Positions 1 to 64,000 of a DNA stretch of 64,000 bases are shown here, piece after piece; position 1 is the stretch's first letter; each line of letters begins with the position of its first letter. The stretch comes from a virus, in IMG/VR virus record IMGVR_UViG_3300009788_000091, positions 42,179 through 106,178 of that record; one strand, given 5' to 3'. The notes beneath the pieces are model-generated. The model made no database searches and was not told where the DNA came from. It saw nothing but the letters and a program-made list of their open reading frames with translations. Both the position numbers and the translations under genes were made by a program.

Positions 1-277
1 CCTTCTTGTAGAGCGGATCTACAGGATCTCTACCTTGAACAAACCAAAATTGTAATGCTGTGCGCTCTGCAACATGATGTTCAAAGGTTGTTCCTGTAAA
101 TTCGATTGGTTTGCTATTACCACCAGATGCTTTAGTTCTATCTGGTAAATCGACAGCTTCAGTTTCATCTTCAAATCCTGTAAGAGTTGCAAAAACAATC
201 GGAGGAAGGCCGACGATTATTAATGAATAATTATTTACAGGAATATGACCAGCTTGAACCGATCCTTGTAAAACCAT
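1..277 (-). CDS. Putative tail tube protein (3' end outside window)
   Basis: The first 92 residues are visible and the gene runs off the left edge. It starts at ATG 277 behind a strong ribosome site (AAAGGAGAAC read on the minus strand). The N-terminus (MVLQGSVQAGHIPVNNYSL) is followed by a beta-rich segment. I call it tail tube mainly from position: it lies 31 bp downstream of the sheath gene, where contractile phages encode the tube, and its size and secondary-structure character fit. No catalytic motif is expected. It could be another small tail protein; the fold should be checked with the missing part. Confidence 0.6.
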   Translation of the reverse strand, partial: MVLQGSVQAGHIPVNNYSLIIVGLPPIVFATLTGFEDETEAVDLPDRTKASGGNSKPIEFTGTTFEHHVAERTALQFWFVQGRDPVDPLYKK

Positions 278-308
278 ATTGTTCTCCTTTTTTAATCAAC
301 TAAAAATA

Positions 309-2951
309 TTATGTTTCTTCTGTAACTCCCAATTTCGAAATTCTGATAATGAATCTCTCAACGGTATCTGCCAATCTCAATTGAATTTCTGCATTCAAAT
401 CGCCAGCAGCTCTTGTGGCATCAGTGTTATTTTCATCATCAATTTTAATTCGAGCAGCATCATCGACATCTTTACCTCGAATTGCGCCTTTGGCAAATTC
501 AGGAATAAAGAATGCTCTAAATGCTGAAATAAGACTTTGTTGGGCCTCATCATCATTAAGTGCGAAAATAATGAAATCAAAGTTTTCAAGAAAGATGTTT
601 TCAAAGTGAGACATCGTTTCGCGTTGGTGTTTGAATTTAAATGCTGTATCAAGACCAACAGTACGATCACCCCACATAATGAAGTTACCTTCTTTACGTT
701 TGATAATATTAATTCCAGCAGGATTTAAAAATTCTTCATCCAATTCTTTTCCTTCTAAACCGTCTGGAAGTTTAACGATATTTGAAAGAATAACATCAAC
801 ACCAGCTGCTGCTTTATGAAATCCATCGAAATCATTTGCTACTCTAGCTTCTTTTCCATGAATAGCACCAGTCAGGCTAATTAATTTATTTCCTGGTCCT
901 TCTGTATTTACAACAAATGCAAATGATGGAAAATGAACAACTCCAAAATCATTTTTTCCAAGTGTTTCAGAAATAAATTCATCAACTGCTTGTTCATCAA
1001 CAATATTGGATGGAACTTCATATCTATATTGCCAATTTTGACTTGCAGCAAATGCTACCCCTGCTTTTTGTACAGCAGCAACAGTGTTACCTGGACTTGC
1101 CAATTTAACTAATCCAAGATTTCTATTTCTTAAGCCTTTTAATGCTGAAGTTCCGGTATTATAAGCATCAATAAAATCTTGGTCAGCAATTTCAGAAAGT
1201 CCATCAAACCCAGCACTCAACTCCTGAATATATTCGACTCTAAAATTATCACCCAATGCTGCATCAACTGTCATATCTGATCCAGCTGCAACTGTTATTG
1301 AGCCAGCAGTATTAGAAACAATTCTAAAACGCTTTCTTCTTTCAATAACATTTGGAATTAAAATCCCATCAACAAGTTTACCAACTTCAAGTGGACAAAC
1401 TCGAAGGATAATCGTGTCGGCGACTGCAAATACTTTTGTCGAATCCTTTGAAGTATCAATAATTGTGAAACCAACTCCAAATTCATTTGGTGCTGCAAAC
1501 GCAACTCCTGAAGTTACTGTAAGACCAGTCAAGAATGGCATTTTTTCAGAAACATAATCCCAAATTTGATCTAATCCACCTGCAAGTGTAGCTCCGCCCC
1601 AAGTTGGTTGACCACCACCTCCAGCGGAAGTTGTAGTAAATGCATTACCAGCAAGACCTGCTGTTTGCGCAAACAAATCCATCGTGGATGCTGATGCTTT
1701 TTCAGCAAAAAGAAGATCAAGCAACAACACATCTTGGCTTGCATTAATAAACGCTACGAGATTATCAAGCGTTGCTTCCGCTGAACCGCCAATTAAAACT
1801 TCAGCAGTTGCATCTGCAACTACAGTTTTGAAAGTGATTGTCTTACCATTAATTACAACAGTATCTGCATCAGCAGGTTGACCAGGGAAAGTTGCAAGAC
1901 CTGCGGCTCTTGCACCAGCAGTCGATACTGTCAAAGTTACTCGGTCTAAAATAACGGATGCTCCAAGAGTCAATGGCGCTGCTTTTGCAGTTGCAGCAGC
2001 AACAGAAGAAACTACTTCATCATGAATTTTTGCAGTCAATACTGTTGAAGTAAGTGTCAATGATTTACTAAACACGTTTGCTGGTCGAATTGCAGCGCTA
2101 ACTGATCCAACAAATAAATCTTCTGCTTTAAGTAAGAAATCAGCATTTGGATCATCATTAATGGTATTTAAAAAATATTTCAATGAATTTGGATCAGAAC
2201 TAAGATTATCTAAATCTTTTACTTTAACTGCGATTCCACCTTCGACCAAATAAACTTCAAGCCCCCATTCATCAGCAGGTTGGTCTAAACCTTCTTTTAT
2301 TAAAACAGCTAAAGCTAATCCATCATTTAAAAGTTCAGCAGAAAATAATAAATTCGCACTTCCATCAATTTCAACTACTAAATCAATATCAGATGGTACT
2401 GTAATAACTCCTAATGCGGTATTTGAAAGAATTTCAAAAGATTTTCCAGGTACAGCAGAAAGTGTTAATTTCCCACCTGCTAATTCATCTTTTTTCAAAC
2501 CAGCTGGTATATTAGTAAATGTGATTGTAGTAGGAGTAATAGCGGCATAAGAATCAACATGTTTTTGTTTCTTTCCAGCCCAACGTCCACCATTTCCAGC
2601 AAGCCATTTAATTGAATCGCCACGAACATCAAGACGATTTTTTTGAATTAATTCAGCGGCTTTTTCATTTCCATCAGTTACTCGACTAAGCCATAATGAG
2701 CCAGCAGCGGCACCTTGGTCAAAAAAATCAAAAGCGGCATCAGGACCAAGTGATTCAGGAATTCGATTTCCTGCTTTAAATTTAAATTGAGTTTCATTTA
2801 GGGCAAGAAATGCTTTTCCAACCGGGCCTTTTTGTAAAACGGTAGTATAAGCAGTCGTTCCTAAAGCGCCTGGTTCAATTGTACCAGCGGCTTGTTCTTC
2901 AATGATTGCAACTCCAGCACCCCTTAACGGTCCAAATCTTCGTTGTGCCAT
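309..2951 (-). CDS. Contractile tail sheath protein
   Basis: This 880-residue protein forms the outer contractile sheath of the tail. The N-terminal part (GVAIIEE at about residue 13, then GTTAYTTVLQKGPVGKA) and the C-terminal domain (IIFALNDDEAQQSLISAFRAF, then a LADTVERFIIRISK ending) match the conserved ends of phage sheath proteins. It is longer than many sheaths of 400-500 residues; the extra 300-400 residues in the middle look like Ala/Thr/Val-rich beta insertion domains, probably exposed on the tail surface. ATG 2951 follows a GGGG-type ribosome site. The putative tube gene is immediately downstream. Confidence 0.92.
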   Translation of the reverse strand: MAQRRFGPLRGAGVAIIEEQAAGTIEPGALGTTAYTTVLQKGPVGKAFLALNETQFKFKAGNRIPESLGPDAAFDFFDQGAAAGSLWLSRVTDGNEKAAELIQKNRLDVRGDSIKWLAGNGGRWAGKKQKHVDSYAAITPTTITFTNIPAGLKKDELAGGKLTLSAVPGKSFEILSNTALGVITVPSDIDLVVEIDGSANLLFSAELLNDGLALAVLIKEGLDQPADEWGLEVYLVEGGIAVKVKDLDNLSSDPNSLKYFLNTINDDPNADFLLKAEDLFVGSVSAAIRPANVFSKSLTLTSTVLTAKIHDEVVSSVAAATAKAAPLTLGASVILDRVTLTVSTAGARAAGLATFPGQPADADTVVINGKTITFKTVVADATAEVLIGGSAEATLDNLVAFINASQDVLLLDLLFAEKASASTMDLFAQTAGLAGNAFTTTSAGGGGQPTWGGATLAGGLDQIWDYVSEKMPFLTGLTVTSGVAFAAPNEFGVGFTIIDTSKDSTKVFAVADTIILRVCPLEVGKLVDGILIPNVIERRKRFRIVSNTAGSITVAAGSDMTVDAALGDNFRVEYIQELSAGFDGLSEIADQDFIDAYNTGTSALKGLRNRNLGLVKLASPGNTVAAVQKAGVAFAASQNWQYRYEVPSNIVDEQAVDEFISETLGKNDFGVVHFPSFAFVVNTEGPGNKLISLTGAIHGKEARVANDFDGFHKAAAGVDVILSNIVKLPDGLEGKELDEEFLNPAGINIIKRKEGNFIMWGDRTVGLDTAFKFKHQRETMSHFENIFLENFDFIIFALNDDEAQQSLISAFRAFFIPEFAKGAIRGKDVDDAARIKIDDENNTDATRAAGDLNAEIQLRLADTVERFIIRISKLGVTEET

Positions 2952-2979
2952 AACTTTTTACCCCTTTTTATAGTTCATA

Positions 2980-2996
2980 GTATAACAGTGTTTTAC
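2980..2996. promoter_or_regulatory. Imperfect GTATAACA-type palindrome upstream of sheath gene
   Basis: The plus strand reads GTATAACAGTGTTTTAC, two mismatches from the perfect palindrome found in the 48-52 kb repeats. It lies 29 bp upstream of the sheath ATG, in the gap after the previous gene. It may be an operator or part of a late promoter (a TATACT hexamer overlaps it on the minus strand), but no good -35 box was seen. Confidence 0.35.
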
Positions 2997-3011
2997 ATTT
3001 CAACCAAAAAA

Positions 3012-4343
3012 TTATTGTAATGATGTAATTACCCCCAAACCACCATCCGCGACAAGTGGTACATCTTTTGACAATTTGTCATAAAAACTCACTGCTAATA
3101 GTTCAAAACTACCTGTTGCAGTCATTGTATCAGTAGCGTCATCGGCACCACCAGCTTCTTTAGAAGCTTTATTACGACTCGTGTCAATTCTATCGACTAA
3201 ATCTAGATCATATCCACTTGCTAGTCCAAAAGAAGTGATTGATTTTTTGTTTGCAAAAAACCTATTAAAATCATTTTGAAGTAATATTTGATCTAATTGT
3301 CGATCAGTAAATATAGCAAATTCAAATCGGATTGCTTCTTGTCTGGCACCAAATTGTAGAACAGCTGTAAGATTTGGTTTATCCCTTACAAAATCTTTTC
3401 CAATATTATTTGTATCTTGAACAGTAAAACCGGGCCTATCAAATGCACGAATGCTTTCAAAAATCATGCTAGGAAATTCTGGTACTTGAAAAAAGTCTTG
3501 TGATTGTCTCACATAAATCCTTGGAAAATATTCAAACGTTATTTCAATCAACTTTCCTAATGCAATCGGTGCATCGAAAGTTACAACCCCCGGTTCATTT
3601 GTAAATCCATCCTGTCTTAACGTGCCAAGTGCATAACTGAGAAATTTATTATCCAATTTTAAAGGATCGTCATCTCTAACAATGACCTTCTTAATTCCAG
3701 TTATGTTGTAATTTTTGTTTTCAAGCACAGTATTTAGATCAACGGTTGAGGCCGTTGCTGTTGCTCGATAAACGACTCGGCTCGTAGACCTGAATTCATT
3801 ATTCAGTGTCCTTATTACACTATCATAAATAAGATCTTCTAAAAATTCAATATCAAATTCACCAAGAATTTTTAATTCTTTGACTTTGGGTGTTAAAAGT
3901 GGGTCAGTTGTAACCAAATTAATAATTAAACCTATTGATTTATCTAAGATTACTGTAGCAATTGGAAGCGTATCAAAATTTGCATTTAAAACACTTTCAG
4001 TCATCCAATCAGAGGCTCCAGCTGTTGCCCATACTGATCCATTCCAAAATAAATCACTCCCAGTAGTTCTTACTTTAAATCCAATACTTGTTCCAGCTGG
4101 TAAATCTTCAAATAAACGTGCTTCAAATTTTAACCATTTTTGAACCGCATTAGGAGTAATCAATGGTGTTTTAATATAAAGATTAGCATCCAAAGGAAAT
4201 TTATCATTTACATCTGCTTTTAATTGAATGAAAGTTTCAGCTTTATTTTCTGTATTTAATCTTATTTTTGTTGCGTCTGAAAAGATAAGATCAGATCGTA
4301 TGCTTTCGTCAAAAGTAAAATTTTTAATTAATCGATTTATCAT
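3012..4343 (-). CDS. Virion protein between tail completion and sheath genes
   Basis: A 443-residue protein of unknown fold with no motif that I recognise. It is beta-rich, with many Asp/Asn/Thr residues, no membrane segment and no signal peptide, which fits a structural protein. It starts with a TAATG overlap on the upstream gene. Position, just before the sheath gene, is where tail terminator or neck proteins are usually encoded, but it is far larger than the usual 150-200 residue terminator. It could be a terminator with added domains or a neck/collar protein. Confidence 0.7.
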   Translation of the reverse strand: MINRLIKNFTFDESIRSDLIFSDATKIRLNTENKAETFIQLKADVNDKFPLDANLYIKTPLITPNAVQKWLKFEARLFEDLPAGTSIGFKVRTTGSDLFWNGSVWATAGASDWMTESVLNANFDTLPIATVILDKSIGLIINLVTTDPLLTPKVKELKILGEFDIEFLEDLIYDSVIRTLNNEFRSTSRVVYRATATASTVDLNTVLENKNYNITGIKKVIVRDDDPLKLDNKFLSYALGTLRQDGFTNEPGVVTFDAPIALGKLIEITFEYFPRIYVRQSQDFFQVPEFPSMIFESIRAFDRPGFTVQDTNNIGKDFVRDKPNLTAVLQFGARQEAIRFEFAIFTDRQLDQILLQNDFNRFFANKKSITSFGLASGYDLDLVDRIDTSRNKASKEAGGADDATDTMTATGSFELLAVSFYDKLSKDVPLVADGGLGVITSLQ

Positions 4344-4987
4344 TATCTGTCCTTAAAATCTGGTGCTCCAATTTTAGTTTTTCTAAATGCTTCTTCTACA
4401 GCTAATCTCCAATTTCTTTTTATTACTTCTTGTACAGCTTTATTTTTAAAAGTTCTTGTTAAAAATTTTCTTGGTGGTACACGAAAAGTATCTCTGCCAG
4501 ATCCCGTATTAACATTTGCTGCTTTACGTGCGCTAGCTGCTTGTCTTCCCCCTTTTTCTCTTAATGCAGCTGCAATTGCTGCCCTCATTTCTTGAGTAAC
4601 AGTAATTGTATAGCCCTCATGTAATAATAGCACAACTTTTTTCATATCAAACGGCGGACTTCCACTTCCTTTACCGCCAGTAGTTTTTATATTTTTTACA
4701 ATTCCAACTTCAGCTTCAAAACTACTTTTTATTTCTTTTGATATTGCCTTTAATAGATTTCTTTGATCAATTAAAGGCGTATTGCCTCTTTTTAAAGCTA
4801 TTGTTAAAGGTGAATTTTTTGTAAATTTTTTCTGGCGTATTGATTCTTTTACTTTTCTAACTAAAAATAATGCATTTTTAATTGTGGATTTTCTAATTTC
4901 TCTTTCTAAAATTTTTAAAGTAATGCCTGAAGTCAAAAAGCGTTGATAATTAACAACGTCACCTGTAATGATGATTCCATCAGACAT
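4343..4987 (-). CDS. Virion morphogenesis / tail completion protein (gpS/gpG-like)
   Basis: A basic 214-residue protein resembling the tail completion family that includes P2 gpS and Mu gpG. The family pattern is visible: a long N-terminal helix, the segment PLIDQRNLLKAI about one third in, a GSGSPPFD loop, an Ala-rich helix, then VPPRKFLTRT near the end. Family members act at the head-tail joint to allow a stable junction. Gene order supports this: it follows the connector genes and precedes the tail genes, with one-base TAATG overlaps on both sides. Confidence 0.7.
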   Translation of the reverse strand: MSDGIIITGDVVNYQRFLTSGITLKILEREIRKSTIKNALFLVRKVKESIRQKKFTKNSPLTIALKRGNTPLIDQRNLLKAISKEIKSSFEAEVGIVKNIKTTGGKGSGSPPFDMKKVVLLLHEGYTITVTQEMRAAIAAALREKGGRQAASARKAANVNTGSGRDTFRVPPRKFLTRTFKNKAVQEVIKRNWRLAVEEAFRKTKIGAPDFKDR

Positions 4988-5427
4988 TATCCTATTGGGT
5001 TCCTATCAGTAAATAACGCGCGAATAAAACTAAATCCACTACCACTAAAATGAGAACTTAAATCACCTGCACTATGAACAAAATAAAGAGGATTAGATAA
5101 AACTCTTTCACCACCATTTGAATCAATAAATTTTATAATTCTATCACCACGTTTAATAGTTTTGCCTAAATCTGTTAAATCTTTAGGACGAATAATTATA
5201 TAACCACTTGCTTCTTCATCAGTACCAAGTTGGCTAGAATGTTGAACCTGTTCTGTATTTCCGAATACTACTTGTGCTGGAATTACAAATAAAGTTCGAA
5301 CAATATTATTAATTGGTTCTCTGCGACCACCTGGACCAATTGAATACGTTGTTTCGCCTTTATCAATTGATTCAATTTCAAGATTGATTGGTTCAATCAA
5401 TTCAGGTTCATCAAGAAAATTAGACAT
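4987..5427 (-). CDS. Putative head-closure (stopper-like) connector protein
   Basis: A 146-residue, beta-rich protein (GDRIIKFIDSNGGERVLSNP is typical of a small beta barrel). Position between the adaptor-like gene and the tail completion gene is that of head-closure proteins such as SPP1 gp16. I see no family-specific motif, so the role is inferred from order. It overlaps the upstream gene by 8 bases (ATGTCTAA) and its stop overlaps the next start by one base. Confidence 0.55.
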   Translation of the reverse strand: MSNFLDEPELIEPINLEIESIDKGETTYSIGPGGRREPINNIVRTLFVIPAQVVFGNTEQVQHSSQLGTDEEASGYIIIRPKDLTDLGKTIKRGDRIIKFIDSNGGERVLSNPLYFVHSAGDLSSHFSGSGFSFIRALFTDRNPIG

Positions 5428-6382
5428 TATCGATATCCCGTAAAATTTTAAAACTTCCAGATACTAAAAATGGTCTTTTATAAATAGCCAAAATATTATT
5501 GACCTCTTTATTCCCAGTAGCTTGAAAACCGCGATTAATACCACGATCTTCAAAAAATTCTTTTTCATGTAAATCAACTTTAACTCTACGTAAAGTTCCA
5601 GCAGAAGTTCCAGCAGCTTTTGTACTTCCAAGTTTTGCAATAAGATCAAAAGCAATTAACTTTGTTGCTTTTTGAACTAAAATAGGTGTACTTCCATCTG
5701 GTTCTAAAAATCCAAAACTACCTGTAATTTCAGTTCTAGTATCTTTTAAAAATACTCGATTTGTAAAAACGCCTGAAAAGATACTATCAGTTCGAATATT
5801 AATTTTAATTTTTGGATTCCATCTGTCATCTTGAGGTTGTGCTCGACCTTTAAAAGCTTCAAAATCTTTATCTTCACCTTCTAAAAGTTCAGTTGAAGTA
5901 TCATTGATTATCAATTTAGTAATTTCAATAATAGGCACATCAAAATGCATCATATGTGAATTATTACCTTCAACTTTAAATACACCAGTTCGTTTATTGA
6001 AAAATCGACCTGTATGCCTATCAATTAATTCCATTGCTTCTAATATTAATTTATTACCCGTTGCTTTTGGAATATCATCAGAATGAAGTAAATTAGCAGT
6101 TCCATTTGCAATTGGATTTTCAGCACCTGTTTTAACAATCCTGAGTCGATCTGGTGAAGCAAGAATTTCAATAATGCAGTCTGGAAATCCTGCTTGGGAT
6201 ATAACATCTCCAACTAAAGGTACAGGATCTGCACCAGCAACAACAAAATTATAAATATCTCCGCTGACATCTATTGTTTTAGAGGAAAGAGTAATACTAG
6301 ATTTTTTAACTTTAGGATTACCAGCAATCGATAATTCTAAAAGTAAATCTGCATATTCAATATAATTACCTGTGTTATCCAT
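5420..6382 (-). CDS. Head-tail adaptor-like connector protein
   Basis: A 320-residue protein. The segment around residues 117-150 (ELIDRHTGRFFNKRTG, then FDVPIIEITKLIIND) is the pattern common in phage gp6/gp15-type head-tail adaptors, in which a helix with the TGR.F motif precedes a strand that ends with PII. Adaptors bind under the portal. This protein is about twice the usual adaptor length; the extra part may be a fused beta domain. It starts at ATG 6382 and overlaps the following connector gene by 8 bases. Confidence 0.6.
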   Translation of the reverse strand: MDNTGNYIEYADLLLELSIAGNPKVKKSSITLSSKTIDVSGDIYNFVVAGADPVPLVGDVISQAGFPDCIIEILASPDRLRIVKTGAENPIANGTANLLHSDDIPKATGNKLILEAMELIDRHTGRFFNKRTGVFKVEGNNSHMMHFDVPIIEITKLIINDTSTELLEGEDKDFEAFKGRAQPQDDRWNPKIKINIRTDSIFSGVFTNRVFLKDTRTEITGSFGFLEPDGSTPILVQKATKLIAFDLIAKLGSTKAAGTSAGTLRRVKVDLHEKEFFEDRGINRGFQATGNKEVNNILAIYKRPFLVSGSFKILRDIDNV

Positions 6383-6411
6383 TTAGACTCCTTATGACAG
6401 TATAAGTTACC

Positions 6412-6705
6412 TTATAACGGTAATCCATCCCAAAAACCCTTTTTTAAAGTATCAGATTTTGATTTTTCTTCTTCATCAATTTTTAAAGCTTCTGCTTTAT
6501 TTACACATACCCCATTTCGACGAACTTTCCCTGGAGGGCATGGTCCATTAAGATGTGCAGATTTTTTTGTTCTACACATTGAATGAGCTACAGCTTGTGC
6601 TTGTTCAGGCGACATTCCTTCTCTAATTAAAATAGGAATACCACGCGCTACACAAGCTTGTTCTGATTCACCAGGTTTTCTTTCTACTTTATTAATATTT
6701 TTCAT
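6412..6705 (-). CDS. Small Cys-containing virion-region protein
   Basis: A 97-residue protein. I place the start at ATG 6705, behind AAAGG, rather than at the GTG 12 bases upstream. Residues 10-45 carry the pattern ESEQACVARGIP...EGMSPEQAQAVAHSMC, a helix pair with two Cys residues that resembles short segments found in phage head proteins (E..QAC...I...G....QA.A.C). A second Pro/Gly/Cys-rich stretch (GPCPPGKVRRNGVCV) follows, with spacing like a small disulfide or zinc loop. Function unknown. Confidence 0.7.
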   Translation of the reverse strand: MKNINKVERKPGESEQACVARGIPILIREGMSPEQAQAVAHSMCRTKKSAHLNGPCPPGKVRRNGVCVNKAEALKIDEEEKSKSDTLKKGFWDGLPL

Positions 6706-6718
6706 TTTACCTTTCACA

Positions 6719-7210
6719 TTATATTTTTACAGTTCTATTTATTTGTATTTTACCTGAATCACTTTCTCTTATTAAAAAAATACTGTTTTTTCCATCAAAC
6801 GATATCTCGTCATTGTTATTCAAAAAACCAAAAGTATTATCTACTCCGGTAACAAAACTATAATATAGTTTTCCTGTACCCAAAGAAATAACAGTACATT
6901 TTAATTGATTTACAACTGCTTTTATTTCTAATTCAGATGTGGTAACTGTTTTTTTAATGGTAGTTAAATTATTTGATAATTTTTTATTATTCCATTCAGG
7001 TTTAGCTATTTGTGTTAAAATTTCATTATAAGTATATTTTATATAACCCTTCATAATATCTGGAAATTTTGTGTTAAATTTTAATATAGTTCTAGATCCA
7101 TCCGCAGTAAATCTTAAGGCATTACTATTATTTAACGAGGCGTTTATCATAGAATCTGTTATGTCTTCTTTATTTATAATAATATAAGTTTTTTGATTAC
7201 GGAACATCAT
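6719..7210 (-). CDS. Unknown protein in virion cluster
   Basis: A 163-residue beta-rich protein, not recognised. The start is placed at ATG 7210 because AGGAG lies 9 bases upstream; a TTG two codons earlier sits too close to it. It overlaps the end of the preceding FN3/LamG gene by 14 bases, which suggests translational coupling. Short Asn/Thr/Lys-rich strands and the absence of a membrane segment suggest a small virion or virion-attached protein. Confidence 0.6.
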   Translation of the reverse strand: MMFRNQKTYIIINKEDITDSMINASLNNSNALRFTADGSRTILKFNTKFPDIMKGYIKYTYNEILTQIAKPEWNNKKLSNNLTTIKKTVTTSELEIKAVVNQLKCTVISLGTGKLYYSFVTGVDNTFGFLNNNDEISFDGKNSIFLIRESDSGKIQINRTVKI

Positions 7211-8219
7211 TAACAATATCTCCTAATTCCATATTTATCATAGTGCCGTCATTTCCACCCTTATTGTCTGTTATTGTAGGAAATGTATCTCCATCACCCA
7301 TTCTCCACCAATGCAATAGGTTTGTAGAAGTTGCATCAGATAATAAATTTGTAGGGTTGCCGGTATTATACAGTCTAGTTATATCAGTGGAAGATAGATT
7401 AATATTCCAAACAGCTACCTCATCCATAAGTCCTAATAAAAAACTGGAAGTAACTGCATTAGAGGTTATCGCAGCTAAATCAAATCTACTTATATTAATA
7501 GCCCCAGGACTATATGTTTTAGTGGCGGAACTAGATGCATTATCAAATAATTCCCAACTAGAACCGTTTCTTACTAATACTAAAAAATGCCAAGTATTAT
7601 TTTCTGCATTTCCTTCGACTACCCCAGAATCTAAACCAGCATTATCTCTTATAAAAAATCCATAAAGATTGTTATCAGAGATTAATATTTGAATTCTAGG
7701 TTGCGTACTTGAATCATCACCACCACCAAACATAGTCCTAAAAGTACCAGTCAATCCATTACTTTTGACCCAAAAACCGATAGACATAGTAGTATCTGTT
7801 TCCAACCCCGGAATATCAGATATATTAACTCTTTCATCTATACCATCAAATATTAAACTTGAAGAACTTAGAAGTGAAGTAGGAGTAGCACTAATCTCAC
7901 TAGATAGAGCAGATTCTCCTCCTAAGCCTACTGAGGCTATTTTATAAAAATAAGTAGTGCCATTAATTAATCCGAGATGTTCAAAAGTTAATGCAGGAGC
8001 AAAAGCTTTAATTTTAGTATCAGCAGTAGTTACTCCTCCAGTAGTATTAAAATATATGTGATACCTTAATGCTCCAACAGTAATATTCCATTCTAAATCA
8101 ATTTTAGAATTTCCAGATGTAGCTGTAAAACCTGTAGGAATTCCTAATGGAGAATCTGTGCTTCCTTTATCAAATTCCACGTCAGAATTAACAGGTAAAA
8201 TTATAGTGTTTCTTGACAT
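7197..8219 (-). CDS. FN3 plus LamG-like adhesion protein
   Basis: A 340-residue protein with two recognisable modules. Residues about 27-113 are a fibronectin type III domain (PTGFTATSGNSKIDLEWN ... TYFYKIASVGLGGES). Residues about 120-325 form a concanavalin/LamG-3-like jelly roll (SLIFDGIDERVNI ... MSIGFWVKS ... WHFLVLVRNG ... LLGLMDEVAVWN ... LLHWWRMGDG). Such domains usually bind glycans or protein surfaces and are common on phage capsids and fibres. It lies among other small virion genes, so a role in decoration or weak attachment to the cell surface is likely. The start is behind AGGTGG. Confidence 0.85.
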   Translation of the reverse strand: MSRNTIILPVNSDVEFDKGSTDSPLGIPTGFTATSGNSKIDLEWNITVGALRYHIYFNTTGGVTTADTKIKAFAPALTFEHLGLINGTTYFYKIASVGLGGESALSSEISATPTSLLSSSSLIFDGIDERVNISDIPGLETDTTMSIGFWVKSNGLTGTFRTMFGGGDDSSTQPRIQILISDNNLYGFFIRDNAGLDSGVVEGNAENNTWHFLVLVRNGSSWELFDNASSSATKTYSPGAINISRFDLAAITSNAVTSSFLLGLMDEVAVWNINLSSTDITRLYNTGNPTNLLSDATSTNLLHWWRMGDGDTFPTITDNKGGNDGTMINMELGDIVNDVP

Positions 8220-8220
8220 T

Positions 8221-8823
8221 TTACCACCTAAACAAAGTAAATAAAGTTCCAGATCCTAGAGTAACTGAGTTAGAAGTATAATCAAGTCTAATAAATTTAC
8301 ATGAAATACCGATCATTTCCCATACTTGAGAATCGGGGCTATCTATTAGAATTATACCTCCTTTCTGTCCTCCTAGATTATTCCAATTAGTTCCATCGTC
8401 TGAACCTTGTAATATAGCTCTAGCATTAAAAGCATTTAAACCAGTCCAAAGAAGTTGTATACTACCTCCAAATTTAAAATTAGATATATTTAAAGCAGCG
8501 GTAGTAAAATTTGAAGTTAAATCAAGAATTGTGGAAGTTTCAGAAACAGAAATTATATCTTTAGTTTTCAACTGACCGTTTAAAATATCGACTAAACCAA
8601 AAAGCGAATTATGTAAATTACCTCCTGCTTTAAAGTTGTCTTCGAAATCTACCTGATGAACATTTCTTGGTATATTCTTTTTAACTGTGTGCTCAAATGT
8701 TATATCACCCTTTCTAGCCATTAAAAAATAGTGATCCCCATTTTCAACAAATTGAATAGATACATTAAAGGTTGTAATTAATAGTTTAAATTCTGGCCAA
8801 GTATTTGTTATTAGTTGTTCCAT
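8221..8823 (-). CDS. Putative virion beta-sandwich protein
   Basis: A 200-residue protein. The C-terminal half (ARAILQGSDDGTNWNNLGG ... FIRLDYTS) has the look of the discoidin-like beta sandwiches found in phage structural proteins, in which a strand with Q.S.DG..W is followed by an RL.YT strand. The N-terminal half is different and unrecognised. It sits directly upstream of the FN3/LamG gene with a one-base gap, so the two may work together on the virion surface. Confidence 0.6.
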   Translation of the reverse strand: MEQLITNTWPEFKLLITTFNVSIQFVENGDHYFLMARKGDITFEHTVKKNIPRNVHQVDFEDNFKAGGNLHNSLFGLVDILNGQLKTKDIISVSETSTILDLTSNFTTAALNISNFKFGGSIQLLWTGLNAFNARAILQGSDDGTNWNNLGGQKGGIILIDSPDSQVWEMIGISCKFIRLDYTSNSVTLGSGTLFTLFRW

Positions 8824-8825
8824 AA

Positions 8826-9578
8826 TTAATTGTCCAATAAAATAAGATCATAACCAGACACTAATGAAAGTGATCCAGTTGCTGCTTGCCCAAAAATTTT
8901 GATATCTGATTTTTCAGTTAATATTAATGGGATTTTAAACTGATGGTCCACATGACCAGCAGATGCACTAATACGTATTTTTGTTTGAAACACTTGCCCA
9001 AAAGGTTTAATTTTTAAACTAATTCTAGGTGCCCTATTTGACTCACCCGAACCAAGCCACACCCTAATTAAAAGACCTGTTTTATTACTTGGAATGGTAA
9101 ACATTGTCATCAGAGACTCGTTATCACTCGGATTTATCGCCGCAAGAGCATCTCCATTAGATTGATTTCTTGCAATGATTGTTCCATCATTTTCTCCAAG
9201 AATGCCTGCGCTGCGAATGATCATTAAAAATATACTGCGATATTGATTAGTAGTGTTTACTGTAGTTAATCCATTAAGATTTACAATTTCATTTTGAAAA
9301 TTAAAAAGATCATCAAGACCAAATACTTCCATGGTATTCGCGCCTGTTCCAAGTAAAGTATCGTTCACACTAGTACTATCTATATTTAATATAACAGCAG
9401 CAGTTGGAGATGGATATATAGATACATTGTCAGGATTATTCCAAATATCTTCTCCAGAAACAGGAACGGATAAATTTTCTCCTGCCTGTATAATTGCTGT
9501 AGCACCTGGAATAAATCCTCTTTGTACAGCTATGAAAAAATCATCAGATATAGTTCTTTTTTTATTAAAACCTGACAT
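8826..9578 (-). CDS. Putative virion structural protein
   Basis: A 250-residue protein. The start is set at ATG 9578: GGAG lies 6 bases upstream and the previous stop overlaps as TAATG; the reading frame is open 18 bases further upstream. Residues about 75-135 (NTMEVFGLDDLFNFQNEIV, NGLTTVNTTNQYRSI, NDGTIIARN) match a repeat-like pattern (EV.GLD.....E.V.LNG.T.V.T...) seen in structural proteins of many marine and environmental phages, probably a beta-rich capsid-fibre or decoration fold. Exact role unknown. Confidence 0.65.
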   Translation of the reverse strand: MSGFNKKRTISDDFFIAVQRGFIPGATAIIQAGENLSVPVSGEDIWNNPDNVSIYPSPTAAVILNIDSTSVNDTLLGTGANTMEVFGLDDLFNFQNEIVNLNGLTTVNTTNQYRSIFLMIIRSAGILGENDGTIIARNQSNGDALAAINPSDNESLMTMFTIPSNKTGLLIRVWLGSGESNRAPRISLKIKPFGQVFQTKIRISASAGHVDHQFKIPLILTEKSDIKIFGQAATGSLSLVSGYDLILLDN

Positions 9579-9859
9579 TATAGTCTCCAGGCCCACAATC
9601 TAATATTTGCTGAAGCAGTTGCTCTAAACCAAATTTTTGATTCGCTTAGTCCATCAAATGTAATTGCACCGTCCTCATCAGTTAATATTCCATCAAGATT
9701 AGGTCTACGAAAAGAAAAATCAATTGTTTGGTTTTTTGAATCATTTATGATTATAATTTTTGTTGCTAAAAACGGAAGTATGATTTGTGCTTCACTGGGA
9801 AAGCTAACGGCATTAATTGGTAATGATATAAAGAAGAAAGTTCGATTTGTTAAAGCCAA
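9578..9859 (-). CDS. Small beta protein, paralogue of the next upstream gene
   Basis: A 93-residue protein with a TTG start at 9859 behind GGGGAAAG; there is no internal ATG. The C-terminal half (DGILTDEDGAITFDG ... ANIRLWAWRL) is alike in pattern to the C-terminus of the gene at 9937-10227 (DGLITVADGMVTFTN ... LVRIWAYN), so the two are diverged tandem duplicates. Probably a small virion-associated protein. The start region and ribosome site lie next to a 31-bp tandem repeat derived from the end of the upstream paralogue. Confidence 0.65.
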   Translation of the reverse strand: MALTNRTFFFISLPINAVSFPSEAQIILPFLATKIIIINDSKNQTIDFSFRRPNLDGILTDEDGAITFDGLSESKIWFRATASANIRLWAWRL

Positions 9860-9870
9860 TTTTTTCTTTC

Positions 9871-9963
9871 CCCATTAATTATTTGCCCAAATTCTGACTA
9901 AAACATCAATTGTAAGCCTAAATTGCGACCAAAACATTAATTGTAAGCCCAAATTCTGACCAA
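9871..9963. repeat. Three tandem 31-bp direct repeats at a gene 3' end
   Basis: Three adjacent 31-bp units at 9871-9901, 9902-9932 and 9933-9963. The last unit overlaps the final codons and stop of the gene at 9937-10227 and the other two lie in the gap downstream. On the minus strand each begins TT(G/A)GTC and contains AATTT(G/A)GGC. Since 31 is not a multiple of three, each copy is in a different frame. The first and second units differ at only a few positions, so the expansion is fairly recent. Confidence 0.85.
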
Positions 9964-10227
9964 AGTATTTGTTCCACTAGGTTTTCTAACAGCAATTCGT
10001 CCTATATCTACATTTGTAAATGTAACCATTCCATCTGCAACAGTAATTAAACCGTCTTTTTTAGTCCCATCAGCCCCAGTAGTAGTAAATTCTAAACTTG
10101 CACCTTCTGTTTTAATTTTAAGATTCCGCATTGAATCTGTAAATTGAAAACTATTGTCTATGTAATTAATAGTTAAATTGCCTAATTCCACATAAAACAT
10201 TCCATTTCTATTTGCAAAAACTGTCAT
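9937..10227 (-). CDS. Small beta protein, paralogue of the next downstream gene
   Basis: A 96-residue protein starting at ATG 10227. It is rich in short strands and ends LVRIWAYN, a pattern repeated in the downstream gene 9578-9859 (IRLWAW). It lies in the cluster of small virion genes between the capsid and the connectors, so it may be a decoration or fibre-associated protein. Its 3' end is the template of the 31-bp tandem repeat. Confidence 0.65.
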   Translation of the reverse strand: MTVFANRNGMFYVELGNLTINYIDNSFQFTDSMRNLKIKTEGASLEFTTTGADGTKKDGLITVADGMVTFTNVDIGRIAVRKPSGTNTLVRIWAYN

Positions 10228-10228
10228 G

Positions 10229-10621
10229 TTAATCTCCTATTGCATCAATCGATTGGCCTGGAAACATTTGTTTACCGACTTTTCTTAAATCAATTCTTGC
10301 TGAAATTGGTGGAGGTGGGTTGTCATAAGTATAAACCATGATTTCTAATTTAATATAATCTGCGTGACAAATAAGTTTTTCTCCCACTTTTCTTTTAACC
10401 CCGTTTTTTTCGTTATAAACTAATTCAGCATAAAATCTAACTAGATTAAACTTTTTTGGAAATGGTAATGTATGAAACTTCCCATTATGTAAAATCCCAA
10501 TTCCCGAAATCCTATTTTGAAAATCTGTTACGGATGACCATTCTAACCATTGCTTTTGATCTTCTTCTCGATTTAAATCAAAAGCTAAAGTTTGACCATC
10601 ACGTAAATTGACCTTTATCAT
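10229..10621 (-). CDS. Unknown protein near capsid gene
   Basis: A 130-residue protein, not recognised. It starts at ATG 10621 with AGGA 8 bases upstream. It begins with a strand-rich MIKVNLRDGQTLAFDLNREED segment and contains a PPPP run near residue 103. No membrane segment. It is one base upstream of the paralogous small beta-protein pair. Confidence 0.6.
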   Translation of the reverse strand: MIKVNLRDGQTLAFDLNREEDQKQWLEWSSVTDFQNRISGIGILHNGKFHTLPFPKKFNLVRFYAELVYNEKNGVKRKVGEKLICHADYIKLEIMVYTYDNPPPPISARIDLRKVGKQMFPGQSIDAIGD

Positions 10622-10669
10622 TCGAACATTCCTTTTGTGCTAGGGCCAATTAAGGGATGCTAAAAACTT

Positions 10670-10993
10670 TTACCTCCGCTTATGCTTTGGTGCCTTTAAT
10701 TCCTTCTTTTGTTTTTTCTTCGATTCCTCTTTATCATCGGATTTCTTTGCAGGAGCCTCGGCACCAGCAGGTTTTGCTGGTGCTTTGGCTTTAGCTTCTT
10801 CAACTCTTTCTGCAACGACCTTGATTCGGGCTTTTGGATAAGCCATTTTAATGTAAGCCAACTCACCTTCAGTAACTGTGATTGGTTTACGCGGCATTAA
10901 ATGGATTGAACCCTTACATGAGCGTTTGCAGTCCTTTGGAAACCCTTCGACATAAAGAGGGGAATAATCGTAATACATAATTAGTTTTTTCAT
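10670..10993 (-). CDS. Small protein with Ala/Lys-rich tail downstream of capsid gene
   Basis: A 107-residue protein. Residues 1-65 form a compact domain with two Cys (DCKRSCKG) and the stretch PRKPITVTEGELAYIKMAYP. Residues 66-107 are a low-complexity Ala/Lys/Glu/Pro tail that ends in basic residues (KAPKHKRR). Small two-part proteins of this kind often lie next to capsid genes. It resembles in layout, though not clearly in sequence, the upstream gene at 11018-11257. Confidence 0.6.
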   Translation of the reverse strand: MKKLIMYYDYSPLYVEGFPKDCKRSCKGSIHLMPRKPITVTEGELAYIKMAYPKARIKVVAERVEEAKAKAPAKPAGAEAPAKKSDDKEESKKKQKKELKAPKHKRR

Positions 10994-11017
10994 ATTGTTT
11001 AACCCCCTTTTTCATTT

Positions 11018-11257
11018 TTACGCCTTAGATTTTTTTCTTTTCTTCTTTTTTGATCCTAAAACTTTACGCTTTTTTAATTTCTTAGGTTTAGAAGATGCCA
11101 TTTCTGTTTTAAGCAAAGCGACATGAAAATGTCCATTTGCTTTATATTCAGCCACTACATCTTCACCTTTGATAATTCGTGGGACATCTCTGACCCATCT
11201 CATTTTTCCAAGTGTATAAGTTTTTGGACCTTTTAAAACGACTCTTGCAGTTACCAT
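11018..11257 (-). CDS. Small protein with Lys-rich tail downstream of capsid gene
   Basis: A 79-residue protein starting at ATG 11257, which has AGGAG 5 bases upstream; a TTG 36 bases further upstream is less likely. Residues 1-50 form a small domain (YTLGKMRWVRDVPRIIKGEDVVAEY) and the last 28 residues are very basic (KKLKKRKVLGSKKKKRKKSKA pattern). The basic tail might touch DNA or the capsid interior. Function unknown. Confidence 0.65.
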   Translation of the reverse strand: MVTARVVLKGPKTYTLGKMRWVRDVPRIIKGEDVVAEYKANGHFHVALLKTEMASSKPKKLKKRKVLGSKKKKRKKSKA

Positions 11258-11305
11258 TTGTGCTCCTTTCATTGCCAAATATGGGCTACTCAACTATTTA
11301 TCTAA

Positions 11306-12520
11306 TTAGGCTAATCCAATGTTAATGCCAAGAACAACAGCGTCAGTTTCTTCAATCTGACTTGCTACTCTTGCTGTCATAGCAAACTCTGTAACCGAAC
11401 CAAAGATGTTTCGATCACGTTCCAACCGAATGTCACGACCAATTCCAAGTATCATATTCCTGAATTCAGTCAACCACATTTGGCTTTCAGCTAGATAACT
11501 TAATTTCACATCACTAGGATCAGAAATCGCTCCTGAACCTGGATGAGTAATAGTTCCAGCTGCGTTATCAATCGTGTAATCGGTAGGATTCACAAAAGGA
11601 GTAACAGGAACCTTCGGATTTGCATTGATAGTTTGCAAAACAAGAATGTCACTACCAGCAACAATATTCTTATTTTTCAATGCAACTGGACTTACACCAG
11701 TTCCCAAAGAAAATTCTTCGGTAATCAAAGGCGTCTGAGGAAGTAGAGCCAATGGCACCAATTCAATTCCAAATGGGCGAAGATTTACTTCACTTGTTGC
11801 AGCTGTATCACCAAGACCAGTTGCGCGTGAAGCCAGGTTATTCCTGAAAAGTTGTTCGGTGGTATCCGAAATGAAAAATTTCAGGTTACGCTTGTTACGT
11901 TTGAACTTGCTAGGCATTTCAACAATCATGTCACTGAAAATCTGATGCTTAATATTTTCGCCATCATTATCAACGATATGACTTAATCCAGCTAGTTTCA
12001 TCCAACCATCTTGCAATTTAAGATAAGTATCAACGATCACTTCCGTAGCTGATCCGCCATCGACCAATTCACTTTCGAATTTAACTGCACCAAGTTTATC
12101 ACCTTGGATATACAATTCTTCAAGATCGTTCGAAAATTGAGTCGCCATCAATCTCATGATGGTATCTTCAACAGCTTCACCTTCTAAGTTTTCAGAAAGG
12201 AACTCATCTGAAATTTCCCATGGAACCATAATTTCTTCTGGTTGTAGGGTGACCTTACTGGTGTTGATTTTTCGTCGAACACCTGGATCAACAGCTTCTT
12301 TCTTAGGAACAGCAACTCTGGCTCCAACTCCAATTTTATCGATATCTAATTTATCATTTCGAAATCGAATAACTCGAACGCGACCTTGAAGACCAGTCAC
12401 ATCAATAACAAAATCAATGAAACGATCTGCTTGTGCATCGTTCAATCTTCCTGCTGCTGCGATTTCCGCAGTTGTGATTACTGCTTTTTCCAGCAATTCT
12501 TTATTAGTTAGCTTACTCAT
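11306..12520 (-). CDS. Major capsid protein (HK97 fold)
   Basis: A 404-residue protein that builds the head shell. Recognisable features are the N-terminal AGRLNDAQADRFIDFVID helix found in several HK97-fold capsid families, the P-domain-like region VPWEISDEFLSENLEGEAVEDTI, and the C-terminal strand-helix pattern ending in a Val/Ile-rich tail. It lies after the protease and scaffold genes, in the usual order. Its leader contains a likely promoter at 12542-12569, fitting high expression. Confidence 0.85.
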   Translation of the reverse strand: MSKLTNKELLEKAVITTAEIAAAGRLNDAQADRFIDFVIDVTGLQGRVRVIRFRNDKLDIDKIGVGARVAVPKKEAVDPGVRRKINTSKVTLQPEEIMVPWEISDEFLSENLEGEAVEDTIMRLMATQFSNDLEELYIQGDKLGAVKFESELVDGGSATEVIVDTYLKLQDGWMKLAGLSHIVDNDGENIKHQIFSDMIVEMPSKFKRNKRNLKFFISDTTEQLFRNNLASRATGLGDTAATSEVNLRPFGIELVPLALLPQTPLITEEFSLGTGVSPVALKNKNIVAGSDILVLQTINANPKVPVTPFVNPTDYTIDNAAGTITHPGSGAISDPSDVKLSYLAESQMWLTEFRNMILGIGRDIRLERDRNIFGSVTEFAMTARVASQIEETDAVVLGINIGLA

Positions 12521-12541
12521 TTTTAACCCCCTTTAAGGTTT

Positions 12542-12569
12542 GTTATACAGTGTTATACAAACAACTCAA
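12542..12569 (-). promoter_or_regulatory. Probable capsid gene promoter with repeated TATAAC motif
   Basis: On the minus strand: TTGAGT (12569-12564), 16-base spacer, TATAAC (12547-12542), then a 21-base leader to the capsid ATG including a GGGGG ribosome site. The core GTATAACACTGTATAAC is the same 17-mer found upstream of the small terminase gene and is related to the palindromes in the 48-52 kb repeats. Confidence 0.5.
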
Positions 12570-12573
12570 ATCA

Positions 12574-13842
12574 TTATTTAGTTCGACCTGATCCAGACTT
12601 ACCACTATTCGCTGCATTTCTTTTTCGAATAGAAGTACGAATATTATCTAAATTAAGTAAATCTTTAAATACAGATTCAGTTTTAGTTGTTTGATTTTCA
12701 TCATTATCATCATCTTCGTCGTCGTCATCTTCGTCATCTATGGCTCCAGATGCACCTGCTGTAACTTCGAGATCATCAAATCGTTTTTTAAGTTTGTCAG
12801 AACTAGTTTTTACTTCAGTTTTGACAGATTCAACTGCTTCTTCAATAGATTCAACTGCTTCTTCCAGATTTTTTATCTGCTTCACAGTTTCATCCATAGA
12901 TTTTTTCATTGAAGAACCTTTCTTTTTTTGGCCCATCACCGAAGCGATAAGACTTGAAAGAGATTCAGCAATTTGTCTCAAAGTAGCCAATCTTTGAGAT
13001 GAAATTTTAGCACCTGCTTTTTCGACTTGATTTTCATCATCAGAATCTTCGTCAGAATCTTCATCTTCATCAGAATCTTCATCAGATACTTCCGATTTTA
13101 CAGCCTTGATACGGTCTAGAAGTTCAGCATACCCAGTTTCAGTTTCATCAGACTTGTTTTTGTCTGCGACCTGTTCAACTTGGTTTGAACTAGCTAACAT
13201 AGTAACTTGCTCTAAAGCTGCCATGTTTAACGCGACGACTTCATTAAGAGCACTCGCACTGCTCTCATGTAACGTTAACGACTGCTCTAACAAGCCTTTC
13301 AATTCACCTATATTCTTTTCTAACGCTTTAATACGTTTTTCTAAATTCATATTAATTTTTCCTTTTTCTTGATCATCAGAATCTTCATCTTCATCAGAAT
13401 CTTCATCAGTTTCTTCGTCTGAATCAACTTCATCTGTCTTTTCAAACTTTTCAGGATGTTCTGATTTGAATTTTTCAAAATCAAAATTACCATCCATACA
13501 AGCGCCAGCAATATCATGTTCCATTGCACATGAGAAACAAACAGAACAAAGAAGTCCGATCTTAGGTTCGCTTCCACCTACTTGTTTACAGAAAACGCAA
13601 GTGCCTTCATCTGAATCAGATTTTTTTACTTTTTTAATCCAATTCCCACCTTTTACTGCTGCATCTTTATAAAGTTCTTGCAAAGATTGCGCTATATTTT
13701 TAAAATTTTTCGCATTGGCGTTTTTAAATAAATAAAATGATTCACCAATTGCTGGTTTATCGACACTTGAAACCTCATGCACTTCAAGATCAACAATTCG
13801 TTTCTTCCCATTTGATTTAATTTTCTTTTTTCTTTTTTTCAT
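12574..13842 (-). CDS. Scaffold-like protein with XkdF C-terminal-type segment
   Basis: A 422-residue protein. I start it at ATG 13842, which overlaps the protease stop (TAATG) and follows GAGGG. Residues about 17-45 (VDLEVHEVSSVDKPAIGESFYLFKNA) match the segment that ends XkdF-type protease proteins. Residues 75-115 hold a CxxC...CxxC set (CVFCKQ, CSVCFSC). The rest is acidic Asp/Ser-Glu tracts and coiled coil (MNLEKRIKALEKNIGELKG), then a basic C-terminus, as in internal scaffolds. It most likely guides capsid assembly and is degraded by the upstream protease. Confidence 0.7.
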   Translation of the reverse strand: MKKRKKKIKSNGKKRIVDLEVHEVSSVDKPAIGESFYLFKNANAKNFKNIAQSLQELYKDAAVKGGNWIKKVKKSDSDEGTCVFCKQVGGSEPKIGLLCSVCFSCAMEHDIAGACMDGNFDFEKFKSEHPEKFEKTDEVDSDEETDEDSDEDEDSDDQEKGKINMNLEKRIKALEKNIGELKGLLEQSLTLHESSASALNEVVALNMAALEQVTMLASSNQVEQVADKNKSDETETGYAELLDRIKAVKSEVSDEDSDEDEDSDEDSDDENQVEKAGAKISSQRLATLRQIAESLSSLIASVMGQKKKGSSMKKSMDETVKQIKNLEEAVESIEEAVESVKTEVKTSSDKLKKRFDDLEVTAGASGAIDDEDDDDEDDDNDENQTTKTESVFKDLLNLDNIRTSIRKRNAANSGKSGSGRTK

Positions 13843-15635
13843 TATGAAGCCCTCTTTATTTCCCATTTCATATTAGAATTGGGAGTAAATTCAATACATT
13901 TGGTTTTTTGTCCTTCTTCAATAAGTCTAGCACGACCACCGATACTAAACCCAGTAATTTTTCCAGTTTTGATTAAAATCCATACTTCATCATCAAAAAC
14001 TTTAACAGTCATTACCCACGTTCCTTTAACAATCTTTCGACCATTAATCTCAAAATTGACAGGAGCCATATAACTTTCGACAACAGCAATTTTTCGACTA
14101 AAGTCAACATGCATAAATCCTCGATCTGCTTTGTCATCTAATCCGATAGAATTTAAAAATTCTGGGTCATTTTGAAATGTAAGCTTAATCATGTAATTAT
14201 GTCCAGCATTTTCAATTTCTTCTGCACTTACAATTTCATCTTGAAGATCAATACTTTCAGGAATTAAAACTGGCCCCATTACAAGTCTTTTTTCTTCATC
14301 TTGTTTTACAATATCATATTTTAACGATTTAAATTTTGTTCCTTTTCGAAGTTCTAATTGTTTCAAAAATTCATTAAATGATAAATGTAATGGCCAAACA
14401 ATATCACTATCTAATTTTTTAACCCCTGCTTTTAATCGACCAAAAACACCTTTAATGCCGGATGTTAATTCTTTAGTTCGAAAAGAATCTCTTTTAAAAT
14501 CATTTGGTTTACGTTGGCGTAAACGAAAGAAATTTTCTGTTTCATCTACTTTACTTGATTTAAAATCATGATCTTTAGCCCATGATACTGCTTGAGATCT
14601 TGAAAATTTCTTTTTATCAAAAAGCAAAGTTTGAATAACTAACGATTCTTGTTTTTCTAAATAGGTTTGTTTTAATGCAATAATTCTTTTTTTCATATCT
14701 AACATAGATTCAGATTCCTTTGCTTCATTGTCTTCAAATGAATCAAGTGTGTCAGTTCTAGTTTCTGTCTGATTTTCATTTTGGACAGCATTTTCTGTTA
14801 ATGAATCCGCTGCACTTGCATCTAAACTTTCTGCTACTTGTAATTCTTCTTTCAGGAAGCCTACTACTGCTTCGACTCCTTCAGTTAGTCGAACTCGAAT
14901 CAATGTAGCTTCCTGAAACTTATCATTTGATAATACCATAAAAGTGAAGGCATCATCTCTTTCTTCGGATGCCCGTACATTTAAACCATGATCCATTACA
15001 AATCGTCTTGCTTGCCCTATATCAACAAATCGTTGACGCGAAAGAACAAGTGATTGAATTCGTAATCCATCTCCTAAACGACTCAAATTTTTTATTAATG
15101 CTTTAAGACATGCTTCTTTAAGCACCGCATTAAAATTTGGACTATTTAATCGTTTAATCAACGCAAAATCCATTTCAACAGGATAATTTTTATCCCTTTT
15201 AATTTTATAATCTTTAAGCCCTGGCTTATTTTTTACAGAATTTTGAACTTCAGAAATTAAATCGCCTGGAAGAAGTGATACGAATTTCTGTTCATTAATA
15301 TCCAAAATATGAGTATGAAGTCCAGATAATGTTGTGTTCTCTACTTGTAATTCATGTGGGTGTGGTGTGCCTGAATCAGTTTCAATAACCTGTATTCCTT
15401 CTTGAGTACGAATAGAGATTCTATGTATATGTTTAGGCTGTGATTCAGCACCTACTTCACTTTCTTTTGCATTAATTGGATGCCAGTGTTCTCCATCCAA
15501 TTCAGTCATAATTAATCTATCTTGAACAAAAAATAAATGTTTGTGAATTCCATCTTTGAGAGTTTTTGTAGGCGACTCAAGTCTGTGAAGATGAGCACCA
15601 CCTTCACCGATAACTTTTATTTTTTTATTACCCAT
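13842..15635 (-). CDS. XkdF-type prohead serine protease with N-terminal HxH repeats
   Basis: A 597-residue protein. Residues about 440-590 match the XkdF/S78_2 protease family: PVLIPESIDLQDEIVS, HVDF..KIAVVESY, and KITGFSIGGRARL, whose Ser in FSIGG is the expected nucleophile and His in MHVDF a candidate partner. Two related copies of a phage capsid-associated domain lie in the middle (about 196-275, degenerate; about 340-400, with QAVSWAKDHDFKSS and a SFRTKEL..GI..VFG ending). The first 115 residues carry six HxH motifs (HLH, HKH, HWH, HIH, HPH, HTH). The protease matures the prohead. Confidence 0.8.
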   Translation of the reverse strand: MGNKKIKVIGEGGAHLHRLESPTKTLKDGIHKHLFFVQDRLIMTELDGEHWHPINAKESEVGAESQPKHIHRISIRTQEGIQVIETDSGTPHPHELQVENTTLSGLHTHILDINEQKFVSLLPGDLISEVQNSVKNKPGLKDYKIKRDKNYPVEMDFALIKRLNSPNFNAVLKEACLKALIKNLSRLGDGLRIQSLVLSRQRFVDIGQARRFVMDHGLNVRASEERDDAFTFMVLSNDKFQEATLIRVRLTEGVEAVVGFLKEELQVAESLDASAADSLTENAVQNENQTETRTDTLDSFEDNEAKESESMLDMKKRIIALKQTYLEKQESLVIQTLLFDKKKFSRSQAVSWAKDHDFKSSKVDETENFFRLRQRKPNDFKRDSFRTKELTSGIKGVFGRLKAGVKKLDSDIVWPLHLSFNEFLKQLELRKGTKFKSLKYDIVKQDEEKRLVMGPVLIPESIDLQDEIVSAEEIENAGHNYMIKLTFQNDPEFLNSIGLDDKADRGFMHVDFSRKIAVVESYMAPVNFEINGRKIVKGTWVMTVKVFDDEVWILIKTGKITGFSIGGRARLIEEGQKTKCIEFTPNSNMKWEIKRAS

Positions 15636-15645
15636 ATGTTTTCCT

Positions 15646-15662
15646 GTTATACATTGTTATAC
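15646..15662 (-). promoter_or_regulatory. GTATAACA-type repeat upstream of protease gene
   Basis: The minus strand reads GTATAACAATGTATAAC, one base different from the capsid and terminase copies. It ends 11 bases before the protease ATG. TATAAC could be a -10 box but the -35 region is poor, so it may be an operator or a phage-specific late promoter element. Confidence 0.4.
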
Positions 15663-15746
15663 AGACTACTTAAAAAATATCAAACCTTTTAATTTTTTGA
15701 AAGCTTTAAAATATAATCCCCTAATTAATATAATAGCAAATAAATA

Positions 15747-16820
15747 CTAAACTGGCACGATTTCAGATCTACATCTGAAATGCGCTGGTGGAACAATTGG
15801 TACACCGTTTCTTGCCAACAAATTCGCAGCATCATTTGAATTCAATTTTTGGCCTCTAGATAAATTAAATTCCGATAAATCTTTTCTCCATTTGAAGTTT
15901 TCTACGATGTCTTGGCTATTCTTTTGTTTAAGAATATCCTGCATTTGACTCTGCGCTAACTCAATTGGAAAAACTCGACCATCCATTTGTAGACAAATAG
16001 TAGAAGTTCGATTATCAACTATAGAAGACCATCGAAGTTGTGTAATTCTGGCTCCGACCATAAGATTTAAATTACTAAAAGCCCTTGCTCTAGTAATTGT
16101 TGTTGCGGATAATCCTTCAAAATAAGATGTAATAGATTTTTGGCCATTTAATAAAATCGATCTTGGTACAAGTTGTTGAAAACCACCAATTCTTTTAGAT
16201 ATTTGATTTCTTAAAACCACACCAGCTTCTTTTTTAGACAATCCTTTTTCAAAAACTCGTTTTTGAATTATATTAATTAAAGTTGGTTTTATATTTTTAA
16301 AAAAATAAGCTCCAACTGCAATAACATGAAGCCTATTTAATTCTTTTAAAGTAGATGTATCTGTTTCTGTGAATGATGAACTTAATTCTGGAGTGATTTC
16401 TCCTTCATCTTGTTTCCTAACAATTGATGTTATTTTTATATCAAGATAATAAAGACTTTTTTCTTTAGTTTTGAATCGACGAACAAATTGTTTTCTTTCT
16501 ATTCTATAAGCTGTTTTTACATCTCTTTTAATTCGTTTTTGAACTGCTGTGTCAAATGTAGTAAAAGGTTTGTCTAAAGCTGCAATCATACTTTTTGTTT
16601 CGCTTTTTGTAACCTTCTTATTTGAACGTAAATTGATTTTAGAAACGACATTATTCACTAATTTAGTAGCTCTACGATTCCATTCTCTCATAATAAAACG
16701 GGTAAGATTTTTTTCAATTCGATTAATTGCACGACCATCATTATCCCCAATAGACTTCTCTAAAATAATTGAAGTCAAATCGAAGATAATTTCTTTTTGA
16801 TCAAATGTGAGTTGTTTCAT
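15747..16820 (-). CDS. Mu F-like / SPP1 gp7-like head morphogenesis protein
   Basis: A 357-residue minor head protein. The C-terminal hallmark is present: VDNRTSTICLQMDGRVF at about residue 264 and VPPAHFRCRSEIVPV at the end, a Cys/His pattern typical of the Phage_Mu_F family. The N-terminal two thirds are basic and helical. Family members bind the portal and the inside of the head and are ejected or needed for DNA delivery. Start ATG 16820 overlaps the portal stop (ATGA). Confidence 0.88.
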   Translation of the reverse strand: MKQLTFDQKEIIFDLTSIILEKSIGDNDGRAINRIEKNLTRFIMREWNRRATKLVNNVVSKINLRSNKKVTKSETKSMIAALDKPFTTFDTAVQKRIKRDVKTAYRIERKQFVRRFKTKEKSLYYLDIKITSIVRKQDEGEITPELSSSFTETDTSTLKELNRLHVIAVGAYFFKNIKPTLINIIQKRVFEKGLSKKEAGVVLRNQISKRIGGFQQLVPRSILLNGQKSITSYFEGLSATTITRARAFSNLNLMVGARITQLRWSSIVDNRTSTICLQMDGRVFPIELAQSQMQDILKQKNSQDIVENFKWRKDLSEFNLSRGQKLNSNDAANLLARNGVPIVPPAHFRCRSEIVPV

Positions 16821-18568
16821 TTAAAATAATCGGAGCGATCAGAGCCGAATCCCTCTTTATCTAATTCAAGTTCCAAAATATGTTGAATATCCATTAAATT
16901 TTTAATTAAAGTGTTTGGATTCTTAAAAAGTTTTTTCAAGACTTTTTGTTGTTCAGCATTTGGTGCTTTAGGTATTTGACCTTGTGGGGCAAAAGTTCCA
17001 TTGGCATTTGCATTTCCAGCTGAGTGCATCAACATAGCAAGGCTAAGAGAGAACGGAATATCAGGATGAAAGAATTTCTTAAATTCTTCAGGAATATTCT
17101 CATCAACTTCGGGAAGGTCTTGATTCAAAACATCACTCAGAAGTTCCCGCGCAATCCTTGGGCTCAATCCACCTGTCTTCTCGCCCCCAACAAGAATTCT
17201 CACTATATCCTCATCATTAGTGACATTTGGACTATTTGATTTGAAAGTCCAAAATCGAATACCTTGTTGCATCATAATCTTGTTAAAAGCAGTATCAAAA
17301 TCTTCTCTTTCTGGATTGTATACATACTTCTCAGCAAATCTTTCAGATTCTTGAGCAATAGATCGATTTAAATTTTCAACTCTACCTACCATTAATGGGG
17401 GAACTCTAAACGATCTACGCAATTTATCAGCGTTATTTGAATCATATTTTTGCCACAATTGATCAGAATGTTGAGCCTGGGTAAGCGGTTTAATTTCAAT
17501 TTTTACATTAGATGGATTGGATAAACCATCGTGACTTGATTCGGCTTCAATCAATAAAAATTTTGAATAATTAGAATTACCTTTTACTTGTGAATCAACA
17601 AACTCTCTCAATCTTTGAACTGATCCAGATGTTAACATTCCACCATTTGCTAAAATTGCCATTGATGGAACATGGTTATTCATCATTGTTAAAATATTAG
17701 TTTCATCCGTTTGTCTAGATCCTTTAATGGAAATAATATTGCCTGTGAATCGTGGCATTCCATAAGGTGTTCGTCTTGTAGTTGGAATTTTAAAATGAAA
17801 AAGTTCATTAGCATGGAATTTTTTATTCAAGCGTTTATTAGCAACATCTCCATTTCGGAGATCAATAATTCGAGTATCACCAAATTCCTTGAAGTAAACT
17901 TTCTTTGTACCTACAACTTGTACATAGCGTCTAAACCGTCGCATAAAACTTCGTCTTACCAGTTTCAAATCATCTCTTACAAAAAAAAGGCTCATTCTTG
18001 TAAGTTCTTTATCAGGTTTAGAAATTAAAACCGTTGCAGCAGAAATATGATTAATACATGAATATCGTTTTGCATTAGTAAATGAAGGAATTAATTCCCA
18101 CCAAGCATTCCCTGTTTGTTCTCGATCTTTTCTGCTTTTTCGTCTTAGTTTAACAAAAGAATCCTCTGGATTAGGATAAGTTAAAAGGCCATCAAGAAAT
18201 GCTTTTTCTTCAGCCATTTTTGATTTATTTGCTGCCATTTGGCTTTCAGTCATTTTTCTAGATTTTAATCTTCCACCAAAACCATCAATACCAATTTCCA
18301 TTTGTTCAATTGTTTGACCTAATTCAGTAGAAAACTCTGAAAGAACGGCCAATTCACTTAATGATAATGGTGGAGCAACGATTTTACTTCCAAGTCTTAA
18401 TTGTTCATGTTCAGTTTCTAGAATTTCATTACTTTGAAATTTTTTAATTTGGGTTGGGCTTACACTTATAACTGTAGCTTTAAGAATATGACGATTACCT
18501 TTTTCATCTATAACAGGAATTTTTTTACTAACAGTATTTTTTGATTTTTTAATTAATTTTTTTGCCAT
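16817..18568 (-). CDS. Portal protein
   Basis: A 583-residue portal, forming the ring through which DNA enters and leaves the head. Family features include YPNPEDSFVKL at about residue 134, GNAWWELI at about 154, the HANELFHFKIP segment near 260, and FRVPPLMVGRVENLNRS at about 402, a pattern of PBSX/Mu-type portals. The C-terminus is Asn/Gln-rich then helical and reaches into the barrel. It sits between terminase and the Mu F-like gene, as expected, with an ATGA overlap at its end. Confidence 0.9.
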   Translation of the reverse strand: MAKKLIKKSKNTVSKKIPVIDEKGNRHILKATVISVSPTQIKKFQSNEILETEHEQLRLGSKIVAPPLSLSELAVLSEFSTELGQTIEQMEIGIDGFGGRLKSRKMTESQMAANKSKMAEEKAFLDGLLTYPNPEDSFVKLRRKSRKDREQTGNAWWELIPSFTNAKRYSCINHISAATVLISKPDKELTRMSLFFVRDDLKLVRRSFMRRFRRYVQVVGTKKVYFKEFGDTRIIDLRNGDVANKRLNKKFHANELFHFKIPTTRRTPYGMPRFTGNIISIKGSRQTDETNILTMMNNHVPSMAILANGGMLTSGSVQRLREFVDSQVKGNSNYSKFLLIEAESSHDGLSNPSNVKIEIKPLTQAQHSDQLWQKYDSNNADKLRRSFRVPPLMVGRVENLNRSIAQESERFAEKYVYNPEREDFDTAFNKIMMQQGIRFWTFKSNSPNVTNDEDIVRILVGGEKTGGLSPRIARELLSDVLNQDLPEVDENIPEEFKKFFHPDIPFSLSLAMLMHSAGNANANGTFAPQGQIPKAPNAEQQKVLKKLFKNPNTLIKNLMDIQHILELELDKEGFGSDRSDYFK

Positions 18569-18578
18569 AAAATTTCCT

Positions 18579-20135
18579 TCATATTAATCCAGGTTCTTCA
18601 TCTCTTGTTTTTTTTGATCCACCAAAAGCTAAATTTACTGCAATATCAAGAGCATCAAATAAATCTTTAAATCGACCTGACGGCATTTTTAAAAGATGTT
18701 CCATTAAATCATGCATCCCTTCAAGAAAATAAATTTGCCCTCTTTCAAAATACGCTGAAAGTTTCCAAGCCCTCACTGTTTTATCTTTATCGGTAAAAAC
18801 TGGTACTGCTCTTATATTAGCTAATTTTTCATCAGTTTGCATATCCTGAATTAAGGCCCGTTGATATCCATTAGCTTCAATTCCCAACTTAATTGGGTCA
18901 TATCTGTCAAATTCACGCTTAATAATAGCCTTTTGGTCAGTATAATGCGTTACAGCATTATGGTAACTTAATACATAAATATTTTTTGTTTTCTTGTCAA
19001 TTCCGATTGTAATGTGCGCAAATTTATCAGCATCATCACTTTGTTTAATCGCTAAATCCGCTCCTTGTATTTTAATCAATTTACTAACATTGATATCTTC
19101 CAGACGATACCATTTGAACCAATCAATCTTAAATATTTTTCCTTTCATTCCTTCGACATCATTTTGCATTTGAGCATTAAAAATAATTCTGCCCATAATT
19201 TTACGTAATCGAAGTAAATATCGAACACTTGCTTTTTCAGGCCATAAAGCTAAATACTTTTTTGACTCTGGAGTATTTCGTTTTAAAAGTTTTTTAATTT
19301 CTATTAAAGCTGGATAAACTTGATAATATCGTTTTTTTATTTTTCCTTTTTTAGTTTTTTTACAAAGAATATTATGTTGAAGATACCCCCACAAGTCTTC
19401 TGGATAATATCGAGTACCAATCAACGACATTTCCCCACCATCAGGTTCTAAACAAGGTAATAAAACTTTCAAAAACCAAGTTCTAATTTTTTCACGTTGT
19501 CCTTCAGTGCGTGAATTTTCTTCATCAACTAAATCATCACCAATAATTAAATCAAAATGCTTTGAGGCTGGACTTCCACCAACTCCCATCGTTGTAATTG
19601 TATCTTCTTTAGCATCTGATTTTCTTGGTGCTACTCTTATATTACCATCATTCCAAATCGTTCCAATATGATTACCAAATAAAGCTACGAATTCTTTTCT
19701 TTTTAATTTCTGTTTAATTTCAGAAAGAAATGTAACAGCATTATCATCAGTTTTTGAAGCTATAAGAATTCGAATATCTGGATTTTGTATTATTTTTAAA
19801 ACACAACGAGAAATATTTAAAATTGTTGATTTACCATGACCTCTAGGAGCTAAAGTTAAATTCCATCGTTGATCTTTTCCATCTACTTGATTAGGGATAA
19901 CTAAAGAATTAAACTTAATTCCAAGATACATAGCCCAATGAAAATCTTTAATCTGATAACCTAAAACTTCAGTCATTAAAAGATCCATTCGATCATGATT
20001 CTCAATCTGGTCTTTTAACCAATGTTTCTTAGCTAGCCTTTTCTTTTTTAATTCATCAACAATTGTTTGACGATTTCTTAATTTTTTAGTTTTAGACCCA
20101 CCTGAAGTTTGTTCGCTATCAGTAATAAAAACCAT
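18579..20135 (-). CDS. terL: Terminase large subunit
   Basis: A 518-residue packaging motor and nuclease. Walker A is APRGHGKST (about residue 93) and Walker B is FDLIIGDDL (about residue 195) followed by an SLIGTRYY coupling segment. The RNaseH-like nuclease domain shows its acidic residues in QGADLAIK (about 363), IEANGYQ (about 427) and LFDALDIAV (about 498). It starts one base after the small subunit gene and is followed by the portal gene. Confidence 0.95.
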   Translation of the reverse strand: MVFITDSEQTSGGSKTKKLRNRQTIVDELKKKRLAKKHWLKDQIENHDRMDLLMTEVLGYQIKDFHWAMYLGIKFNSLVIPNQVDGKDQRWNLTLAPRGHGKSTILNISRCVLKIIQNPDIRILIASKTDDNAVTFLSEIKQKLKRKEFVALFGNHIGTIWNDGNIRVAPRKSDAKEDTITTMGVGGSPASKHFDLIIGDDLVDEENSRTEGQREKIRTWFLKVLLPCLEPDGGEMSLIGTRYYPEDLWGYLQHNILCKKTKKGKIKKRYYQVYPALIEIKKLLKRNTPESKKYLALWPEKASVRYLLRLRKIMGRIIFNAQMQNDVEGMKGKIFKIDWFKWYRLEDINVSKLIKIQGADLAIKQSDDADKFAHITIGIDKKTKNIYVLSYHNAVTHYTDQKAIIKREFDRYDPIKLGIEANGYQRALIQDMQTDEKLANIRAVPVFTDKDKTVRAWKLSAYFERGQIYFLEGMHDLMEHLLKMPSGRFKDLFDALDIAVNLAFGGSKKTRDEEPGLI

Positions 20136-20136
20136 T

Positions 20137-20790
20137 TTATCTTTTTCTCACAATAAATTTAATTTTAGTTTTAGCTTTAGTTTTAATTTTAGTCTTTGAT
20201 ATATTTTTATTTTCCAATAATTTTTGAGGAATAAATTTTCTTACTTCTTCTGGCATAACCCCTAAAAGTTCAGGACGCATATCAATCACACCCGTACTCA
20301 ATCGTTGAATATTTTCAACTTCTTTTTGTATTTCTTCTTTTACTTCTTTTTCAGACATTGTACTAAAACTCATCTCACCTGATACTTTAAATTCAGTAGC
20401 TTTCTTTTCAATAAATCCAAAATCTTGACCCATTTTAATAACAGAATCATAAATTTCTTTTTTCTGTTTTACAGCGGCTACCAACGCTGTCCATTGACCT
20501 TTATTTCTAAATTTAACTTTTAATTCATCTAGTTCTTTAACCATCTGTCTGGATTTCAATAAATAGTCTGAATAAACACCAACTGAATCAAGATTTTCTA
20601 AAACGTCTTTATCATTTCGTAAAATTTGTTGTTTATAATGGGATAAATCATCTGGTCTAATTTCCAGTTGTTCCATTATTTCATAATCAGTATAATTTTT
20701 TCCTATTAAACGACGAATGTCCGACATCAAATGGCGTTGTTGTTTTAAACTTCGTTGAGCAGGTTTTTTTTTAGACTTATTTTTTTTCAT
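20137..20790 (-). CDS. Putative terminase small subunit
   Basis: A 217-residue protein. A Lys-rich N-terminus precedes a helix-turn-helix-like segment (IGKNYTDYEIMEQLEIRPDDLSHY, about residues 29-53), then long helices suited to a coiled coil, a Met/Glu-rich part and a basic C-terminal tail. This is the usual architecture of small terminase subunits, which bind the packaging site and regulate the large subunit. Its position directly before terL supports the call. Confidence 0.72.
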   Translation of the reverse strand: MKKNKSKKKPAQRSLKQQRHLMSDIRRLIGKNYTDYEIMEQLEIRPDDLSHYKQQILRNDKDVLENLDSVGVYSDYLLKSRQMVKELDELKVKFRNKGQWTALVAAVKQKKEIYDSVIKMGQDFGFIEKKATEFKVSGEMSFSTMSEKEVKEEIQKEVENIQRLSTGVIDMRPELLGVMPEEVRKFIPQKLLENKNISKTKIKTKAKTKIKFIVRKR

Positions 20791-20794
20791 TATT

Positions 20795-20811
20795 GTTATA
20801 CAGTGTTATAC
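20795..20811 (-). promoter_or_regulatory. GTATAACA-type repeat at small terminase start
   Basis: The minus strand reads GTATAACACTGTATAAC and ends 4 bases before the small terminase ATG. This is too close for the downstream TATAAC to be a -10 box for this gene, so an operator role, or use of the upstream TATAAC, is more likely. It is identical to the 17-mer in front of the capsid gene. Confidence 0.45.
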
Positions 20812-20832
20812 AAAATGGATAAAAAGAAAAAA

Positions 20833-21174
20833 CTAAGATTTTATTTTAAGAAATCTCATACCTTTACATTTTGTACAAACTTTTCTTCCCTCTAATTCAA
20901 ACGATAAAGCTTCTTTGATCACATCTGACATAAGAACTACTTTTTGATCTTTCAAAGTTTCTAATGGATCAATACCCCCAAATCTAATCATAGCAGTTTT
21001 TCTAGTTTTTCGATTTTTTTCAATTATAAACCCTTTACCCTTACAACCTGTACATATTTTTTTACCTGAAAAAAATCGAACTAATGTTTTATAATAAAAT
21101 TCACTAGCATTTAAATTCTTCTTTGGTTTAACTTTTGGAATATTCCGCATTGAAATCCAACCATATTGTCCCAT
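20833..21174 (-). CDS. DnaJ-like zinc-finger protein
   Basis: A 113-residue protein. The start is placed at ATG 21174 because AAGGAG lies directly upstream and the previous gene ends at 21188; the frame is open further upstream but overlaps that gene. Two CxxCxGxG-like modules (CTGCKGKGF near residue 42, CTKCKGMRF near residue 103) would bind one zinc, as in the DnaJ central domain. No J domain is present. It lies just upstream of the terminase genes. Confidence 0.7.
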   Translation of the reverse strand: MGQYGWISMRNIPKVKPKKNLNASEFYYKTLVRFFSGKKICTGCKGKGFIIEKNRKTRKTAMIRFGGIDPLETLKDQKVVLMSDVIKEALSFELEGRKVCTKCKGMRFLKIKS

Positions 21175-21187
21175 TTTTTTCTCCTTA

Positions 21188-21382
21188 TTAAACTCTTTTT
21201 TTACTTGGTGGTAATGGCGTATATCTTTTTCGAAATTTTGCCATATCTGTTTTCTCATAAGATCCAATTGCTTTTCCATTCATTGAATAAACAACAAAAA
21301 GTATGTTTGGTGGATCTCCAACCCGTTCCACTCTCACCTTGTTACCCGTTTTATTTCTAGTATGCGATGGTCTACTATTCAT
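21188..21382 (-). CDS. Small basic unknown protein after dut
   Basis: A 64-residue basic protein, not recognised. It starts with an ATGA overlap on the dut stop, so the two are translationally coupled. The central part (NILFVVYSMNGKAIGSYEKTD) looks like a small beta unit and the C-terminus is Pro/Lys-rich. Confidence 0.6.
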   Translation of the reverse strand: MNSRPSHTRNKTGNKVRVERVGDPPNILFVVYSMNGKAIGSYEKTDMAKFRKRYTPLPPSKKRV

Positions 21383-21816
21383 AATCCGGTACTTCCAAAT
21401 CCATCAACACCTCGTTCAGTTTGTGTGAGATGTTCAATAGCTACCCAATGTTGTTTTATATAATCGGCTAAAACAGCTTGGCAAATTTTCATTCCTATTT
21501 CGATTTGAAAACCTTGATAACCTAAATTAATAATAGGAACTTTTATTTCTCCACGATAATTTGAATCAATAGTACCTGGTGCATTTAAAACTGTAATTCC
21601 ATGTTCAATTGCTAAACCAGAACGCGGTCGAATTTGTAATTCTGTGCCTTTAGGTAATTCAACATACAATCCTGTTTTAATTAAAGTCCTCCTATGGGGT
21701 TCTAAATAAACTGATTCGGTTGAACATAAATCAACCCCTGCATCACCTTCATGAGCATGAAAAGGCGCTGAACCTTTAATTTTAGATACAAAATGAATAT
21801 GTGTCCCTTTTGACAT
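21379..21816 (-). CDS. dut: dUTPase
   Basis: A 145-residue trimeric-type dUTP diphosphatase that converts dUTP to dUMP, protecting phage DNA from uracil and feeding dTMP synthesis. All five motifs are present: DAGVDL (about 27), RPRSGLA (about 63), GTIDSNYRGEI (about 80, with the catalytic Asp), IGMKICQAV (about 107) and RGVDGFGSTG at the C-terminus. It has its own promoter (21837-21864) and GAGG 7 bases before the ATG. Confidence 0.95.
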   Translation of the reverse strand: MSKGTHIHFVSKIKGSAPFHAHEGDAGVDLCSTESVYLEPHRRTLIKTGLYVELPKGTELQIRPRSGLAIEHGITVLNAPGTIDSNYRGEIKVPIINLGYQGFQIEIGMKICQAVLADYIKQHWVAIEHLTQTERGVDGFGSTGL

Positions 21817-21836
21817 AGTGTAACCTCATTTAATGA

Positions 21837-21864
21837 AATATACTACACTGTAATACTAAGTCAA
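21837..21864 (-). promoter_or_regulatory. dut promoter with TATTACAGTGT spacer element
   Basis: On the minus strand: TTGACT (21864-21859), 16-base spacer, TATATT (21842-21837), then about 20 bases to the dut ATG. The spacer contains TATTACAGTGT (plus coordinates 21845-21855), which recurs in the divergent promoter at 21899-21927. Confidence 0.7.
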
Positions 21865-21898
21865 TGAAATCATTTAAAAAGTTTTTTGCAGATAGTCA

Positions 21899-21927
21899 TT
21901 GACATTTATATTACAGTGTGTTATAGT
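21899..21927 (+). promoter_or_regulatory. Strong sigma70-type promoter for a leaderless plus-strand gene
   Basis: TTGACA (21899-21904), 17-base spacer, TATAGT (21922-21927). The spacer holds TATTACAGTGT (21909-21919), as in the dut promoter. The ATG of the downstream gene is at 21934, seven bases after the -10 box, so the expected transcription start coincides with the start codon. Confidence 0.75.
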
Positions 21928-21933
21928 ATTAAT

Positions 21934-22134
21934 ATGAAGTCAAGAGAAAGAGAAAATTTTGATAAAGGTTTTAAAAAGGGTGTCGAAGACGCTAAAGATT
22001 TAAACCCAAACGAAACCAACGCTCGATCAAATGAAGATTATTCAACTGGATATATGCTCGGAACTATCTATTTTACTGAAGGTAAAAATACCGATTCTAC
22101 TAATGACGCTTGGTCTGAGATTCAAGCTGCTTAA
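21934..22134 (+). CDS. Small acidic protein, probably from leaderless mRNA
   Basis: A 66-residue hydrophilic protein and one of only three plus-strand genes. I start it at ATG 21934: there is no ribosome site, and the strong promoter at 21899-21927 places the transcription start at this ATG. The sequence (KGFKKGVEDAKDLNPNETNARSNEDY) shows alternating charge, with a helix-like start and a GYMLGTIYF segment. No family recognised. Its stop shares TTAA with the stop of the convergent minus-strand gene. An early regulatory or host-takeover peptide is possible. Confidence 0.6.
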   Translation: MKSRERENFDKGFKKGVEDAKDLNPNETNARSNEDYSTGYMLGTIYFTEGKNTDSTNDAWSEIQAA

Positions 22135-22415
22135 TTTTTTAATAATTCATCTCTGACATCCTTATCTAATCGTAAAAGTTCTTTAATGAGAGGTTTCAAA
22201 GTTTTCAATGTCACTTGAGACATATACCTGTTTCTTTGTTGATCTTGTAAAATCATTAGTATTGAAGGTTTGTCATCCAATGCGCCATCAGGTTTGATAT
22301 AAATAATATTCAATCCTACATTGATCATATTAGTTGCAATAATTGGATAAGGTAGATTCCGTTCTACTCTAAAAATTGCAAATGGATTGATTTTATCTTC
22401 ATAAATTTTTTCCAT
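22131..22415 (-). CDS. Unknown 94-residue protein
   Basis: Not recognised. The first half is beta-like (PFAIFRVERNLPYPIIATN) and the C-terminal third is an acidic/basic helix (LKPLIKELLRLDKDVRDELLKN). It overlaps the upstream gene by one base (TAATG) and is the last gene of the integrase-containing group. Confidence 0.6.
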   Translation of the reverse strand: MEKIYEDKINPFAIFRVERNLPYPIIATNMINVGLNIIYIKPDGALDDKPSILMILQDQQRNRYMSQVTLKTLKPLIKELLRLDKDVRDELLKN

Positions 22416-22621
22416 TATAATAATTCCCTACCATCTAATCGATATTTATTTTTTGGATGAAACAATTCAATCTCTGGCCCTAACCATTTATTTGTCTTTT
22501 TATCCTTCAATCTAAATCTCTCATACATCCCATCTAAAAATGAACCCCAAACTAATTCATAACCGTCAAACTGTTCTAAAAATCGGTAAGCGTTAATCCA
22601 CCATTGACCAGTTCTTTTCAT
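22415..22621 (-). CDS. Unknown small aromatic-rich protein
   Basis: A 68-residue protein, unusually rich in Trp, Tyr and Phe (GQWWINAYRFLEQFDGYELVWGSF). The start is set at ATG 22621, which forms an ATGA overlap with the recombinase stop; a GTG 18 bases upstream is an alternative. No family recognised. Confidence 0.6.
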   Translation of the reverse strand: MKRTGQWWINAYRFLEQFDGYELVWGSFLDGMYERFRLKDKKTNKWLGPEIELFHPKNKYRLDGRELL

Positions 22622-23178
22622 GCTACTTTTTTCTTCCACATTTTATTCATACATCCACGAATCTTTTCTGAACTTTCAACATAATCTAAATATTTTAAAG
22701 TATTTTCGATTATTTTATGTCCTAAAACGGTCTGAACTAAATGAATATCTCTAGATGAATCATAAAGTCTTACTCCTTGAGTATGCCTGAGTGAATGCAA
22801 TCCTTTATTTTTATTTGGTCTATATTGATCCCAAATTTGTCGGCATCTTCTAACAGATATTGGAAAAAGTTTTTGATTATCAGAGAAGTGTTTTGCGTAT
22901 TCTTTTAACTCATTAAAAAAGGGTTTGGGTAAAGGAATAGTTCTATCATTACTTCTTTTTCGCCCTTTTATAGTAATACATTCATCATTACCTAAATTTG
23001 ATTTTAATATGTTAATTAATTCAATCCCTCTCGCGCCTGTAAAAAGACTAAGCCGCAACATGATTGAATCTCTTTCACCTTTATGGTTTTCAAGTAAAGT
23101 GAAAAGTTGATTTACTTCACTATCACTTAAAAATTTATTTTCAGTTAACCTAGAGTCTTTTTTATTAAAATTATTCAT
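22618..23178 (-). CDS. Compact tyrosine recombinase (catalytic domain only)
   Basis: A 186-residue tyrosine recombinase. The catalytic set is visible: Arg50 in GARGIEL, His128 and Arg131 in LHSLRH, His154 in LGHK and the likely nucleophile Tyr163 in TLKYLDY. The usual N-terminal DNA-binding domain of about 100 residues is absent. It may integrate the phage, resolve multimers or invert DNA. The start is ATG 23178, behind AAGGAGAAATTGAAA, a ribosome-site cassette shared with three other genes. No attachment site was identified. Confidence 0.85.
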   Translation of the reverse strand: MNNFNKKDSRLTENKFLSDSEVNQLFTLLENHKGERDSIMLRLSLFTGARGIELINILKSNLGNDECITIKGRKRSNDRTIPLPKPFFNELKEYAKHFSDNQKLFPISVRRCRQIWDQYRPNKNKGLHSLRHTQGVRLYDSSRDIHLVQTVLGHKIIENTLKYLDYVESSEKIRGCMNKMWKKKVA

Positions 23179-23180
23179 TT

Positions 23181-23648
23181 TCAATTTCTCCTTAAATCAA
23201 ATTCAGGATAATCATCAACATACCAACCTTGTTTTCTTGCCTGGTTTTCAATAGACGACCCCAGTTCACCACATTCTTGAGCATCCTTTTTAATTTTGGA
23301 TGTTTCTTTTTTTGAATCTTCATGCTTAGCAAGTGAATAAAATGTATTCGCAGTATTGAAAAGAACTTGTATAAACATTTGTACCTGAAAAGGAGATAAT
23401 TCAAAGAATCCTAAATTAGAATTTATATCTGCTTTTTTACATTTAATTTTTAAATTATTAGTATTCATTAAATCTATATATTCATCAAAAAATTTCGGTA
23501 TTTTTTTTCCTGTTTTTTTTACTCCATTCACGAAATGATATAGATCAAATAAACAAACTAATTCTGATTTTCGTAATAAAATTTCTATCACTTCTGGCTG
23601 TTTAGACTGGAATTTGTGATCGACTATTTTTAATTTAAATTTTTCCAT
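23181..23648 (-). CDS. Unknown protein, first gene of recombinase group
   Basis: A 155-residue protein, not recognised. The N-terminal part has strands, the middle (LSPFQVQMFIQVLFNTANTF) is a hydrophobic helix, and the end is charged. It is the promoter-proximal gene of the group that contains the tyrosine recombinase, with a near-consensus promoter at 23692-23720. A role tied to recombination or its control is an inference from position only. Confidence 0.65.
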   Translation of the reverse strand: MEKFKLKIVDHKFQSKQPEVIEILLRKSELVCLFDLYHFVNGVKKTGKKIPKFFDEYIDLMNTNNLKIKCKKADINSNLGFFELSPFQVQMFIQVLFNTANTFYSLAKHEDSKKETSKIKKDAQECGELGSSIENQARKQGWYVDDYPEFDLRRN

Positions 23649-23691
23649 TCCATATCTCCATTTTCAATTTCATTTTCCTAATTATCTACAA

Positions 23692-23720
23692 ACTATAACA
23701 CAATGTAATATGAATGTCAA
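23692..23720 (-). promoter_or_regulatory. Near-consensus promoter of the recombinase gene group
   Basis: On the minus strand: TTGACA (23720-23715), 17-base spacer, TATAGT (23697-23692), identical boxes and spacing to the promoter at 21899-21927. The spacer contains TATTACATTGT, one base from the TATTACAGTGT element of the dut region. Confidence 0.72.
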
Positions 23721-23749
23721 GTAAAAACGGAAGTATTTTGTCGTTGAAA

Positions 23750-25054
23750 TTACAGGTTTTTCAGACGTGTCATTGCTGACACATATCCACCATCATAAGA
23801 ATCACATAATATAGGTGTTCTCATGACCATACCTAATTCTGGATTATTAATCCATAAAGCTTGCATAGGACGTTGGAATGTAAAATTACACATATTTGCA
23901 AATTCACAATATCCTTTAATTGAACCATTAACAATGATGTTATTTGTATGAATATATTGATGAAAATGCCCTAACATCATAACGTCAAAAGAAGCATGAA
24001 TTGCAGCTTGTTTCGTTTGTTTACGATGTAATCCCAAATGAAGTGGGGTAAAAATTCCAGAAATTCCACTACCCCCTTTAAATTGATCTCCATGAGTTAA
24101 AAGAAAAGTTTTATCATAAACTGTGAAAACCGCATCTGGTCCATCTGGAATAACAAAATTCACATCCTTATTATCATTAAATTGTCGCGCTAAATTTTGA
24201 TAAATGAGCCATTCAAAATTATCAAATACCCGATTTTTCATTCTAGGCTTTTTATGAAGACGACCATGATTTCCTACAACACAATAAACACTAACTTTTT
24301 TAAAAATTTTAGAGCACTCAGAAATACCTTGATGTAAAAGTTCAGTTAAATCAATAATAGATTTCATAATTGGTTTTTCATTTGTTTCATTTAATTCTTC
24401 ATGAATATTGCCTGAAAGGAGATCACCACCAAGACAAATTATTAAGCCGTCATACTTTGGATTTGAAACATAATTCATTAAAATATTAATAGCAGTTTTA
24501 AAAGTATGTTGAATTCTTTTTATAGCAACTTGTCGATTGTATTCATTTACATAACCTATTTGAGCTGGATCAACGTATTCATCGAAATGGATATCGGAAA
24601 TAAATAAAATTGGAATACCATGAATTGTGCGAACTTTTATTGGATTTTTTAACCATGAAGCATGTTTATTAAAACTAACCCCTTTAATATCATGAATAAG
24701 AGCTGAAAGAGCACCTGAAGTCAGCGCTCTTTTTTCAGCTTCTTTAAGATCTGAACTTAATCGTGAAATTTGTTCTTTTAATTGTCGAACTTTTAAATGT
24801 TCATCAAATGTTAAAGGTTCTTTGGATGTAGGTGCAGACGGCTGAATACCACCAGTTCTTTGAACGACATGGTAATTTTCACGTCTTAATATTCTTACCC
24901 ATCTTTCAACTGTAGTTATACTAATTTTTATTTCTTGAGCGACTGACTCAACTGTTGAAAATTTCTCAATATTATTATAAACGTCAAGAAATTGATCCCT
25001 TTTATTTTTATCCTTTAACCCATTTGGAACCTTCCGTTGGTTCTCTTTGCTCAT
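23750..25054 (-). CDS. Calcineurin-like metallophosphoesterase with N-terminal HTH
   Basis: A 434-residue protein. Residues about 30-60 look like a helix-turn-helix (TVESVAQEIKISITTVERWVRILR), followed by a coiled coil. The phosphoesterase domain carries metal-binding motifs in order: SDIHFDEY (about 153), GGDLLSG (about 209), VVGNHGR (about 262), THGDQ (about 325) and GHFHQY (about 364). Such proteins cut phosphodiester bonds in nucleic acid or nucleotides; the HTH suggests DNA as substrate. Related proteins are common in phages. It starts at ATG 25054 behind AAGGGG. Confidence 0.85.
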   Translation of the reverse strand: MSKENQRKVPNGLKDKNKRDQFLDVYNNIEKFSTVESVAQEIKISITTVERWVRILRRENYHVVQRTGGIQPSAPTSKEPLTFDEHLKVRQLKEQISRLSSDLKEAEKRALTSGALSALIHDIKGVSFNKHASWLKNPIKVRTIHGIPILFISDIHFDEYVDPAQIGYVNEYNRQVAIKRIQHTFKTAINILMNYVSNPKYDGLIICLGGDLLSGNIHEELNETNEKPIMKSIIDLTELLHQGISECSKIFKKVSVYCVVGNHGRLHKKPRMKNRVFDNFEWLIYQNLARQFNDNKDVNFVIPDGPDAVFTVYDKTFLLTHGDQFKGGSGISGIFTPLHLGLHRKQTKQAAIHASFDVMMLGHFHQYIHTNNIIVNGSIKGYCEFANMCNFTFQRPMQALWINNPELGMVMRTPILCDSYDGGYVSAMTRLKNL

Positions 25055-25139
25055 ATTACCCCTTAAGGATGGTTAAACAATTTGATATATAAATTATAGC
25101 TGATTTGTAGAAAAAAAGAAAAAATAAACAAAAATATTA

Positions 25140-25337
25140 TTATAATCGAGTTTTGTTGTTTGACTTTTTTTGCTTTTTAAGTTTCTTCCAGGCTTTCCAT
25201 AGAGCTACTTCTTGATTACTGGCACCCATAATAGTGCTATATTTGCCATAAATAAGTTTTATATAATATTCTGTTTTTCCAGATTTATCTATTTCTTTAA
25301 AAATTTTAAAATTCTTACCTGGTTTTGGCAACTTCAT
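25140..25337 (-). CDS. Small basic unknown protein
   Basis: A 65-residue basic protein (18 or more Lys). The middle reads as strands and a helix (EYYIKLIYGKYSTIMGAS, then ALWKAWKKLKKQKKS), and might bind nucleic acid. It is the last gene of the group that starts at 25776. Confidence 0.55.
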   Translation of the reverse strand: MKLPKPGKNFKIFKEIDKSGKTEYYIKLIYGKYSTIMGASNQEVALWKAWKKLKKQKKSNNKTRL

Positions 25338-25340
25338 TAG

Positions 25341-25607
25341 TTAAATCTTTTTTAATTTAGTGCAATGCTTTTCAATATCACTTTCAATATTTTCAATATC
25401 CATTAAAACATATACTAAAATATTTTTAACTTCCTTTTCAGTACAACTTGATAAATTATTTTTAATAATCTTATAAACATCATGATTATCAAAATCGTCT
25501 AAATTAGAAAGTTCTTCTATAATATTAGTTATTTTTTTAAACAATAACTTTTTTGAATTAAATTTTTCCTGTATTATATCTAACGATGCTTTTCTGGACT
25601 GTTCCAT
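25341..25607 (-). CDS. Helical unknown protein
   Basis: An 88-residue, mostly helical, acidic and Lys-rich protein with two Cys (SSCTEKEV, KHCTKL). The ATG at 25607 overlaps the upstream zinc-ribbon gene by 50 bases, so a later start is possible, although no better ATG with a ribosome site was seen. Confidence 0.5.
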   Translation of the reverse strand: MEQSRKASLDIIQEKFNSKKLLFKKITNIIEELSNLDDFDNHDVYKIIKNNLSSCTEKEVKNILVYVLMDIENIESDIEKHCTKLKKI

Positions 25608-25776
25608 CTTTTTTAAAACTCTCTCTTTCTTCCTGATACATTTTCATTACAATATTACTTTTACAATTAGGGCATTTCTTAGTCAAGTACACAGAATAGT
25701 AATAATTACAATTTACACAACGCCACACAATAGTTCGTTTAACTTTACGAACTGTAATATCAATAAAATTTCCCAC
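25558..25776 (-). CDS. Zinc-ribbon protein with GTG start, probably leaderless
   Basis: A 72-residue protein. CVNC (residues 20-23) and CPNC (35-38) form a zinc ribbon. The GTG at 25776 has no ribosome site but lies six bases after a TATAAA -10 box (25787-25782) that is paired with TTGATT (25809-25804, spacer 16). The mRNA would therefore start at or next to the GTG. Function unknown; likely a small nucleic-acid or protein-binding factor. Confidence 0.6.
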   Translation of the reverse strand: MGNFIDITVRKVKRTIVWRCVNCNYYYSVYLTKKCPNCKSNIVMKMYQEERESFKKDGTVQKSIVRYNTGKI

Positions 25777-25781
25777 GTTGT

Positions 25782-25809
25782 TTTATACCACAATGCAATA
25801 ATAAATCAA
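25782..25809 (-). promoter_or_regulatory. Promoter adjacent to a GTG start
   Basis: On the minus strand: TTGATT (25809-25804), 16-base spacer with the motif ATTGCATTGTGG, TATAAA (25787-25782). The spacer is related to TATTACATTGT in the 23.7-kb promoter. The start codon follows after five bases. Confidence 0.55.
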
Positions 25810-25811
25810 AC

Positions 25812-25907
25812 TTATTTTCTAGTGATAAAAGCTACAATAATAATGGTTATACAAAAAACAATAACTGAGAAAATAATACCTAATCCAGCATCAACCGCCA
25901 TATACAT
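25812..25907 (-). CDS. Single-pass membrane microprotein
   Basis: A 31-residue protein, MYMAVDAGLGIIFSVIVFC at the start, followed by a run of Ile/Val and a TRK end. Residues 9-28 form one transmembrane helix, with the basic C-terminus likely cytoplasmic. A GAGGGGGG stretch upstream is a strong ribosome site. Its size and shape fit a small membrane regulator; nothing more can be said. Confidence 0.55.
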   Translation of the reverse strand: MYMAVDAGLGIIFSVIVFCITIIIVAFITRK

Positions 25908-25934
25908 AATAAGCCCCCCTCATAATAAATCATA

Positions 25935-26168
25935 TCATGAGGCTATTGGATCATCATCATTTGACCATTCCATAAATATACGGCGCTTTTTTGTATCAGT
26001 ATAACAATATCTTACAATTTTTCGAATGCCTGTTAATGGACAAACCAAACTGAAACCGTTTAAATGACCTTTAGAGATTGGCAAAATACGAACTGACCCA
26101 TTTTTAAATCGAACTACAGCAACAGCGGCTTTTCTTACTGACTCAATTCTAATTGCCATCTCAAACAT
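25935..26168 (-). CDS. Unknown 77-residue protein
   Basis: A small protein made of short strands (AVAVVRFKNGSVRILPIS, then GIRKIVRYCYTDTKKR), not recognised. It starts at ATG 26168 or at ATG 26159, three codons in; neither has a strong ribosome site. It follows the Fic gene by four bases. Confidence 0.55.
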   Translation of the reverse strand: MFEMAIRIESVRKAAVAVVRFKNGSVRILPISKGHLNGFSLVCPLTGIRKIVRYCYTDTKKRRIFMEWSNDDDPIAS

Positions 26169-26172
26169 TTTA

Positions 26173-26748
26173 TCAGCTTATTTGTTTCGTGTATTTACTT
26201 ATTGCATTATAATAATTAAATCTTCTATCAAAAAAAGTATCACCGTCAAATTCTTGAAGAATGGGGTATACATGTCCACCACTGTATAAACGATGCCACA
26301 ACCATAACAAACGTCCTATTCTACCATTACCATCAAAAAAAGGATGAATTCGTTCAAACTCATAATGTAATTGTAAAGATTTATATAAAAATCCTTTTTG
26401 AAAATTTTTAATAAAATTTATTAAATGGTAATGAACAACTTCCGCTTTAGGTGGAACAGAATCGCCTACAAAAACTTGACCAGTACGAAATGAACCAGCC
26501 TGTTCGTCACCCATTAATCCGTTCATTAATTTAAAATGTAAAGTTAAAATGTCTGTAATATCTATAGCTCGTCTATAATTTTGTAAAATATACTGAAACG
26601 CAAAAATTGATCTCGTAATGACTAATTTAGATGATAACGATTCTGGATTCATTAGAACCTGAAGATACGCAGATTCAGGATAATCATACCCCTCAATCAT
26701 ATTACTTTCTCTTAAAAACTGAACAATTATTTTATTATCTATTTTCAT
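26173..26748 (-). CDS. Fic-family enzyme with N-terminal inhibitory motif
   Basis: A 191-residue Fic protein, which transfers AMP or a similar group to a target hydroxyl. The active-site loop is complete: HPFFDGNGRIGR at residues 135-146. A flap-like hairpin (GSFRTGQVFVG) is at 85-95. Residues 15-20 read SNMIEG, matching the (S/T)xxxE(G/N) inhibitory helix that sits N-terminally in class II Fic proteins. I start at ATG 26748; the frame is open 24 bases upstream. It overlaps the preceding gene by 14 bases. The target is unknown. Confidence 0.85.
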   Translation of the reverse strand: MKIDNKIIVQFLRESNMIEGYDYPESAYLQVLMNPESLSSKLVITRSIFAFQYILQNYRRAIDITDILTLHFKLMNGLMGDEQAGSFRTGQVFVGDSVPPKAEVVHYHLINFIKNFQKGFLYKSLQLHYEFERIHPFFDGNGRIGRLLWLWHRLYSGGHVYPILQEFDGDTFFDRRFNYYNAISKYTKQIS

Positions 26749-27010
26749 TAGCTTTAAACCTAAAAATATCATTTAATTTATTCAAATTCAAAAATAATTC
26801 TTGAGCCAATCTTTGAGCATCAGAACTTTGAGGGCAACGAAAAGCCTCTCTCTGAATAATATCATATAATTGTAAAAGTAGCTTTTTTGCGGATTTGATT
26901 CGAACTAATCGATATAATTTGTATTCATGCAAAAGTTCAACAGATTTTTCTAAATCTTTAATATTTACAATCCCGTATTTCTTTTCATCAATATCTAAAA
27001 CTATTTTCAT
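26735..27010 (-). CDS. Helical protein upstream of Fic gene
   Basis: A 91-residue protein, mostly helical after a short N-terminal strand (MKIVLDIDEKKYGIVNI). A patch CPQSSDAQRLAQELF is followed by a Leu/Asn-rich end. ATG 27010 follows TAGGA. It overlaps the Fic gene by 14 bases and could be its partner, but it does not look like a known Fic antitoxin, and the Fic protein carries its own inhibitory motif. Confidence 0.6.
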   Translation of the reverse strand: MKIVLDIDEKKYGIVNIKDLEKSVELLHEYKLYRLVRIKSAKKLLLQLYDIIQREAFRCPQSSDAQRLAQELFLNLNKLNDIFRFKANENR

Positions 27011-27019
27011 AATTCCTAC

Positions 27020-27238
27020 TCAATCATATTTTCCTTGTTTCACATCATTACCCATATCATTAAATCCAGCATCATTTAAATCCATAACCAATTGAATTTT
27101 AGGAGTAGCAATTGAACATTCAAAATCGTGATAAAAACCTATTTGTGCTCTTTCAATAATGCGATTTCGTTGTGGGCTTTCTGGTTGTTTTTTTAAATCT
27201 TCAATTAACAAAGTTTTTGTTTTATCATTTATTTTCAT
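27020..27238 (-). CDS. Small conserved-looking phage protein
   Basis: A 72-residue protein. The start is ATG 27238, which has AAGGA 8 bases upstream; an ATG six bases earlier sits too close to it. The pattern ERAQIGFYHDFECSIATPKIQLVMDL and the ending GKYD are of a type I have seen in many small phage proteins (R...G.YHDF...PK..LV..L...G..D), function unknown. Confidence 0.65.
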   Translation of the reverse strand: MKINDKTKTLLIEDLKKQPESPQRNRIIERAQIGFYHDFECSIATPKIQLVMDLNDAGFNDMGNDVKQGKYD

Positions 27239-27569
27239 TTCCATTTTCCTTTTTTATTTTTTGTACCCATTGCTCATTACACGAATGCATCTCCTCAAAT
27301 GCTAAATGTAAACCACCAAGTAAACTATTAACATGTTCGACATAAGAAAAAAATAAACCTAAATTTTCAGTTGTCACTCTTTTCTTATCAGGCCCAAATC
27401 GAAAATCATGCCCCTTATGACCATATAAACGTATTGGAAGCCATTTAGGAAATTTACAAAGTACACCTGATCCTTCTTTATCTGCAATAACAACAATGGC
27501 TGATAAATCTTTTTCATCTAAAAATTTTGCTAATTCTTTGCTTTTAATTTCAATATTAGAACTCATCAT
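27225..27569 (-). CDS. Unknown 114-residue protein
   Basis: An alpha/beta-looking protein (AKFLDEKDLSAIVVIADKEG, then a His-rich YGHKGHDFRFGPD). Not recognised. It starts in a TAATG overlap with the upstream gene and its end overlaps the start region of the next one, so translation is coupled along this group. Confidence 0.6.
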   Translation of the reverse strand: MMSSNIEIKSKELAKFLDEKDLSAIVVIADKEGSGVLCKFPKWLPIRLYGHKGHDFRFGPDKKRVTTENLGLFFSYVEHVNSLLGGLHLAFEEMHSCNEQWVQKIKKENGNENK

Positions 27570-27781
27570 TATTGATCCAGAACCCTTTCAATATGTTCTC
27601 TAATATTTTTAGCTGATTTTAATACAAAATCTTTTTGATCTCGCATTGACATAATATTAAAAATTTCATTAAAAATAAAAACAAGTACAGTTTTATATTT
27701 TTTATTTTGAAGTTTTAATTCATTATTTTTAATATTCGCAAAACGAAGTTCACATTTTAATTTTTCAATTTCAAATTCCAT
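27569..27781 (-). CDS. Short coiled-coil protein
   Basis: A 70-residue protein with a predicted N-terminal coiled coil (MEFEIEKLKCELRFANIKNN) and an amphipathic rest. Small Lys/Glu-rich coiled coils of this kind are frequent in phage early regions. Function unknown. Confidence 0.55.
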   Translation of the reverse strand: MEFEIEKLKCELRFANIKNNELKLQNKKYKTVLVFIFNEIFNIMSMRDQKDFVLKSAKNIREHIERVLDQ

Positions 27782-27792
27782 TTATTTTCTCC

Positions 27793-27972
27793 TTAAAAAC
27801 TATCAACAAATCTAATCTCCCAAGGATGTTCAAAAAACACATGGCCTTTTTCATCTTCTATAATAGCAACACTTTGACCTTCATCATTTGTGCCCCATTT
27901 ATGGAAAAATGCATTCAAACCATTTCTCGATTTAATTTTTCGTAAATTTTCTGTAAATTCTATATTATCCAT
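27793..27972 (-). CDS. Small unknown protein, first gene of a leftward group
   Basis: A 59-residue protein (MDNIEFTENLRKIKSRNGLN at the start). A strand pair around VAIIEDEKGHVFFEHPWEIRFV ends it. The ATG has no ribosome site; TTGCAA (28010-28005), a 17-base spacer and TAATAC (27987-27982) put the transcription start two or three bases from the ATG, so the mRNA may be nearly leaderless. Function unknown. Confidence 0.55.
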   Translation of the reverse strand: MDNIEFTENLRKIKSRNGLNAFFHKWGTNDEGQSVAIIEDEKGHVFFEHPWEIRFVDSF

Positions 27973-27981
27973 AATATTATT

Positions 27982-28010
27982 GTATTACAACGTGTTAAAT
28001 AACATTGCAA
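27982..28010 (-). promoter_or_regulatory. Putative leftward promoter in a divergent region
   Basis: On the minus strand: TTGCAA, 17-base spacer with TTAACACGTTG, TAATAC. The TTGCAA is self-complementary, so it can also be read as a -35-like box for the plus-strand gene at 28036. An extended -10 (TGCTAAACT, ending at 28028) for that gene lies to the right. Confidence 0.45.
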
Positions 28011-28035
28011 TAAAAACTGTGCTAAACTATTTTAG

Positions 28036-28413
28036 ATGAGATGGCTTTTCATAATTCTATTTATACCTAATTTGTGCAATGCATTAGAAATAACTGAATC
28101 CTATTTCGAATTCAGAAAATTCTATTTCTCCTCTAACATGGCTGAGATCCCACAATACAAGCCTAAAGAGTCAGTAGCGCTCCTTATGGACGTCAACCTA
28201 TACAAACCCCTACACTGGAACAATCGCGTCCACGGTGTCTCTACAGACGGGCAATTTCGACTCATTGGGTGGCAATTCTATCTGCATTTTAAAATTTTGA
28301 CGCACTTCGAAATTGGATGGGAACATCATAGCCAACATATTTTAGAAAATAGACACCCTATTTTACGATTCCCACATGAAGATAGTTTCTTATTAAGAAT
28401 AAAATTAAAATAA
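28036..28413 (+). CDS. Secreted, outer-membrane-like small protein
   Basis: A 125-residue plus-strand protein. Residues 1-17 form a signal peptide (MRWLFIILFIPNLCNALEIT, cleavage likely near ALE). The mature part alternates polar and aromatic residues and contains HFEIGWEHHSQH near residue 96, followed by LRIKLK, a pattern of an outer-membrane beta strand. EHHSQH resembles the HxSN core of PagL-type lipid A deacylases but is not a clear match. No ribosome site; the ATG lies where transcription should begin. It might alter the cell envelope during infection. Confidence 0.65.
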   Translation: MRWLFIILFIPNLCNALEITESYFEFRKFYFSSNMAEIPQYKPKESVALLMDVNLYKPLHWNNRVHGVSTDGQFRLIGWQFYLHFKILTHFEIGWEHHSQHILENRHPILRFPHEDSFLLRIKLK

Positions 28414-28416
28414 AAT

Positions 28417-28650
28417 TTAATACTTTTCAATGGTAGAGCCATCTTCAAATGGACCCATAATATCATAAGCATAATCATCTAAAAGCACGATACTTTTTTC
28501 TTCATTACCTTGTTGTTCTTTTATTACAAAACCAACAATTGGATTTGCAGTAAATCCCTTTTTGTCTGAAAGTTGAGCCAAATTAATTGGCAAATTTCCA
28601 TGCTTTTTTTGTATTCCAGCTAACCAATCAATACATTTACTAATAGTCAT
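28417..28650 (-). CDS. Unknown 77-residue protein
   Basis: A small protein starting MTISKCIDWLAGIQKKHGNLP, followed by strands and an acidic Asp/Glu C-terminal part. I place the start at ATG 28650, which makes an ATGA overlap with the upstream stop and has AAGGA just before; an ATG 15 bases upstream lacks a ribosome site. This pattern (helix, then HGNLP and strands) recurs in phage early proteins of unknown function. Confidence 0.65.
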   Translation of the reverse strand: MTISKCIDWLAGIQKKHGNLPINLAQLSDKKGFTANPIVGFVIKEQQGNEEKSIVLLDDYAYDIMGPFEDGSTIEKY

Positions 28651-28868
28651 CGTTTCCTTATCCATTTTTCTAAACTGCCTTTCATATTTTCCATTGCATT
28701 TACCATTTCAGGAGTTTCACATTCCATATATTCTGCGCTTTCACAAATATCTTTTGCTTTTTTCATTACACTTTCAGAAAATTCTTGAGCCGGTCCATAG
28801 TTTGAAATTTGTTCAGCTAAATCTTCCATGTCAGAATATATTTCAACAACTTGAAGTGGTGCGCTCAT
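28647..28868 (-). CDS. Unknown acidic helical protein
   Basis: A 73-residue acidic protein, Met- and Glu-rich (DLAEQISNYG, then KKAKDICESAEYMECETPEM). ATG 28868 follows AAAGGA. Not recognised. Confidence 0.6.
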   Translation of the reverse strand: MSAPLQVVEIYSDMEDLAEQISNYGPAQEFSESVMKKAKDICESAEYMECETPEMVNAMENMKGSLEKWIRKR

Positions 28869-28880
28869 TAATAAGTTCCT

Positions 28881-29363
28881 TTATATTGGGAATATAAGTT
28901 TTGCTAAAAGAAAATCCCTACCCCTATTTGGTTTTTTAATTCCTGTATTACTAATGTGATCAATAAAATTTAAACCCACTGCAACACCAGATGAAGGATC
29001 ACGAAAACCAACGCCTATTGAAATATTAAATTGAACAATTGACCCTAAAATATCATCGGTACGAGTAATAAATCCAGGTCCAAATGTATTTTCAATCCAA
29101 AACCATTCTGCTGGCTTAATCATTGGTCCGAATTTCACAAATCCATAACCAGTAATTGAATTGCGTCTATTATCAAAAAACCCCCCACCATTCATACGCC
29201 AACATAATAATTGATTGATTTCTCCCCCAATACCAATACCAATATTCTTAACTTGACTATCGGGGGTAAATGCTTCGCCCGTTCCTAGACCATATTTAAT
29301 CATAAAATCCGTAGCGAAAACTGGTTGCGATAAAAACATAAATAGTAAAACTAATTTTTTCAT
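28881..29363 (-). CDS. PagL-like lipid A 3-O-deacylase homologue
   Basis: A 160-residue protein with a signal peptide (MKKLVLLFMFLSQPVFATDF, cleavage after VFA) and a mature part of alternating strands, as in an eight-stranded outer-membrane barrel. Near the C-terminus FIDHISNTGIKKPNRGRD matches the PagL active-site region, in which a His and Ser in the H.SN.G...PN.G pattern are catalytic. PagL removes the 3-linked acyl chain of lipid A. In a phage it could change the host surface to block superinfection, weaken the outer membrane or mask the cell from immunity. Confidence 0.78.
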   Translation of the reverse strand: MKKLVLLFMFLSQPVFATDFMIKYGLGTGEAFTPDSQVKNIGIGIGGEINQLLCWRMNGGGFFDNRRNSITGYGFVKFGPMIKPAEWFWIENTFGPGFITRTDDILGSIVQFNISIGVGFRDPSSGVAVGLNFIDHISNTGIKKPNRGRDFLLAKLIFPI

Positions 29364-29364
29364 T

Positions 29365-29514
29365 TTATTTTCCTTTTATTAATTTCTTTTTCTTTAAATC
29401 TTTTATTAAAAGGCAATTAAGATATTTTTGCCAATTCTGATCACTATCAATTAAATATTTTTTAGCAATTTTATAAATATTGCCCTCTAAAGCAACTTGA
29501 ACATGTTTTTTCAT
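29365..29514 (-). CDS. Small basic protein upstream of PagL homologue
   Basis: A 49-residue protein (MKKHVQVALEGNIYKIAKKY at the start), mostly helical and basic. It ends with KGK just before the PagL-like gene, and its last codons supply that gene's AAAAGGA ribosome site. The region has a TTGACA at 29551-29546 on the minus strand but no good -10 box. Possible small DNA-binding protein. Confidence 0.5.
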   Translation of the reverse strand: MKKHVQVALEGNIYKIAKKYLIDSDQNWQKYLNCLLIKDLKKKKLIKGK

Positions 29515-29580
29515 AAAGTCATGGTTACATGATTACATGCATCATGTCAAGAACAATAATTTCTTCAATAATATTCAGTA

Positions 29581-29922
29581 TTATAACAACGGTTTTAATT
29601 GATTTTTCAATTTTTCAGCATCTCTTAAAGCGCGTTCAATAGCGGATTTGAAAATTTTATTTTCCATTTCATAGTAAACCATCTTTTCACGTAATGTAGT
29701 AGATGCAACGGACATTAAACCACTTCCATCACACATACATTTACTGCCCGATTCTGGTCTACCTGTGCCACAACAAACATCACACATATTTTCCAATTTT
29801 AATGTTTTAATTTCGGATAATAAAATAATACAATCATTTTTAAAATCTGAATAACCAAAATGATGATTTATTCTATCTTCAATTTGTTTAATCTGTGTTT
29901 GTCGTACTTTTTTATTTAACAT
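29581..29922 (-). CDS. DnaJ-type zinc-finger protein
   Basis: A 113-residue protein. A helical N-terminus is followed by CDVCCGTGRPESGSKCMCDGSG (Cys at about 47, 50, 51, 62, 64), a variant of the DnaJ zinc modules (CxxCxGTG, CxCDGSG), then a helical C-terminus. No J domain. It resembles small phage proteins that may help protein assembly or bind other proteins. Zinc binding is inferred from the Cys pattern. Confidence 0.65.
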   Translation of the reverse strand: MLNKKVRQTQIKQIEDRINHHFGYSDFKNDCIILLSEIKTLKLENMCDVCCGTGRPESGSKCMCDGSGLMSVASTTLREKMVYYEMENKIFKSAIERALRDAEKLKNQLKPLL

Positions 29923-29924
29923 TT

Positions 29925-30392
29925 CTAATCTCGATATTGAATTAATGGGCAGATTTTCTGTTTAGTTGCTTGAAAAGACTTTATACAAATTTCTCCAAAA
30001 CCGTCTGAAGTAACATGGTCCCATTTATCAGATGTGATATCTTTAGCATCAGAAAATCCTGATTTAATTTTATCTTCAAAAAAGATCGCCATAAAAACTA
30101 AATCAATAATCGAAACTGCAATTAAACCCCTCATTGCATTTGAACTACCATTCATAAGCCAACTCCAAGTGAAAATAAATGGTCCTATAACAAGAAATAG
30201 AATAAGACAACCTGCGGCCAAAAGTAAAATACAAAGCCCTATCGCCATCAAATTTGTCAAAACAAATGTCCAAAAATATGTACAAATACTTTTTGGGGCA
30301 TCAAATCTCAAATCACTCGTAGATTTACAAAACATCATAAGCAACTCCAACCAACGGTAATGCCAACTTTTTCTACTTATTTTTATTTCCAT
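29925..30392 (-). CDS. Multi-pass membrane protein
   Basis: A 155-residue protein. Three hydrophobic segments are visible (about residues 41-60, 62-82 and 87-109, with WSWLMNGSS between the second and third). Soluble parts are the N-terminal 38 and C-terminal 45 residues, the latter ending CPLIQYRD. The ICTYFWTFVLTN...CPLI arrangement recurs in many phages as a membrane protein of unknown role. I start at ATG 30392, which has AAGGAG six bases upstream. Confidence 0.65.
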   Translation of the reverse strand: MEIKISRKSWHYRWLELLMMFCKSTSDLRFDAPKSICTYFWTFVLTNLMAIGLCILLLAAGCLILFLVIGPFIFTWSWLMNGSSNAMRGLIAVSIIDLVFMAIFFEDKIKSGFSDAKDITSDKWDHVTSDGFGEICIKSFQATKQKICPLIQYRD

Positions 30393-30582
30393 TTTCATCT
30401 CCTTTTATATTAATTTCTATTTCAATTAACTTATAATCACCAATAGATGGTTGTCCAGTAAATTTAGTTTTATGGCTAAAAATATACAACGCAGTATCAC
30501 CATTCACTTGATCACGCATTTCTTCTAAAGTTTCAAGTGTGTCTTCACGCATAAAAAATCTATGATTTGTTATTTTTTTCAT
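30373..30582 (-). CDS. Unknown small protein
   Basis: A 69-residue protein of alternating strands and short helices (RFFMREDTLETLEEMRDQVN), not recognised. The TTG 12 bases upstream is an alternative start. It overlaps the membrane protein gene by 20 bases; the last codons (GDENGNKNK) form that gene's ribosome site. Confidence 0.55.
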   Translation of the reverse strand: MKKITNHRFFMREDTLETLEEMRDQVNGDTALYIFSHKTKFTGQPSIGDYKLIEIEINIKGDENGNKNK

Positions 30583-30597
30583 ATTTTTTTTCAAATT

Positions 30598-30813
30598 CTA
30601 TTTATTTATCCCTAAAATCTTATGCTCTAATTTTAATTTTTCTAAAACTATTAAATTATGAAAAAATGATTTCATAACGCTATTAAAAATAATAACGCCA
30701 AAAAAAGATAAAAATCCCCAAGCAATACTGTTTGTTACAAACCCAATAGCTATGCCAAATCCAATATAAATAAAAAAGAAAAAAACTCCATCCCAACTAT
30801 CAATATTTCGCAT
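30598..30813 (-). CDS. Small two-pass membrane protein
   Basis: A 71-residue protein with two hydrophobic segments (VFFFFIYIGFGIAIGFV and GFLSFFGVIIFNSVM) and a basic C-terminus. ATG 30813 follows AAAGGAG. It overlaps the next membrane gene by 14 bases; the two may act together, for example in the cell envelope. No family recognised. Confidence 0.6.
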   Translation of the reverse strand: MRNIDSWDGVFFFFIYIGFGIAIGFVTNSIAWGFLSFFGVIIFNSVMKSFFHNLIVLEKLKLEHKILGINK

Positions 30814-31000
30814 TAAATGCTCCTTTTATAATCCCGACTAAAAGAAAAAAAGCAAAAACTGGCGATGCAAAACCAAATAAAATCGAGCTAAGAATACGAT
30901 TCAAAACAGGCACATATCTTAATTGTTTTCGAAAATAAAAAAAATTACAAATTGCAACCAATAATGATATTAATAAATAAATATAAACAACAATAATCAT
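30800..31000 (-). CDS. Small two-pass membrane protein
   Basis: A 66-residue protein with two hydrophobic helices (VVYIYLLISLLVAICNFFYF and ILFGFASPVFAFFLLVGII), linked by a short basic loop (RKQLRY). It starts in an ATGA overlap, with the ribosome-site cassette AAGGAGAAATTGAAA formed by the last codons of the upstream RHH gene. A holin-like size and topology, but no evidence for lysis function. Confidence 0.6.
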   Translation of the reverse strand: MIIVVYIYLLISLLVAICNFFYFRKQLRYVPVLNRILSSILFGFASPVFAFFLLVGIIKGAFNAKY

Positions 31001-31224
31001 TTTTCAATTTCTCCTTCTTTATTTTCATAATCTATAACAATTAACTTACCTGATTCTTGAGCCTTAATAAACCATCCCATAAAATTTTCAAAAACATGTG
31101 TAATATATAATCCTTCTTTTTTTACAGATGCAACAAAATTTTGATAAAGTTCTGCTTTTGCCCAAAATGTTATTTGATGATTTGGGCTTTTATTCTTTGC
31201 TCGTTTTGTAAAAATTAAACTCAT
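30997..31224 (-). CDS. Ribbon-helix-helix-like DNA-binding protein
   Basis: A 75-residue protein. Residues 15-55 (HQITFWAKAELYQNFVASVKK, then GLYITHVFENFMGWFIKA) follow the ribbon-helix-helix pattern: a strand with alternating residues, a helix, a G-L-T/I turn and a second helix. RHH proteins bind operators as dimers. It could regulate phage genes, for example through the palindromes in this window, but that link is only speculation. Confidence 0.6.
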   Translation of the reverse strand: MSLIFTKRAKNKSPNHQITFWAKAELYQNFVASVKKEGLYITHVFENFMGWFIKAQESGKLIVIDYENKEGEIEK

Positions 31225-31439
31225 TTTATTTCTTCCTTTTTATCGTTAGATGTTATGTACCGCTCTCCACACACTCTGCATGATTCTATTTTAGGTTTTC
31301 CAAGTCGTTCCATTTTAATTTCAATCATGGGGTTCATGAGCGCGCTGGGCGTATAAATGAGTTCCTTTTGTTCACGCGGGAAAAGTAACGTCAGAGATTT
31401 TTTCCTGTTCAGCCATACTGTTAATTCAATTGTGTCCAT
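31221..31439 (-). CDS. Unknown small protein with Cys pair
   Basis: A 72-residue protein with an N-terminal strand pair, a Pro/Met-rich middle (PSALMNPMIEIKMERLG) and a single CRVC near residue 54, which may be half of a metal site. ATGA overlap with the RHH-like gene downstream. Confidence 0.6.
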   Translation of the reverse strand: MDTIELTVWLNRKKSLTLLFPREQKELIYTPSALMNPMIEIKMERLGKPKIESCRVCGERYITSNDKKEEIK

Positions 31440-31442
31440 TTC

Positions 31443-31733
31443 TTATTCCACCGTTCTTGTAAATTTATTTTGTTTTAAATCAAGATATCCATCTGGTTTA
31501 GGAATTTTCATGCCTATACATACTTGTTCTATAATCTTAGGTATCTCTAATTTCATAGCCTGAATTGCAACATCCTTAGAAATGTATTTCTTTTTATCAA
31601 ACTTCATATGAATAGGATGATTATCGTCAGTCTCTGGACCAATAGTTATAAATACTTCAAATGCAAATGACTTTCCAATAGGATATGCGCGTCCTCGAAT
31701 TCTTGGCATGTATCCTTCTTTAAAATTATTCAT
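31443..31733 (-). CDS. Unknown 96-residue protein
   Basis: An alpha/beta protein: N-terminal basic segment (MPRIRGRAYPIG), strands (SFAFEVFITIGPETDD), and a helix around VAIQAMKLEIPKIIEQVCIG. Not recognised. It is translationally coupled to a 24-residue ORF upstream through an ATGA overlap. Confidence 0.6.
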   Translation of the reverse strand: MNNFKEGYMPRIRGRAYPIGKSFAFEVFITIGPETDDNHPIHMKFDKKKYISKDVAIQAMKLEIPKIIEQVCIGMKIPKPDGYLDLKQNKFTRTVE

Positions 31734-31804
31734 TTATCGATCCCCTTTTGTTCGCTATTCACATTTTTTTCAATGATATTTAATCGTTTTTGTTCTTTAT
31801 GCAT
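31730..31804 (-). CDS. 24-residue ORF bridging two genes
   Basis: A small ORF (MHKEQKRLNIIEKNVNSEQK at the start). It begins in a TAATG overlap with the upstream stop and ends in an ATGA overlap with the next start, which is the usual joining in this region and supports translation. The product may be a peptide or the ORF may only pass ribosomes on; its end carries the AAGGGG ribosome site for the next gene. Confidence 0.4.
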   Translation of the reverse strand: MHKEQKRLNIIEKNVNSEQKGIDK

Positions 31805-32154
31805 TATTCTTTTCTTTTCTTGGTTGCCAAAATGGCTTCATAAGAATTATTAGCATCTATTAATTTTTCTAAATGTTTTTTAAGTACCTCCGGCTCAGCC
31901 ACACTCGCATGAGCCATCGCAATACCAGCTAAAACACCACTTAAGTGTGCATGAAAAATAATACGTGCTTTTTCTTTGTCTACAAATTTCATGCACCTTT
32001 GTAACTCGAAAAAATCATTTTTAGTTGCAGCTCCAGGTGCAGCTTTTACAATATCAAAAAATCTTTTATTTTTTGTCCGCGCAGTGGGACCGGATATCCC
32101 TCTTGGTCCCATTTCTGATATAATTTTTTCACATAGATCAAAATCAATTTCCAT
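31804..32154 (-). CDS. Unknown 116-residue protein
   Basis: A mostly helical protein with several Gly/Pro/Arg-rich N-terminal residues (EMGPRGISGPTARTKNKR), two Cys and a long Ala/His-rich helix (IIFHAHLSGVLAGIAMAHAS). Very strong ribosome site (AAGGAGGT). No family recognised. Confidence 0.62.
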   Translation of the reverse strand: MEIDFDLCEKIISEMGPRGISGPTARTKNKRFFDIVKAAPGAATKNDFFELQRCMKFVDKEKARIIFHAHLSGVLAGIAMAHASVAEPEVLKKHLEKLIDANNSYEAILATKKRKE

Positions 32155-32406
32155 TTATCGACCTCCTTGAGATTGTTGATTTTCAGCCCATTCCGCATAT
32201 CGAATTAACCATGCAGATATGGCTCTTGCTCTTTTACCTGTAAGTCTAAAACTAATTACATGATTTTTTATTTGAATTAATAATTTGGGTGTTTGTCTCA
32301 TATGAAACTCATTAGCTCTAAAAACAACACGACAATCTTTTTCTGCATTCCAATCAAGTTTTGTTGGTTTTGGGGGGGTTAATTCTTTTACAGATTCTAA
32401 TATCAT
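32155..32406 (-). CDS. Unknown 83-residue protein
   Basis: A basic alpha/beta protein (KLLIQIKNHVISFRLTGKRA, then a helix ISAWLIRYAEWAEN). It starts in an ATGA overlap and its end forms the AAGGAGGT site for the next gene. Not recognised. Confidence 0.58.
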   Translation of the reverse strand: MILESVKELTPPKPTKLDWNAEKDCRVVFRANEFHMRQTPKLLIQIKNHVISFRLTGKRARAISAWLIRYAEWAENQQSQGGR

Positions 32407-32579
32407 TTAAGTCTCTTTTCAATAGGAACACAAAACATGAAACCAACTGTTATTGATTGAATAATAATCATAAACATTTTTAGAATTGCTGAATGAGGTT
32501 CTGTATTATGTAGAACTATTAAAAGAGAAATTAAACAAATTATAAATCCTACATAATCAAATACGCGATCAAAATTCAT
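32403..32579 (-). CDS. Two-pass membrane microprotein
   Basis: A 58-residue protein. Two hydrophobic helices (about residues 10-24, VGFIICLISLLIVLH, and 35-52, MFMIIIQSITVGFMFCV) are separated by a polar loop, with a basic C-terminus (EKRLK). It starts in a TAATG overlap and ends in an ATGA overlap, so it is part of the coupled gene chain. Confidence 0.55.
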   Translation of the reverse strand: MNFDRVFDYVGFIICLISLLIVLHNTEPHSAILKMFMIIIQSITVGFMFCVPIEKRLK

Positions 32580-32833
32580 TAAATCTCTTTCATCGGTTCT
32601 TTAAAAGTAATAAATTCAGGAAGTACCCGAACTATTTGACCATCTTCTAGTTCTACAATTCCTATTGTCTGATAAAGTATTGGGCTTTCTTTTTTACGAA
32701 CTAGATTACTTCCCCATTGATGAAAAATACCAGTTTCAACAGTATCAACAGGTTCTTTTTTTCCACCTTCTTCTGGTTTTTTCCAAACTCTTAATTGAAC
32801 TTCAAGTTTACGACCTAAATTTGTTAATTTCAT
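32579..32833 (-). CDS. Beta-rich protein, related to gene at 39405
   Basis: An 84-residue protein. The C-terminal part (GIFHQWGSN ... TIGIVELEDGQIVRVLPEFITF) shares the spacing G.FH.W....I.E...G.IV.V.P...F with the protein at 39405-39650, so the two are diverged relatives. This looks like a small beta-barrel fold. GAGG lies 8 bases before the ATG. Confidence 0.6.
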   Translation of the reverse strand: MKLTNLGRKLEVQLRVWKKPEEGGKKEPVDTVETGIFHQWGSNLVRKKESPILYQTIGIVELEDGQIVRVLPEFITFKEPMKEI

Positions 32834-32877
32834 AATGATCCCTCTTTCACTTGTTTAAAAAATTTATTTGTCTTCAT
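32830..32877 (-). CDS. 15-residue ORF with ATGA junctions on both sides
   Basis: MKTNKFFKQVKEGSL. Its ATG overlaps the TGA that would end the read-through form of the upstream gene, and its TGA overlaps the ATG of the next gene. No ribosome site of its own. It may act as a coupling mini-cistron rather than code for a functional peptide. Confidence 0.3.
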   Translation of the reverse strand: MKTNKFFKQVKEGSL

Positions 32878-32960
32878 ATTATTTCTGGGTGTCCTTTACT
32901 AAAATTACAATATATACAATCCCATTCTTTAGTGGGTGTTGTTCTTCTACAATAATTACA

Positions 32961-33242
32961 CTAATGGGGCTTATTCATCCATTTTTTAGACCATTTTACT
33001 TTTGGGTCTTCTAAAGTATTATCTTTATAAAACAACATGCTTACTGATTCATCAATTTCTGCCTCAAATAAAACACTCGTTCCATCATTAAAATGAATTA
33101 TCTTATTACCAAGCCAATTTTCTATTGAATCAATCATTTTTCCAATCATTTGTGGGCCACTTTTAATTTCTTTAATACAAGCATGGAATTTTCGACCAAG
33201 AATAATTGATCCACATTGTCTGCATCTTCCAAGCCGTTTCAT
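32961..33242 (-). CDS. Cys-containing protein ending at an amber codon
   Basis: A 93-residue protein. The N-terminus has CRQC and a later FHAC (zinc ribbon half-sites), the middle is helical and beta. It ends at TAG (32961-32963). The same frame stays open for 28 more codons after the TAG (to 32874) and these encode a second CxxC...CxxC ribbon (CNYC, CIYC). So the present protein is either a truncated form or the short product of amber read-through. TAG is used as a normal stop elsewhere in this phage. Confidence 0.6.
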   Translation of the reverse strand: MKRLGRCRQCGSIILGRKFHACIKEIKSGPQMIGKMIDSIENWLGNKIIHFNDGTSVLFEAEIDESVSMLFYKDNTLEDPKVKWSKKWMNKPH

Positions 33243-33448
33243 TTATTCCTTTCAAAGAGTTGTTCTAATTTGTTATGGCATTCTTCCAATGCCGGTTCAA
33301 CTTCTTCAACCAATTGTGAATCAATAACTTCCAATTTATTAAGACATCTTTTAAACATAGGTGCAGTCATATAATATAAAATAGTTCCACGTATTAAAAA
33401 AATAACTGCAAAAACATAAATAAATTTATAAATAACTTCTAATTTCAT
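33239..33448 (-). CDS. Membrane-anchored coiled-coil protein
   Basis: A 69-residue protein. Residues 5-27 form one membrane helix (VIYKFIYVFAVIFLIRGTIL), followed by a soluble coiled coil with many Glu and two Cys. It overlaps the zinc-ribbon gene by one base and is followed by an ATGA overlap. The topology resembles an inner-membrane spanin part, but no partner was found. Confidence 0.58.
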   Translation of the reverse strand: MKLEVIYKFIYVFAVIFLIRGTILYYMTAPMFKRCLNKLEVIDSQLVEEVEPALEECHNKLEQLFERNK

Positions 33449-33759
33449 TATTTCTTCTTTTGTAATTTAAGGGCTTCTTCCCAAGCACCAGACGATACCA
33501 TCAAAATTTGTCGTATATAAATGAATTCCCTTTTTGGCATTTCTGGCGCATAATGTTTTATTAAAAATAAAACCCTAAATTTTTCTAATTTTTCTAAATC
33601 CTTAAATCGTATAAGATAGTCTCCACACTTCGGACACACTGAAACTTCTTTATCTATTACAAATATTTCAGGGTAAGCTATATCAGGTTTAATAATTGTC
33701 TTTTTCTGATAAACAATATTTTCACCACAATGTATACATCTATTGGGTAATTTAGACAT
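33448..33759 (-). CDS. YgiT/MqsA-like zinc-finger protein
   Basis: A 103-residue protein. CIHCG near residue 8 and CPKCG near residue 42, with a Pro-Glu-rich link (KPDIAYPEIFVIDKEVSVCP), match the zinc domain of YgiT/MqsA-type antitoxins. The C-terminal part (AGWEEALKL-like helix) resembles a reduced HTH but is not clear. A toxin gene was not found next to it. I start at ATG 33759 with AAGGA upstream; the overlap with the previous gene is 8 bases. Confidence 0.62.
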   Translation of the reverse strand: MSKLPNRCIHCGENIVYQKKTIIKPDIAYPEIFVIDKEVSVCPKCGDYLIRFKDLEKLEKFRVLFLIKHYAPEMPKREFIYIRQILMVSSGAWEEALKLQKKK

Positions 33760-33955
33760 TTCTTTTCCTTGCCAAAGCAACTAATGATTTCATTATTTCA
33801 TGTGACGATACAAAATCTGGTAAATTGCCAACTGGTTCTTCACCAGCTAATTCCAACATTCGATTAATGTGTTGTCTACTAAACAAAGCACGTTCAGTTT
33901 CTGAATGTAAATCACAATAATCAATTAGCTGTTCATCAGTCATTTTATCGGTCAT
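33752..33955 (-). CDS. Small acidic unknown protein
   Basis: A 67-residue, acidic, helical protein (MTDKMTDEQLIDYCDLHSET), ending in basic residues (ARKRNV) that supply the ribosome site of the next gene. ATGA overlap with the DUF3310 gene upstream. Not recognised. Confidence 0.6.
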   Translation of the reverse strand: MTDKMTDEQLIDYCDLHSETERALFSRQHINRMLELAGEEPVGNLPDFVSSHEIMKSLVALARKRNV

Positions 33956-34185
33956 ATTGAATCACCTCTATGTTTTGGATTTTCTTCAACTGCGATTAAT
34001 TTTTCCAAATAAGCCCGAGCCTTGTATAAAGCTTTTATCCCATCTTTATGTCGATATCTGGTAACGTATTTCACCACATTACCATCTAAAAATCCCATTT
34101 TGTGTGAAACAATATAATCCCAACATTCAATTCCATGTGTATAATGTTTTGGGTGTTTGATTTCTGAATCATTTTTCTTAATCAT
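33952..34185 (-). CDS. DUF3310 family protein
   Basis: A 77-residue protein containing the DUF3310 pattern: HPKHYTHGIECWDYIVSHKM, FLDGNVVKYVTRYRHKDGI, and a helix with ALYKARAYLEKL. It is a common small phage family whose role is not settled; nucleotide binding has been suggested because the family can be fused to kinases. The start is ATG 34185, with AAGGA 7 bases upstream and an ATGA overlap with the previous stop. Confidence 0.8.
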   Translation of the reverse strand: MIKKNDSEIKHPKHYTHGIECWDYIVSHKMGFLDGNVVKYVTRYRHKDGIKALYKARAYLEKLIAVEENPKHRGDSI

Positions 34186-34373
34186 AAAAGTATCCTTAAA
34201 CATCGAACTACTCTAGCTCTTTTTATTGAAGACAACGGACCCAATGCCGCACATACCTGTTCAATAACACCTGTCTCTTTCCATGCTTTTGCAACAGTCA
34301 TTTCTTTTCGACGACGATGCACCCGAAAATAATCACATGCTACTTTACGTCTTCGCCATTCTTTTCTAGTCAT
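34182..34373 (-). CDS. Small Arg-rich unknown protein
   Basis: A 63-residue, very basic protein (MTRKEWRRRKVACDYFRVHR) with a helix-rich C-terminus. ATGA overlaps on both sides. It may bind nucleic acid; not recognised. Confidence 0.55.
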   Translation of the reverse strand: MTRKEWRRRKVACDYFRVHRRRKEMTVAKAWKETGVIEQVCAALGPLSSIKRARVVRCLRILL

Positions 34374-34765
34374 CTTGCACCTTTCAAAATTTGCTCAATT
34401 CTTTGTTTACTAACCCCATATTTTTTACCTAGCTTACTCATAGTTGTTTTATGTTGAAGATGTAAAGCATATCGTCTTAGAATATCTTCCTTATGTTGTT
34501 TATCAATTTTCATCACACTATTTTGATGAGATGGTTTTACGCATTTTTTATCACCGCATTTTGAAGTTAGATGCCCATTATTAGAATAAGAATATGTTAG
34601 ACTAAATAATAATTTTCTTACAGAACGAGTAGGAATACCACGAATATAAAATTCAGGACTATTATAACCATTAGTATGCCCAGTCCAATACCAATGTGGC
34701 TCTTTTTTTTCTACATACTTCCAAATTCTTTCCTGCCAGGGTTTTATTTTTGGTCCTCGTTTCAT
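34370..34765 (-). CDS. Degenerate HNH-like protein with C-terminal HTH
   Basis: A 131-residue protein. Residues about 21-80 have the layout of an HNH_3-type nuclease (HWYWTGHTNGYNSPEFYIRG, then KCGDKKCVKPSHQ), but the position of the first catalytic His (usually in HxC) holds Ser-Lys-Cys and the middle Asn motif is not clear, so activity is doubtful. Residues 103-128 form a helix-turn-helix (TMSKLGKKYGVSKQRIEQILKG) like sigma region 4. Confidence 0.6.
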   Translation of the reverse strand: MKRGPKIKPWQERIWKYVEKKEPHWYWTGHTNGYNSPEFYIRGIPTRSVRKLLFSLTYSYSNNGHLTSKCGDKKCVKPSHQNSVMKIDKQHKEDILRRYALHLQHKTTMSKLGKKYGVSKQRIEQILKGAR

Positions 34766-35067
34766 TGCTTCACCTTTTTATATGTGTCTTTAAAAATACT
34801 CGGTTTACATGGATAAAATTCCCCCACAATATCTTTAATAATCCAATCATTAGGACAAACTTTATACCCATCTTCTTTTATATCTATCCAACCATGATCA
34901 TGAAATTTTTCATTGCATTCATTACATTTTTTATCCCCAGAAATATCTGGCCTTCTAAAATATCTTACAAGATCGTTTTCTGGTTCATGAAGATTATGTC
35001 CAAACCATTGAAATGCAATCACCTGAATAGGTAATTTTTCAAAAAAAGCTCTATTTCCTCGTTTCAT
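34762..35067 (-). CDS. Conserved phage protein with CxxC and PCKP motifs
   Basis: A 101-residue protein of a type often seen in phages. Diagnostic segments are VIAFQWFGHNLHEPEND, CNECNEKFHDHGWID, CPNDWII and YPCKPSIFKDTY. It lies in the small-gene region and ends in an ATGA overlap. No function is established; the C..C...HGWI...CP.DWI order suggests a small zinc-stabilised fold. Confidence 0.7.
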   Translation of the reverse strand: MKRGNRAFFEKLPIQVIAFQWFGHNLHEPENDLVRYFRRPDISGDKKCNECNEKFHDHGWIDIKEDGYKVCPNDWIIKDIVGEFYPCKPSIFKDTYKKVKQ

Positions 35068-35078
35068 TCTTGCATCTC

Positions 35079-35435
35079 CTAATCTAAAAATTTATTTGCT
35101 CTTAATACAGCTTCAAATGTATCTAATCTTTTCACATTATCATTATTCCAATTATATGCGCGCTCTGCAAAAAGTCTTGATGCCTTCACTTCTTCCACCA
35201 ATTTTAATCCTTGATTTTTATCATCACGAAAAAACTCAGTCAAATCCTCAAGTTTCTGTTTTATGTCCCAATAATTATAAACATAATTATTTTTTAACTT
35301 ATCTAATTCGTCTTTAGCTAATTCTTTAATTTGATTAATCTCAGAATATCTACAAGTAATTTTTACAGCATAATATCCAAAAATACCCATTAAGAATCCA
35401 TTAAACGCGGTCAAAAAATATAATACATTTTCCAT
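35079..35435 (-). CDS. Membrane-anchored coiled-coil protein
   Basis: A 118-residue protein. Residues 4-24 are a membrane helix (VLYFLTAFNGFLMGIFGYYAV) and the rest is a long charged coiled coil. ATG 35435 is behind AAGGAG. Similar in layout to the protein at 33239-33448. Confidence 0.58.
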   Translation of the reverse strand: MENVLYFLTAFNGFLMGIFGYYAVKITCRYSEINQIKELAKDELDKLKNNYVYNYWDIKQKLEDLTEFFRDDKNQGLKLVEEVKASRLFAERAYNWNNDNVKRLDTFEAVLRANKFLD

Positions 35436-35440
35436 TTTTC

Positions 35441-35869
35441 TTACTCCTTAATTATTATTTTTCCATCTTCCCAACCATTACAAACTGTATCAACCCAAGG
35501 TTCAATGTCTGGGTATTTAGATGTAATATATTTCTTACATCCAAAAATTTCTTCCATATTTTGTTGGTCTACATATTTGCAAGTTCCACAACTTATAAGT
35601 TCAAATTTTCTAAACTTTGGCGCTTTCAATTTCTCTATTTTTTCAAAAGTTTCTTCAGAATAATATGTTTTAGTTAATTGATCCATCACAGTTATCGGAT
35701 CACAAACAGTATTATTGGCTAATCTTAATATTGATTCAGCAAAAGTCCATTTATGTTTAACTGACAATACTTGAAATCGTTTGTCTTCTGAAATTAAATC
35801 ATAAAGTTGTTTAATTGTTATTGAACTAAATGTATATTTTTTACTTAATTGTTCTTCTATATTATTCAT
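35441..35869 (-). CDS. Unknown protein downstream of tail assembly chaperone-like gene
   Basis: A 142-residue protein with a helical N-terminal part and a C-terminal Cys cluster (SCGTCKYV...GCKKY...VCNGW) fit for a zinc site. The segment ITIKQLYDLISEDKRFQVL...ANNTVCDPITVMDQL resembles the protein at 43682-43978, so the two are distant relatives. Start ATG 35869 overlaps the preceding gene by 8 bases; it is in a +1 frame relative to it, and I see no slippery site for programmed frameshifting. Confidence 0.62.
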   Translation of the reverse strand: MNNIEEQLSKKYTFSSITIKQLYDLISEDKRFQVLSVKHKWTFAESILRLANNTVCDPITVMDQLTKTYYSEETFEKIEKLKAPKFRKFELISCGTCKYVDQQNMEEIFGCKKYITSKYPDIEPWVDTVCNGWEDGKIIIKE

Positions 35870-36164
35870 CGCTATCATCCACTTCTTCTTTTAATCCAAG
35901 CATTTCTGTAAATAAAGTTGAAAGCCCATTCATATCTTCCAGATCAAGTTCACCGACTTGTTTTTCAGTAAGATTACTAATCCTAGAAATTAATTTTGCA
36001 AGATGTAATGGGTCTGAACCCTCTTTCTTTAATTGTAATCCAAAATAGTCTCTTGTTTTTGGTCTACGCAAAGTAACCGTCTGGATAATATCAACCCCAA
36101 CAAACCATTTTGATGGTGTTTCAAGTGGGTATTTTAGATTATAAGTTCTAACTAAATCCTTCAT
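35862..36164 (-). CDS. Mu gp41-like tail assembly chaperone
   Basis: A 100-residue protein. The pattern YNLKYPLETP, TVTLRRPKTRDY, LISRISNLTEKQVGELDLEDM, then an LFTEMLGL end is that of the Mu gp41 / TAC_7 tail assembly family, which helps load the tape measure protein. These genes usually lie next to the tail tube; here it lies about 36 kb upstream in a cluster of small genes. I start at ATG 36164, in an ATGA overlap; the frame is open further upstream. Confidence 0.68.
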   Translation of the reverse strand: MKDLVRTYNLKYPLETPSKWFVGVDIIQTVTLRRPKTRDYFGLQLKKEGSDPLHLAKLISRISNLTEKQVGELDLEDMNGLSTLFTEMLGLKEEVDDSDE

Positions 36165-36544
36165 ACAATTTTCTCTAAACGAGTTTTTTCTTTTCTCCTT
36201 ACGCAAGCATCTTTAACCGCTAAGGCAATTGATCTAATCGAATAACTTTTTGCATAAGCTGTGAAATATAAATCCAACCATCTTTCTTCTGATATTTTAC
36301 CCGCTTTGTAATTAATAGAAGTGATTGTTGAAGCGATTATTTCAAAAACATGGGGTTCATAGACAAGACTATTACCAGTTATCTCTTTCACTTGTAATCT
36401 ATAACCAGCTCCTATGCCAGCACTCAGCATACCAAGTTGAATCGCAAAATCTCGTTTGGAATATTTGTCCGTTAAATTATCAGCCCAGCGGCTGTGTCTC
36501 GAATATAGTTCCAACCATGGTTTTTTTATTCTAAATGGCCACAT
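36161..36544 (-). CDS. Unknown protein before tail assembly chaperone-like gene
   Basis: A 127-residue basic, mostly helical protein (MWPFRIKKPWLELYSRHSRW at the start). An Ala/Gly-rich segment GMLSAGIGAGYRLQV occupies the centre. GAGGAGGA precedes the ATG. It is coupled to the TAC-like gene; a tail assembly role would be an inference from this only. Confidence 0.6.
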   Translation of the reverse strand: MWPFRIKKPWLELYSRHSRWADNLTDKYSKRDFAIQLGMLSAGIGAGYRLQVKEITGNSLVYEPHVFEIIASTITSINYKAGKISEERWLDLYFTAYAKSYSIRSIALAVKDACVRRKEKTRLEKIV

Positions 36545-36738
36545 TATTCCTCCTCAATCATTCTTGGTGAATTAGAATTTGTAAATATCTGATTTTCTAA
36601 TCGTTCAATCTCATCACAAAGTGCTGGAACAGCCATTCTTAAACTTTCATAATTTTTAATATATTCTTTTTGTATACCTAATTTTATTGAATGTGGGGTT
36701 CGATGATGTTTATTTCTTAGGCGCTTTATATTAATCAT
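36544..36738 (-). CDS. Small basic unknown protein
   Basis: A 64-residue protein with a basic N-terminus (NIKRLRNKHHRTPHSIKLG) and a helical rest. The last Glu codons (EEE) form the GAGGAGGA ribosome site for the next gene. Not recognised. Confidence 0.55.
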   Translation of the reverse strand: MINIKRLRNKHHRTPHSIKLGIQKEYIKNYESLRMAVPALCDEIERLENQIFTNSNSPRMIEEE

Positions 36739-36980
36739 TTTGATATTTTCTTACTTATGCATTCAATTTTTTCTTTAAACTGTATAGCATCTTCTATATA
36801 AATAAAAGAACTATTGGGGATTTCTTCACACGATCGTATAAACTTTTTAAATAATGCATGTTGTCTCAAAAGTTTATCGCGTTCTTTACTTAAACTATGA
36901 ATCTTATCCCTTTTTCGATTCATTCCCGTGTTTACTTTTTTTACTTCATTTCGATATTTAGTAGATTTTTGTTTTCTCAT
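36735..36980 (-). CDS. Small basic coiled-coil protein
   Basis: An 81-residue protein dominated by Lys/Arg-rich helices (KKVNTGMNRKRDKIHSLSKE). It has two Cys in the C-terminal half. ATGA overlaps on both sides. Function unknown. Confidence 0.57.
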   Translation of the reverse strand: MRKQKSTKYRNEVKKVNTGMNRKRDKIHSLSKERDKLLRQHALFKKFIRSCEEIPNSSFIYIEDAIQFKEKIECISKKISK

Positions 36981-37255
36981 TTCTTTACCTTATCAAAATG
37001 TTTAGCAGCATTTAATCCCACACCCAAAAAACAATTCTGACCATTTTCAATAAGCCAACCTATTTGTACTAAAACCCCAAATTTGACTTTTCTATCTTTC
37101 ATATCTTTTCCAAATGCTTGTTCAGATTCATGGGCTTCGGTTCCCACTATTGGATCTGGAATTTCATACCACGGTGCTACCTTTACAATCTTTCCTGATA
37201 CTTTATGCTTCCATTGTGTTGCTATTTTAGGATTGGGTTGTTTGATTTTATTCAT
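36977..37255 (-). CDS. Unknown 92-residue protein
   Basis: Beta-rich protein: TQWKHKVSGKIVKVAPWYEI near the start, KVKFGVLVQIGWLIE and GVGLNAAKHF at the end. I start at ATG 37255, which overlaps (ATGA) the stop of a seven-codon ORF, MKEQEKK, preceded by AAAGGA; a TTG at 37300 would give an N-terminal extension. Not recognised. Confidence 0.55.
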   Translation of the reverse strand: MNKIKQPNPKIATQWKHKVSGKIVKVAPWYEIPDPIVGTEAHESEQAFGKDMKDRKVKFGVLVQIGWLIENGQNCFLGVGLNAAKHFDKVKK

Positions 37256-37284
37256 TTCTTTTCTTGCTCTTTCATTTTTTCCTT

Positions 37285-37503
37285 TCACTTTGATTTCCAA
37301 AACACTTTCGCTTCTTTATTAGCTTCATGCCATAATGATCCACTTTTTAAATAATCCTTTTGACGATAACCTTTCCAAATTTTATCACGAATCTTTTTAG
37401 GCAATATCATCCAGTGATAATAACATGCATAATTATCAATTGGTTTTTTCCTAAAGCATCTAGAATGAGGACAATATACTCCAAATTTTAATTTTTGTTT
37501 CAT
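37285..37503 (-). CDS. Small phage protein with Cys/His motif
   Basis: A 72-residue protein. CPHSRC (about 11-16), CYYHW (about 27-31) and then LPKKIRDKIWKGYR follow a pattern common in small phage proteins (C...C......C..HW..LP...R..IW..YR), probably a zinc-stabilised helix. GGAGGTG lies 7 bases before the ATG. Confidence 0.7.
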   Translation of the reverse strand: MKQKLKFGVYCPHSRCFRKKPIDNYACYYHWMILPKKIRDKIWKGYRQKDYLKSGSLWHEANKEAKVFWKSK

Positions 37504-37609
37504 AAAAAAACACCTCCAAACACATTATTGCAATAACCCACAATCCTAATGTAGTCAAAAATCCAAAACCAAAAAAAAGTCCAAATTCATATCCATTTTC
37601 AATCTTCAT
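37460..37609 (-). CDS. Possible single-pass membrane microprotein
   Basis: A 49-residue ORF. Residues 9-34 are very hydrophobic (FGLFFGFGFLTTLGLWVIAI), followed by a basic tail. AAAGGA lies 10 bases upstream of ATG 37609. It overlaps the next gene by 44 bases in another frame, which lowers confidence, although the upstream part has no other gene. Confidence 0.42.
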   Translation of the reverse strand: MKIENGYEFGLFFGFGFLTTLGLWVIAIMCLEVFFYETKIKIWSILSSF

Positions 37610-37624
37610 TTATATTGATTTCCT

Positions 37625-37936
37625 TTATTTTATAGGTAGGGCACATGTGATAACAAAATCAAGATCTTTCCAAATATGACAAACCTTATTCTTAATTTTA
37701 CAAGTTTCTACAATCACATGTGATTTTACAACTTCAGTTTTACAAACCCAATCAAAAACTACATCTTGTTTAATATCACCTGCAAGAACACAATAACAAA
37801 CTGCGGATGATCTCTTAAGTTCAAGCTGTGTTTTACCTGTAGAGATATCAACAACATTATTGATACCTGTACTAGAACGAATAGCTGGTGTACCCAATTG
37901 GAAAATAATACTTGCGGCTATTAATAATTGTTTCAT
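37625..37936 (-). CDS. Secreted Cys-rich protein
   Basis: A 103-residue protein with a signal peptide (MKQLLIAASIIFQLGTPAIR, cleavage likely near residue 18-20). The mature part is beta-rich and has six Cys, consistent with up to three disulfide bonds in the periplasm. No family recognised. A role at the cell envelope is likely from export alone. Confidence 0.65.
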   Translation of the reverse strand: MKQLLIAASIIFQLGTPAIRSSTGINNVVDISTGKTQLELKRSSAVCYCVLAGDIKQDVVFDWVCKTEVVKSHVIVETCKIKNKVCHIWKDLDFVITCALPIK

Positions 37937-37959
37937 AAAATTAACCTACTTTTTCTTTC

Positions 37960-38337
37960 TTAATGAACATAATTAGATTGAGAACTGGTTTTTTTCTTAG
38001 CAATAACTAACATCTTTGATGCCAATTTTTTCTCAATCCTTTTCTTAAGCACACCTTTATAATCTAAATGACCACCTGGATTAAATATTCTAATCAATTC
38101 AGATAAACAATTTAAATCTAAACGTTGATCATTATCCAAACGTAAATAAGTAACAACATTTTGATTGGTGCTTTTAGAAAATAATTTTAATTTATTACGT
38201 TTTCTATTAATAAAAGCAACATGCTCACCTTGATCCAATCGTTTCAAATTTACATTTGATTTGGAAGCAAGTTTAACCAATCCATCATGTTGGCCTCGTA
38301 AATCAGTATTAAAAAATACTCTTAATATTTTATTCAT
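37960..38337 (-). CDS. IS66 Orf2 (TnpB)-like protein
   Basis: A 125-residue protein. Residues 1-80 show the layout of IS66-family Orf2: an N-terminal strand then NTDLRGQHDGLVKLA (IS66: TDMRK.F.GL), GEHVAFINRKRNKLKLF (G..F.F..RR.D..K.L), a YLRLD strand and a helix. The C-terminus is basic. Similarity is at motif level only. With the HTH gene just upstream it keeps the tnpA-tnpB order of IS66 elements, but no transposase (tnpC) follows. Confidence 0.55.
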   Translation of the reverse strand: MNKILRVFFNTDLRGQHDGLVKLASKSNVNLKRLDQGEHVAFINRKRNKLKLFSKSTNQNVVTYLRLDNDQRLDLNCLSELIRIFNPGGHLDYKGVLKKRIEKKLASKMLVIAKKKTSSQSNYVH

Positions 38338-38351
38338 TTATAATTCCTTTT

Positions 38352-38645
38352 CTATAATCTTTCTAATGCAGCTACTACTTCGTCTGGTGAACCAACCAAA
38401 GCAATTAATCTTTTATTAGAAACATTTTTTACCTTTTTTATCTTCTTTTTAGTTGGGTTACCAGCATTATAAGTAATTACTTTTGGAATTTGATTAGTTT
38501 TCCAATCATAATACATAGAAGGGTGAATATTATATTTTTTACAAGCATCACCAATACTCGTTCCAGTATTACGAAGATTAGTAATCTTATTAACAAGATC
38601 TTCCTTTTGTTCAATTGTTCTTCTAGTGAATTTTTTTATTTTCAT
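38352..38645 (-). CDS. Transposase OrfA-like HTH protein
   Basis: A 97-residue basic protein with a helix-turn-helix typical of IS3/IS66 OrfA proteins: NKITNLRNTGTSIGDACKKY followed by NIHPSMYYDWK. It starts at ATG 38645 behind the AAGGAGAAATTGAAA ribosome cassette. It precedes the Orf2-like gene by 14 bases. Without the transposase it may act as a DNA-binding regulator that the phage has taken over. Confidence 0.65.
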   Translation of the reverse strand: MKIKKFTRRTIEQKEDLVNKITNLRNTGTSIGDACKKYNIHPSMYYDWKTNQIPKVITYNAGNPTKKKIKKVKNVSNKRLIALVGSPDEVVAALERL

Positions 38646-38661
38646 TTTCAATTTCTCCTTT

Positions 38662-38967
38662 TTATTTTTTTAAAACCGAATTAACTAAATCTTGATTTGT
38701 TGGATATTTATTTATCCATGATTGATAATCGTATGTTGGTTCACCATGTATAATTTGCCATTGGTTATCTCCTTTATGTTTAATATTTAATTTGACCATT
38801 CGGCCTTGAACATAATCTAAATTCAATCCAAACTTATCAATATTAAAATCTTTATTAGTAAAAACACGATTTGTATAATGCAAAAATCCCATACCCATAG
38901 GTTTTGACGCATTTACTGCATTAGCAGCAATTTGTTTCACTTGTTCTTCAGTAGCTTTAAATATCAT
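38662..38967 (-). CDS. Conserved-looking phage protein
   Basis: A 101-residue protein. The segments ANAVNASKPMGMGFLHYTN, LDYVQGRMVKLNI and YQSWINKYP belong to a pattern I have seen in many phages (NA..ASKP.G.GFLHY ... DYV.GRMVK), function unknown. I start at ATG 38967; AAGGAG is 9 bases upstream, while an ATG six bases earlier is too close to it. Confidence 0.68.
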   Translation of the reverse strand: MIFKATEEQVKQIAANAVNASKPMGMGFLHYTNRVFTNKDFNIDKFGLNLDYVQGRMVKLNIKHKGDNQWQIIHGEPTYDYQSWINKYPTNQDLVNSVLKK

Positions 38968-38989
38968 TTTCATTTTCTCCTTTTTAATT

Positions 38990-39139
38990 TTACTTTGCAT
39001 AAAATATAACATAAGTATTAACATCTTTTTCAAGCATCTTTTTTATTTTTGTAATTCGCATAAATGCAAAATAATCAGCTAATAATTCTGCTTCAATTTC
39101 ATTACATTTATATTCTTTCAAAAATTCTATAAAACTCAT
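38990..39139 (-). CDS. Small helical protein
   Basis: A 49-residue protein (MSFIEFLKEYKCNEIEAELL at the start), amphipathic and helical, with one Cys. Its ATG overlaps the upstream TGA (ATGA) and follows AAGGAG. Not recognised. Confidence 0.5.
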   Translation of the reverse strand: MSFIEFLKEYKCNEIEAELLADYFAFMRITKIKKMLEKDVNTYVIFYAK

Positions 39140-39408
39140 TGTTTCTCCTTAAAAACATGAAAAACTAAATCACCATCTGCCAATTGAAAAGTTCCAATGT
39201 ATTTCTTATGTTCATCATCATGAACATTGTGTCCAGTTCCATAAACATAAAATCTATGCGTAACTTTTACAACTGATTCAGTATCAACCAATGCCCACAA
39301 ACATAATTTACCTCTTTGCACCTGAACAGTTAAAATTTCTGCATCAATTGGTAATTCAATTTGTTGTTCACCCCCTATTTGTAATTTATATTTATAAACA
39401 CTTTTCAT
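39136..39408 (-). CDS. DUF7352-like phage protein
   Basis: A 90-residue beta-rich protein. KYKLQIGGEQQIELPIDAEI, LTVQVQRGKLCLWALVD and FYVYGTGH match a small phage family with the pattern K..L.......P..A.IL.VQVQ.G.LCLWALVD, known as DUF7352. Role unknown. ATGA overlaps on both sides. Confidence 0.72.
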   Translation of the reverse strand: MKSVYKYKLQIGGEQQIELPIDAEILTVQVQRGKLCLWALVDTESVVKVTHRFYVYGTGHNVHDDEHKKYIGTFQLADGDLVFHVFKEKQ

Positions 39409-39650
39409 TTTTTCTCTCTGTCTGTGAATCTCACCAATTTAGGTTTAACAAAAACTATCTGGCCATTTTCTTTTTCAATAACTGCATATGTAGATTGTTC
39501 AGAAATTTCACCAATTTTTCGTCCTTCATGCGACCAACAATGAAACCAACCACTATAATCTATCTTCACTCCTGATGGGTTAGTCTCAACATCATGTTCA
39601 GTAGTGTTTCGATCGTAAATTTCAACTGGTCTTTGGCTTTCCATTATCAT
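39405..39650 (-). CDS. Beta-rich protein, related to gene at 32579
   Basis: An 81-residue protein. The part from GWFHCWSHEG to VIEKENGQIVFVKPKLVRF has the same spacing as the protein at 32579-32833 (G.FH.W ... G.IV.V.P...F). I start at ATG 39650, in an ATGA overlap and behind GAGG. It lies beside the DUF7352-like gene. Confidence 0.62.
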   Translation of the reverse strand: MIMESQRPVEIYDRNTTEHDVETNPSGVKIDYSGWFHCWSHEGRKIGEISEQSTYAVIEKENGQIVFVKPKLVRFTDREKK

Positions 39651-39913
39651 TTTTTTACCTCTTTCACATTGATCCAATCCCCACCGATTGCTGGATTATG
39701 ATCAAATATATCTATCTCTCTCACCCAACCCTTCCTTGGCTCTTTTTCGATTACCCACAAATTAGATGTAATTTCATCAGGCCCAAGATTGAGCCGTTTG
39801 CCTTGTAGGTCGAAGAAATATTCATCCCCAAGTTTGTAACCACGTATCCAACACATTCCACTATTAAGGATTGTGTAGTTTTTACCGCTCTGGATAACTT
39901 CATCGATTTTCAT
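39647..39913 (-). CDS. Unknown 88-residue protein
   Basis: An alpha/beta protein with one Cys and several Trp (SGMCWIRGYKLGDEYFFDL, NLWVIEKEPRKGWV). Part of a chain of genes joined by ATGA overlaps from 41305 to 39136. Not recognised. Confidence 0.58.
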   Translation of the reverse strand: MKIDEVIQSGKNYTILNSGMCWIRGYKLGDEYFFDLQGKRLNLGPDEITSNLWVIEKEPRKGWVREIDIFDHNPAIGGDWINVKEVKK

Positions 39914-40164
39914 CCATTCACCTTCTCTATTGCTTCATTAATTAAATTATAAAAGTAGTGCCAATTTTTAGCGTGGTCATTTTTCTGGCAAAGAATAGCG
40001 GCCCTTTTCATGCCTCGGAGTTCAGCTTGATCTAAAGCCGATTTAATATCTGCTTCTTGATCATCAAAAAGTGATCCGTCATCTGTTTTATCTTCTAATC
40101 TATCTTCTAAATGGCCTACTAACTCAGTGGCTCGTACAAGATTACTCATTATTTTATTTGTCAT
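39910..40164 (-). CDS. Unknown acidic helical protein
   Basis: An 84-residue protein. I start at ATG 40164, behind GGAG; the frame is open 30 bases upstream. Acidic (VGHLEDRLEDKTDDGSLFDD) then a helix with RGMKRAAILCQKNDH. Not recognised. Confidence 0.58.
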   Translation of the reverse strand: MTNKIMSNLVRATELVGHLEDRLEDKTDDGSLFDDQEADIKSALDQAELRGMKRAAILCQKNDHAKNWHYFYNLINEAIEKVNG

Positions 40165-40576
40165 TCTGGTTCTCCTGCTCCATTTGCTTTTCAATTTTTT
40201 TTATTTTTACTAAAGCCACATTCATGCAACTTGCTACTTCAACAGGTTTCCCATTTTGACCAGTAAAATGATATTTTCCTTCCCCACGAACTATCTTCAT
40301 CACATCTTTCTGGTTCTCTAATAAAATTTCTATCACCTGATTGGCTCTTTCAATGGTTACATCCCTTTTCAGCATCTCATCAACTATTTTTTTCTCCTTT
40401 ATCCGATCCAAAATTATTTTTGCCAATGCACTATTAGGACATGACATTCTTAACCAAGATGGCTGAAAATTTTTAGTTCCATAATAAAGTTCCTCAATTC
40501 GATAACCATTATTCGTTTTCACAATGCGATAGCTGTCACTTAATTGGAGTACTACTTCAAACCATTGCTTACTCAT
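40154..40576 (-). CDS. Unknown 140-residue protein
   Basis: N-terminal strands (FEVVLQLSDSYRIVKTNNGY) are followed by helices (KIILDRIKEKKIVDEML, AALVKIKKIEKQMEQ-like end). Basic. Not recognised. ATGA overlap upstream and a 11-base overlap with the next gene. Confidence 0.58.
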   Translation of the reverse strand: MSKQWFEVVLQLSDSYRIVKTNNGYRIEELYYGTKNFQPSWLRMSCPNSALAKIILDRIKEKKIVDEMLKRDVTIERANQVIEILLENQKDVMKIVRGEGKYHFTGQNGKPVEVASCMNVALVKIKKIEKQMEQENQNDK

Positions 40577-40770
40577 TTTTCTGACTTTCCTTTTGCTTCA
40601 TCCATCAAAGCTAAAACATCTTTTGATGAATCATTTTCTGTTTCATACATACAATAAATATTTGCGTCTGGTAACATCTTCGCAATATTCTTTTTATCTT
40701 GGTCAGTCAAAATCAAAATTAGAGGTTGGTCTTGCGGAGTAATCATTTTCCTATTAACATAAAATTTCAT
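40573..40770 (-). CDS. Small conserved-looking phage protein
   Basis: A 65-residue protein. LILILTDQDKKNIAKMLPDA followed by NIYCMYE is a pattern I have seen in short phage proteins (L..LSD.DK..IA.M.PDA..YC). Unknown role. ATGA overlaps on both sides. Confidence 0.6.
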   Translation of the reverse strand: MKFYVNRKMITPQDQPLILILTDQDKKNIAKMLPDANIYCMYETENDSSKDVLALMDEAKGKSEK

Positions 40771-40991
40771 TCTGGTTTTTCTCCTAAACCAAATAACGCC
40801 CCTTTAGCCAAACCTAATGCTTGCCATACATTGGCGTCATTTGTAGTTTTTATCCCATTTTTTAGATTCCAAACAATCTCATTGAGCAACTTGATATATT
40901 GGTGCCGTTTCATTGCAACGTCATCCATTTGATCAATACAAGACCAAATTCCCTCTAACGCTTCTGTAGTTGGGCCTTTTTTCTTTTTCAT
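40767..40991 (-). CDS. Unknown 74-residue protein
   Basis: A helical protein with a basic start (MKKKKGPTTEALEGIWSCID) and a C-terminal WQALGLAKGALFGL helix. ATGA overlaps on both sides. Not recognised. Confidence 0.58.
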   Translation of the reverse strand: MKKKKGPTTEALEGIWSCIDQMDDVAMKRHQYIKLLNEIVWNLKNGIKTTNDANVWQALGLAKGALFGLGEKPE

Positions 40992-41305
40992 TTTTCTATA
41001 CCATAAATTCCACGTCCGGCCCTGGCCATGTTTCTTCCAGATTCAAACGCTTCCTTGATTGTAGGTGTACGATCACCGAATATCGGATGTTTCACATTGA
41101 ACAACTTTCGCATCCCTGTTCCTGTCTTTGGATTAAAATAGCCTGTCATGTAACCAATATTATCTTTAAAATGTTGCCCACATTTTTCACCAGTTTCCAT
41201 AAATTTATCTGCTTCCTTTTGATCACCACATTCGTAAACGGCTTCCATCACTTCTATGACATCACCCATTGTTCCCAATGTTTTATTTTTCCAAACAAAC
41301 TTCAT
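40988..41305 (-). CDS. Unknown 105-residue protein
   Basis: A protein with N-terminal strands (FVWKNKTLGTMGDVIEVMEA), several Gly-rich turns (IGYMTGYFNPKTGTGMRKLF) and a C-terminal helix NMARAGRGIYG. First gene of the ATGA-joined chain. Not recognised. Confidence 0.58.
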   Translation of the reverse strand: MKFVWKNKTLGTMGDVIEVMEAVYECGDQKEADKFMETGEKCGQHFKDNIGYMTGYFNPKTGTGMRKLFNVKHPIFGDRTPTIKEAFESGRNMARAGRGIYGIEK

Positions 41306-41314
41306 TTTATTTCC

Positions 41315-41680
41315 TCAATCTATAATCCGGCCACATCCCCCACACACTTTCAAATCTGGATTACGATAATGTGGAGCCAGTTCTTTATGTTGACAACCAT
41401 TATTAATTTTCTTCAACATCTTCGAATATTCATAGTCTTCAAATTTAAAGTCTGGGACCTTATTAAGTTTCTTTTTTTTATTTAATTGCTCAAACATATG
41501 CTTTTCACATACCAGTGGTGGTCCAAAACTATTCTGACTATGGGTAAGTAATTCACACTTAGGACAACTGGCAATTTCAGCGGCTACTCTTTTCTCTAAT
41601 TCACCATAATCAAAATGAATATGTTGATTAATTTTTTTCTTACTGAAAAAATTTTTCAACCAATTGGTCAGCTTTTTCAT
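41315..41680 (-). CDS. Zinc protein with shared NWLKNFFSKK N-terminus
   Basis: A 121-residue protein. Residues 1-16 (MKKLTNWLKNFFSKKK) form an amphipathic basic helix repeated in genes at 43682, 44478 and (loosely) 44861. It contains CPKC, CEKH and a C-terminal CQHKELAPH...VCGGCG set, suggesting one or two zinc sites. The part from HIHFDYGELEKRV is also found in 44478-44675, which is a shorter copy. Confidence 0.62.
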   Translation of the reverse strand: MKKLTNWLKNFFSKKKINQHIHFDYGELEKRVAAEIASCPKCELLTHSQNSFGPPLVCEKHMFEQLNKKKKLNKVPDFKFEDYEYSKMLKKINNGCQHKELAPHYRNPDLKVCGGCGRIID

Positions 41681-41682
41681 AA

Positions 41683-41874
41683 CTATTTTTTAAAAAAATT
41701 AAAAATCCAAGCCGCACCACTCACCCATTGACCCATGCTCATCTTCTGATTATTTAATGGAATTGAATCGCCACAAATTGCACATGGGTAAGGATCTTTT
41801 CCAGATGATCCACCTTTCTCGTAATCCATGTGACTTGTAAATAAATGCCCAATCCAACCGAATATAAATATCAT
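41683..41874 (-). CDS. Small membrane-associated protein with CxxC
   Basis: A 63-residue protein: hydrophobic start (MIFIFGWIGHLFTSH), CAIC near residue 31, and aromatic-rich C-terminal helix (GAAWIFNFFKK) like the shared NFF motif of its neighbours. ATG 41874 is behind AAAGGA. Function unknown; it ends with TAG. Confidence 0.55.
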   Translation of the reverse strand: MIFIFGWIGHLFTSHMDYEKGGSSGKDPYPCAICGDSIPLNNQKMSMGQWVSGAAWIFNFFKK

Positions 41875-41914
41875 TTTATTTCCTTTCGTTTATTCATCTG
41901 AGTTCACCTTTATG

Positions 41915-42121
41915 TTAACTGTCATCTATGTTGAACTTTTCTTTCAGCCCATTTATAACTTCTTCAAGATTACTCATTGAAGTCTTAGCAACTAGCATTA
42001 TTTTTTCATACTCAGTCCCAATTAAATCCTTAAGATATCCATTTTCTAATGCATACCATGGCCCCTCAGCGTCCCACTTGTAACAAATTATTTCTGCTTG
42101 TTCTTTTGTTAACTTTTTCAT
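41915..42121 (-). CDS. Small unknown protein
   Basis: A 68-residue acidic helical protein (MKKLTKEQAEIICYKWDAEG at the start, SNLEEVINGLKEKFNIDD at the end). ATGA overlap with the upstream gene. Not recognised. Confidence 0.57.
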   Translation of the reverse strand: MKKLTKEQAEIICYKWDAEGPWYALENGYLKDLIGTEYEKIMLVAKTSMSNLEEVINGLKEKFNIDDS

Positions 42122-42420
42122 TTTTTCTCTTTATTTTTATTGATAAATTCCCAAACTTCTTTCTTTGGAGCAACAGTCGATAATATTGATGCTGACAATG
42201 CATTATGAATTTCATGGCTTACATTTTGTTCTTTCAGAAACTTCCACGTTACTTCAGAAAAATACTCTTTAGCATCATCCCAACCTTTTTCGTAATCAGC
42301 CAATAACTTTCGCAATGTTAGATTTGGAACAGCAGTGGACTTCATAACCCCCAATTGCATATCCTTAAACAATTTCCGTTTTTCATCGCCAGTCAAAATA
42401 ATATTTTTATTATCAGTCAT
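42118..42420 (-). CDS. Unknown 100-residue protein
   Basis: A helical protein (TLRKLLADYEKGWDDAKEYF), with a C-terminal Lys-rich tail that provides the purine-rich ribosome site for the next gene. It overlaps the upstream gene by 8 bases. Not recognised. Confidence 0.57.
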   Translation of the reverse strand: MTDNKNIILTGDEKRKLFKDMQLGVMKSTAVPNLTLRKLLADYEKGWDDAKEYFSEVTWKFLKEQNVSHEIHNALSASILSTVAPKKEVWEFINKNKEKK

Positions 42421-42640
42421 TTTTTATCTCCTGCGTTTTATAATTTCTTTGGCTTTTTCTAACCGATCCGTTTGTTCTCTTTTCTAAAAACTTCATAAAA
42501 TCTAAAATACGTAGATAATCGTTTAGATCAAATTCTGGAGTAGATTTTTTCCCAATAGGAATGTACTCATTCGCCAGTTTAATCAATCGACTAAATCGTA
42601 TTGATTTGTTTTTAAAACGAATACGAATTTTTTTAGTCAT
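42413..42640 (-). CDS. Small basic protein downstream of the ACNNN array
   Basis: A 75-residue very basic protein (MTKKIRIRFKNKSIRFSRLI) with a helix and an Asp-rich centre. ATG 42640 follows AGAGGTG. It is the first gene after the 433-bp period-5 array, which would form its long 5' leader. It could bind RNA or DNA, but no family was recognised. Confidence 0.55.
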   Translation of the reverse strand: MTKKIRIRFKNKSIRFSRLIKLANEYIPIGKKSTPEFDLNDYLRILDFMKFLEKRTNGSVRKSQRNYKTQEIKND

Positions 42641-42660
42641 CGCGCACCTCTTTTAAATAA

Positions 42661-43093
42661 CTTTACTTTACATTACTTCACAAAACTACACTCTACATTA
42701 CAAAACCTGACAGCACTTTCTTCACTTTACAAAACAGCACAGAACAGCACGCTACTACACTCCACGATACTTCACTTTCTTTACTTTACAAAACAGCACA
42801 AGACTTCACAGCACACAACGTAACAATACGCTACTTTCTTTACTTCACAATACTCTACGAGACATGACTCAACGATACACTACTCTACTTTCTTTACTTC
42901 ACTTTACTGAACCGGACGCTACGATACGAAACATGACGTTACTTTCTTTACTTCACCCCACATCACAAAACAACACATCACTTGACAATACTTTCATTAC
43001 TTTACTTCACAATACTACACACTACTTCACATTATTTCACTTTCATTACTTTACAAAACAGAACCAAACTATACACAACTACACAACACAATA
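42661..43093. repeat. Degenerate pentanucleotide array (ACNNN), about 86 units
   Basis: The plus strand reads as AC every five bases (AC TTT AC ATT AC TTC AC AAA and so on) with the other three positions free, over 433 bp between the genes at 42413 and 43099. G is rare on this strand. Runs of TTTC(T/A)TTAC break the phase by one base about every 47-60 bp (near 42717, 42776, 42836, 42890, 42944, 42991 and 43040), giving a second level of order. An ORF can be read across part of it but is low-complexity. No gene, promoter or terminator was seen inside. Confidence 0.9.
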
Positions 43094-43098
43094 AATTT

Positions 43099-43695
43099 TT
43101 AACATTTTAAATTCTTTTTCTCCTTCCATCGAATTACTTGAAATTGACCAAAATAACCACCTTTATTAACTCGAAAAGATCCTAATCCTGATCGTCTACC
43201 AGCATCTTCTAAAATCTGTAATGCAATTTCAGGTTCTAAAATTGAATCGTCTACTTGTACATCAAATTGAATATTCCATTTTTCAAATCTAGGTCTACAA
43301 ACTATAACTGCACCAGCTTTATAATTTGTTGCTTTTCTAATATCAACTTCAAATTTCTTAATTGGTTTCTTTTTCTTATCAATTAATGTAGCTGATTCAC
43401 CAATTGGTCTAAATACTCCACCAGCAACTGCTTTGATACTTTTTCTACCAGAATTTTTTTGTTTATAATCAGAAGCAACATGGTTAAACGCGCCTGAAAC
43501 ATAACCCAATGGAATACAAAAACTACCATCAGTATTTTTATAAACATGTTTCTCAGCAATTTGTCTTGGTGTTAATTCTTCTTTAATTTTTTTCTTACCA
43601 GACTTAGCACCAAGTAATTTAAACTTGTCTTCATCACTCATCTTATGATGTAAAAGCGGTGTGGTTCCTTCTAAATTTACATTATACATTTTCAT
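43099..43695 (-). CDS. RAMP/Cas7-like phage protein of unknown function
   Basis: A 198-residue protein. The N-terminus (YNVNLEGTTPLLHHKM), a central IPLGYVSGAFNHVA, and a C-terminal end with VCRPRFEKWNIQFDVQV, ILEDAGRRSGLGSFRV and GGYFGQFQV follow a pattern seen in many phages (strand, RPRF..W, helix, AG...GIG..R....G.FG.F). The glycine-rich G.G..R...G.FG end recalls RAMP/Cas7 RNA-binding folds, but this is only a resemblance. I start at ATG 43695 behind the AAGGAGAAATTGAAA cassette. Confidence 0.65.
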   Translation of the reverse strand: MKMYNVNLEGTTPLLHHKMSDEDKFKLLGAKSGKKKIKEELTPRQIAEKHVYKNTDGSFCIPLGYVSGAFNHVASDYKQKNSGRKSIKAVAGGVFRPIGESATLIDKKKKPIKKFEVDIRKATNYKAGAVIVCRPRFEKWNIQFDVQVDDSILEPEIALQILEDAGRRSGLGSFRVNKGGYFGQFQVIRWKEKKNLKC

Positions 43696-43978
43696 TTTCA
43701 ATTTCTCCTTTTCCAAGTTTTAATTTAAATAATCGTCTGTATACATTATCTAACGCAACCATCGGGTCTTTATTAAATATATTAGCAATGATCAATGCTA
43801 ATTCAACCAATTGCCATCTATTATTAATATGAAATTGATTAAACAAGCCATTCTTCCCAGTTGCATCATAAATTTGATTAATTGTTTTCAAACTATACGG
43901 ATACTTTTCAAGCAATTTAATACGATAATCAATTTGGGGGGGCTTCTTACTGAAAAATTTTTTCAACCAATTAATCAT
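43682..43978 (-). CDS. Unknown protein with shared NWLKKFFSKK N-terminus
   Basis: A 98-residue protein. The start MINWLKKFFSKK is the helix shared with 41315 and 44478. The remainder (INQIYDATGKNGLFNQFHIN, RWQLVELALIIANIFNKDPM, VALDNVY) resembles the central part of 35441-35869. Its last codons create the ribosome site of the next gene. ATGA overlap upstream. Confidence 0.6.
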   Translation of the reverse strand: MINWLKKFFSKKPPQIDYRIKLLEKYPYSLKTINQIYDATGKNGLFNQFHINNRWQLVELALIIANIFNKDPMVALDNVYRRLFKLKLGKGEIENENV

Positions 43979-44481
43979 ACTTCCACACCAAGTTTAATTT
44001 TATAAATTCCCCAAAGTCCCAATCGAAACGCAAGTTCTTCTTTTACCGGCCTTCCGCCATTGCAAATGATTTTTCCTTCCCACGCTTTAATGCCGGCCAA
44101 AATTGATTGCAACGTGGGTTCAGTTACCTTTTGTCCCATATAATATTTCAAATCAGGTAAATAATCATCCATAACCTTTTCACAAATTTCTAAAACTTTG
44201 GGTTTGTCTTCCGGTGGAAATATTTCAAACATAGGAATCCATTCACGATTGTTAAGATTCCAGACTAACGGGAATTCCAAACCGCAATGAATATCTGAAC
44301 GGATCTGGTCTGACGGACCAACAATCCAACTGCCTGTCCGTTTCACAAAATCGGTCAACATGATTTCAGCAGTCATCCAATTCGGAAACAAATTCGTCAC
44401 TGAAACACCTATGTTTTCAATCCAATCAATTGGCCGATTGTCTGCTGGTGTTTGTTTTATATCAAAAATAATAGGTTTCAT
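43975..44481 (-). CDS. Unknown 168-residue protein
   Basis: An acidic alpha/beta protein with many Trp and Pro residues (KQTPADNRPIDWIENIGVSV; FPLVWNLNNREWIPMFEIFP). No motif recognised. ATGA overlaps on both sides. GC content looks somewhat higher here than in neighbours, so it may have a different origin. Confidence 0.6.
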   Translation of the reverse strand: MKPIIFDIKQTPADNRPIDWIENIGVSVTNLFPNWMTAEIMLTDFVKRTGSWIVGPSDQIRSDIHCGLEFPLVWNLNNREWIPMFEIFPPEDKPKVLEICEKVMDDYLPDLKYYMGQKVTEPTLQSILAGIKAWEGKIICNGGRPVKEELAFRLGLWGIYKIKLGVEV

Positions 44482-44675
44482 TTCTTTTCCTGCATCATCC
44501 TTTTTATCAATATCTTTTTTTCTAAATCTATTTGATTAATTATAGCTGAGGCGTCCAAAGTCGGGAGAACTGGCAATTTTATCGCAATTACCCTTTTCTC
44601 TAATTCACCATAATCAAAATGAATATATTGGTCATTAATCTTTTTCTTTCTGAAAATTTTTTTCAACCAATTCAT
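44478..44675 (-). CDS. Short, probably frameshifted copy of gene 41315
   Basis: A 65-residue protein starting at ATG 44675 behind GGGAAG. Residues 1-30 (MNWLKKIFRKKKINDQYIHF) and DYGELEKRV match the start of 41315-41680, and the DNA matches further, but after KRV an insertion of about one base in an A run puts it in another frame, so the CPKC part is lost. It may be a decaying duplicate, or a shortened gene that is still expressed. Confidence 0.5.
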   Translation of the reverse strand: MNWLKKIFRKKKINDQYIHFDYGELEKRVIAIKLPVLPTLDASAIINQIDLEKKILIKRMMQEKK

Positions 44676-44839
44676 ATCAATCTTCCCAACATAATTAAAA
44701 TCATCACAATTCCCCATATAATAAAAACCCATCTCGGCGGTAAAACATCAGTGATTGATGGTAATGGTGGAGGTGGGTCTGTATTGATTGTCCCATCATC
44801 ATTAAATATACGTCTGGTGTCTTCACATCGTTTAACCAT
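44672..44839 (-). CDS. Small C-terminally anchored membrane protein
   Basis: A 55-residue protein: polar N-terminus with a PPPPLP run near residue 23, then one membrane helix (WVFIIWGIVMILIMLGRLI) at the C-terminus. Its TGA overlaps the ATG of the next gene (ATGA), and its last codons give that gene's ribosome site. Not recognised. Confidence 0.55.
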   Translation of the reverse strand: MVKRCEDTRRIFNDDGTINTDPPPPLPSITDVLPPRWVFIIWGIVMILIMLGRLI

Positions 44840-44860
44840 TATTTTTTTAACCTATTTCTT

Positions 44861-45484
44861 TCATAAAATTGCTCCATATCCAACAGCCCAATCATTCTTA
44901 TCAACATGATACATTTTTTGTACTGACTTAAAATAGAAACCTTTTTCATCTTTTCGCAAAACTAATACAGAAATATTATTCACTTGTGCCTGTTTAATTT
45001 CACAAAAACAACCTTTACCAATATGTTTTCTATATTCAGATACAACAACTAATTTTGATTTCTTAACTCTATCGAGATAAGGCTGAATTCTTCCTTTTTC
45101 TCCCATATCACGATTAGGGCATATAACCTTCTTAAAGATCTTTTCCAAAAAAACCAGCTCTTGTTTTTCTCTTTTTGTTCCATAAATCTTTTTGCTATGC
45201 GCATAATAAACCATATAATCCTCTATAGGTTCTAAATTAGAATTAACTGAAGATTCTAATCTTTTCAATTCAATGTCTGTCAATCCATTAATTTCATCAG
45301 ATATAGGTTCTAAATAAGCAATTGTATCCATAATTTGTTTTTTAGTAAGCAATTTACAAATACATCTATGTTTACAAATTTCTCCACCACAATTTTTAAT
45401 TGAATTGTTATATTCAGAATAGCATCTTGGTAAATTAGATAGTTTCTTACTGAAAAAATTTTGGAAAAAATTTTTAAGTGACAA
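44861..45484 (-). CDS. Cys-rich protein at the start of a gene group
   Basis: A 207-residue protein starting at TTG 45484 with AGGAG 6 bases upstream. It begins MSLKNFFQNFFSKK, loosely like the NWLKKFF helix of its neighbours, followed by CYSEYNNSIKNCGGEICKHR and CICK (five Cys within 30 residues, likely zinc), then helices and a beta-rich end. It is the first gene after the 1.17-kb non-coding region. Confidence 0.6.
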   Translation of the reverse strand: MSLKNFFQNFFSKKLSNLPRCYSEYNNSIKNCGGEICKHRCICKLLTKKQIMDTIAYLEPISDEINGLTDIELKRLESSVNSNLEPIEDYMVYYAHSKKIYGTKREKQELVFLEKIFKKVICPNRDMGEKGRIQPYLDRVKKSKLVVVSEYRKHIGKGCFCEIKQAQVNNISVLVLRKDEKGFYFKSVQKMYHVDKNDWAVGYGAIL

Positions 45485-45744
45485 TTGGTTCTCCTGTTTG
45501 GCCCAATTCGTGCCAATTTCAATTAAATTGTTTCAATTTGATTGATATTACATTGTATTATGTCTTGTCAAGTAAATGGTGCGAATTTACAGTGTTTCCT
45601 TGCCCACTATCAAAACCTTAGACAATCCTCAACTTGGGCATACCGGGGGGGTGCCATACTATTGTAATCATTGAATAATATAGTTCAACTACATTAGTTA
45701 CAATAAGCCCTTTAAAAAAACGTGTTAGTTCAATAAGTTATCCT

Positions 45745-45761
45745 GTCTAAAGTTTAGACAC
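45745..45761. repeat. 17-bp palindrome TGTCTAAA-G-TTTAGACA
   Basis: Eight-base perfect arms around a single base. Similar half-sites (TTTAGACA, CTTAGACA) recur near 48774-48797 in repeat A. Likely a protein-binding site of a second type. Confidence 0.6.
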
Positions 45762-45798
45762 CCTGCTGGACTGCTGATCTCGTAATGATATCAAATAG

Positions 45799-45822
45799 AT
45801 ATTCAATATGCGTATTGAATAT
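45799..45822. repeat. Inverted repeat with 10-bp arms and 4-base loop
   Basis: ATATTCAATA (45799-45808), loop TGCG, TATTGAATAT (45813-45822). It is AT-rich and has no following T run, so a terminator is unlikely; more likely a binding site or cruciform in the control region. Confidence 0.65.
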
Positions 45823-45979
45823 TCAATTCAAAACATAGTCTATGAGCTACAATATAATGCGCCATAATATACTGTAACACAATGTAATATATGGACTAAT
45901 ACCTAATCCTTAATTACATCAACCCAATCGAACCGCTGTATTGACATTGGATAAAATCAAACTAACTACTGATGCCCGT

Positions 45980-46040
45980 CCGTGTCCACTACAGGGCATA
46001 GTTTCCGGGTATACCTATAAGCGGTAGTGCTGAGTCACGG
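45980..46040. ncRNA. GC-richer nested stem, possible structured RNA
   Basis: CCGTG (45980-45984) pairs with CACGG (46036-46040), and CACTAC (45987-45992) with GTAGTG (46024-46029), giving a nested 11-bp helix with an uneven internal loop. It lies in a locally GC-rich stretch (about 45970-46060) of a very AT-rich gap. No tRNA features. The strand is unknown; evidence is one structure by eye. Confidence 0.3.
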
Positions 46041-46222
46041 TATGATAGGGCTATTGCAGTCTGAGTCTGGTCGAATTCAAATTGAATCAAATTACTTTAT
46101 ATTGTGTCAATTTAAACATGTGTCCTCAGCGACACAATAAGAGAGAGAAATCGATGTCTCTTTACAGCGCTTGGTAAGGATTATCGGGCCCATTGTTCAA
46201 TTATCAAGTCTATTGTTTAAGT

Positions 46223-46266
46223 ATGTATATGTATATACCATAGGTATTGCATGTATATGTATATAC
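46223..46266. repeat. Two 16-bp direct repeats ATGTATATGTATATAC
   Basis: Copies at 46223-46238 and 46251-46266, 28 bp apart, in the non-coding region. The spacing is near, but not equal to, three helical turns. Possible iterons. Confidence 0.6.
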
Positions 46267-46413
46267 ATCTAGGAATTAACAGTCCTATAGTCTGATACCA
46301 ATTGACTTCTTAACATGCCTTACAATCGATCCTTATAGGGTCTATACTGTATTCTATTACACTGTATTATCTAATTTAGATTGTCTTAATTGTTTGTTTT
46401 TATTGGATTATCT

Positions 46414-46430
46414 GTATAACACTGTTATAC
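46414..46430. promoter_or_regulatory. Perfect GTATAACA(C)TGTTATAC palindrome
   Basis: Eight-base arms around a central C. The same palindrome occurs in repeats A and B (48.6 and 52.0 kb), and variants lie before late genes. Probable operator. Confidence 0.6.
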
Positions 46431-46654
46431 ACTTGATTAGTATTTAGATCATTAATTAGATTGTCTTAATTGAATTGCTTATAGTTTAGATACCATTCAA
46501 TTGTATTGATTAATCTATTATTTAAAATCTTATTATGCTTTATTATCTAATAGTCCTACACTATTAGTAATATTAAATAACTATGTATTTTTAGCTGTAT
46601 AAATAGCTAAATATCAGTAATTAGCTAAGTTAGTAGCTATTTGTTATTGATCTA

Positions 46655-46993
46655 TTATTTAAAATAGCCCGGATCAATTATAAATTGCTTAGATTTAACA
46701 ACTTGATCTAAAAATAACTTAGCATTGTTAATCATAGTGAGTGTAGTATTATGTTTACAATTAGTAGTTCCGTTTGTTTCATTACATTGGTAACATGGAG
46801 TAAATCCGAAATGTATTGCTAAACTTGGCCAGTTCCAATCTGTTTGAACTAGTTTACCTCTACCGTCTAAATGTCTGATTGTATAACACCCGAAATATTC
46901 GAATTCTAATGAGATAAGATTGGATTGACTTTTTTTGATTTCTTTTTGTCTTAATAGTCGTTTTATTAATTGTCTTAATTGTGAATATTTCAT
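46655..46993 (-). CDS. Unknown Cys-containing protein
   Basis: A 112-residue protein with a basic N-terminal helix (LRQLIKRLLRQKEIKKSQ), strands, and CYQC plus NCKHNT near residues 67-82, probably a zinc site. The ATG 46993 lacks a clear ribosome site; the upstream stop is five bases away, so coupling is likely. It is the last gene before the non-coding control region. Confidence 0.6.
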   Translation of the reverse strand: MKYSQLRQLIKRLLRQKEIKKSQSNLISLEFEYFGCYTIRHLDGRGKLVQTDWNWPSLAIHFGFTPCYQCNETNGTTNCKHNTTLTMINNAKLFLDQVVKSKQFIIDPGYFK

Positions 46994-46998
46994 TATTA

Positions 46999-47319
46999 TT
47001 AATCAATTGATTCAAATGTTACATAAATATATCTATATGCACCGTCGTCCGAATCAATATCGTTCAATTCATTGAATTGTTTTTGTGTTATATCATTCCC
47101 ATCATTATCGTAATATCCTGTAATAAGTTCATATCCATTATCTAATTCAGTTAAGTCTGATTTTTTACATTTGTAATTTTTTAATATCCATTTTTTACAC
47201 TTTTTAAAGGCGTCGTCAATATCAGTAACTTGAATATCATTATCATCAATATAATATCCATTATTAAATCCCATTATAGAATCACAATCGTGTCCGTAAT
47301 ATCGTCTAATTTTTTTCAC
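46999..47319 (-). CDS. Acidic, Asp/Tyr-rich unknown protein
   Basis: A 106-residue protein with GTG start at 47319 behind AAGGAAAGGG. Very acidic with many Asp, Asn and Tyr (DDNDIQVTDIDDAFKKCKKW; NGYELITGYYDNDGN). Not recognised; could be a DNA mimic, but that is speculation. Confidence 0.58.
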   Translation of the reverse strand: MKKIRRYYGHDCDSIMGFNNGYYIDDNDIQVTDIDDAFKKCKKWILKNYKCKKSDLTELDNGYELITGYYDNDGNDITQKQFNELNDIDSDDGAYRYIYVTFESID

Positions 47320-47473
47320 TGTTTACCCTTTCCTTTGTTTCGATTAGTTCAATTAGTTTTATTGCAAGTTCGCCGATTTCTTTTAGCTCTGGGTTATCAA
47401 GCGATGCCAACTCTTTGGCGTCCTTTATTGACAACCCATTTTTTATTGACTCAAGTGCATATGATTTTTTCAT
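47306..47473 (-). CDS. Small helical acidic protein
   Basis: A 55-residue protein (MKKSYALESIKNGLSIKDAK at the start), with amphipathic helices (LKEIGELAIKLIELIETKER). GGGG lies upstream of ATG 47473. It overlaps the next start by 14 bases and its last codons (ETKERVN) contain that gene's ribosome site. Not recognised. Confidence 0.55.
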   Translation of the reverse strand: MKKSYALESIKNGLSIKDAKELASLDNPELKEIGELAIKLIELIETKERVNSEKN

Positions 47474-47476
47474 GAT

Positions 47477-47746
47477 TCACCCCTTTAAGATTAATTGTCG
47501 GATAAATCTAATTTCATCCGGGTATGATTGACCGGCGCAATATTCAACGGTCTGTTTATTTATAAAGACGCGTTGATATATACCATAATTTGGCATTAAT
47601 GATGTTAAAGACAGTCGGCGCTCTAGTCTGTCCTTTGTGTCTTGTCGGCACCCTTTGCCTAGTAGGTCGATCAACCAATAAATTTGTTCACTACTTAGGT
47701 CGATCTTTTTACTTACGTAATGGTCAAGCGTTTTTTGTTTTTTCAT
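47477..47746 (-). CDS. Unknown 89-residue protein
   Basis: A basic alpha/beta protein (QIYWLIDLLGKGCRQDTKDR; YQRVFINKQTVEYCAG). Coupled through TAATG to the upstream gene, with GAGAGG before the ATG. Not recognised. Confidence 0.58.
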   Translation of the reverse strand: MKKQKTLDHYVSKKIDLSSEQIYWLIDLLGKGCRQDTKDRLERRLSLTSLMPNYGIYQRVFINKQTVEYCAGQSYPDEIRFIRQLILKG

Positions 47747-48291
47747 TATGTACCTCTCTTTTCATTTAAATTAATTAAAAACACATTATTATATCGATCG
47801 ACTGAAAAGAGACCAGGAAAATAACCGTTTTTTTCCATCCAATTATTAACTAATTTATTCCTTTTTGATTTATTGGTATATTCACTATGATCAATTATAA
47901 ATTCTTGTGAATCTTCATCGTATATATTCCCATCATGATCTAAAATTAAATTAAAGCCCTCGTTTTTCATAATTGCATCATTCTTAATATCAATATTTAT
48001 AAAATGGTGTTCATTTAGATATTGTTCTAAGTATTCTATTACTTCATTGTTATCCTTATAATCATCAAAATCGAATCTATTCCATCTATATATTCCATCA
48101 TCAATACCGAATTCCTTTGAATCTTCTAATTCTTTTATAGCAGTCTGTAATTTAGTATCTTTTTCAAATATTTTTGAATATTCCTCAAGTAATTGTGACT
48201 CGACTTGACTCACTACTTGATTCATTTCAAGCCTATGTTTTTCTAATGATTTAATTTTAATTCTCAACTCATTCATTTTTTTATTATCCAT
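47746..48291 (-). CDS. Coiled-coil and acidic unknown protein
   Basis: A 181-residue protein. Residues 1-55 form a coiled coil (MNELRIKIKSLEKHRLEMNQ); the rest is acidic and Asn/Asp-rich with Tyr, like 46999. I start at ATG 48291 with AGGTGA upstream; a GTG 9 bases earlier is an alternative. Not recognised. Confidence 0.58.
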   Translation of the reverse strand: MDNKKMNELRIKIKSLEKHRLEMNQVVSQVESQLLEEYSKIFEKDTKLQTAIKELEDSKEFGIDDGIYRWNRFDFDDYKDNNEVIEYLEQYLNEHHFINIDIKNDAIMKNEGFNLILDHDGNIYDEDSQEFIIDHSEYTNKSKRNKLVNNWMEKNGYFPGLFSVDRYNNVFLINLNEKRGT

Positions 48292-48310
48292 TTTTATCAC
48301 CTATGCCCTT

Positions 48311-48394
48311 TCAATTATATTGATTTATTATTAGAACCAATAAAATGATTAATAAGTTAAATCCATTTATTAGATCAATTTTTAAACTTTGCAT
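48311..48394 (-). CDS. Single-pass membrane microprotein
   Basis: A 27-residue protein (MQSLKIDLINGFNLLIILLV, then LIINQYN). It is essentially one membrane helix. The start overlaps the upstream stop (TAATG). No ribosome site of its own. Confidence 0.45.
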   Translation of the reverse strand: MQSLKIDLINGFNLLIILLVLIINQYN

Positions 48395-48570
48395 TATAAT
48401 ACTCCATCATTTAAAGCTAACTGTAATTTATATCGTCTATATGATTCCCTATATAATTCTAAATATCTCTTTTTTTCATTTTCATTAGGAGTCACTTGAG
48501 ATCGTCTATATAGCTCGTTACATGACTTTTTAAATCTTTCAATTATCTGTTTTTGCTTTTCATTATTCAT
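48394..48570 (-). CDS. Small basic helical protein
   Basis: A 58-residue protein with repeated Tyr-Arg-Arg segments (NELYRRSQVTPNENEKKRY, RESYRRYKLQLAL). Helical and charged. It is the first gene after repeat A, behind the GAAAGGAAACGGG region. Not recognised. Confidence 0.52.
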   Translation of the reverse strand: MNNEKQKQIIERFKKSCNELYRRSQVTPNENEKKRYLELYRESYRRYKLQLALNDGVL

Positions 48571-48610
48571 TTTAATACCCGTTTCCTTTCATTTCATTCA
48601 ATATCTAAAC

Positions 48611-48801
48611 ATTGTAATTGCAACGAGCATGCCAGTTTTGTATAACAGTGTTATACACATAATCATTGGATATTTTGTATAACAGTGCTATACATGATTG
48701 ATTAAAATGACAAAAATTGTAATGGTGTATAACACTGTTATACAATATCGAGCACTTATAAACTGTCAAACTTTTAGACAGTGTATAATACTTAGACACT
48801 A
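48611..48801. repeat. 191-bp non-coding direct repeat, copy A
   Basis: Copy A of a repeat whose other copy is 51942-52132, same length. The first 80 bases and the last 45 bases are nearly identical; the middle differs. It contains three GTATAACA-type palindromes (48640-48656, 48677-48693 with one mismatch, 48727-48743) and a hairpin ACTGTC (48762-48767) / GACAGT (48777-48782). On the minus strand TTGTCA followed after 15 bases by TATAGC may be a promoter. It lies directly upstream of the leftward gene group starting at 48570. Confidence 0.85.
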
Positions 48802-48866
48802 TAACACGTTGTAATAACAAGTGTTTTTCCCGGCCTGAATAGCACAATAGTTTAAACACTACATGA

Positions 48867-49067
48867 AAGTTAATCATACTTAGAACGCCTAACTTTCAAG
48901 CCAAAAACAGATAATCGTAATTTAATGTCTGTTATCTGCAATTGTAAATCTTCAAGTAAATCTATACTCGGTTCCCTCACATAAATTGAATTACGCAAAC
49001 GTAAACGTATTGCTTTTAAATTTTCTTTTAATCTTTCAATTTGTAATTGTTTTTCTGATTCACTCAT
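48867..49067 (-). CDS. Small coiled-coil protein
   Basis: A 65-residue protein (MSESEKQLQIERLKENLKAI) of basic/acidic heptads, then LLEDLQLQITDIKLRLS. The start is ATG 49067, behind GAGGAG. It ends at TGA or TAA near 48870 before repeat A. Not recognised. Confidence 0.52.
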
Positions 49068-49068
49068 A

Positions 49069-49308
49069 TCACTCCTCACTTTCAGACTTAATTTTAGATA
49101 TTAATTTTTCAAATGGTTTTTGAGCGCATGAACATGATTTTAAACTACCTTGCACTATAGTTAATTGATTAAACATAAAATCACAAAAATTTGCCTCAAT
49201 AATTCTAATCATATCAACTGAACATTCAATATTATTATCATCGGCATCACATTTAATATGAATTAACATCTGTTTCAAAGTTTTTGAGGTTCCTCTAGGC
49301 TTATTCAT
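49069..49308 (-). CDS. Unknown 79-residue protein with Cys cluster
   Basis: A helical protein with four Cys (CDAD, ECSVD, FCDF and CSCAQK), possibly metal binding. AAGGA precedes the ATG. The next gene starts right after its stop. Not recognised. Confidence 0.57.
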   Translation of the reverse strand: MNKPRGTSKTLKQMLIHIKCDADDNNIECSVDMIRIIEANFCDFMFNQLTIVQGSLKSCSCAQKPFEKLISKIKSESEE

Positions 49309-49311
49309 AAT

Positions 49312-49785
49312 TTATTCCTTTCCTTTATTTTTCTTTTCTAAAAATTCCAAATAAGGAATTCTCTTTTCTTTTTCTGACAAATAAACAGCAGAACATAAAA
49401 TTGTTTTAATAGCATGTTTTTGATCCAAGCCCGAATCAATTGCTTCGTAACCTAATAACTGAATGTGTTTCAATGCATTTCTAAAATCCTTTTTTTTCTG
49501 TGCTCGACTTTTTAAATCGCCTGAAAAATTCGAATCAAGATTTTTAAATAGATCAATTGCATTCAATCCATTTTTAACATCTGAAAAAGGCTTATCATCA
49601 ATTACGGAATGTAATTTAATATTATTGTAACTAGTTACTTCGCCGCATTGAGGGCAAGCCGACCGCATCTCAAATCGAATCACTCGACCGAAAAATGGCA
49701 AGTAGGCCGTCTTAAAAGGTTTTATCTTAAAAGCATAAAAGAAAAAATCAGCTATAAAATTGATAAGCGGTCTAAAAATTTTCAT
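49312..49785 (-). CDS. Unknown 157-residue protein
   Basis: Basic hydrophobic N-terminal helix (MKIFRPLINFIADFFFYAFK), then CPQCG near residue 43 as a half zinc site, and a helical rest. The N-terminal helix resembles the amphipathic helices of 41315 and 43682 and may touch the membrane. Ends before the CSC-containing gene. Confidence 0.58.
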   Translation of the reverse strand: MKIFRPLINFIADFFFYAFKIKPFKTAYLPFFGRVIRFEMRSACPQCGEVTSYNNIKLHSVIDDKPFSDVKNGLNAIDLFKNLDSNFSGDLKSRAQKKKDFRNALKHIQLLGYEAIDSGLDQKHAIKTILCSAVYLSEKEKRIPYLEFLEKKNKGKE

Positions 49786-49949
49786 TTTCTTTTTCCTTTA
49801 ATTTTAAATAATTTTTTAATTCCCTCAATTATAATTTGTACAATTTCATAATTATTAGTACTTGCTACACATTCATCATTTACCATTATATGAAATCTTT
49901 CTTGATGATAAATAGGATCATCTTTTCTATCAATTATTTCAATTTTCAT
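49782..49949 (-). CDS. Small unknown protein
   Basis: A 55-residue protein (MKIEIIDRKDDPIYHQERFH at the start), strands then helices, with one Cys and a basic end. AGAGGTG lies before the ATG. It overlaps the next gene by ATGA. A 61-base segment with interleaved inverted repeats lies upstream (49968-50028). Confidence 0.55.
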   Translation of the reverse strand: MKIEIIDRKDDPIYHQERFHIMVNDECVASTNNYEIVQIIIEGIKKLFKIKGKRK

Positions 49950-49967
49950 TTTACACCTCTTTTTTCA

Positions 49968-50028
49968 TTTTCAAACTACCTTTTAAAAATTGGGTGCCGG
50001 TACAAAGGTAGTTTGAAAACCGGCACCC
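49968..50028 (-). terminator. GC-rich stem with T run, overlapping a second inverted repeat
   Basis: GGGTGCCGGT (49992-50001) and ACCGGCACCC (50019-50028) form a perfect 10-bp stem with a 17-base loop; on the minus strand it is followed by AATTTTT, like an intrinsic terminator after the gene at 50066. A second inverted repeat, TTTTCAAACTACCTTT (49968-49983) with AAAGGTAGTTTGAAAA (50004-50019), is interleaved with it. The two stems cannot both form fully; they could make a pseudoknot or an attenuator-like switch. Confidence 0.55.
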
Positions 50029-50065
50029 TTGATTAATTGAAATTGCAATTACAACTAATCAAAAC

Positions 50066-51226
50066 TTAATCGACATCACCTGTTATAGTGAAAGATTTAA
50101 TCGCTGTATTCGGTATCGCTAAGTGCCAATCTTTCAAAATTAAATCAGCATGTTCACGCCCACTATGACTAATTTTACCTTTCACATAATTCTTTTTTTG
50201 AATACCATATTGCGCTTTATTCGGCCTATTAGGTCCGGCTTGTAAAGTCATAGGTCTGAATTCCGGCAACCAACGCCTATCATGTTTTGGCGTTTTATCA
50301 GCTTTTAATTCTTGTGTGTGTTTAATTGGAATAAAAAACCATTCGCCTTGACGTTTTATTTTTAAGCCTTTCATTTCTGCTTTTCTCACTTCTTTAGGCT
50401 TAAGCGATGCATATGCTGCTTTAATAGAACTAACCATAACTGGTAACTCGACTAAAAACGCATTGAATACATTATGTTTAATTTCACGCCTATCAATATC
50501 GAATAAGAAATATTTTTTATTAACTTTAAATAAACTTGCACCCGTGTAATGTGTTTCAAGAATTCGATATTTAGTTTTATTTTCTTTTCGATCATAATAT
50601 TCCTCTTTTCGCTTTACTATTTCATTAGGACCGCGTTCTAAAATCTCAATATCATCCAATTTTAAGCCGGCTTCATGAAAAACATTAAAAGGCAACATTG
50701 GAATAAGATTCGATAACCTTGCTTGAATCTCAGTTTGCTCATTATTATCCTTTTCATGACCAAAACAAACAGTTCGACCAATCAAAGACAATACTGAACT
50801 ATTAGCCAAAAAGAATGAATTATTATTAAGTTTGATTTTTTGTGCGATTAGATCAGACCTTAAAACCCTGACCTTAAGTGAATGGACACAATGAGGATTA
50901 TCTAATTTTTCTTGTAATTCTTGCAAGGTAAAATCACATACTACAATATAATTCTTTTTAACAGCCTTGATTAATTTTCTTAAATCAGCCTTGTTACTCC
51001 TATCATTTTTTGAATTCAAACGAAGTGAATCAGTAATAACCGTTTTATAAAACAATTTTTGATTTTCAATAAAATATCGACCGAATTTTTTATTAGTTTC
51101 ATCTTTCAAAAACGCTTGAATTACTTTATCAATATCATCCTTTGGTTTTTTAAATTTAAATTTAAGTTTTTTAAATTTAGAATCCATTAATTTTGACATG
51201 CCATCTGATAATTTTTCACTTTTCAT
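50066..51226 (-). CDS. Large unknown protein inside the repeat-bounded segment
   Basis: A 386-residue basic protein. The start is ATG 51226 behind AAGGGA. Recognisable pieces are YFIENQKLFYKTVI near residue 50, IKRQGEWFFIPI near 300, and GKISHSGREHADLILKDWHL near the C-terminus, a pattern (H....H..L.L..WH) that I associate with proteins of plasmids, archaea and phages without known function. It overlaps nothing and is followed by the terminator-like stem. It may be a replication or partition protein of a mobile segment, but this is speculation. Confidence 0.6.
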   Translation of the reverse strand: MKSEKLSDGMSKLMDSKFKKLKFKFKKPKDDIDKVIQAFLKDETNKKFGRYFIENQKLFYKTVITDSLRLNSKNDRSNKADLRKLIKAVKKNYIVVCDFTLQELQEKLDNPHCVHSLKVRVLRSDLIAQKIKLNNNSFFLANSSVLSLIGRTVCFGHEKDNNEQTEIQARLSNLIPMLPFNVFHEAGLKLDDIEILERGPNEIVKRKEEYYDRKENKTKYRILETHYTGASLFKVNKKYFLFDIDRREIKHNVFNAFLVELPVMVSSIKAAYASLKPKEVRKAEMKGLKIKRQGEWFFIPIKHTQELKADKTPKHDRRWLPEFRPMTLQAGPNRPNKAQYGIQKKNYVKGKISHSGREHADLILKDWHLAIPNTAIKSFTITGDVD

Positions 51227-51242
51227 TTTCTTTCCCTTTCTT

Positions 51243-51833
51243 TTATAAATCGAATTCAACGCCAGTTTTCATTAATTTAGTTGAATTTCTGGCGACTCGA
51301 TTTGTTTTTTCTCTTTTCTTTTTCTCATAACCTTTATTATCTAAATCATTTTTAATCGCTTCTTTTTTTAATTCTTTCATTTGTAATTTAGTGAATACAG
51401 CACCTAAAGCGCGATATTCTTTTATTGTTTTTTTCAATTCTTTGATTTGATTTTTTCTGTTTTTGATTAATTTTTTTTGCGCATTTTTTCGGCCTAATTG
51501 CAATTCAATATGAAAAATTGATTCATATAAGGATTTTAAAGCCGAATGTTCAAAATCATTCAAACTTTGACGTATACAAACAATATGATCAATTTTGATT
51601 TTTAATTGTTTTAATAAACTACGCATTGCTGATTGATGCCCACTAGTAGATGGAGAATAAGAATAATCATTAAATACGACTTTTCCTTTGATTTTCTTAA
51701 CAAAAACCCACCAATTATAAGAATCAGCCTGACATATCTCTGGATTGAAAGTACAATTACCCGTACTTATTTTCCAAATGTTAGCCATTTTATAATATTT
51801 TAAACTTCCACAAACTCCATATCCATAACTCAT
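51243..51833 (-). CDS. Unknown protein with NDYSYSPSTSGHQ motif
   Basis: A 196-residue protein. Residues about 50-75 (VVFNDYSYSPSTSGHQSAMR) recall a short motif (YS.ST..HQ...) found in plasmid and phage proteins near genes like the one downstream. The C-terminal half is a long basic coiled coil. AAGGAG is upstream. It is promoter-proximal to repeat B, with a strong hairpin in its leader (51853-51879). Confidence 0.58.
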   Translation of the reverse strand: MSYGYGVCGSLKYYKMANIWKISTGNCTFNPEICQADSYNWWVFVKKIKGKVVFNDYSYSPSTSGHQSAMRSLLKQLKIKIDHIVCIRQSLNDFEHSALKSLYESIFHIELQLGRKNAQKKLIKNRKNQIKELKKTIKEYRALGAVFTKLQMKELKKEAIKNDLDNKGYEKKKREKTNRVARNSTKLMKTGVEFDL

Positions 51834-51852
51834 AAAAATTCTCCTTATTATA

Positions 51853-51879
51853 TGAGGCCAGATTTATTGTCTGGCCTCA
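51853..51879 (-). promoter_or_regulatory. 10-bp hairpin in the leader of the 51833 gene
   Basis: TGAGGCCAGA (51853-51862) pairs with TCTGGCCTCA (51870-51879), loop of 7 bases. On the minus strand it sits just before the AAGGAG site and has no T run, so it may control mRNA stability or ribosome access. On the plus strand a partial T run follows, so a weak plus-strand terminator is also possible. Confidence 0.5.
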
Positions 51880-51923
51880 CTTAATTTCTTTTCTCATGTT
51901 AATCTTTCTTTTTTAGATTGATT

Positions 51924-52299
51924 AACTACCTTTGTTGATAAATTGTAATTGCAACGAGCATGCCAGTTTTGTATAACAGTGTTATACACGTAATTACTGA
52001 ATATTTTGTATAACACTGTTATACACGATTAGTTAAAATGACAAAAATTTGTATTAAACATTATCAGACAATGTAATATCAACCACTTATAAACTGTTAA
52101 ACTTTTAAACAGTGTAAAATCCTTAAACACTAAATTATGAATTCATATAATAGCTATTATTCAAATTATTAAAATCATTACATTTAAAATTATTTTAATA
52201 TAAAATAGTTTAATTAAACTGGCATTTTGTTTGCATATATAAAGACTGGAATAGCGACTCTGCTATTCAAATTAAAGGTAGTTAAAAACAAAGGTAGTT
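51924..52299. repeat. Non-coding segment with 13-bp terminal inverted repeats
   Basis: AACTACCTTTGTT (51924-51936) and AACAAAGGTAGTT (52287-52299) are exact inverted copies that enclose repeat B. The same core (AACTACCTTT/AAAGGTAGTT) bounds the short element at 49974-50014, and a further copy lies at 52274-52283. Such ends recall a small non-autonomous mobile element or recombinase sites. Confidence 0.5.
51942..52132. repeat. 191-bp non-coding direct repeat, copy B
   Basis: Copy B of the repeat at 48611-48801. It contains GTATAACA-type palindromes at 51971-51987 and 52008-52024; the third one of copy A is replaced by other sequence here. The hairpin is ACTGTT (52093-52098) / AACAGT (52108-52113), in which both arms changed relative to copy A so that pairing is kept. 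TTGTCA, 15 bases, TATAAC on the minus strand is conserved as a possible promoter. Confidence 0.85.
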
Positions 52300-52307
52300 T
52301 TATACGT

Positions 52308-52325
52308 ATTGAATTGCAATTCAAT
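52308..52325. repeat. 18-bp perfect palindrome ATTGAATTGCAATTCAAT
   Basis: Self-complementary over all 18 bases, upstream of the plus-strand ORF at 52358. Possible operator. Confidence 0.55.
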
Positions 52326-52357
52326 TGAATTCAGTGCATATAAGATAGTATTGTACT

Positions 52358-52576
52358 ATGTCTGAAATGACATATGTCAATTTTGATTCGATTAGTTTAG
52401 TTGAATCTGTGTCAAAAAAGACACAGGGGGAGAGGGGGGTAATATTCAAAAACGTTCAATTTTTCCTCTATATCTACACTCCAGTAAACCAGGTGGACTG
52501 GACGACGAATCAAATCCAGTTTCAATTTTTTTTTGAGAAATCAAAAAGAATAAATTTAAAATTATTTTTAAAATAA
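52358..52576 (+). CDS. Doubtful plus-strand ORF
   Basis: A 72-residue ORF without ribosome site. TAGTAT six bases before the ATG may be a -10 box, again suggesting a leaderless mRNA, with a weak TTGAAT -35. The DNA contains a TGACATATGTCA palindrome and a CTGTGTC/GACACAG hairpin within the frame, so it may be a control region and not a gene. It overlaps the convergent minus-strand gene by nine bases. Confidence 0.3.
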   Translation: MSEMTYVNFDSISLVESVSKKTQGERGVIFKNVQFFLYIYTPVNQVDWTTNQIQFQFFFEKSKRINLKLFLK

Positions 52577-52810
52577 ATCTAAAATCATTTTATCATTCAA
52601 TTCATTTATTTCTTGCATCAATTTTTTCACAATCTTTTTCTTTTTCCTTGGGAAATCTTGCCAATCTTTTTTTATAAACTTTTCTAAAGGAATAGTTGTA
52701 GTATAAGTCCGAATTGGAACACAAACACCCATTAAAGAATCCACTTTAATTTTAAAATTATCTTCTTTGGGAAGTGATGGGAATTTTAATTTTAAATTTA
52801 AATCAAACAT
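52568..52810 (-). CDS. Small unknown protein
   Basis: An 80-residue protein: N-terminal strands (MFDLNLKLKFPSLPKEDNFK), VCVPIRTYTTTIPLEKF, then a Lys-rich helix. The ribosome site is weak. Last gene of its group. Not recognised. Confidence 0.55.
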   Translation of the reverse strand: MFDLNLKLKFPSLPKEDNFKIKVDSLMGVCVPIRTYTTTIPLEKFIKKDWQDFPRKKKKIVKKLMQEINELNDKMILDLF

Positions 52811-52860
52811 AACTCAATTATTTCTATAAAAAAATCTTAATTTCAAAACTGCTGAATCAC

Positions 52861-53106
52861 TCACTGCACAAAACTCGACTTCCTAAAATCTCCTAAAAAT
52901 TCAAATCCAGAATAATTATTTTCAAAATTTAAATCAAATAAATAATCAATTACTTCAACTCCATAACCTTTAATTAAAATTTGTCGTGGTGTATGAAATA
53001 AAAAATGAGGATTGTTAGTTCGCATCCAAATTAATGCTAAATCTTTATCATCAAAAAGTTCTGTTGCAAGATCAATAATCTTCGCATGTTGTTTAAAAAT
53101 ATCCAT
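52861..53106 (-). CDS. MbcA/ParS/Xre toxin-binding domain protein
   Basis: An 81-residue protein. LATELFDDKDLALIWMRTNN, HFLFHTPRQILIKG and EVIDYLFDLNF follow the pattern of the MbcA/ParS/Xre antitoxin C-terminal domain (A..LFGD...A..W...PN..L....P...L....G...V...L). In known systems this domain binds a RES-type or other toxin. Here it stands alone without the usual N-terminal HTH and no toxin gene was seen nearby. It may neutralise a host toxin. Confidence 0.65.
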   Translation of the reverse strand: MDIFKQHAKIIDLATELFDDKDLALIWMRTNNPHFLFHTPRQILIKGYGVEVIDYLFDLNFENNYSGFEFLGDFRKSSFVQ

Positions 53107-53112
53107 ATCTTT

Positions 53113-53574
53113 CTACTTTTCATCGGTTAAAAACCTAATATCATTAATTGTAAAACTACTTGGTCCCGCTTCAATAATGATATCACCTTTTTCATTTCTT
53201 ATCTTGTTCATTATTAAACGACCCAAATTAATTTTACTTAAACCTGATGAAGTTTGAAAAACCATTTTTACATTAGGATGAGTTAAAAATCTTTGTAAAA
53301 CATTCTTATTTGGTAATGAATAAACTTTATTTAATCCTGAATTTCCTACTGAAATAATTACAAATTCTGGTGCTGTCCAATTTAAAAGATATGAACTATT
53401 ACTTGTATTTGAACCATGATGATTTGCATGAAGTACATCAATATCACCCACAACTTTTGCGAATAATCTTTCAACATTAGGAGTTTGATTTCCACCACCA
53501 GTAGTATCCCCCCCAATTAAATAATCAAAAGTGCCATAACCTATTTTTAAAACAATTGAAGTAGCATTTTTATT
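53113..53574 (-). pseudogene. C-terminal part of MBL-fold hydrolase, after an in-frame amber codon
   Basis: This continues in the same frame directly after the TAG at 53575-53577. It encodes NKNATSIVLKIGYG, YLIGGDTTG, DVLHANHHGSNTS and VIISVGNSG, which are the C-terminal strand, the GDxxx and the HHGS motifs of ComEC-like MBL hydrolases. There is no good start with a ribosome site in it (GTG at 53451 is the only option), so it is either a dead fragment or the read-through part of the upstream gene. Confidence 0.65.
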
Positions 53575-54117
53575 CTAAAGTTCTCCTTTTTTAAAAAGAT
53601 CAATTTGTTTTCCACCTAAAATTTTTCCATTAACTGAAATGATTGTAAACTTGACATTATCATTTGAAACAATTTCTCCAATGCCCAATTTAGGTATAAC
53701 GCGTTGTCTTTTTAATGCAGCTCGTCGATATTTATTTGAAAGCCCATTTTCTTTAATAGGCTTCTTCATAGAACCATCACCAGGATCAAGCACACGGCCT
53801 ATTTTAAAGCGTCTGAAGACGTCAGGTAGCCCACCTATATGATCACCATCGAAATGTGTCGCTATCACGTAATCTAGCTTTTTGAGTTTATAACAATGAC
53901 GCAGAGTAGGAATGACTTTACTTCTACCCATTTTAGGTAAACCCGCATCAATCAAAATAGAAGTACCACTTGGTGTTCTGACAAATGTAGCATCACCTTG
54001 ACCCACATTAATGTGATGAATAATTAATTTTTGTTCCCAACCTGGTGGTGGGCATTTGTAATCAGTTGAAGAAAAAGGGCCAGCTATAGCTAAAGCAATA
54101 AGAAGTTTTTCTAACAT
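53575..54117 (-). CDS. Exported MBL-fold (ComEC-like) hydrolase, N-terminal part
   Basis: A 180-residue protein up to the amber codon. It begins with a signal-peptide-like hydrophobic helix (MLEKLLIALAIAGPFSS) and carries HHINVGQGDATFVRTPSG, ILIDAG and the metal motif IATHFDGDHIGG (THxDxDH) of ComEC-type metallo-beta-lactamase hydrolases. The remaining metal ligands lie in the open frame after the TAG, so this form alone should be inactive. The ATG at 54117 follows AGGA. Read-through would give 334 residues. Confidence 0.7.
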   Translation of the reverse strand: MLEKLLIALAIAGPFSSTDYKCPPPGWEQKLIIHHINVGQGDATFVRTPSGTSILIDAGLPKMGRSKVIPTLRHCYKLKKLDYVIATHFDGDHIGGLPDVFRRFKIGRVLDPGDGSMKKPIKENGLSNKYRRAALKRQRVIPKLGIGEIVSNDNVKFTIISVNGKILGGKQIDLFKKGEL

Positions 54118-54440
54118 GTCTTTTTTCCTATATCGATTTCAAATTTATCAAACCATTCTGAAAGTAACCATGCTACTGCTGCCGTTTTATGTTCATGTTT
54201 TGGCGAATAACTACCCATAATAGATTTAATCGCTCTTATTGCTTTAGTCTTATCTACACCATCTTTCGGGATACAAGTTTTTAAATTACCGCCTGTGTAA
54301 AACCAAACACGAAAAGTATGGTGCCATTCTGTATCAGCATTAGAATCTTTAAATTCTTTAGGAATCTTTTCTAAAGGTGGGATATTTTTAGCGGTTGGAA
54401 AAGCAATTTCAGCATCACTAACTTCAAAGATTGGATACAT
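54111..54440 (-). CDS. Conserved-looking phage protein
   Basis: A 109-residue protein. VSDAEIAFPTAKNIPPLEKI, EFKDSNADTEWHHTFRVWFY, PKDGVDKTKAIRAIKSIMGS and PKHEHKTAAVAWLLSEWFD form a pattern known from many phages (DAE.AFP...LP....IP.EF.....W......WF ... PKEGID...A...I..IL.S..PKHEHK.A.VAYL.S.WF). Function unknown. The TAATG start is shared with the upstream gene. Confidence 0.75.
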   Translation of the reverse strand: MYPIFEVSDAEIAFPTAKNIPPLEKIPKEFKDSNADTEWHHTFRVWFYTGGNLKTCIPKDGVDKTKAIRAIKSIMGSYSPKHEHKTAAVAWLLSEWFDKFEIDIGKKTC

Positions 54441-54904
54441 TAAAACTCTCTTATCGGTTTAAGACACGGTCCGCCAGTTAATCGTGAACCTTGTTTTACT
54501 GCTCTTTTTTCTTTAACAATCCTAACTTGTGGTTCATCAATCCAACGTCCATCTTGGTATTTACCATTATGGTCTTTTTTAAATGCCAAATAAACCCTGG
54601 AACAACCATTCATATAAACCGAACGTGCTACAACAATACCTTGAAGATCAGAAACAGGATCATATACTTTTTGACCTAATTTCACTAATTGCTTTGATTT
54701 TTTAACTTTAATCAATTGTTTTTTATTTATAATTTTTATTTGAACCTCATCAATCATTACGGATTCAGGTATAGTATCATCTTTTTTCTTAGATGGTTGT
54801 ACCTCAAGTCGAATACATCCATGAAGATATTGTGCGCGACAAATAGCCACACCTTCAACACCAGTTACAAGATCTTTTACAGTTTGTCCTATTTTAGTTT
54901 CCAT
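54440..54904 (-). CDS. Tandem-repeat phage protein
   Basis: A 154-residue protein of two similar 60-residue units, METKIGQTVKDLVTGVEGVA and KLGQKVYDPVSDLQGIVVAR at their starts, each with a Y.HGC/Y.NGC-R segment and an acidic D/E-rich part ending DEVQI/DEPQV. Related single-unit proteins are frequent in phages. I start at ATG 54904, in a TAATG overlap; the frame is open 51 bases upstream but inside the previous gene. Confidence 0.68.
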   Translation of the reverse strand: METKIGQTVKDLVTGVEGVAICRAQYLHGCIRLEVQPSKKKDDTIPESVMIDEVQIKIINKKQLIKVKKSKQLVKLGQKVYDPVSDLQGIVVARSVYMNGCSRVYLAFKKDHNGKYQDGRWIDEPQVRIVKEKRAVKQGSRLTGGPCLKPIREF

Positions 54905-55140
54905 TATTTTTCCTTTCGTTTGTTTGCATGAAATTTTGGAGCACAAGCTGAACATCTACAAGTTCCAGTTTTGACTGCCTGTTGAAAATGACCAATAAAA
55001 TATTTAAATTCCATCGCATCACTTATACTAAGACCTAAAAATTTCGCCAATTCATCAACACTTTTCGTTGATAAAAGATCAAAAACTTTTCCACTTACTT
55101 CTTCTTGTGAATGGTAAACATTTCTTATTACTATTTCCAT
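54904..55140 (-). CDS. Small Cys-rich helical protein
   Basis: A 78-residue protein with a helical part (VDELAKFLGLSISDAMEFKY) that looks like an HTH and a CRCSAC cluster near the C-terminus. AAGGAG lies 5 bases before ATG 55140. Not recognised further. Confidence 0.6.
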   Translation of the reverse strand: MEIVIRNVYHSQEEVSGKVFDLLSTKSVDELAKFLGLSISDAMEFKYFIGHFQQAVKTGTCRCSACAPKFHANKRKEK

Positions 55141-55149
55141 AATCACTCC

Positions 55150-55248
55150 TTAATTAAAATATGAAATCAAAAATAAAACACTAAATAAAATCCCTATAAA
55201 AAATAAAAGACGAAAAATTAATATTCCAAACTCATACCAATTCATCAT
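55150..55248 (-). CDS. Single-pass membrane microprotein
   Basis: A 32-residue protein, MMNWYEFGILIFRLLFFIGI then LFSVLFLISYFN. Almost entirely one membrane helix. The ATG overlaps the upstream TGA (ATGA). Its last codons hold the AAGGAG of the next gene. Confidence 0.52.
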   Translation of the reverse strand: MMNWYEFGILIFRLLFFIGILFSVLFLISYFN

Positions 55249-55478
55249 AAAGTAAACCTAATATCAAAAATAACTCGATAATTATGTGGTACTAATTTTC
55301 TGATAGAATTAATTAATTCTTTAAAATCATTGTATTGACTAAGTAAAGCCGAATTAGAAAATAATTTCACATCTACTAAATCACTTTTAGTTGGGTTAAT
55401 TCTAACAACTGATTGATCAATTAAATAATGTTCGCGGGAAATAATCTTTATAGTGCTTAACCATTGGTCTTCATTCAT
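55245..55478 (-). CDS. Unknown 77-residue protein
   Basis: A small protein with alternating strands and helices (WLSTIKIISREHYLIDQSVV; LVPHNYRVIFDIRFTL). ATGA overlaps on both sides. Not recognised. Confidence 0.57.
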   Translation of the reverse strand: MNEDQWLSTIKIISREHYLIDQSVVRINPTKSDLVDVKLFSNSALLSQYNDFKELINSIRKLVPHNYRVIFDIRFTL

Positions 55479-55927
55479 CTTGGTATCATCCTTTTAATTA
55501 ATTGTTTATGTTTCATAATCTTATTTACAGATACTTCTTCTGGATGCTCAAATGATTCTTTCCAAAAAATTACTTTACAAAAAGGACACTGTTGTTTGAA
55601 ATGCCCTCGCATTTTCACACGACCAGCTGTCCATGACTTAACTTGTTTCTTCCCTACTTTTTTTTCTAATTTAATAAGATCATCTTGATCTAATTTTTCC
55701 ATAGTTGATTTTTTAGCAGGGCATTTATGAACAAAACTAGTATTAGAATTATCAATCTTATACTTAATCATTCTAACGATTGCTACTTTTTTCTTAATTC
55801 GTGTAACTTTATATTCAACATCATTAATAATAAATCTTTGTTTTACTTTTAATGGTTTTGAAAAATTTCTTAAAACACAATTTGTTTTTTCACGATCAAA
55901 AAAATCATAAAGAGTATATTTAATCAT
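55475..55927 (-). CDS. Unknown protein with zinc motif
   Basis: A 150-residue basic protein. N-terminal beta part (LKVKQRFIINDVEYKVTRIK), a middle with C-PAKK, and HFKQQCPFCKVIFWKESFEH near residue 110, a CxxC that may pair with other Cys/His residues. ATGA overlaps on both sides. Not recognised. Confidence 0.6.
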   Translation of the reverse strand: MIKYTLYDFFDREKTNCVLRNFSKPLKVKQRFIINDVEYKVTRIKKKVAIVRMIKYKIDNSNTSFVHKCPAKKSTMEKLDQDDLIKLEKKVGKKQVKSWTAGRVKMRGHFKQQCPFCKVIFWKESFEHPEEVSVNKIMKHKQLIKRMIPR

Positions 55928-56415
55928 CTGACTGGCCCCTTAAATTGGTCTTCAGTACCTAATTTACTATTACGTGCAACTTGAGCATGAGTAATAATAG
56001 TTACAAGACATCCAGCAAATGTAAATCTTTCCCAATATTTAGGATTGATATGGAATCGATTTTTAAATAAAAACTCAACAGATTTTCTACATCTAGCCAC
56101 AACTAATTCTACTTTCTTATCATCAGTTCCAAAAATTCCTGCATTTTGTAATTCCATTTTAACTCGTTTGGCCGTTAACTTCCAAGTTTGATCTAAGTCG
56201 CCTTTATGATCATAAGTTCGACCACATAAAACACACGATTTATTTCTATAAAGATCAAGCTTATCTTTATATTTAGCTAATATTACAAAAGCATCTTTCT
56301 GAGGATCTTTCATTCTAGTATGATAATCTTGAAAGCCTGGAACATGATCGGGATGCCAACCAACGCAATTGACACACCAATCAATACCAAATTTTTCTTC
56401 TTTATAACCAATCAT
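55924..56415 (-). CDS. Unknown protein with two CxxC motifs
   Basis: A 163-residue protein: WCVNCVGWHPDH near residue 13, SCVLCGRTYDH near residue 60 and a helical C-terminal half. The Cys/His arrangement suggests a zinc-binding domain. It starts behind a GAAAGAAATTGAAA variant of the ribosome cassette and overlaps its upstream gene by 14 bases. Confidence 0.6.
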   Translation of the reverse strand: MIGYKEEKFGIDWCVNCVGWHPDHVPGFQDYHTRMKDPQKDAFVILAKYKDKLDLYRNKSCVLCGRTYDHKGDLDQTWKLTAKRVKMELQNAGIFGTDDKKVELVVARCRKSVEFLFKNRFHINPKYWERFTFAGCLVTIITHAQVARNSKLGTEDQFKGPVR

Positions 56416-56602
56416 TTTTCAATTTCTTTCTCAACTTCCAACCCATATGAGCACCAGCTAAATAAGCTGCATATGTTTTTTCACAGTAATATGTATGCTC
56501 AACATTCCCAATCCAATCTTTACTGTTTCTTTTCGCATATCGAACAGCAAGTCTTTTTATACTTTTCCAAAATTGGTCTTTCATTGTCAAAATCAACGCC
56601 AT
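56402..56602 (-). CDS. Small basic helical protein
   Basis: A 66-residue protein (QFWKSIKRLAVRYAKRNSKD), basic with an aromatic-rich centre (YYCEKTYAAYLAGAHMGW). AAAAGGA lies close to ATG 56602; ATG 56584 is an alternative without a site. Not recognised. Confidence 0.55.
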   Translation of the reverse strand: MALILTMKDQFWKSIKRLAVRYAKRNSKDWIGNVEHTYYCEKTYAAYLAGAHMGWKLRKKLKNDWL

Positions 56603-56638
56603 TTCCTTTTCACTTTCTTAATCTTCTTCCAAATCCAT

Positions 56639-57043
56639 TTAAATATCGGAAACAGATTTATCTGAATCCGATTGTTTAATAGATTCTTTATCTTTTTCAT
56701 TATTCAAACTTTCACCAAGTTCTTTTGTTTGTTTATCAACTTCTTGTCTTAAAGCAATTTGTGCCGCGAATTTCTTCGCATTAGCAGAAAACGTGCTTTC
56801 ACTTAAGAAAATAAATTTAAGTTTACCATCTTTTCCTACCATCTCAATTGGAAAACTATATCCATGTTGCATTAAATTCATTGCCTTATTAGAGATCGTA
56901 ACAAACATCCCATGTTTTCCAGATGGAATCATTTTTATTTCAGTGTTTGAAACTTCGACTTCGGTAGTCTTTTTCTCTGTTCTGGTAATTTTTTCTTGTT
57001 GTCTTCTTTGTTTTCTATTTGGTTTTTGTCGTTTGGTTCCCAT
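56639..57043 (-). CDS. Basic protein overlapping the cold-shock gene
   Basis: A 134-residue protein. The N-terminus (KRQKPNRKQRRQQEKITRTE) is very basic, like an RNA- or DNA-binding arm; the middle is beta (KHGMFVTISNKAMNLMQHGY) and the C-terminus acidic and helical. ATG 57043 has AAGGA 8 bases upstream. It overlaps the cold-shock gene by 109 bases in another frame. ATG 56932 would avoid the overlap but has no ribosome site. Confidence 0.55.
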   Translation of the reverse strand: MGTKRQKPNRKQRRQQEKITRTEKKTTEVEVSNTEIKMIPSGKHGMFVTISNKAMNLMQHGYSFPIEMVGKDGKLKFIFLSESTFSANAKKFAAQIALRQEVDKQTKELGESLNNEKDKESIKQSDSDKSVSDI

Positions 57044-57318
57044 ACTCTATTTCCTTTACTTTCTTCAAATTCATATTTAGACATCCCTCTATCGTCTGGA
57101 TGAATCTCTAATTCCATAGCTTCTAACCCTTTATCATTCTTCGTCAAGCTAAATTTAACTGATTGGCCCATTACAAGATTTTTATGACCTTTTCTCCATG
57201 GCTCAATGTTACTAAAATGAATATAAACATCATCTGAATTAGGATCATCAGGTTGTATAAAGCCATAATCTAACCCGAAAAATTTAACTATACCTGTAAT
57301 CTTTGTTGTTTCAGTCAT
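56935..57318 (-). CDS. Cold-shock-domain protein
   Basis: A 127-residue protein. Residues 7-72 are a cold-shock domain: GIVKFFGLDYGFIQPDDPN, VYIHFSNIEPW, and VKFSLTKNDKGLEAMELE; KFFGLDYGFI carries RNP1-like aromatic residues and YIHF is RNP2. The C-terminal 50 residues are charged and Lys-rich. It likely binds single-stranded nucleic acid. The ATG overlaps the upstream stop (ATGA). The next gene lies partly inside its 3' end. Confidence 0.85.
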   Translation of the reverse strand: MTETTKITGIVKFFGLDYGFIQPDDPNSDDVYIHFSNIEPWRKGHKNLVMGQSVKFSLTKNDKGLEAMELEIHPDDRGMSKYEFEESKGNRVWEPNDKNQIENKEDNKKKLPEQRKRLPKSKFQTLK

Positions 57319-57566
57319 ATTCTTTTTCCTACTTTATGATGGCCGCATACCCAGACTAGATCATGTTTTTGTGGATCAAATTTTTTATAATATTTAATAG
57401 CCGCTTCTACACACATAAAAGCAACAATTTTATCTTTAGTTCCTCTATAACTTTTAAATTTTTCTTTTTTAATTTTAATCATTGCCGTTGGATTTTTCAT
57501 CCATACTTTATATGTTTTTAAAATTCTTCCATTTTCATGAACAATCAACATTTTTTTATCCATCAT
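57315..57566 (-). CDS. Unknown basic protein
   Basis: An 83-residue basic protein (HENGRILKTYKVWMKNPTAM, then KIKKEKFKSYRG). It ends HDLVWVCGHHKVGKRI with one Cys and His pair. I start at ATG 57566, overlapping the upstream gene by 11 bases; ATG 57581 is an alternative. Neither has a good ribosome site. Not recognised. Confidence 0.55.
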   Translation of the reverse strand: MMDKKMLIVHENGRILKTYKVWMKNPTAMIKIKKEKFKSYRGTKDKIVAFMCVEAAIKYYKKFDPQKHDLVWVCGHHKVGKRI

Positions 57567-58104
57567 AAATAGGTCTATCATTTAGATAAATAGATTTCAA
57601 AGAATCATTTATATCTTTATAATTTAATTCCAGTAAATCATTTAACAAAAAAATAACTAATTCATCAAATTTAAAACAAATGGAAGATACCCCACAAAAC
57701 TTAAATAATGTATTAAAAATATAAGACGGCACAATACAAAAAATTTCTTCATGATTTTTAGTAAAAATCAATATTGGAATTTTCTTTGCTTGATCAGCAT
57801 CAGTAGCACATTGTACCCACCAACTTTCAATACCATCTTCTTTACGTATTCCTTTTAATAAATCAGTTAAATCCCATATTTCATTATTTTTACACTCAAT
57901 ACTAAAAGGAAACTCGACCATATGTTTTGGGTTTTTTGGAGAAACATCGCCTGTCTTTGCCCATCCTCCAGATGCTGGTGTTCGAGCAAAACATATACCA
58001 GTCCATTTAGAAAAAATCTGTGCGATTTTTCTTTCAAATCCAGAACCTTTCTGGCGAGCATTAATCCCTTTTTTGCGTTTTTTCTTTATTCTTTGCTCTT
58101 TGAT
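57556..58104 (-). CDS. PD-(D/E)XK nuclease with a non-canonical start codon
   Basis: About 182 residues. A KGSGFERKIAQIFSKW helix, FARTPASGGWAKTGDV (with the catalytic Asp) and EFPFSIECKNN (ECK, the E-x-K pair), then a WWVQCATDADQAKKIPILIF strand-helix part match phage recombination nucleases of the PD-(D/E)XK class. The first ATG (57921) lies after the catalytic Asp, and no ATG, GTG or TTG is in frame between it and the stop codon at 58116. AGGAG at 58115-58111 is followed by ATT (58107) and ATC (58104, 6-base spacing). It overlaps the upstream gene by 44 bases. Confidence 0.72.
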   Translation of the reverse strand: MKEQRIKKKRKKGINARQKGSGFERKIAQIFSKWTGICFARTPASGGWAKTGDVSPKNPKHMVEFPFSIECKNNEIWDLTDLLKGIRKEDGIESWWVQCATDADQAKKIPILIFTKNHEEIFCIVPSYIFNTLFKFCGVSSICFKFDELVIFLLNDLLELNYKDINDSLKSIYLNDRPIYDG

Positions 58105-58444
58105 AATATACTCCTAAATTATGAAACATCTTTTCAGTTTCTACCGCTGCAATTGGAGTAGCCAAATTTGCTACAGCCCCAACTGACATATCATCTAAAA
58201 TTTCTCTCCCATATTCTTCATAAAAATCTTTAGCTATTTTTTCAGCAACTTTCTCTACAGCAAGTTCTTGAACTTGTTTTTTAAATTTATATTTTTTTAT
58301 AAATTCTGGAACAGCAACACTTGAAATCTTATCTAAAACTAATCTCCAAATATCACTACTATGATTCCTAAGTTCTTGTTGACTTATTTCTGTTGATATT
58401 ATTGTTTTATTATTCAAAAAATCATTGTCTTTTTTTATTTTCAT
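58061..58444 (-). CDS. Unknown helical protein between SbcC and nuclease genes
   Basis: A 127-residue protein. Helices with SSVAVPEFIKKYKFKKQVQE and AVEKVAEKIAKDFYEEYGRE, then an Ala-rich GAVANLATPIAAVE. The start ATG 58444 overlaps the SbcC stop (ATGA). Its last codons contain the AGGAG for the nuclease and two runs of six A. It may be a helper of the recombination proteins, judged by position only. Confidence 0.6.
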   Translation of the reverse strand: MKIKKDNDFLNNKTIISTEISQQELRNHSSDIWRLVLDKISSVAVPEFIKKYKFKKQVQELAVEKVAEKIAKDFYEEYGREILDDMSVGAVANLATPIAAVETEKMFHNLGVYYQRAKNKEKTQKRD

Positions 58445-60336
58445 ATCCATATTGCCTTACTATAAGTTTTATATCGTTTCACTTTCAATATATTTGGAAC
58501 AGACTCTTGAATATCTTTAAAATGAGAGATCCAAAAAATTTGTTCGAAACCCAATTTGTTTATCAAAGTCTTTGTAATAAGACCAATAAAATTATTTCGA
58601 TTCACCGAATCAAAAGCTGTATCAGGCTCATCAAGGAATAAGACATTGAAATTTGAACCTGTTTGACGTTGTTGCAAACAAGTAATGGCGATGCGAGTCG
58701 CAATTGAGATGATAATTTTACCACCACCACTTTCCATATGAAAACCTTCTTCCTCACCATTTTCTAAAATTTTAAAGTTGATTTCTTCTTTACGTTTTTT
58801 TCGTCTATCTGCATCACATGATTTACATTCCTTAATTCGAGTACCGCGTGGGAATACCCATCCACATTGAATACACTTATCTTCAAAAGTTGATAATTCA
58901 CGATCTGCCTGGAACTCAACCTGAAGTGGAGTGCCAAATTGTTCTAAAATATAATTGATTTCATCCTCAATTTCTTCAAAAGCATTTTCAATCTCTTGCG
59001 ATGGGATACCATTTTTCCCAAACATAAAAGCAATATATTTCAACAAAGCAACTTTCTTTTGTGCTTTTGAAATCTTTTTGTTTAATGATTCAATTTTCTC
59101 TTTTAATTTTTCTTTTGAAGTTTTCGATTCTTCGGCTCTAACCAATAAAATAGTTGACTTGTTTAAATGAACATCGAAACTTTGAATTTTATTTTCTATT
59201 TCAAATGCTTCATGTTTATCAAAAATAAATAAACGGTTTTCATATTTATTTTTTTGTTGTTCTAAATCAGTGATTTTGTCTAACAACAATAATCGTTTTT
59301 GATAATTTTTTATTTGATATAATTTTGAATTATAACTAGTGAGTTTGATTTTTAAAAGCTTAACATCTTTTTTCAATTTTTTAATTTCGTCTTTCGATGT
59401 TTCAATACGATCACATGACTCTTTTAAAATGGGACAAAATCCGGTATGGCCATCTGTATCAGCCAATCTTTGTTGAATATTTAAAATTCTAATTGTTAGT
59501 TTAGAACATCTTAACCTTAATTTTTCTTCATCCTTTGGGCTCGCTTTAAAATAATCATTTGTTATTTTATTTTTCAAATCACCAATTTTGGCATTAATAA
59601 TATCTATATTTGTATTCAAATTATTTGCTTCATTACTTGAAACTTTCAAATTTTTTAATTTTTTAATCCATTTATTTTTTTTGAATTGATAATTTTTAAT
59701 GACTTTTTTTAATGATTCAATACTACCAACCGAAGATTTCAAACTATTCAATTGTTCTGCATAAGTCGATTTTTTTGTTTTATATAATTCTAACTTTTTT
59801 AATTTAACATTTAAATCATCAAGAACACTTCTCTCAAGTTTTTGCCAGTAATCATTCTTCAACCAACGCATCAAATATTCTTGCTTCTGTGCTGGTTTTA
59901 ATTCCATGAATTGATTGATTTCAAATTGTTTGAAAAAACGAGTCAACACAAATTCATTTCGATTCATCCCAATCAAATCGTCAATAATCTGTTGGGCTTC
60001 TTTCTTTTTATCAACCCCATTGATTTCTAATAAACCTTTATTTTTAATATCTCGACCACGCAATATAGAATATTTCTTATCCCCCTCAATTAAAACTACT
60101 TTAACCCACATTTCAGATTGACCATGATGAATTAATTCAACCTCTTTAACAGCGCGTGAATCACCAGTTAAACAATATAGAATAGCTTCTGGAATAGTGG
60201 ATTTTCCACCTTTATTTGATTTGTCTTTATTTTCTTCATACTCAGCAAGAATGCCAATAATATTCTTATCCCCAAATCTCTTTTTTAATTTGGGATAAAG
60301 CATAAAATTATGAAGTTCAAGACTTCCTATTTTCAT
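58441..60336 (-). CDS. SbcC/Rad50-like ATPase (T4 gp46 type)
   Basis: A 631-residue SMC-like ATPase that works with the SbcD-type nuclease in DNA end processing and recombination. Walker A is NKGGKST (41-47), signature MESGGGK (534-540), Walker B VLFLDEPDTAFD (565-576). Two coiled-coil arms (about 165-290 and 309-440) flank a hook-like CPILKESC (301-308), C-x6-C and not the usual CxxC. An extra CxxC-x12-CxxC zinc ribbon (488-507) sits before the signature. ATG 60336 overlaps a 53-residue zinc-ribbon gene. Confidence 0.88.
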   Translation of the reverse strand: MKIGSLELHNFMLYPKLKKRFGDKNIIGILAEYEENKDKSNKGGKSTIPEAILYCLTGDSRAVKEVELIHHGQSEMWVKVVLIEGDKKYSILRGRDIKNKGLLEINGVDKKKEAQQIIDDLIGMNRNEFVLTRFFKQFEINQFMELKPAQKQEYLMRWLKNDYWQKLERSVLDDLNVKLKKLELYKTKKSTYAEQLNSLKSSVGSIESLKKVIKNYQFKKNKWIKKLKNLKVSSNEANNLNTNIDIINAKIGDLKNKITNDYFKASPKDEEKLRLRCSKLTIRILNIQQRLADTDGHTGFCPILKESCDRIETSKDEIKKLKKDVKLLKIKLTSYNSKLYQIKNYQKRLLLLDKITDLEQQKNKYENRLFIFDKHEAFEIENKIQSFDVHLNKSTILLVRAEESKTSKEKLKEKIESLNKKISKAQKKVALLKYIAFMFGKNGIPSQEIENAFEEIEDEINYILEQFGTPLQVEFQADRELSTFEDKCIQCGWVFPRGTRIKECKSCDADRRKKRKEEINFKILENGEEEGFHMESGGGKIIISIATRIAITCLQQRQTGSNFNVLFLDEPDTAFDSVNRNNFIGLITKTLINKLGFEQIFWISHFKDIQESVPNILKVKRYKTYSKAIWI

Positions 60337-60478
60337 TTTCTTCCTTTAACTTTTTTTCTAACTGATCAAGAGCTAAGACCCATTCCTTTGAGAAAAAAAG
60401 TTTACAAAATTTACAAAAATAAATATTGTGTTTCATTTTATTAATATCATTTTTCTCGCTACAATATGGGCACTTCAT
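60317..60478 (-). CDS. Small zinc-ribbon protein between sbcD-like and sbcC-like genes
   Basis: A 53-residue protein (MKCPYCSEKNDINKMKHNIY) with CPYC (3-6) and CKFC (22-25) as a zinc ribbon, and a helical, charged C-terminus. The start overlaps the SbcD-like stop (ATGA) and the end overlaps the SbcC start by 20 bases, so it is expressed with the nuclease pair and may bind it. Confidence 0.6.
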   Translation of the reverse strand: MKCPYCSEKNDINKMKHNIYFCKFCKLFFSKEWVLALDQLEKKLKEENENRKS

Positions 60479-61629
60479 AATACCGACTCAATATATGATT
60501 CAACTAATTCAGAAATTCTAACAGCATTTTTAGGATTATGTTTCTTGATCCAAACTTTAACCGCCTTATTTGGAGATAATTTAATAGTTTGATGTCTATT
60601 TCTTTTAACTACCTTTCTCACAATTCGTGGTTTAATTGGTTTTAAATGATAACAATATTTTTTAAATTGATTCGAAATTTCTGATAAGTTTAAAATCTTA
60701 TGGTCTGGAATTGTCAAATTCACTTTTAAAATGGATCTCTTTGAAATTTTTTTGCATAAAATTCGAATTTGTTTCTTTTCAAGTTTTGTTTTTGAACAAT
60801 CAATATTAAATTCTTTTAATGGGCGACACCGAGTCGAAATCATTTTGATTCGATGACGACCTTCACCTAAATATTCTGGGATATTGATTTCACAAAAATA
60901 TTTCTTTTTTTCTTTTTCCCCAAAATCAACAAAAATAGGCGAACCAATAATATGAATTCGATCAATCACCTGTTGTGTATGAATATGTGCTTGAATAATA
61001 ATAGGTCTACTATGTTTAAATTCCGGGTTTAAAATGGGTTCTGGAAGATAGGCTTCTGATCGTTTCAACATAAATTGTTCTGTACCTGGAATAGCTTCTT
61101 TCACATTCAAATGGCTAAAAATGAAATGATTTGCATTTATTGAAATTGATTCTTGTATTCTTTTTGTTTTAGCATCAATATATTTTTGAACAGTTTTAAA
61201 TTCATCTGGTATCTGATTGGTTGAAATATGTGGTAAAAAAGTAAAATAACAATTCCCAATTTCAGATTTAAAAATCCGTAAACATTTTATATCTGAAATC
61301 AGTTTTACTTTATAACCAGATTTTAATTCTTTTAAAAATTGAAGACAAGATATTTTTTCATTTGAAATCTTGTCATGATTACCATCAATAATCCAAATCT
61401 TAATACCATTCTTATTTAAAATATTTATAATCTTAAGAAATCGTTTTATTAAATAAGAACTCGGATTATTATTATGAAAAATATCCCCCCCAAAAATCAC
61501 ACCATCTGCTTTAATTGATACAGCATGATTAACTATATCAGTTACAATTGATATGATTTCATTCGTTCGGTCTAATTCATCTGTGAATAAACCGATATGA
61601 AAATCTGAACTAAATATGTATTTTTTCAT
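60475..61629 (-). CDS. SbcD/Mre11-like nuclease (T4 gp47 type)
   Basis: A 384-residue metallophosphoesterase. Motifs in order: FSSDFHIGLF (about 6), IFGGDIFHNNN (about 44), IIDGNHDK (about 81), FSHLNVKEAIPG (about 170) and QAHIHTQQ (about 213). With the SbcC-like ATPase downstream it should form an exonuclease/endonuclease complex acting on DNA ends during replication and recombination. The C-terminal part is basic. It overlaps the preceding zinc gene. Confidence 0.9.
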   Translation of the reverse strand: MKKYIFSSDFHIGLFTDELDRTNEIISIVTDIVNHAVSIKADGVIFGGDIFHNNNPSSYLIKRFLKIINILNKNGIKIWIIDGNHDKISNEKISCLQFLKELKSGYKVKLISDIKCLRIFKSEIGNCYFTFLPHISTNQIPDEFKTVQKYIDAKTKRIQESISINANHFIFSHLNVKEAIPGTEQFMLKRSEAYLPEPILNPEFKHSRPIIIQAHIHTQQVIDRIHIIGSPIFVDFGEKEKKKYFCEINIPEYLGEGRHRIKMISTRCRPLKEFNIDCSKTKLEKKQIRILCKKISKRSILKVNLTIPDHKILNLSEISNQFKKYCYHLKPIKPRIVRKVVKRNRHQTIKLSPNKAVKVWIKKHNPKNAVRISELVESYIESVL

Positions 61630-61810
61630 TCTTATTTTCTATTTTCTTTAATGAAGAATGAAATTTGTACCCCTTTTTCCAACAAATCTCACACAATTTT
61701 CCATTTCGTAACAATATTTGATCACGAACAGATTTTGTATCTCGTTTTAATGGAAAATTTTTATTACAAATATAACAATTAAATGAATGTTTACTGACTA
61801 GATCCATCAT
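61610..61810 (-). CDS. Small zinc-binding protein
   Basis: A 66-residue protein starting at ATG 61810 (the frame is open 30 bases upstream). CYICNKNFPL near residue 12 and CEICWKKGYKF near residue 40 form a zinc site. It overlaps the recombinase gene by 20 bases and the SbcD-like gene by 20. Function unknown; likely a small partner of the DNA-processing proteins. Confidence 0.58.
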   Translation of the reverse strand: MMDLVSKHSFNCYICNKNFPLKRDTKSVRDQILLRNGKLCEICWKKGYKFHSSLKKIENKNEKIHI

Positions 61811-62849
61811 TTTCACTTGTAATCCCATATTGCCCCCCAATTAAAATTTCAGGATATCTTTTAATTACCTTTTTCATAGATGATTTTTTAAATTTCTTAT
61901 TTTTATATTTAAATGCATTAAACTTTTTAATCTTACATTTTTCAACTTTATTTTCATTAATCAAAAGTTCATATAATCCTGAATACGGCTCAACACCTTT
62001 TCTATAATTGATATCAACGGCTACTTTTTTAAATGGTGTAATATTTCGATTTTTAATCGTTTCCCATTTTGAAATCACACCTAAAACATTTTTATCTTTA
62101 TCACGAATTTTTTTACCAAAATCGCCTCTCAATCTTAATGTACAATAATATTTAATAACATTTTCAGCATTAGAGGTTCTAGGATCTCCAAACATAACAT
62201 TCATTTTCATTTTAGTCTGATTAATCATGACACAAGTCGCCTGCTTCTCATCCAAAAATGAAACAAACTCGCCCAGTTTTAAAGCAAGGATATTATTCTT
62301 CTTGGCGTGTATATAACCCTTCAAGCTTTTTTCGTCTTGAACAGTATCAAACTCCTTAATTGTCAAATTAGGAAGTAATGGCGGGTATGAATCTAACCCA
62401 ATTAAAATTGGGCATTTTTTATTACTTTTTCTAACAGCTTTTATAAATTTTCTACTAAGATCAAAAAAAGTTTCAAGACTTTTATTTTTTGAATAAATAA
62501 ATTTTTTATCACCAGTAATCCCGACTCTTGCTCCAAATTCAGGTTCATAAGCAATTTCTGGATCATTCAGTAATGCATAACCACCCATATTAAGAGTTTC
62601 AGAAATTAATTCATAAAGTAAATATGATTTACCACATTGACTATCGCCTTCTATTTGAGTAAATCGCCCACCTGGAACACCACCAGTTATATATTGAAGA
62701 CCTTTATGAGCAAATGGAATATAATAGGGTGTCATATCCCCGGATTTTTCAGACATAACAGATATTGAAAAAAATTTTGTTAAATCGGAAACAATTGAAT
62801 CAATTCCATTTTTTTTAGATTTCTTTGTGTGTTTCATTTTCTTTTTCAT
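61791..62849 (-). CDS. RecA/UvsX-like recombinase
   Basis: About 352 residues. Walker A is EGDSQCGKS (near residue 68), Walker B ILIGLDSYP (near residue 155), and VMINQTKMKMNVMFGDPRTS near residue 210 resembles the loop and MINQ segment of RecA-type proteins. UvsX-like recombinases coat ssDNA and drive strand exchange for recombination-dependent replication. The start is ambiguous: ATG 62849 has AAAGG 7 bases upstream; ATG 62864, in an ATGA overlap with the exonuclease stop, is equally possible. The N-terminus is very basic. Confidence 0.85.
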   Translation of the reverse strand: MKKKMKHTKKSKKNGIDSIVSDLTKFFSISVMSEKSGDMTPYYIPFAHKGLQYITGGVPGGRFTQIEGDSQCGKSYLLYELISETLNMGGYALLNDPEIAYEPEFGARVGITGDKKFIYSKNKSLETFFDLSRKFIKAVRKSNKKCPILIGLDSYPPLLPNLTIKEFDTVQDEKSLKGYIHAKKNNILALKLGEFVSFLDEKQATCVMINQTKMKMNVMFGDPRTSNAENVIKYYCTLRLRGDFGKKIRDKDKNVLGVISKWETIKNRNITPFKKVAVDINYRKGVEPYSGLYELLINENKVEKCKIKKFNAFKYKNKKFKKSSMKKVIKRYPEILIGGQYGITSENDGSSQ

Positions 62850-62860
62850 TGCATTGCCTT

Positions 62861-63718
62861 TCATCTTAATTTTTTTAACCAATAAGCCCATTCAGAAAAA
62901 TTATAATAAAGAGTTTTAAAATTCAACTTAGCAAATTGTTTTTGAACTTCTTCATAGTCAATTTCTTTCTTATGTTCTTTCCTATATTGTTTTTTAATTT
63001 TTTTAATTTCATCTTTTGTAATCATTGCTCCAATTGAAATTAAATATTTATTCCTATCAAGAATTTCTTGTTCTTCTGATTTAATTGGTAGTTTTTTACC
63101 ACTTCTTAAAACATCATTAATTAATTTTTTTGTCTTAACTGGGCCTAAACCTGGAATACCTTTTATATTGTCTGAAGAATCCCCAACAATTGATTTATAT
63201 AATAAATAATATTTTAGAGGAAAACCAAGAATTTTATCAATATTTTTTCTATTTATAAGATGTTCACTATTAGAATTAAAAATTTGAACATCAGATGCTA
63301 TCAATTGATAAAAATCCTGATCATTGGAAACAATAATCTTTTTACCATTTAATTTTTCACATAAAATTCCGATAATATCATCAGCTTCTATTCCTTGGGA
63401 TGAAAGTTGTTTTACTGGAAGCATTGCAAATAATTCTTGGCATATTTTTCTTTGTCTATGTATTATTTTTCTTGATTTTTCATTTTTTTTTATATTTCGT
63501 TGTGCTTTATATTCAGGATAAATTTTTATTCTACGTTCACATTTACCCTGGTCCCAAACAACAACAGCTTTATCAGGATTAAATTTTTTAATTAAAGATT
63601 TAATCGTTCGCATTACGCCAAAAACCCCTGATGTAGATCGACCTTTTGAATCAGTTAATTTTGTAGCATAATGCGAACGACATAAGATATTATTTGCGTC
63701 CAGCAATAAATATTTCAT
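62861..63718 (-). CDS. FEN-type 5'-3' exonuclease
   Basis: A 285-residue protein like the 5' nuclease domain of Pol I and T5 D15. Metal ligands lie in LLLDANNILCRS (about 5), VVWDQG (about 53), EADDIIGILCEK (about 110), VSNDQDFYQL (about 132) and SIVGDSSDNIKGIPGLGPV (about 180), which also has the H3TH signature. It removes RNA primers and flaps. ATG 63718; the preceding gene ends directly before it. Confidence 0.92.
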   Translation of the reverse strand: MKYLLLDANNILCRSHYATKLTDSKGRSTSGVFGVMRTIKSLIKKFNPDKAVVVWDQGKCERRIKIYPEYKAQRNIKKNEKSRKIIHRQRKICQELFAMLPVKQLSSQGIEADDIIGILCEKLNGKKIIVSNDQDFYQLIASDVQIFNSNSEHLINRKNIDKILGFPLKYYLLYKSIVGDSSDNIKGIPGLGPVKTKKLINDVLRSGKKLPIKSEEQEILDRNKYLISIGAMITKDEIKKIKKQYRKEHKKEIDYEEVQKQFAKLNFKTLYYNFSEWAYWLKKLR

Positions 63719-64000
63719 TTACTTTTTCTTTTTAGATTTCTTTTTACCTTTGCCTTTTCTCTTAGGCTTCTTAACAATTTTCTTTTTTGACTTTTTGACA
63801 ATTTTCTTTTTTGACTTTTTCTTTTTTTCTGTTTCATCGTCTTCGTCATCGTCATCGTCATCGATTTCGTCGTCATCATCGTCTTCGTCATCATCATCTT
63901 CTGTTTCTTCGTCATCCTCATCATCATCTTCTTCAGATTCTTCGTCATCGTCCTCATCATCATCGTCATCTGAATCATCTTCATCATCATCGTCATCCGA
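63719..64000 (-). CDS. Acidic protein with Lys-rich C-terminus (5' end outside window)
   Basis: The visible 93 residues up to the TAA at 63719-63721 consist of about 57 Asp/Glu residues mixed with Ser/Thr, then IDDDDDDEDDETE and about 35 residues rich in Lys (KKKKSKKKIVKKSKKK, then KKPKRKGKGKKK). It is low-complexity and may be disordered. The position upstream of the exonuclease gene suggests a DNA metabolism protein with an acidic tail, such as an SSB, but the folded part lies outside the window. A frame with many Met residues on the same strand is only its shadow. Confidence 0.75.
   Translation of the reverse strand, partial: SDDDDDEDDSDDDDDEDDDEESEEDDDEDDEETEDDDDEDDDDDEIDDDDDDEDDETEKKKKSKKKIVKKSKKKIVKKPKRKGKGKKKSKKKK

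Follow-up and report, generated by a model that had tools for sequence, protein, structure and literature searches.

A five-base-period array beside a gene for a predicted Cas7-like protein in a viral genome: a putative guide-RNA locus of a divergent VIPR-type system

In the stretch of viral DNA analysed here (64,000 nucleotides, referred to as the window), an array of 80 GTNNN units on the minus strand adjoins a gene for a predicted Cas7/Csm3-type RAMP protein, and we read this array, with a probability of roughly 0.8, as the guide-RNA locus of a VIPR-type system which represses competing phages or satellites. The array, the predicted fold of the neighbouring protein, the pairing of its family with same-strand period-5 arrays and the spacer-like replacement of blocks in relatives were observed in this analysis. 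We arrived independently at the RAMP fold, at the association with arrays and at the hypothesis of guides, all in agreement with the preprint PMC13142463; that preprint is the source of the RNP, of the gapped rule for targets and of the biological role, which it describes for other members. Table 1 lists the features at the locus.

Periodicity and block layout of the array

The earlier note had described AC at each fifth base of the plus strand between 42661 and 43093, and the autocorrelation bears this out, since the number of AC pairs at lag 5 was 71 in the array in comparison to a mean of 17.9 (sd 3.6, maximum 32) in 2000 dinucleotide-preserving shuffles. The 433 bases contain 89 AC dinucleotides, and the spacing from one AC to the next was exactly 5 in 60 of 88 intervals, the remainder being mostly 2+3 splits or 9-base breaks. 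Nowhere else in the 64-kb window did period 5 of any dinucleotide equal the level of the array. Tandem Repeats Finder returned mainly imperfect 44- and 59-base repeats, and the description of the array as a periodic constraint and not a simple tandem repeat therefore stands.

On the minus strand the array was parsed into eight blocks of 9, 9, 9, 10, 10, 11, 11 and 11 units (49, 49, 49, 54, 54, 59, 59 and 56 bases for blocks 1 to 8). The number of units, put earlier at about 86, is corrected to 80 five-base units and seven 4-base joints, and the sum of 80x5, 7x4 and 5 edge bases gives the 433 bases of the array. The second order of phase breaks, which had also been pointed out, was recovered as well: each of the seven breaks is a 4-base GAAA (minus strand) that is preceded by GTAAA, GTAAT or GTGAA and closes one of the first seven blocks. 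Most blocks finish in GUAAAGAAA or a near variant, and the conserved 3' end of the 9-11-unit blocks, GTRAAGTAAAGAAA or a near variant, corresponds to the VIPR guide format. In the GTAAAGTGAAGAAA-type end of block 7, the final four bases GAAA are the joint and the next block is shifted by one base. The first two positions of the units are G in 99% and T in 100%, followed by three variable bases; one unit of block 2 lacks GT (ATAAT), and GT is preceded by A or T in about 83% and by G in 5%.

The predicted folding of the array RNA was no stronger than that of shuffles (z 0.11), and no stable structured tail was found on the blocks. None of the Rfam covariance models matched positions 42000-44500 at E <= 1, and no CRISPR-like repeats were found at the array. 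Promoter-like sites at the array locus were fewer than in shuffles, with no signal above chance, and the search for terminators gave one terminator-like site on the opposite strand and nothing above chance.

Table 1. Coordinates of the array, its blocks and the adjoining genes in the window
Feature	Position	Strand	Basis
Putative period-5 guide-RNA array, 80 GTNNN units, 8 blocks	42661..43093	-	lag-5 AC count; block parse
Array blocks 1-4	43041-43089, 42992-43040, 42943-42991, 42889-42942	-	parsed sequence
Array blocks 5-8	42835-42888, 42776-42834, 42717-42775, 42661-42716	-	parsed sequence
Conserved block end, GTAAAGTGAAGAAA-type, example from block 7	42717..42730	-	parsed sequence
vipr-like gene, 205-aa Cas7/Csm3-type RAMP protein (predicted), C-terminal glycine-rich loop	43099..43716	-	phrog_4652; AlphaFold2; Foldseek
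75-aa basic ORF, downstream of array; candidate accessory gene	42413..42640	-	ORF list
98-aa ORF upstream of vipr-like gene, overlapping its start	43682..43978	-	ORF list

The partner gene and its relatives

The vipr-like gene stands directly upstream of the array on the same strand. Its product matches phrog_4652, a family of unknown function (E 4.9e-17), and no family in Pfam, NCBIfam or PADLOC. The AlphaFold2 model, built with 35 related sequences, reached a pLDDT of 82 and a pTM of 0.80, and the best 50 matches of a Foldseek search of the PDB were all Cas7-type CRISPR chains (type III/VII, Cas7-11), with a best E of 3e-6, a probability of 1.00 and a TM of about 0.55 against Cas7/Csm3 chains. 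The array thus has as its neighbour the type of protein that covers guide RNA in fixed steps. The model is consistent with the small RAMP protein with RRM core and glycine-rich loop by which VIPR is recognised, and G177, R182 and G190 in the C-terminal loop are invariant. The protein shares no more than 27% identity with any sampled relative and forms a very long lone branch in the tree; close relatives of the protein or of the array were found in neither IMG/VR nor INPHARED.

Distant homologues of the protein were collected from GenBank phages, IMG/VR and bacterial genomes, giving 187 phage or bacterial loci, and an array was called at a locus as the best period-5 chain anchored on a G dinucleotide within 1.5 kb and on the strand of the gene. 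Such an array was present at 176 of the 187 loci, and at 74 of the 80 non-redundant loci kept after similar proteins were removed; some of the loci without a call are contigs ending at the gene and some have weak arrays. The median period-5 score of the loci was 13, and that of the window array was 52, in comparison to a median of 4.0, a 95th percentile of 5.1 and a maximum of 8.0 in 48 control pieces of phage DNA. The pairing with the Cas7-like gene tells against the suggestion that the array is a leader for the basic protein at 42413, which lies on its other side, and the guesses of a scaffold, a packaging or recombination site, or a decoy are likewise not supported. The choice of the minus strand as the relevant one was right. 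The search of related phages for periodic arrays, which the earlier note had proposed, gave the same five-base order with different bases, and the proposal to take unrelated sequence at this site as a refutation would mislead, for the bases differ and the five-base order is kept.

Most arrays of the relatives read GGYNN, and that of phiHSIC reads GCANN. The per-position entropy of the GG arrays was 0.35, 0.60, 1.41, 1.97 and 2.00 bits, so that positions 4 and 5 of GGYNN are fully random. The mode of the block length was 11 units (712 blocks). In actinophage arrays, a 4-base unit links successive blocks in 131 cases, and in 123 of these it follows GGCAG; at actinophage loci including L012 and L082 the period-5 blocks abut through a 4-base joint which resembles the GAAA joints of the window. 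The survey ties the anonymous phage protein family phrog_4652 to VIPR.

Two further kinds of locus were noted in the survey. In the Gordonia phages Trine and MakoManhole (L010:4573-4848 and L065:1646-3142), repeated tRNA-like minihelices of about 41 nt, of the acceptor/T-arm type with a GGTTCGACTCC loop, lie between guide blocks, which suggests that these guide separators are processed by tRNA enzymes; they had no Rfam match and are thus not recognised hammerheads, and the main text of PMC13142463 makes no mention of tRNA-like guide separators in Gordonia phages. On the Bradyrhizobium japonicum plasmid CP126019 (L216:3001-3639), a vipr-like gene with a GG array has HNH, metallophosphoesterase and AAA ATPase genes as neighbours, and this locus may be a defence-type VIPR.

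Around the array of the window, the 75-aa ORF had no Pfam family, no PHROG better than E 0.1 and no match to the proteins adjoining other vipr genes, and the 98-aa ORF had no family in Pfam and PHROG searches. With regard to a vap accessory gene, the neighbours of the array had no match among proteins that flank vipr genes elsewhere, and none of the ORFs of this phage was matched by seven proteins of accessory type. The 8 proteins tested around the array matched no Cas family. Elsewhere in the window, positions 309-20135 carry genes of the myovirus type for tail sheath, capsid, protease, portal and terminase, whose distant relatives occur in Streptomyces, Vibrio and Rhizobium phages. A long imperfect TCATCx tandem run at the end of the window (63834-63997), with periods of 6 and 33 bases, is probably an acidic/serine-rich coding repeat. 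Outside the window, the same phage has about four AT-rich direct repeats of about 22 bp (L002:10604-10715, TTACAATGTATTATATTATC...), possibly an origin or regulatory site.

Block turnover, targets and alternative explanations

In seven Felixounavirus strains whose proteins are 97-100% identical, the separators are near-constant and the period-5 blocks are largely different, with one block common to two of the strains, and the LESphi2 group likewise has constant separators and changing blocks. This hypervariability between close relatives was seen in related loci; judged from the sequences, the turnover resembles the behaviour of guides and not that of passive spacers. In homologous blocks of 86-92% identity, changes numbered 55 and 62 at the two N positions in comparison to 84 at Y per 440 units, the pairs compared not being independent, and NN is therefore not free.

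These observations bear on the explanation that the array RNA is a scaffold or a titration decoy, which the Cas7-like protein coats in steps of five bases and whose variable bases are uninformative. Such an RNA would need no target to explain its period or its fixed GT, and the target searches for the window guides described below found none, but blocks swapped as cassettes between constant flanks in close relatives, the smaller number of changes at NN than at Y, and the reprogrammable NN-dependent DNA targeting reported for VIPR members (PMC13142463) all speak against it, and we regard it as improbable.

With respect to the guide-RNA reading, no target of the window guides was found in the phage's own genome, and gapped-pattern scans of IMG/VR with blocks 7, 4 and 6 gave 8, 15 and 1 matches, respectively, which were chance-like, the agreement at the third base for the block 4 matches being 26%, equal to chance. 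A BLAST search of the concatenated triplets against GenBank phages gave nothing meaningful, no convincing target was found in the collected loci, and a search with five-base target spacing gave no excess over controls. Since few sequences could be searched, a missing target counts only weakly against guides. When skips of 0 to 3 bases were applied to 815 guides and about 1.5 Mb of phage DNA, a slight excess was present at skip 1 only, with 20 high matches in comparison to 7 in shuffled controls (10-17 in comparison to 7-9 for the other skips), so that the 1-nt skip rule is only weakly visible in our own data. In a separate observation, one guide of L171 (position 951) agrees at 22 of 24 NN positions with L150:3053-3088, in the final part of another phage's vipr-like gene, a possible VIPR-against-VIPR target.

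The number of variable bases read per unit was also considered. When the variable triplets of the array are read as codons, there is one stop in 80, and their base make-up resembles codon positions 1-2-3 of the phage; once the conserved block ends are removed, this codon signal is weak (log-likelihood 3.6 above flat, bootstrap 67%), and a register for the variable bases drawn from codon make-up alone was not retained. A three-letter code, in which each GUNNN unit would read three consecutive target bases with no skip and the guide would be a contiguous, codon-aligned stretch of 27-33 bases, is thus tentative and rather unlikely; if true, it would fall, as an intermediate, between VIPR with its gapped code and CRISPR with its continuous guide.

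The array could also be a DNA element, namely a G-quadruplex (GG with 3-base loops) or a packaging or recombination site, and the GGNNN arrays of relatives do match a two-tier quadruplex motif. The GTNNN array of the window and the GCANN array of phiHSIC lack that motif, however, the arrays keep to the strand of the gene, and tRNA-like minihelices separate some of them, pointing to RNA processing, which makes this explanation very improbable.

The trp leader RNAs that are bound by TRAP have a period of five, and TRAP is a ring of 11 subunits. The analogy with TRAP in the earlier note holds in part, in that it indicates a repeated protein-RNA contact, a protein that reads five bases with each subunit being the natural explanation, but the predicted fold of the partner is Cas7 and not TRAP. 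A TRAP-like ring around which a block of about 11 units wraps in order to regulate a transcript would fit the mode of the block length and the period as in trp leaders; with a partner of predicted Cas7 RAMP fold, block lengths ranging from 7 to over 100 units, and arrays upstream as well as downstream of the gene, we find it scarcely credible. Low-complexity sequence kept by replication slippage or composition bias, for which runs of identical units in some relatives such as L010 could be cited, is refuted by the association with the same gene family across unrelated phages, and the window units moreover differ from one another, with 80 units in strict phase and seven identical 4-base joints.

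Proposed mechanism and comparison with known systems

As a guide-RNA locus, the array would be transcribed on the minus strand, either together with the vipr-like gene or after it. Copies of the Cas7-like protein would coat this RNA, each subunit covering five bases, gripping the fixed G-U and leaving the variable bases turned outwards. The blocks of 9-11 units, most with the common end given above or one close to it, would act as separate guides, each forming discontinuous base pairs with double-stranded DNA from competing phages or satellites, which would thereby be repressed. From the described VIPR members we infer, by analogy, that this divergent GUNNN member works in the same way, two (or three) of its variable bases presumably reading the target.

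The statement that no phage element of this form had been described was true until April 2026, when VIPR arrays, which are CRISPR-related, were first reported (PMC13142463); the kind of element has thus been known since 2026 and the window system is a divergent variant of it. In VIPR, the RAMP protein of a phage (Vipr) works with vrRNAs that contain 9-16 GGY/NN units, and the RNP binds double-stranded DNA with one base skipped per unit (xNN) and represses competing phages and satellites, as with the system from phage SUSP1 (PMC13142463). The vrRNAs, the RNP, the gapped DNA recognition and the phage repression were reported for the SUSP1 and P. fulva systems (PMC13142463). The window system shares with VIPR a phage-encoded small RAMP protein with an adjoining array of five-base units, several guides per array with 9-11 units here in comparison to 9-16, fixed bases with variable bases between them, and a conserved guide end. 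It differs from VIPR in the GAAA joints without a structured tail (fold z-score 0.1), in that no vap gene was recognised near the array, in the low identity of its protein to every sampled member, and in GT with three variable bases in place of GGY/NN. Because the array departs from the strict consensus, the system was filed as divergent VIPR-like and not as a strict GGY/NN member, the published definition allowing "GGY/NN or a related consensus" (PMC13142463). The 4-base block joints are common to the window array and the actinophage arrays.

TIGR-Tas systems, which are found in prokaryotes and their viruses, are also non-CRISPR guide arrays (PMC12385481), but with another effector protein and another guide format. 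Like the window array, trp leader RNA carries a short motif each five bases, about 11 times, and it differs in the unrelated fold of its protein, in the several blocks of the array and in the selection on variable positions in relatives. Class 1 CRISPR-Cas systems (Cas7/Csm3) share the predicted fold and the repeated protein-RNA contact along the guide, and the differences are the period, which is five here and six there, the lack of CRISPR repeats and spacers, and the single small protein of the window. VIPR has been proposed as the viral ancestor of CRISPR, and a deep lone branch with GUNNN, not GGYNN, suggests a motif that varies within the family. The window system offers a direct test of the number of bases read per subunit, and therefore of the way in which continuous CRISPR guides could have arisen from a gapped code.
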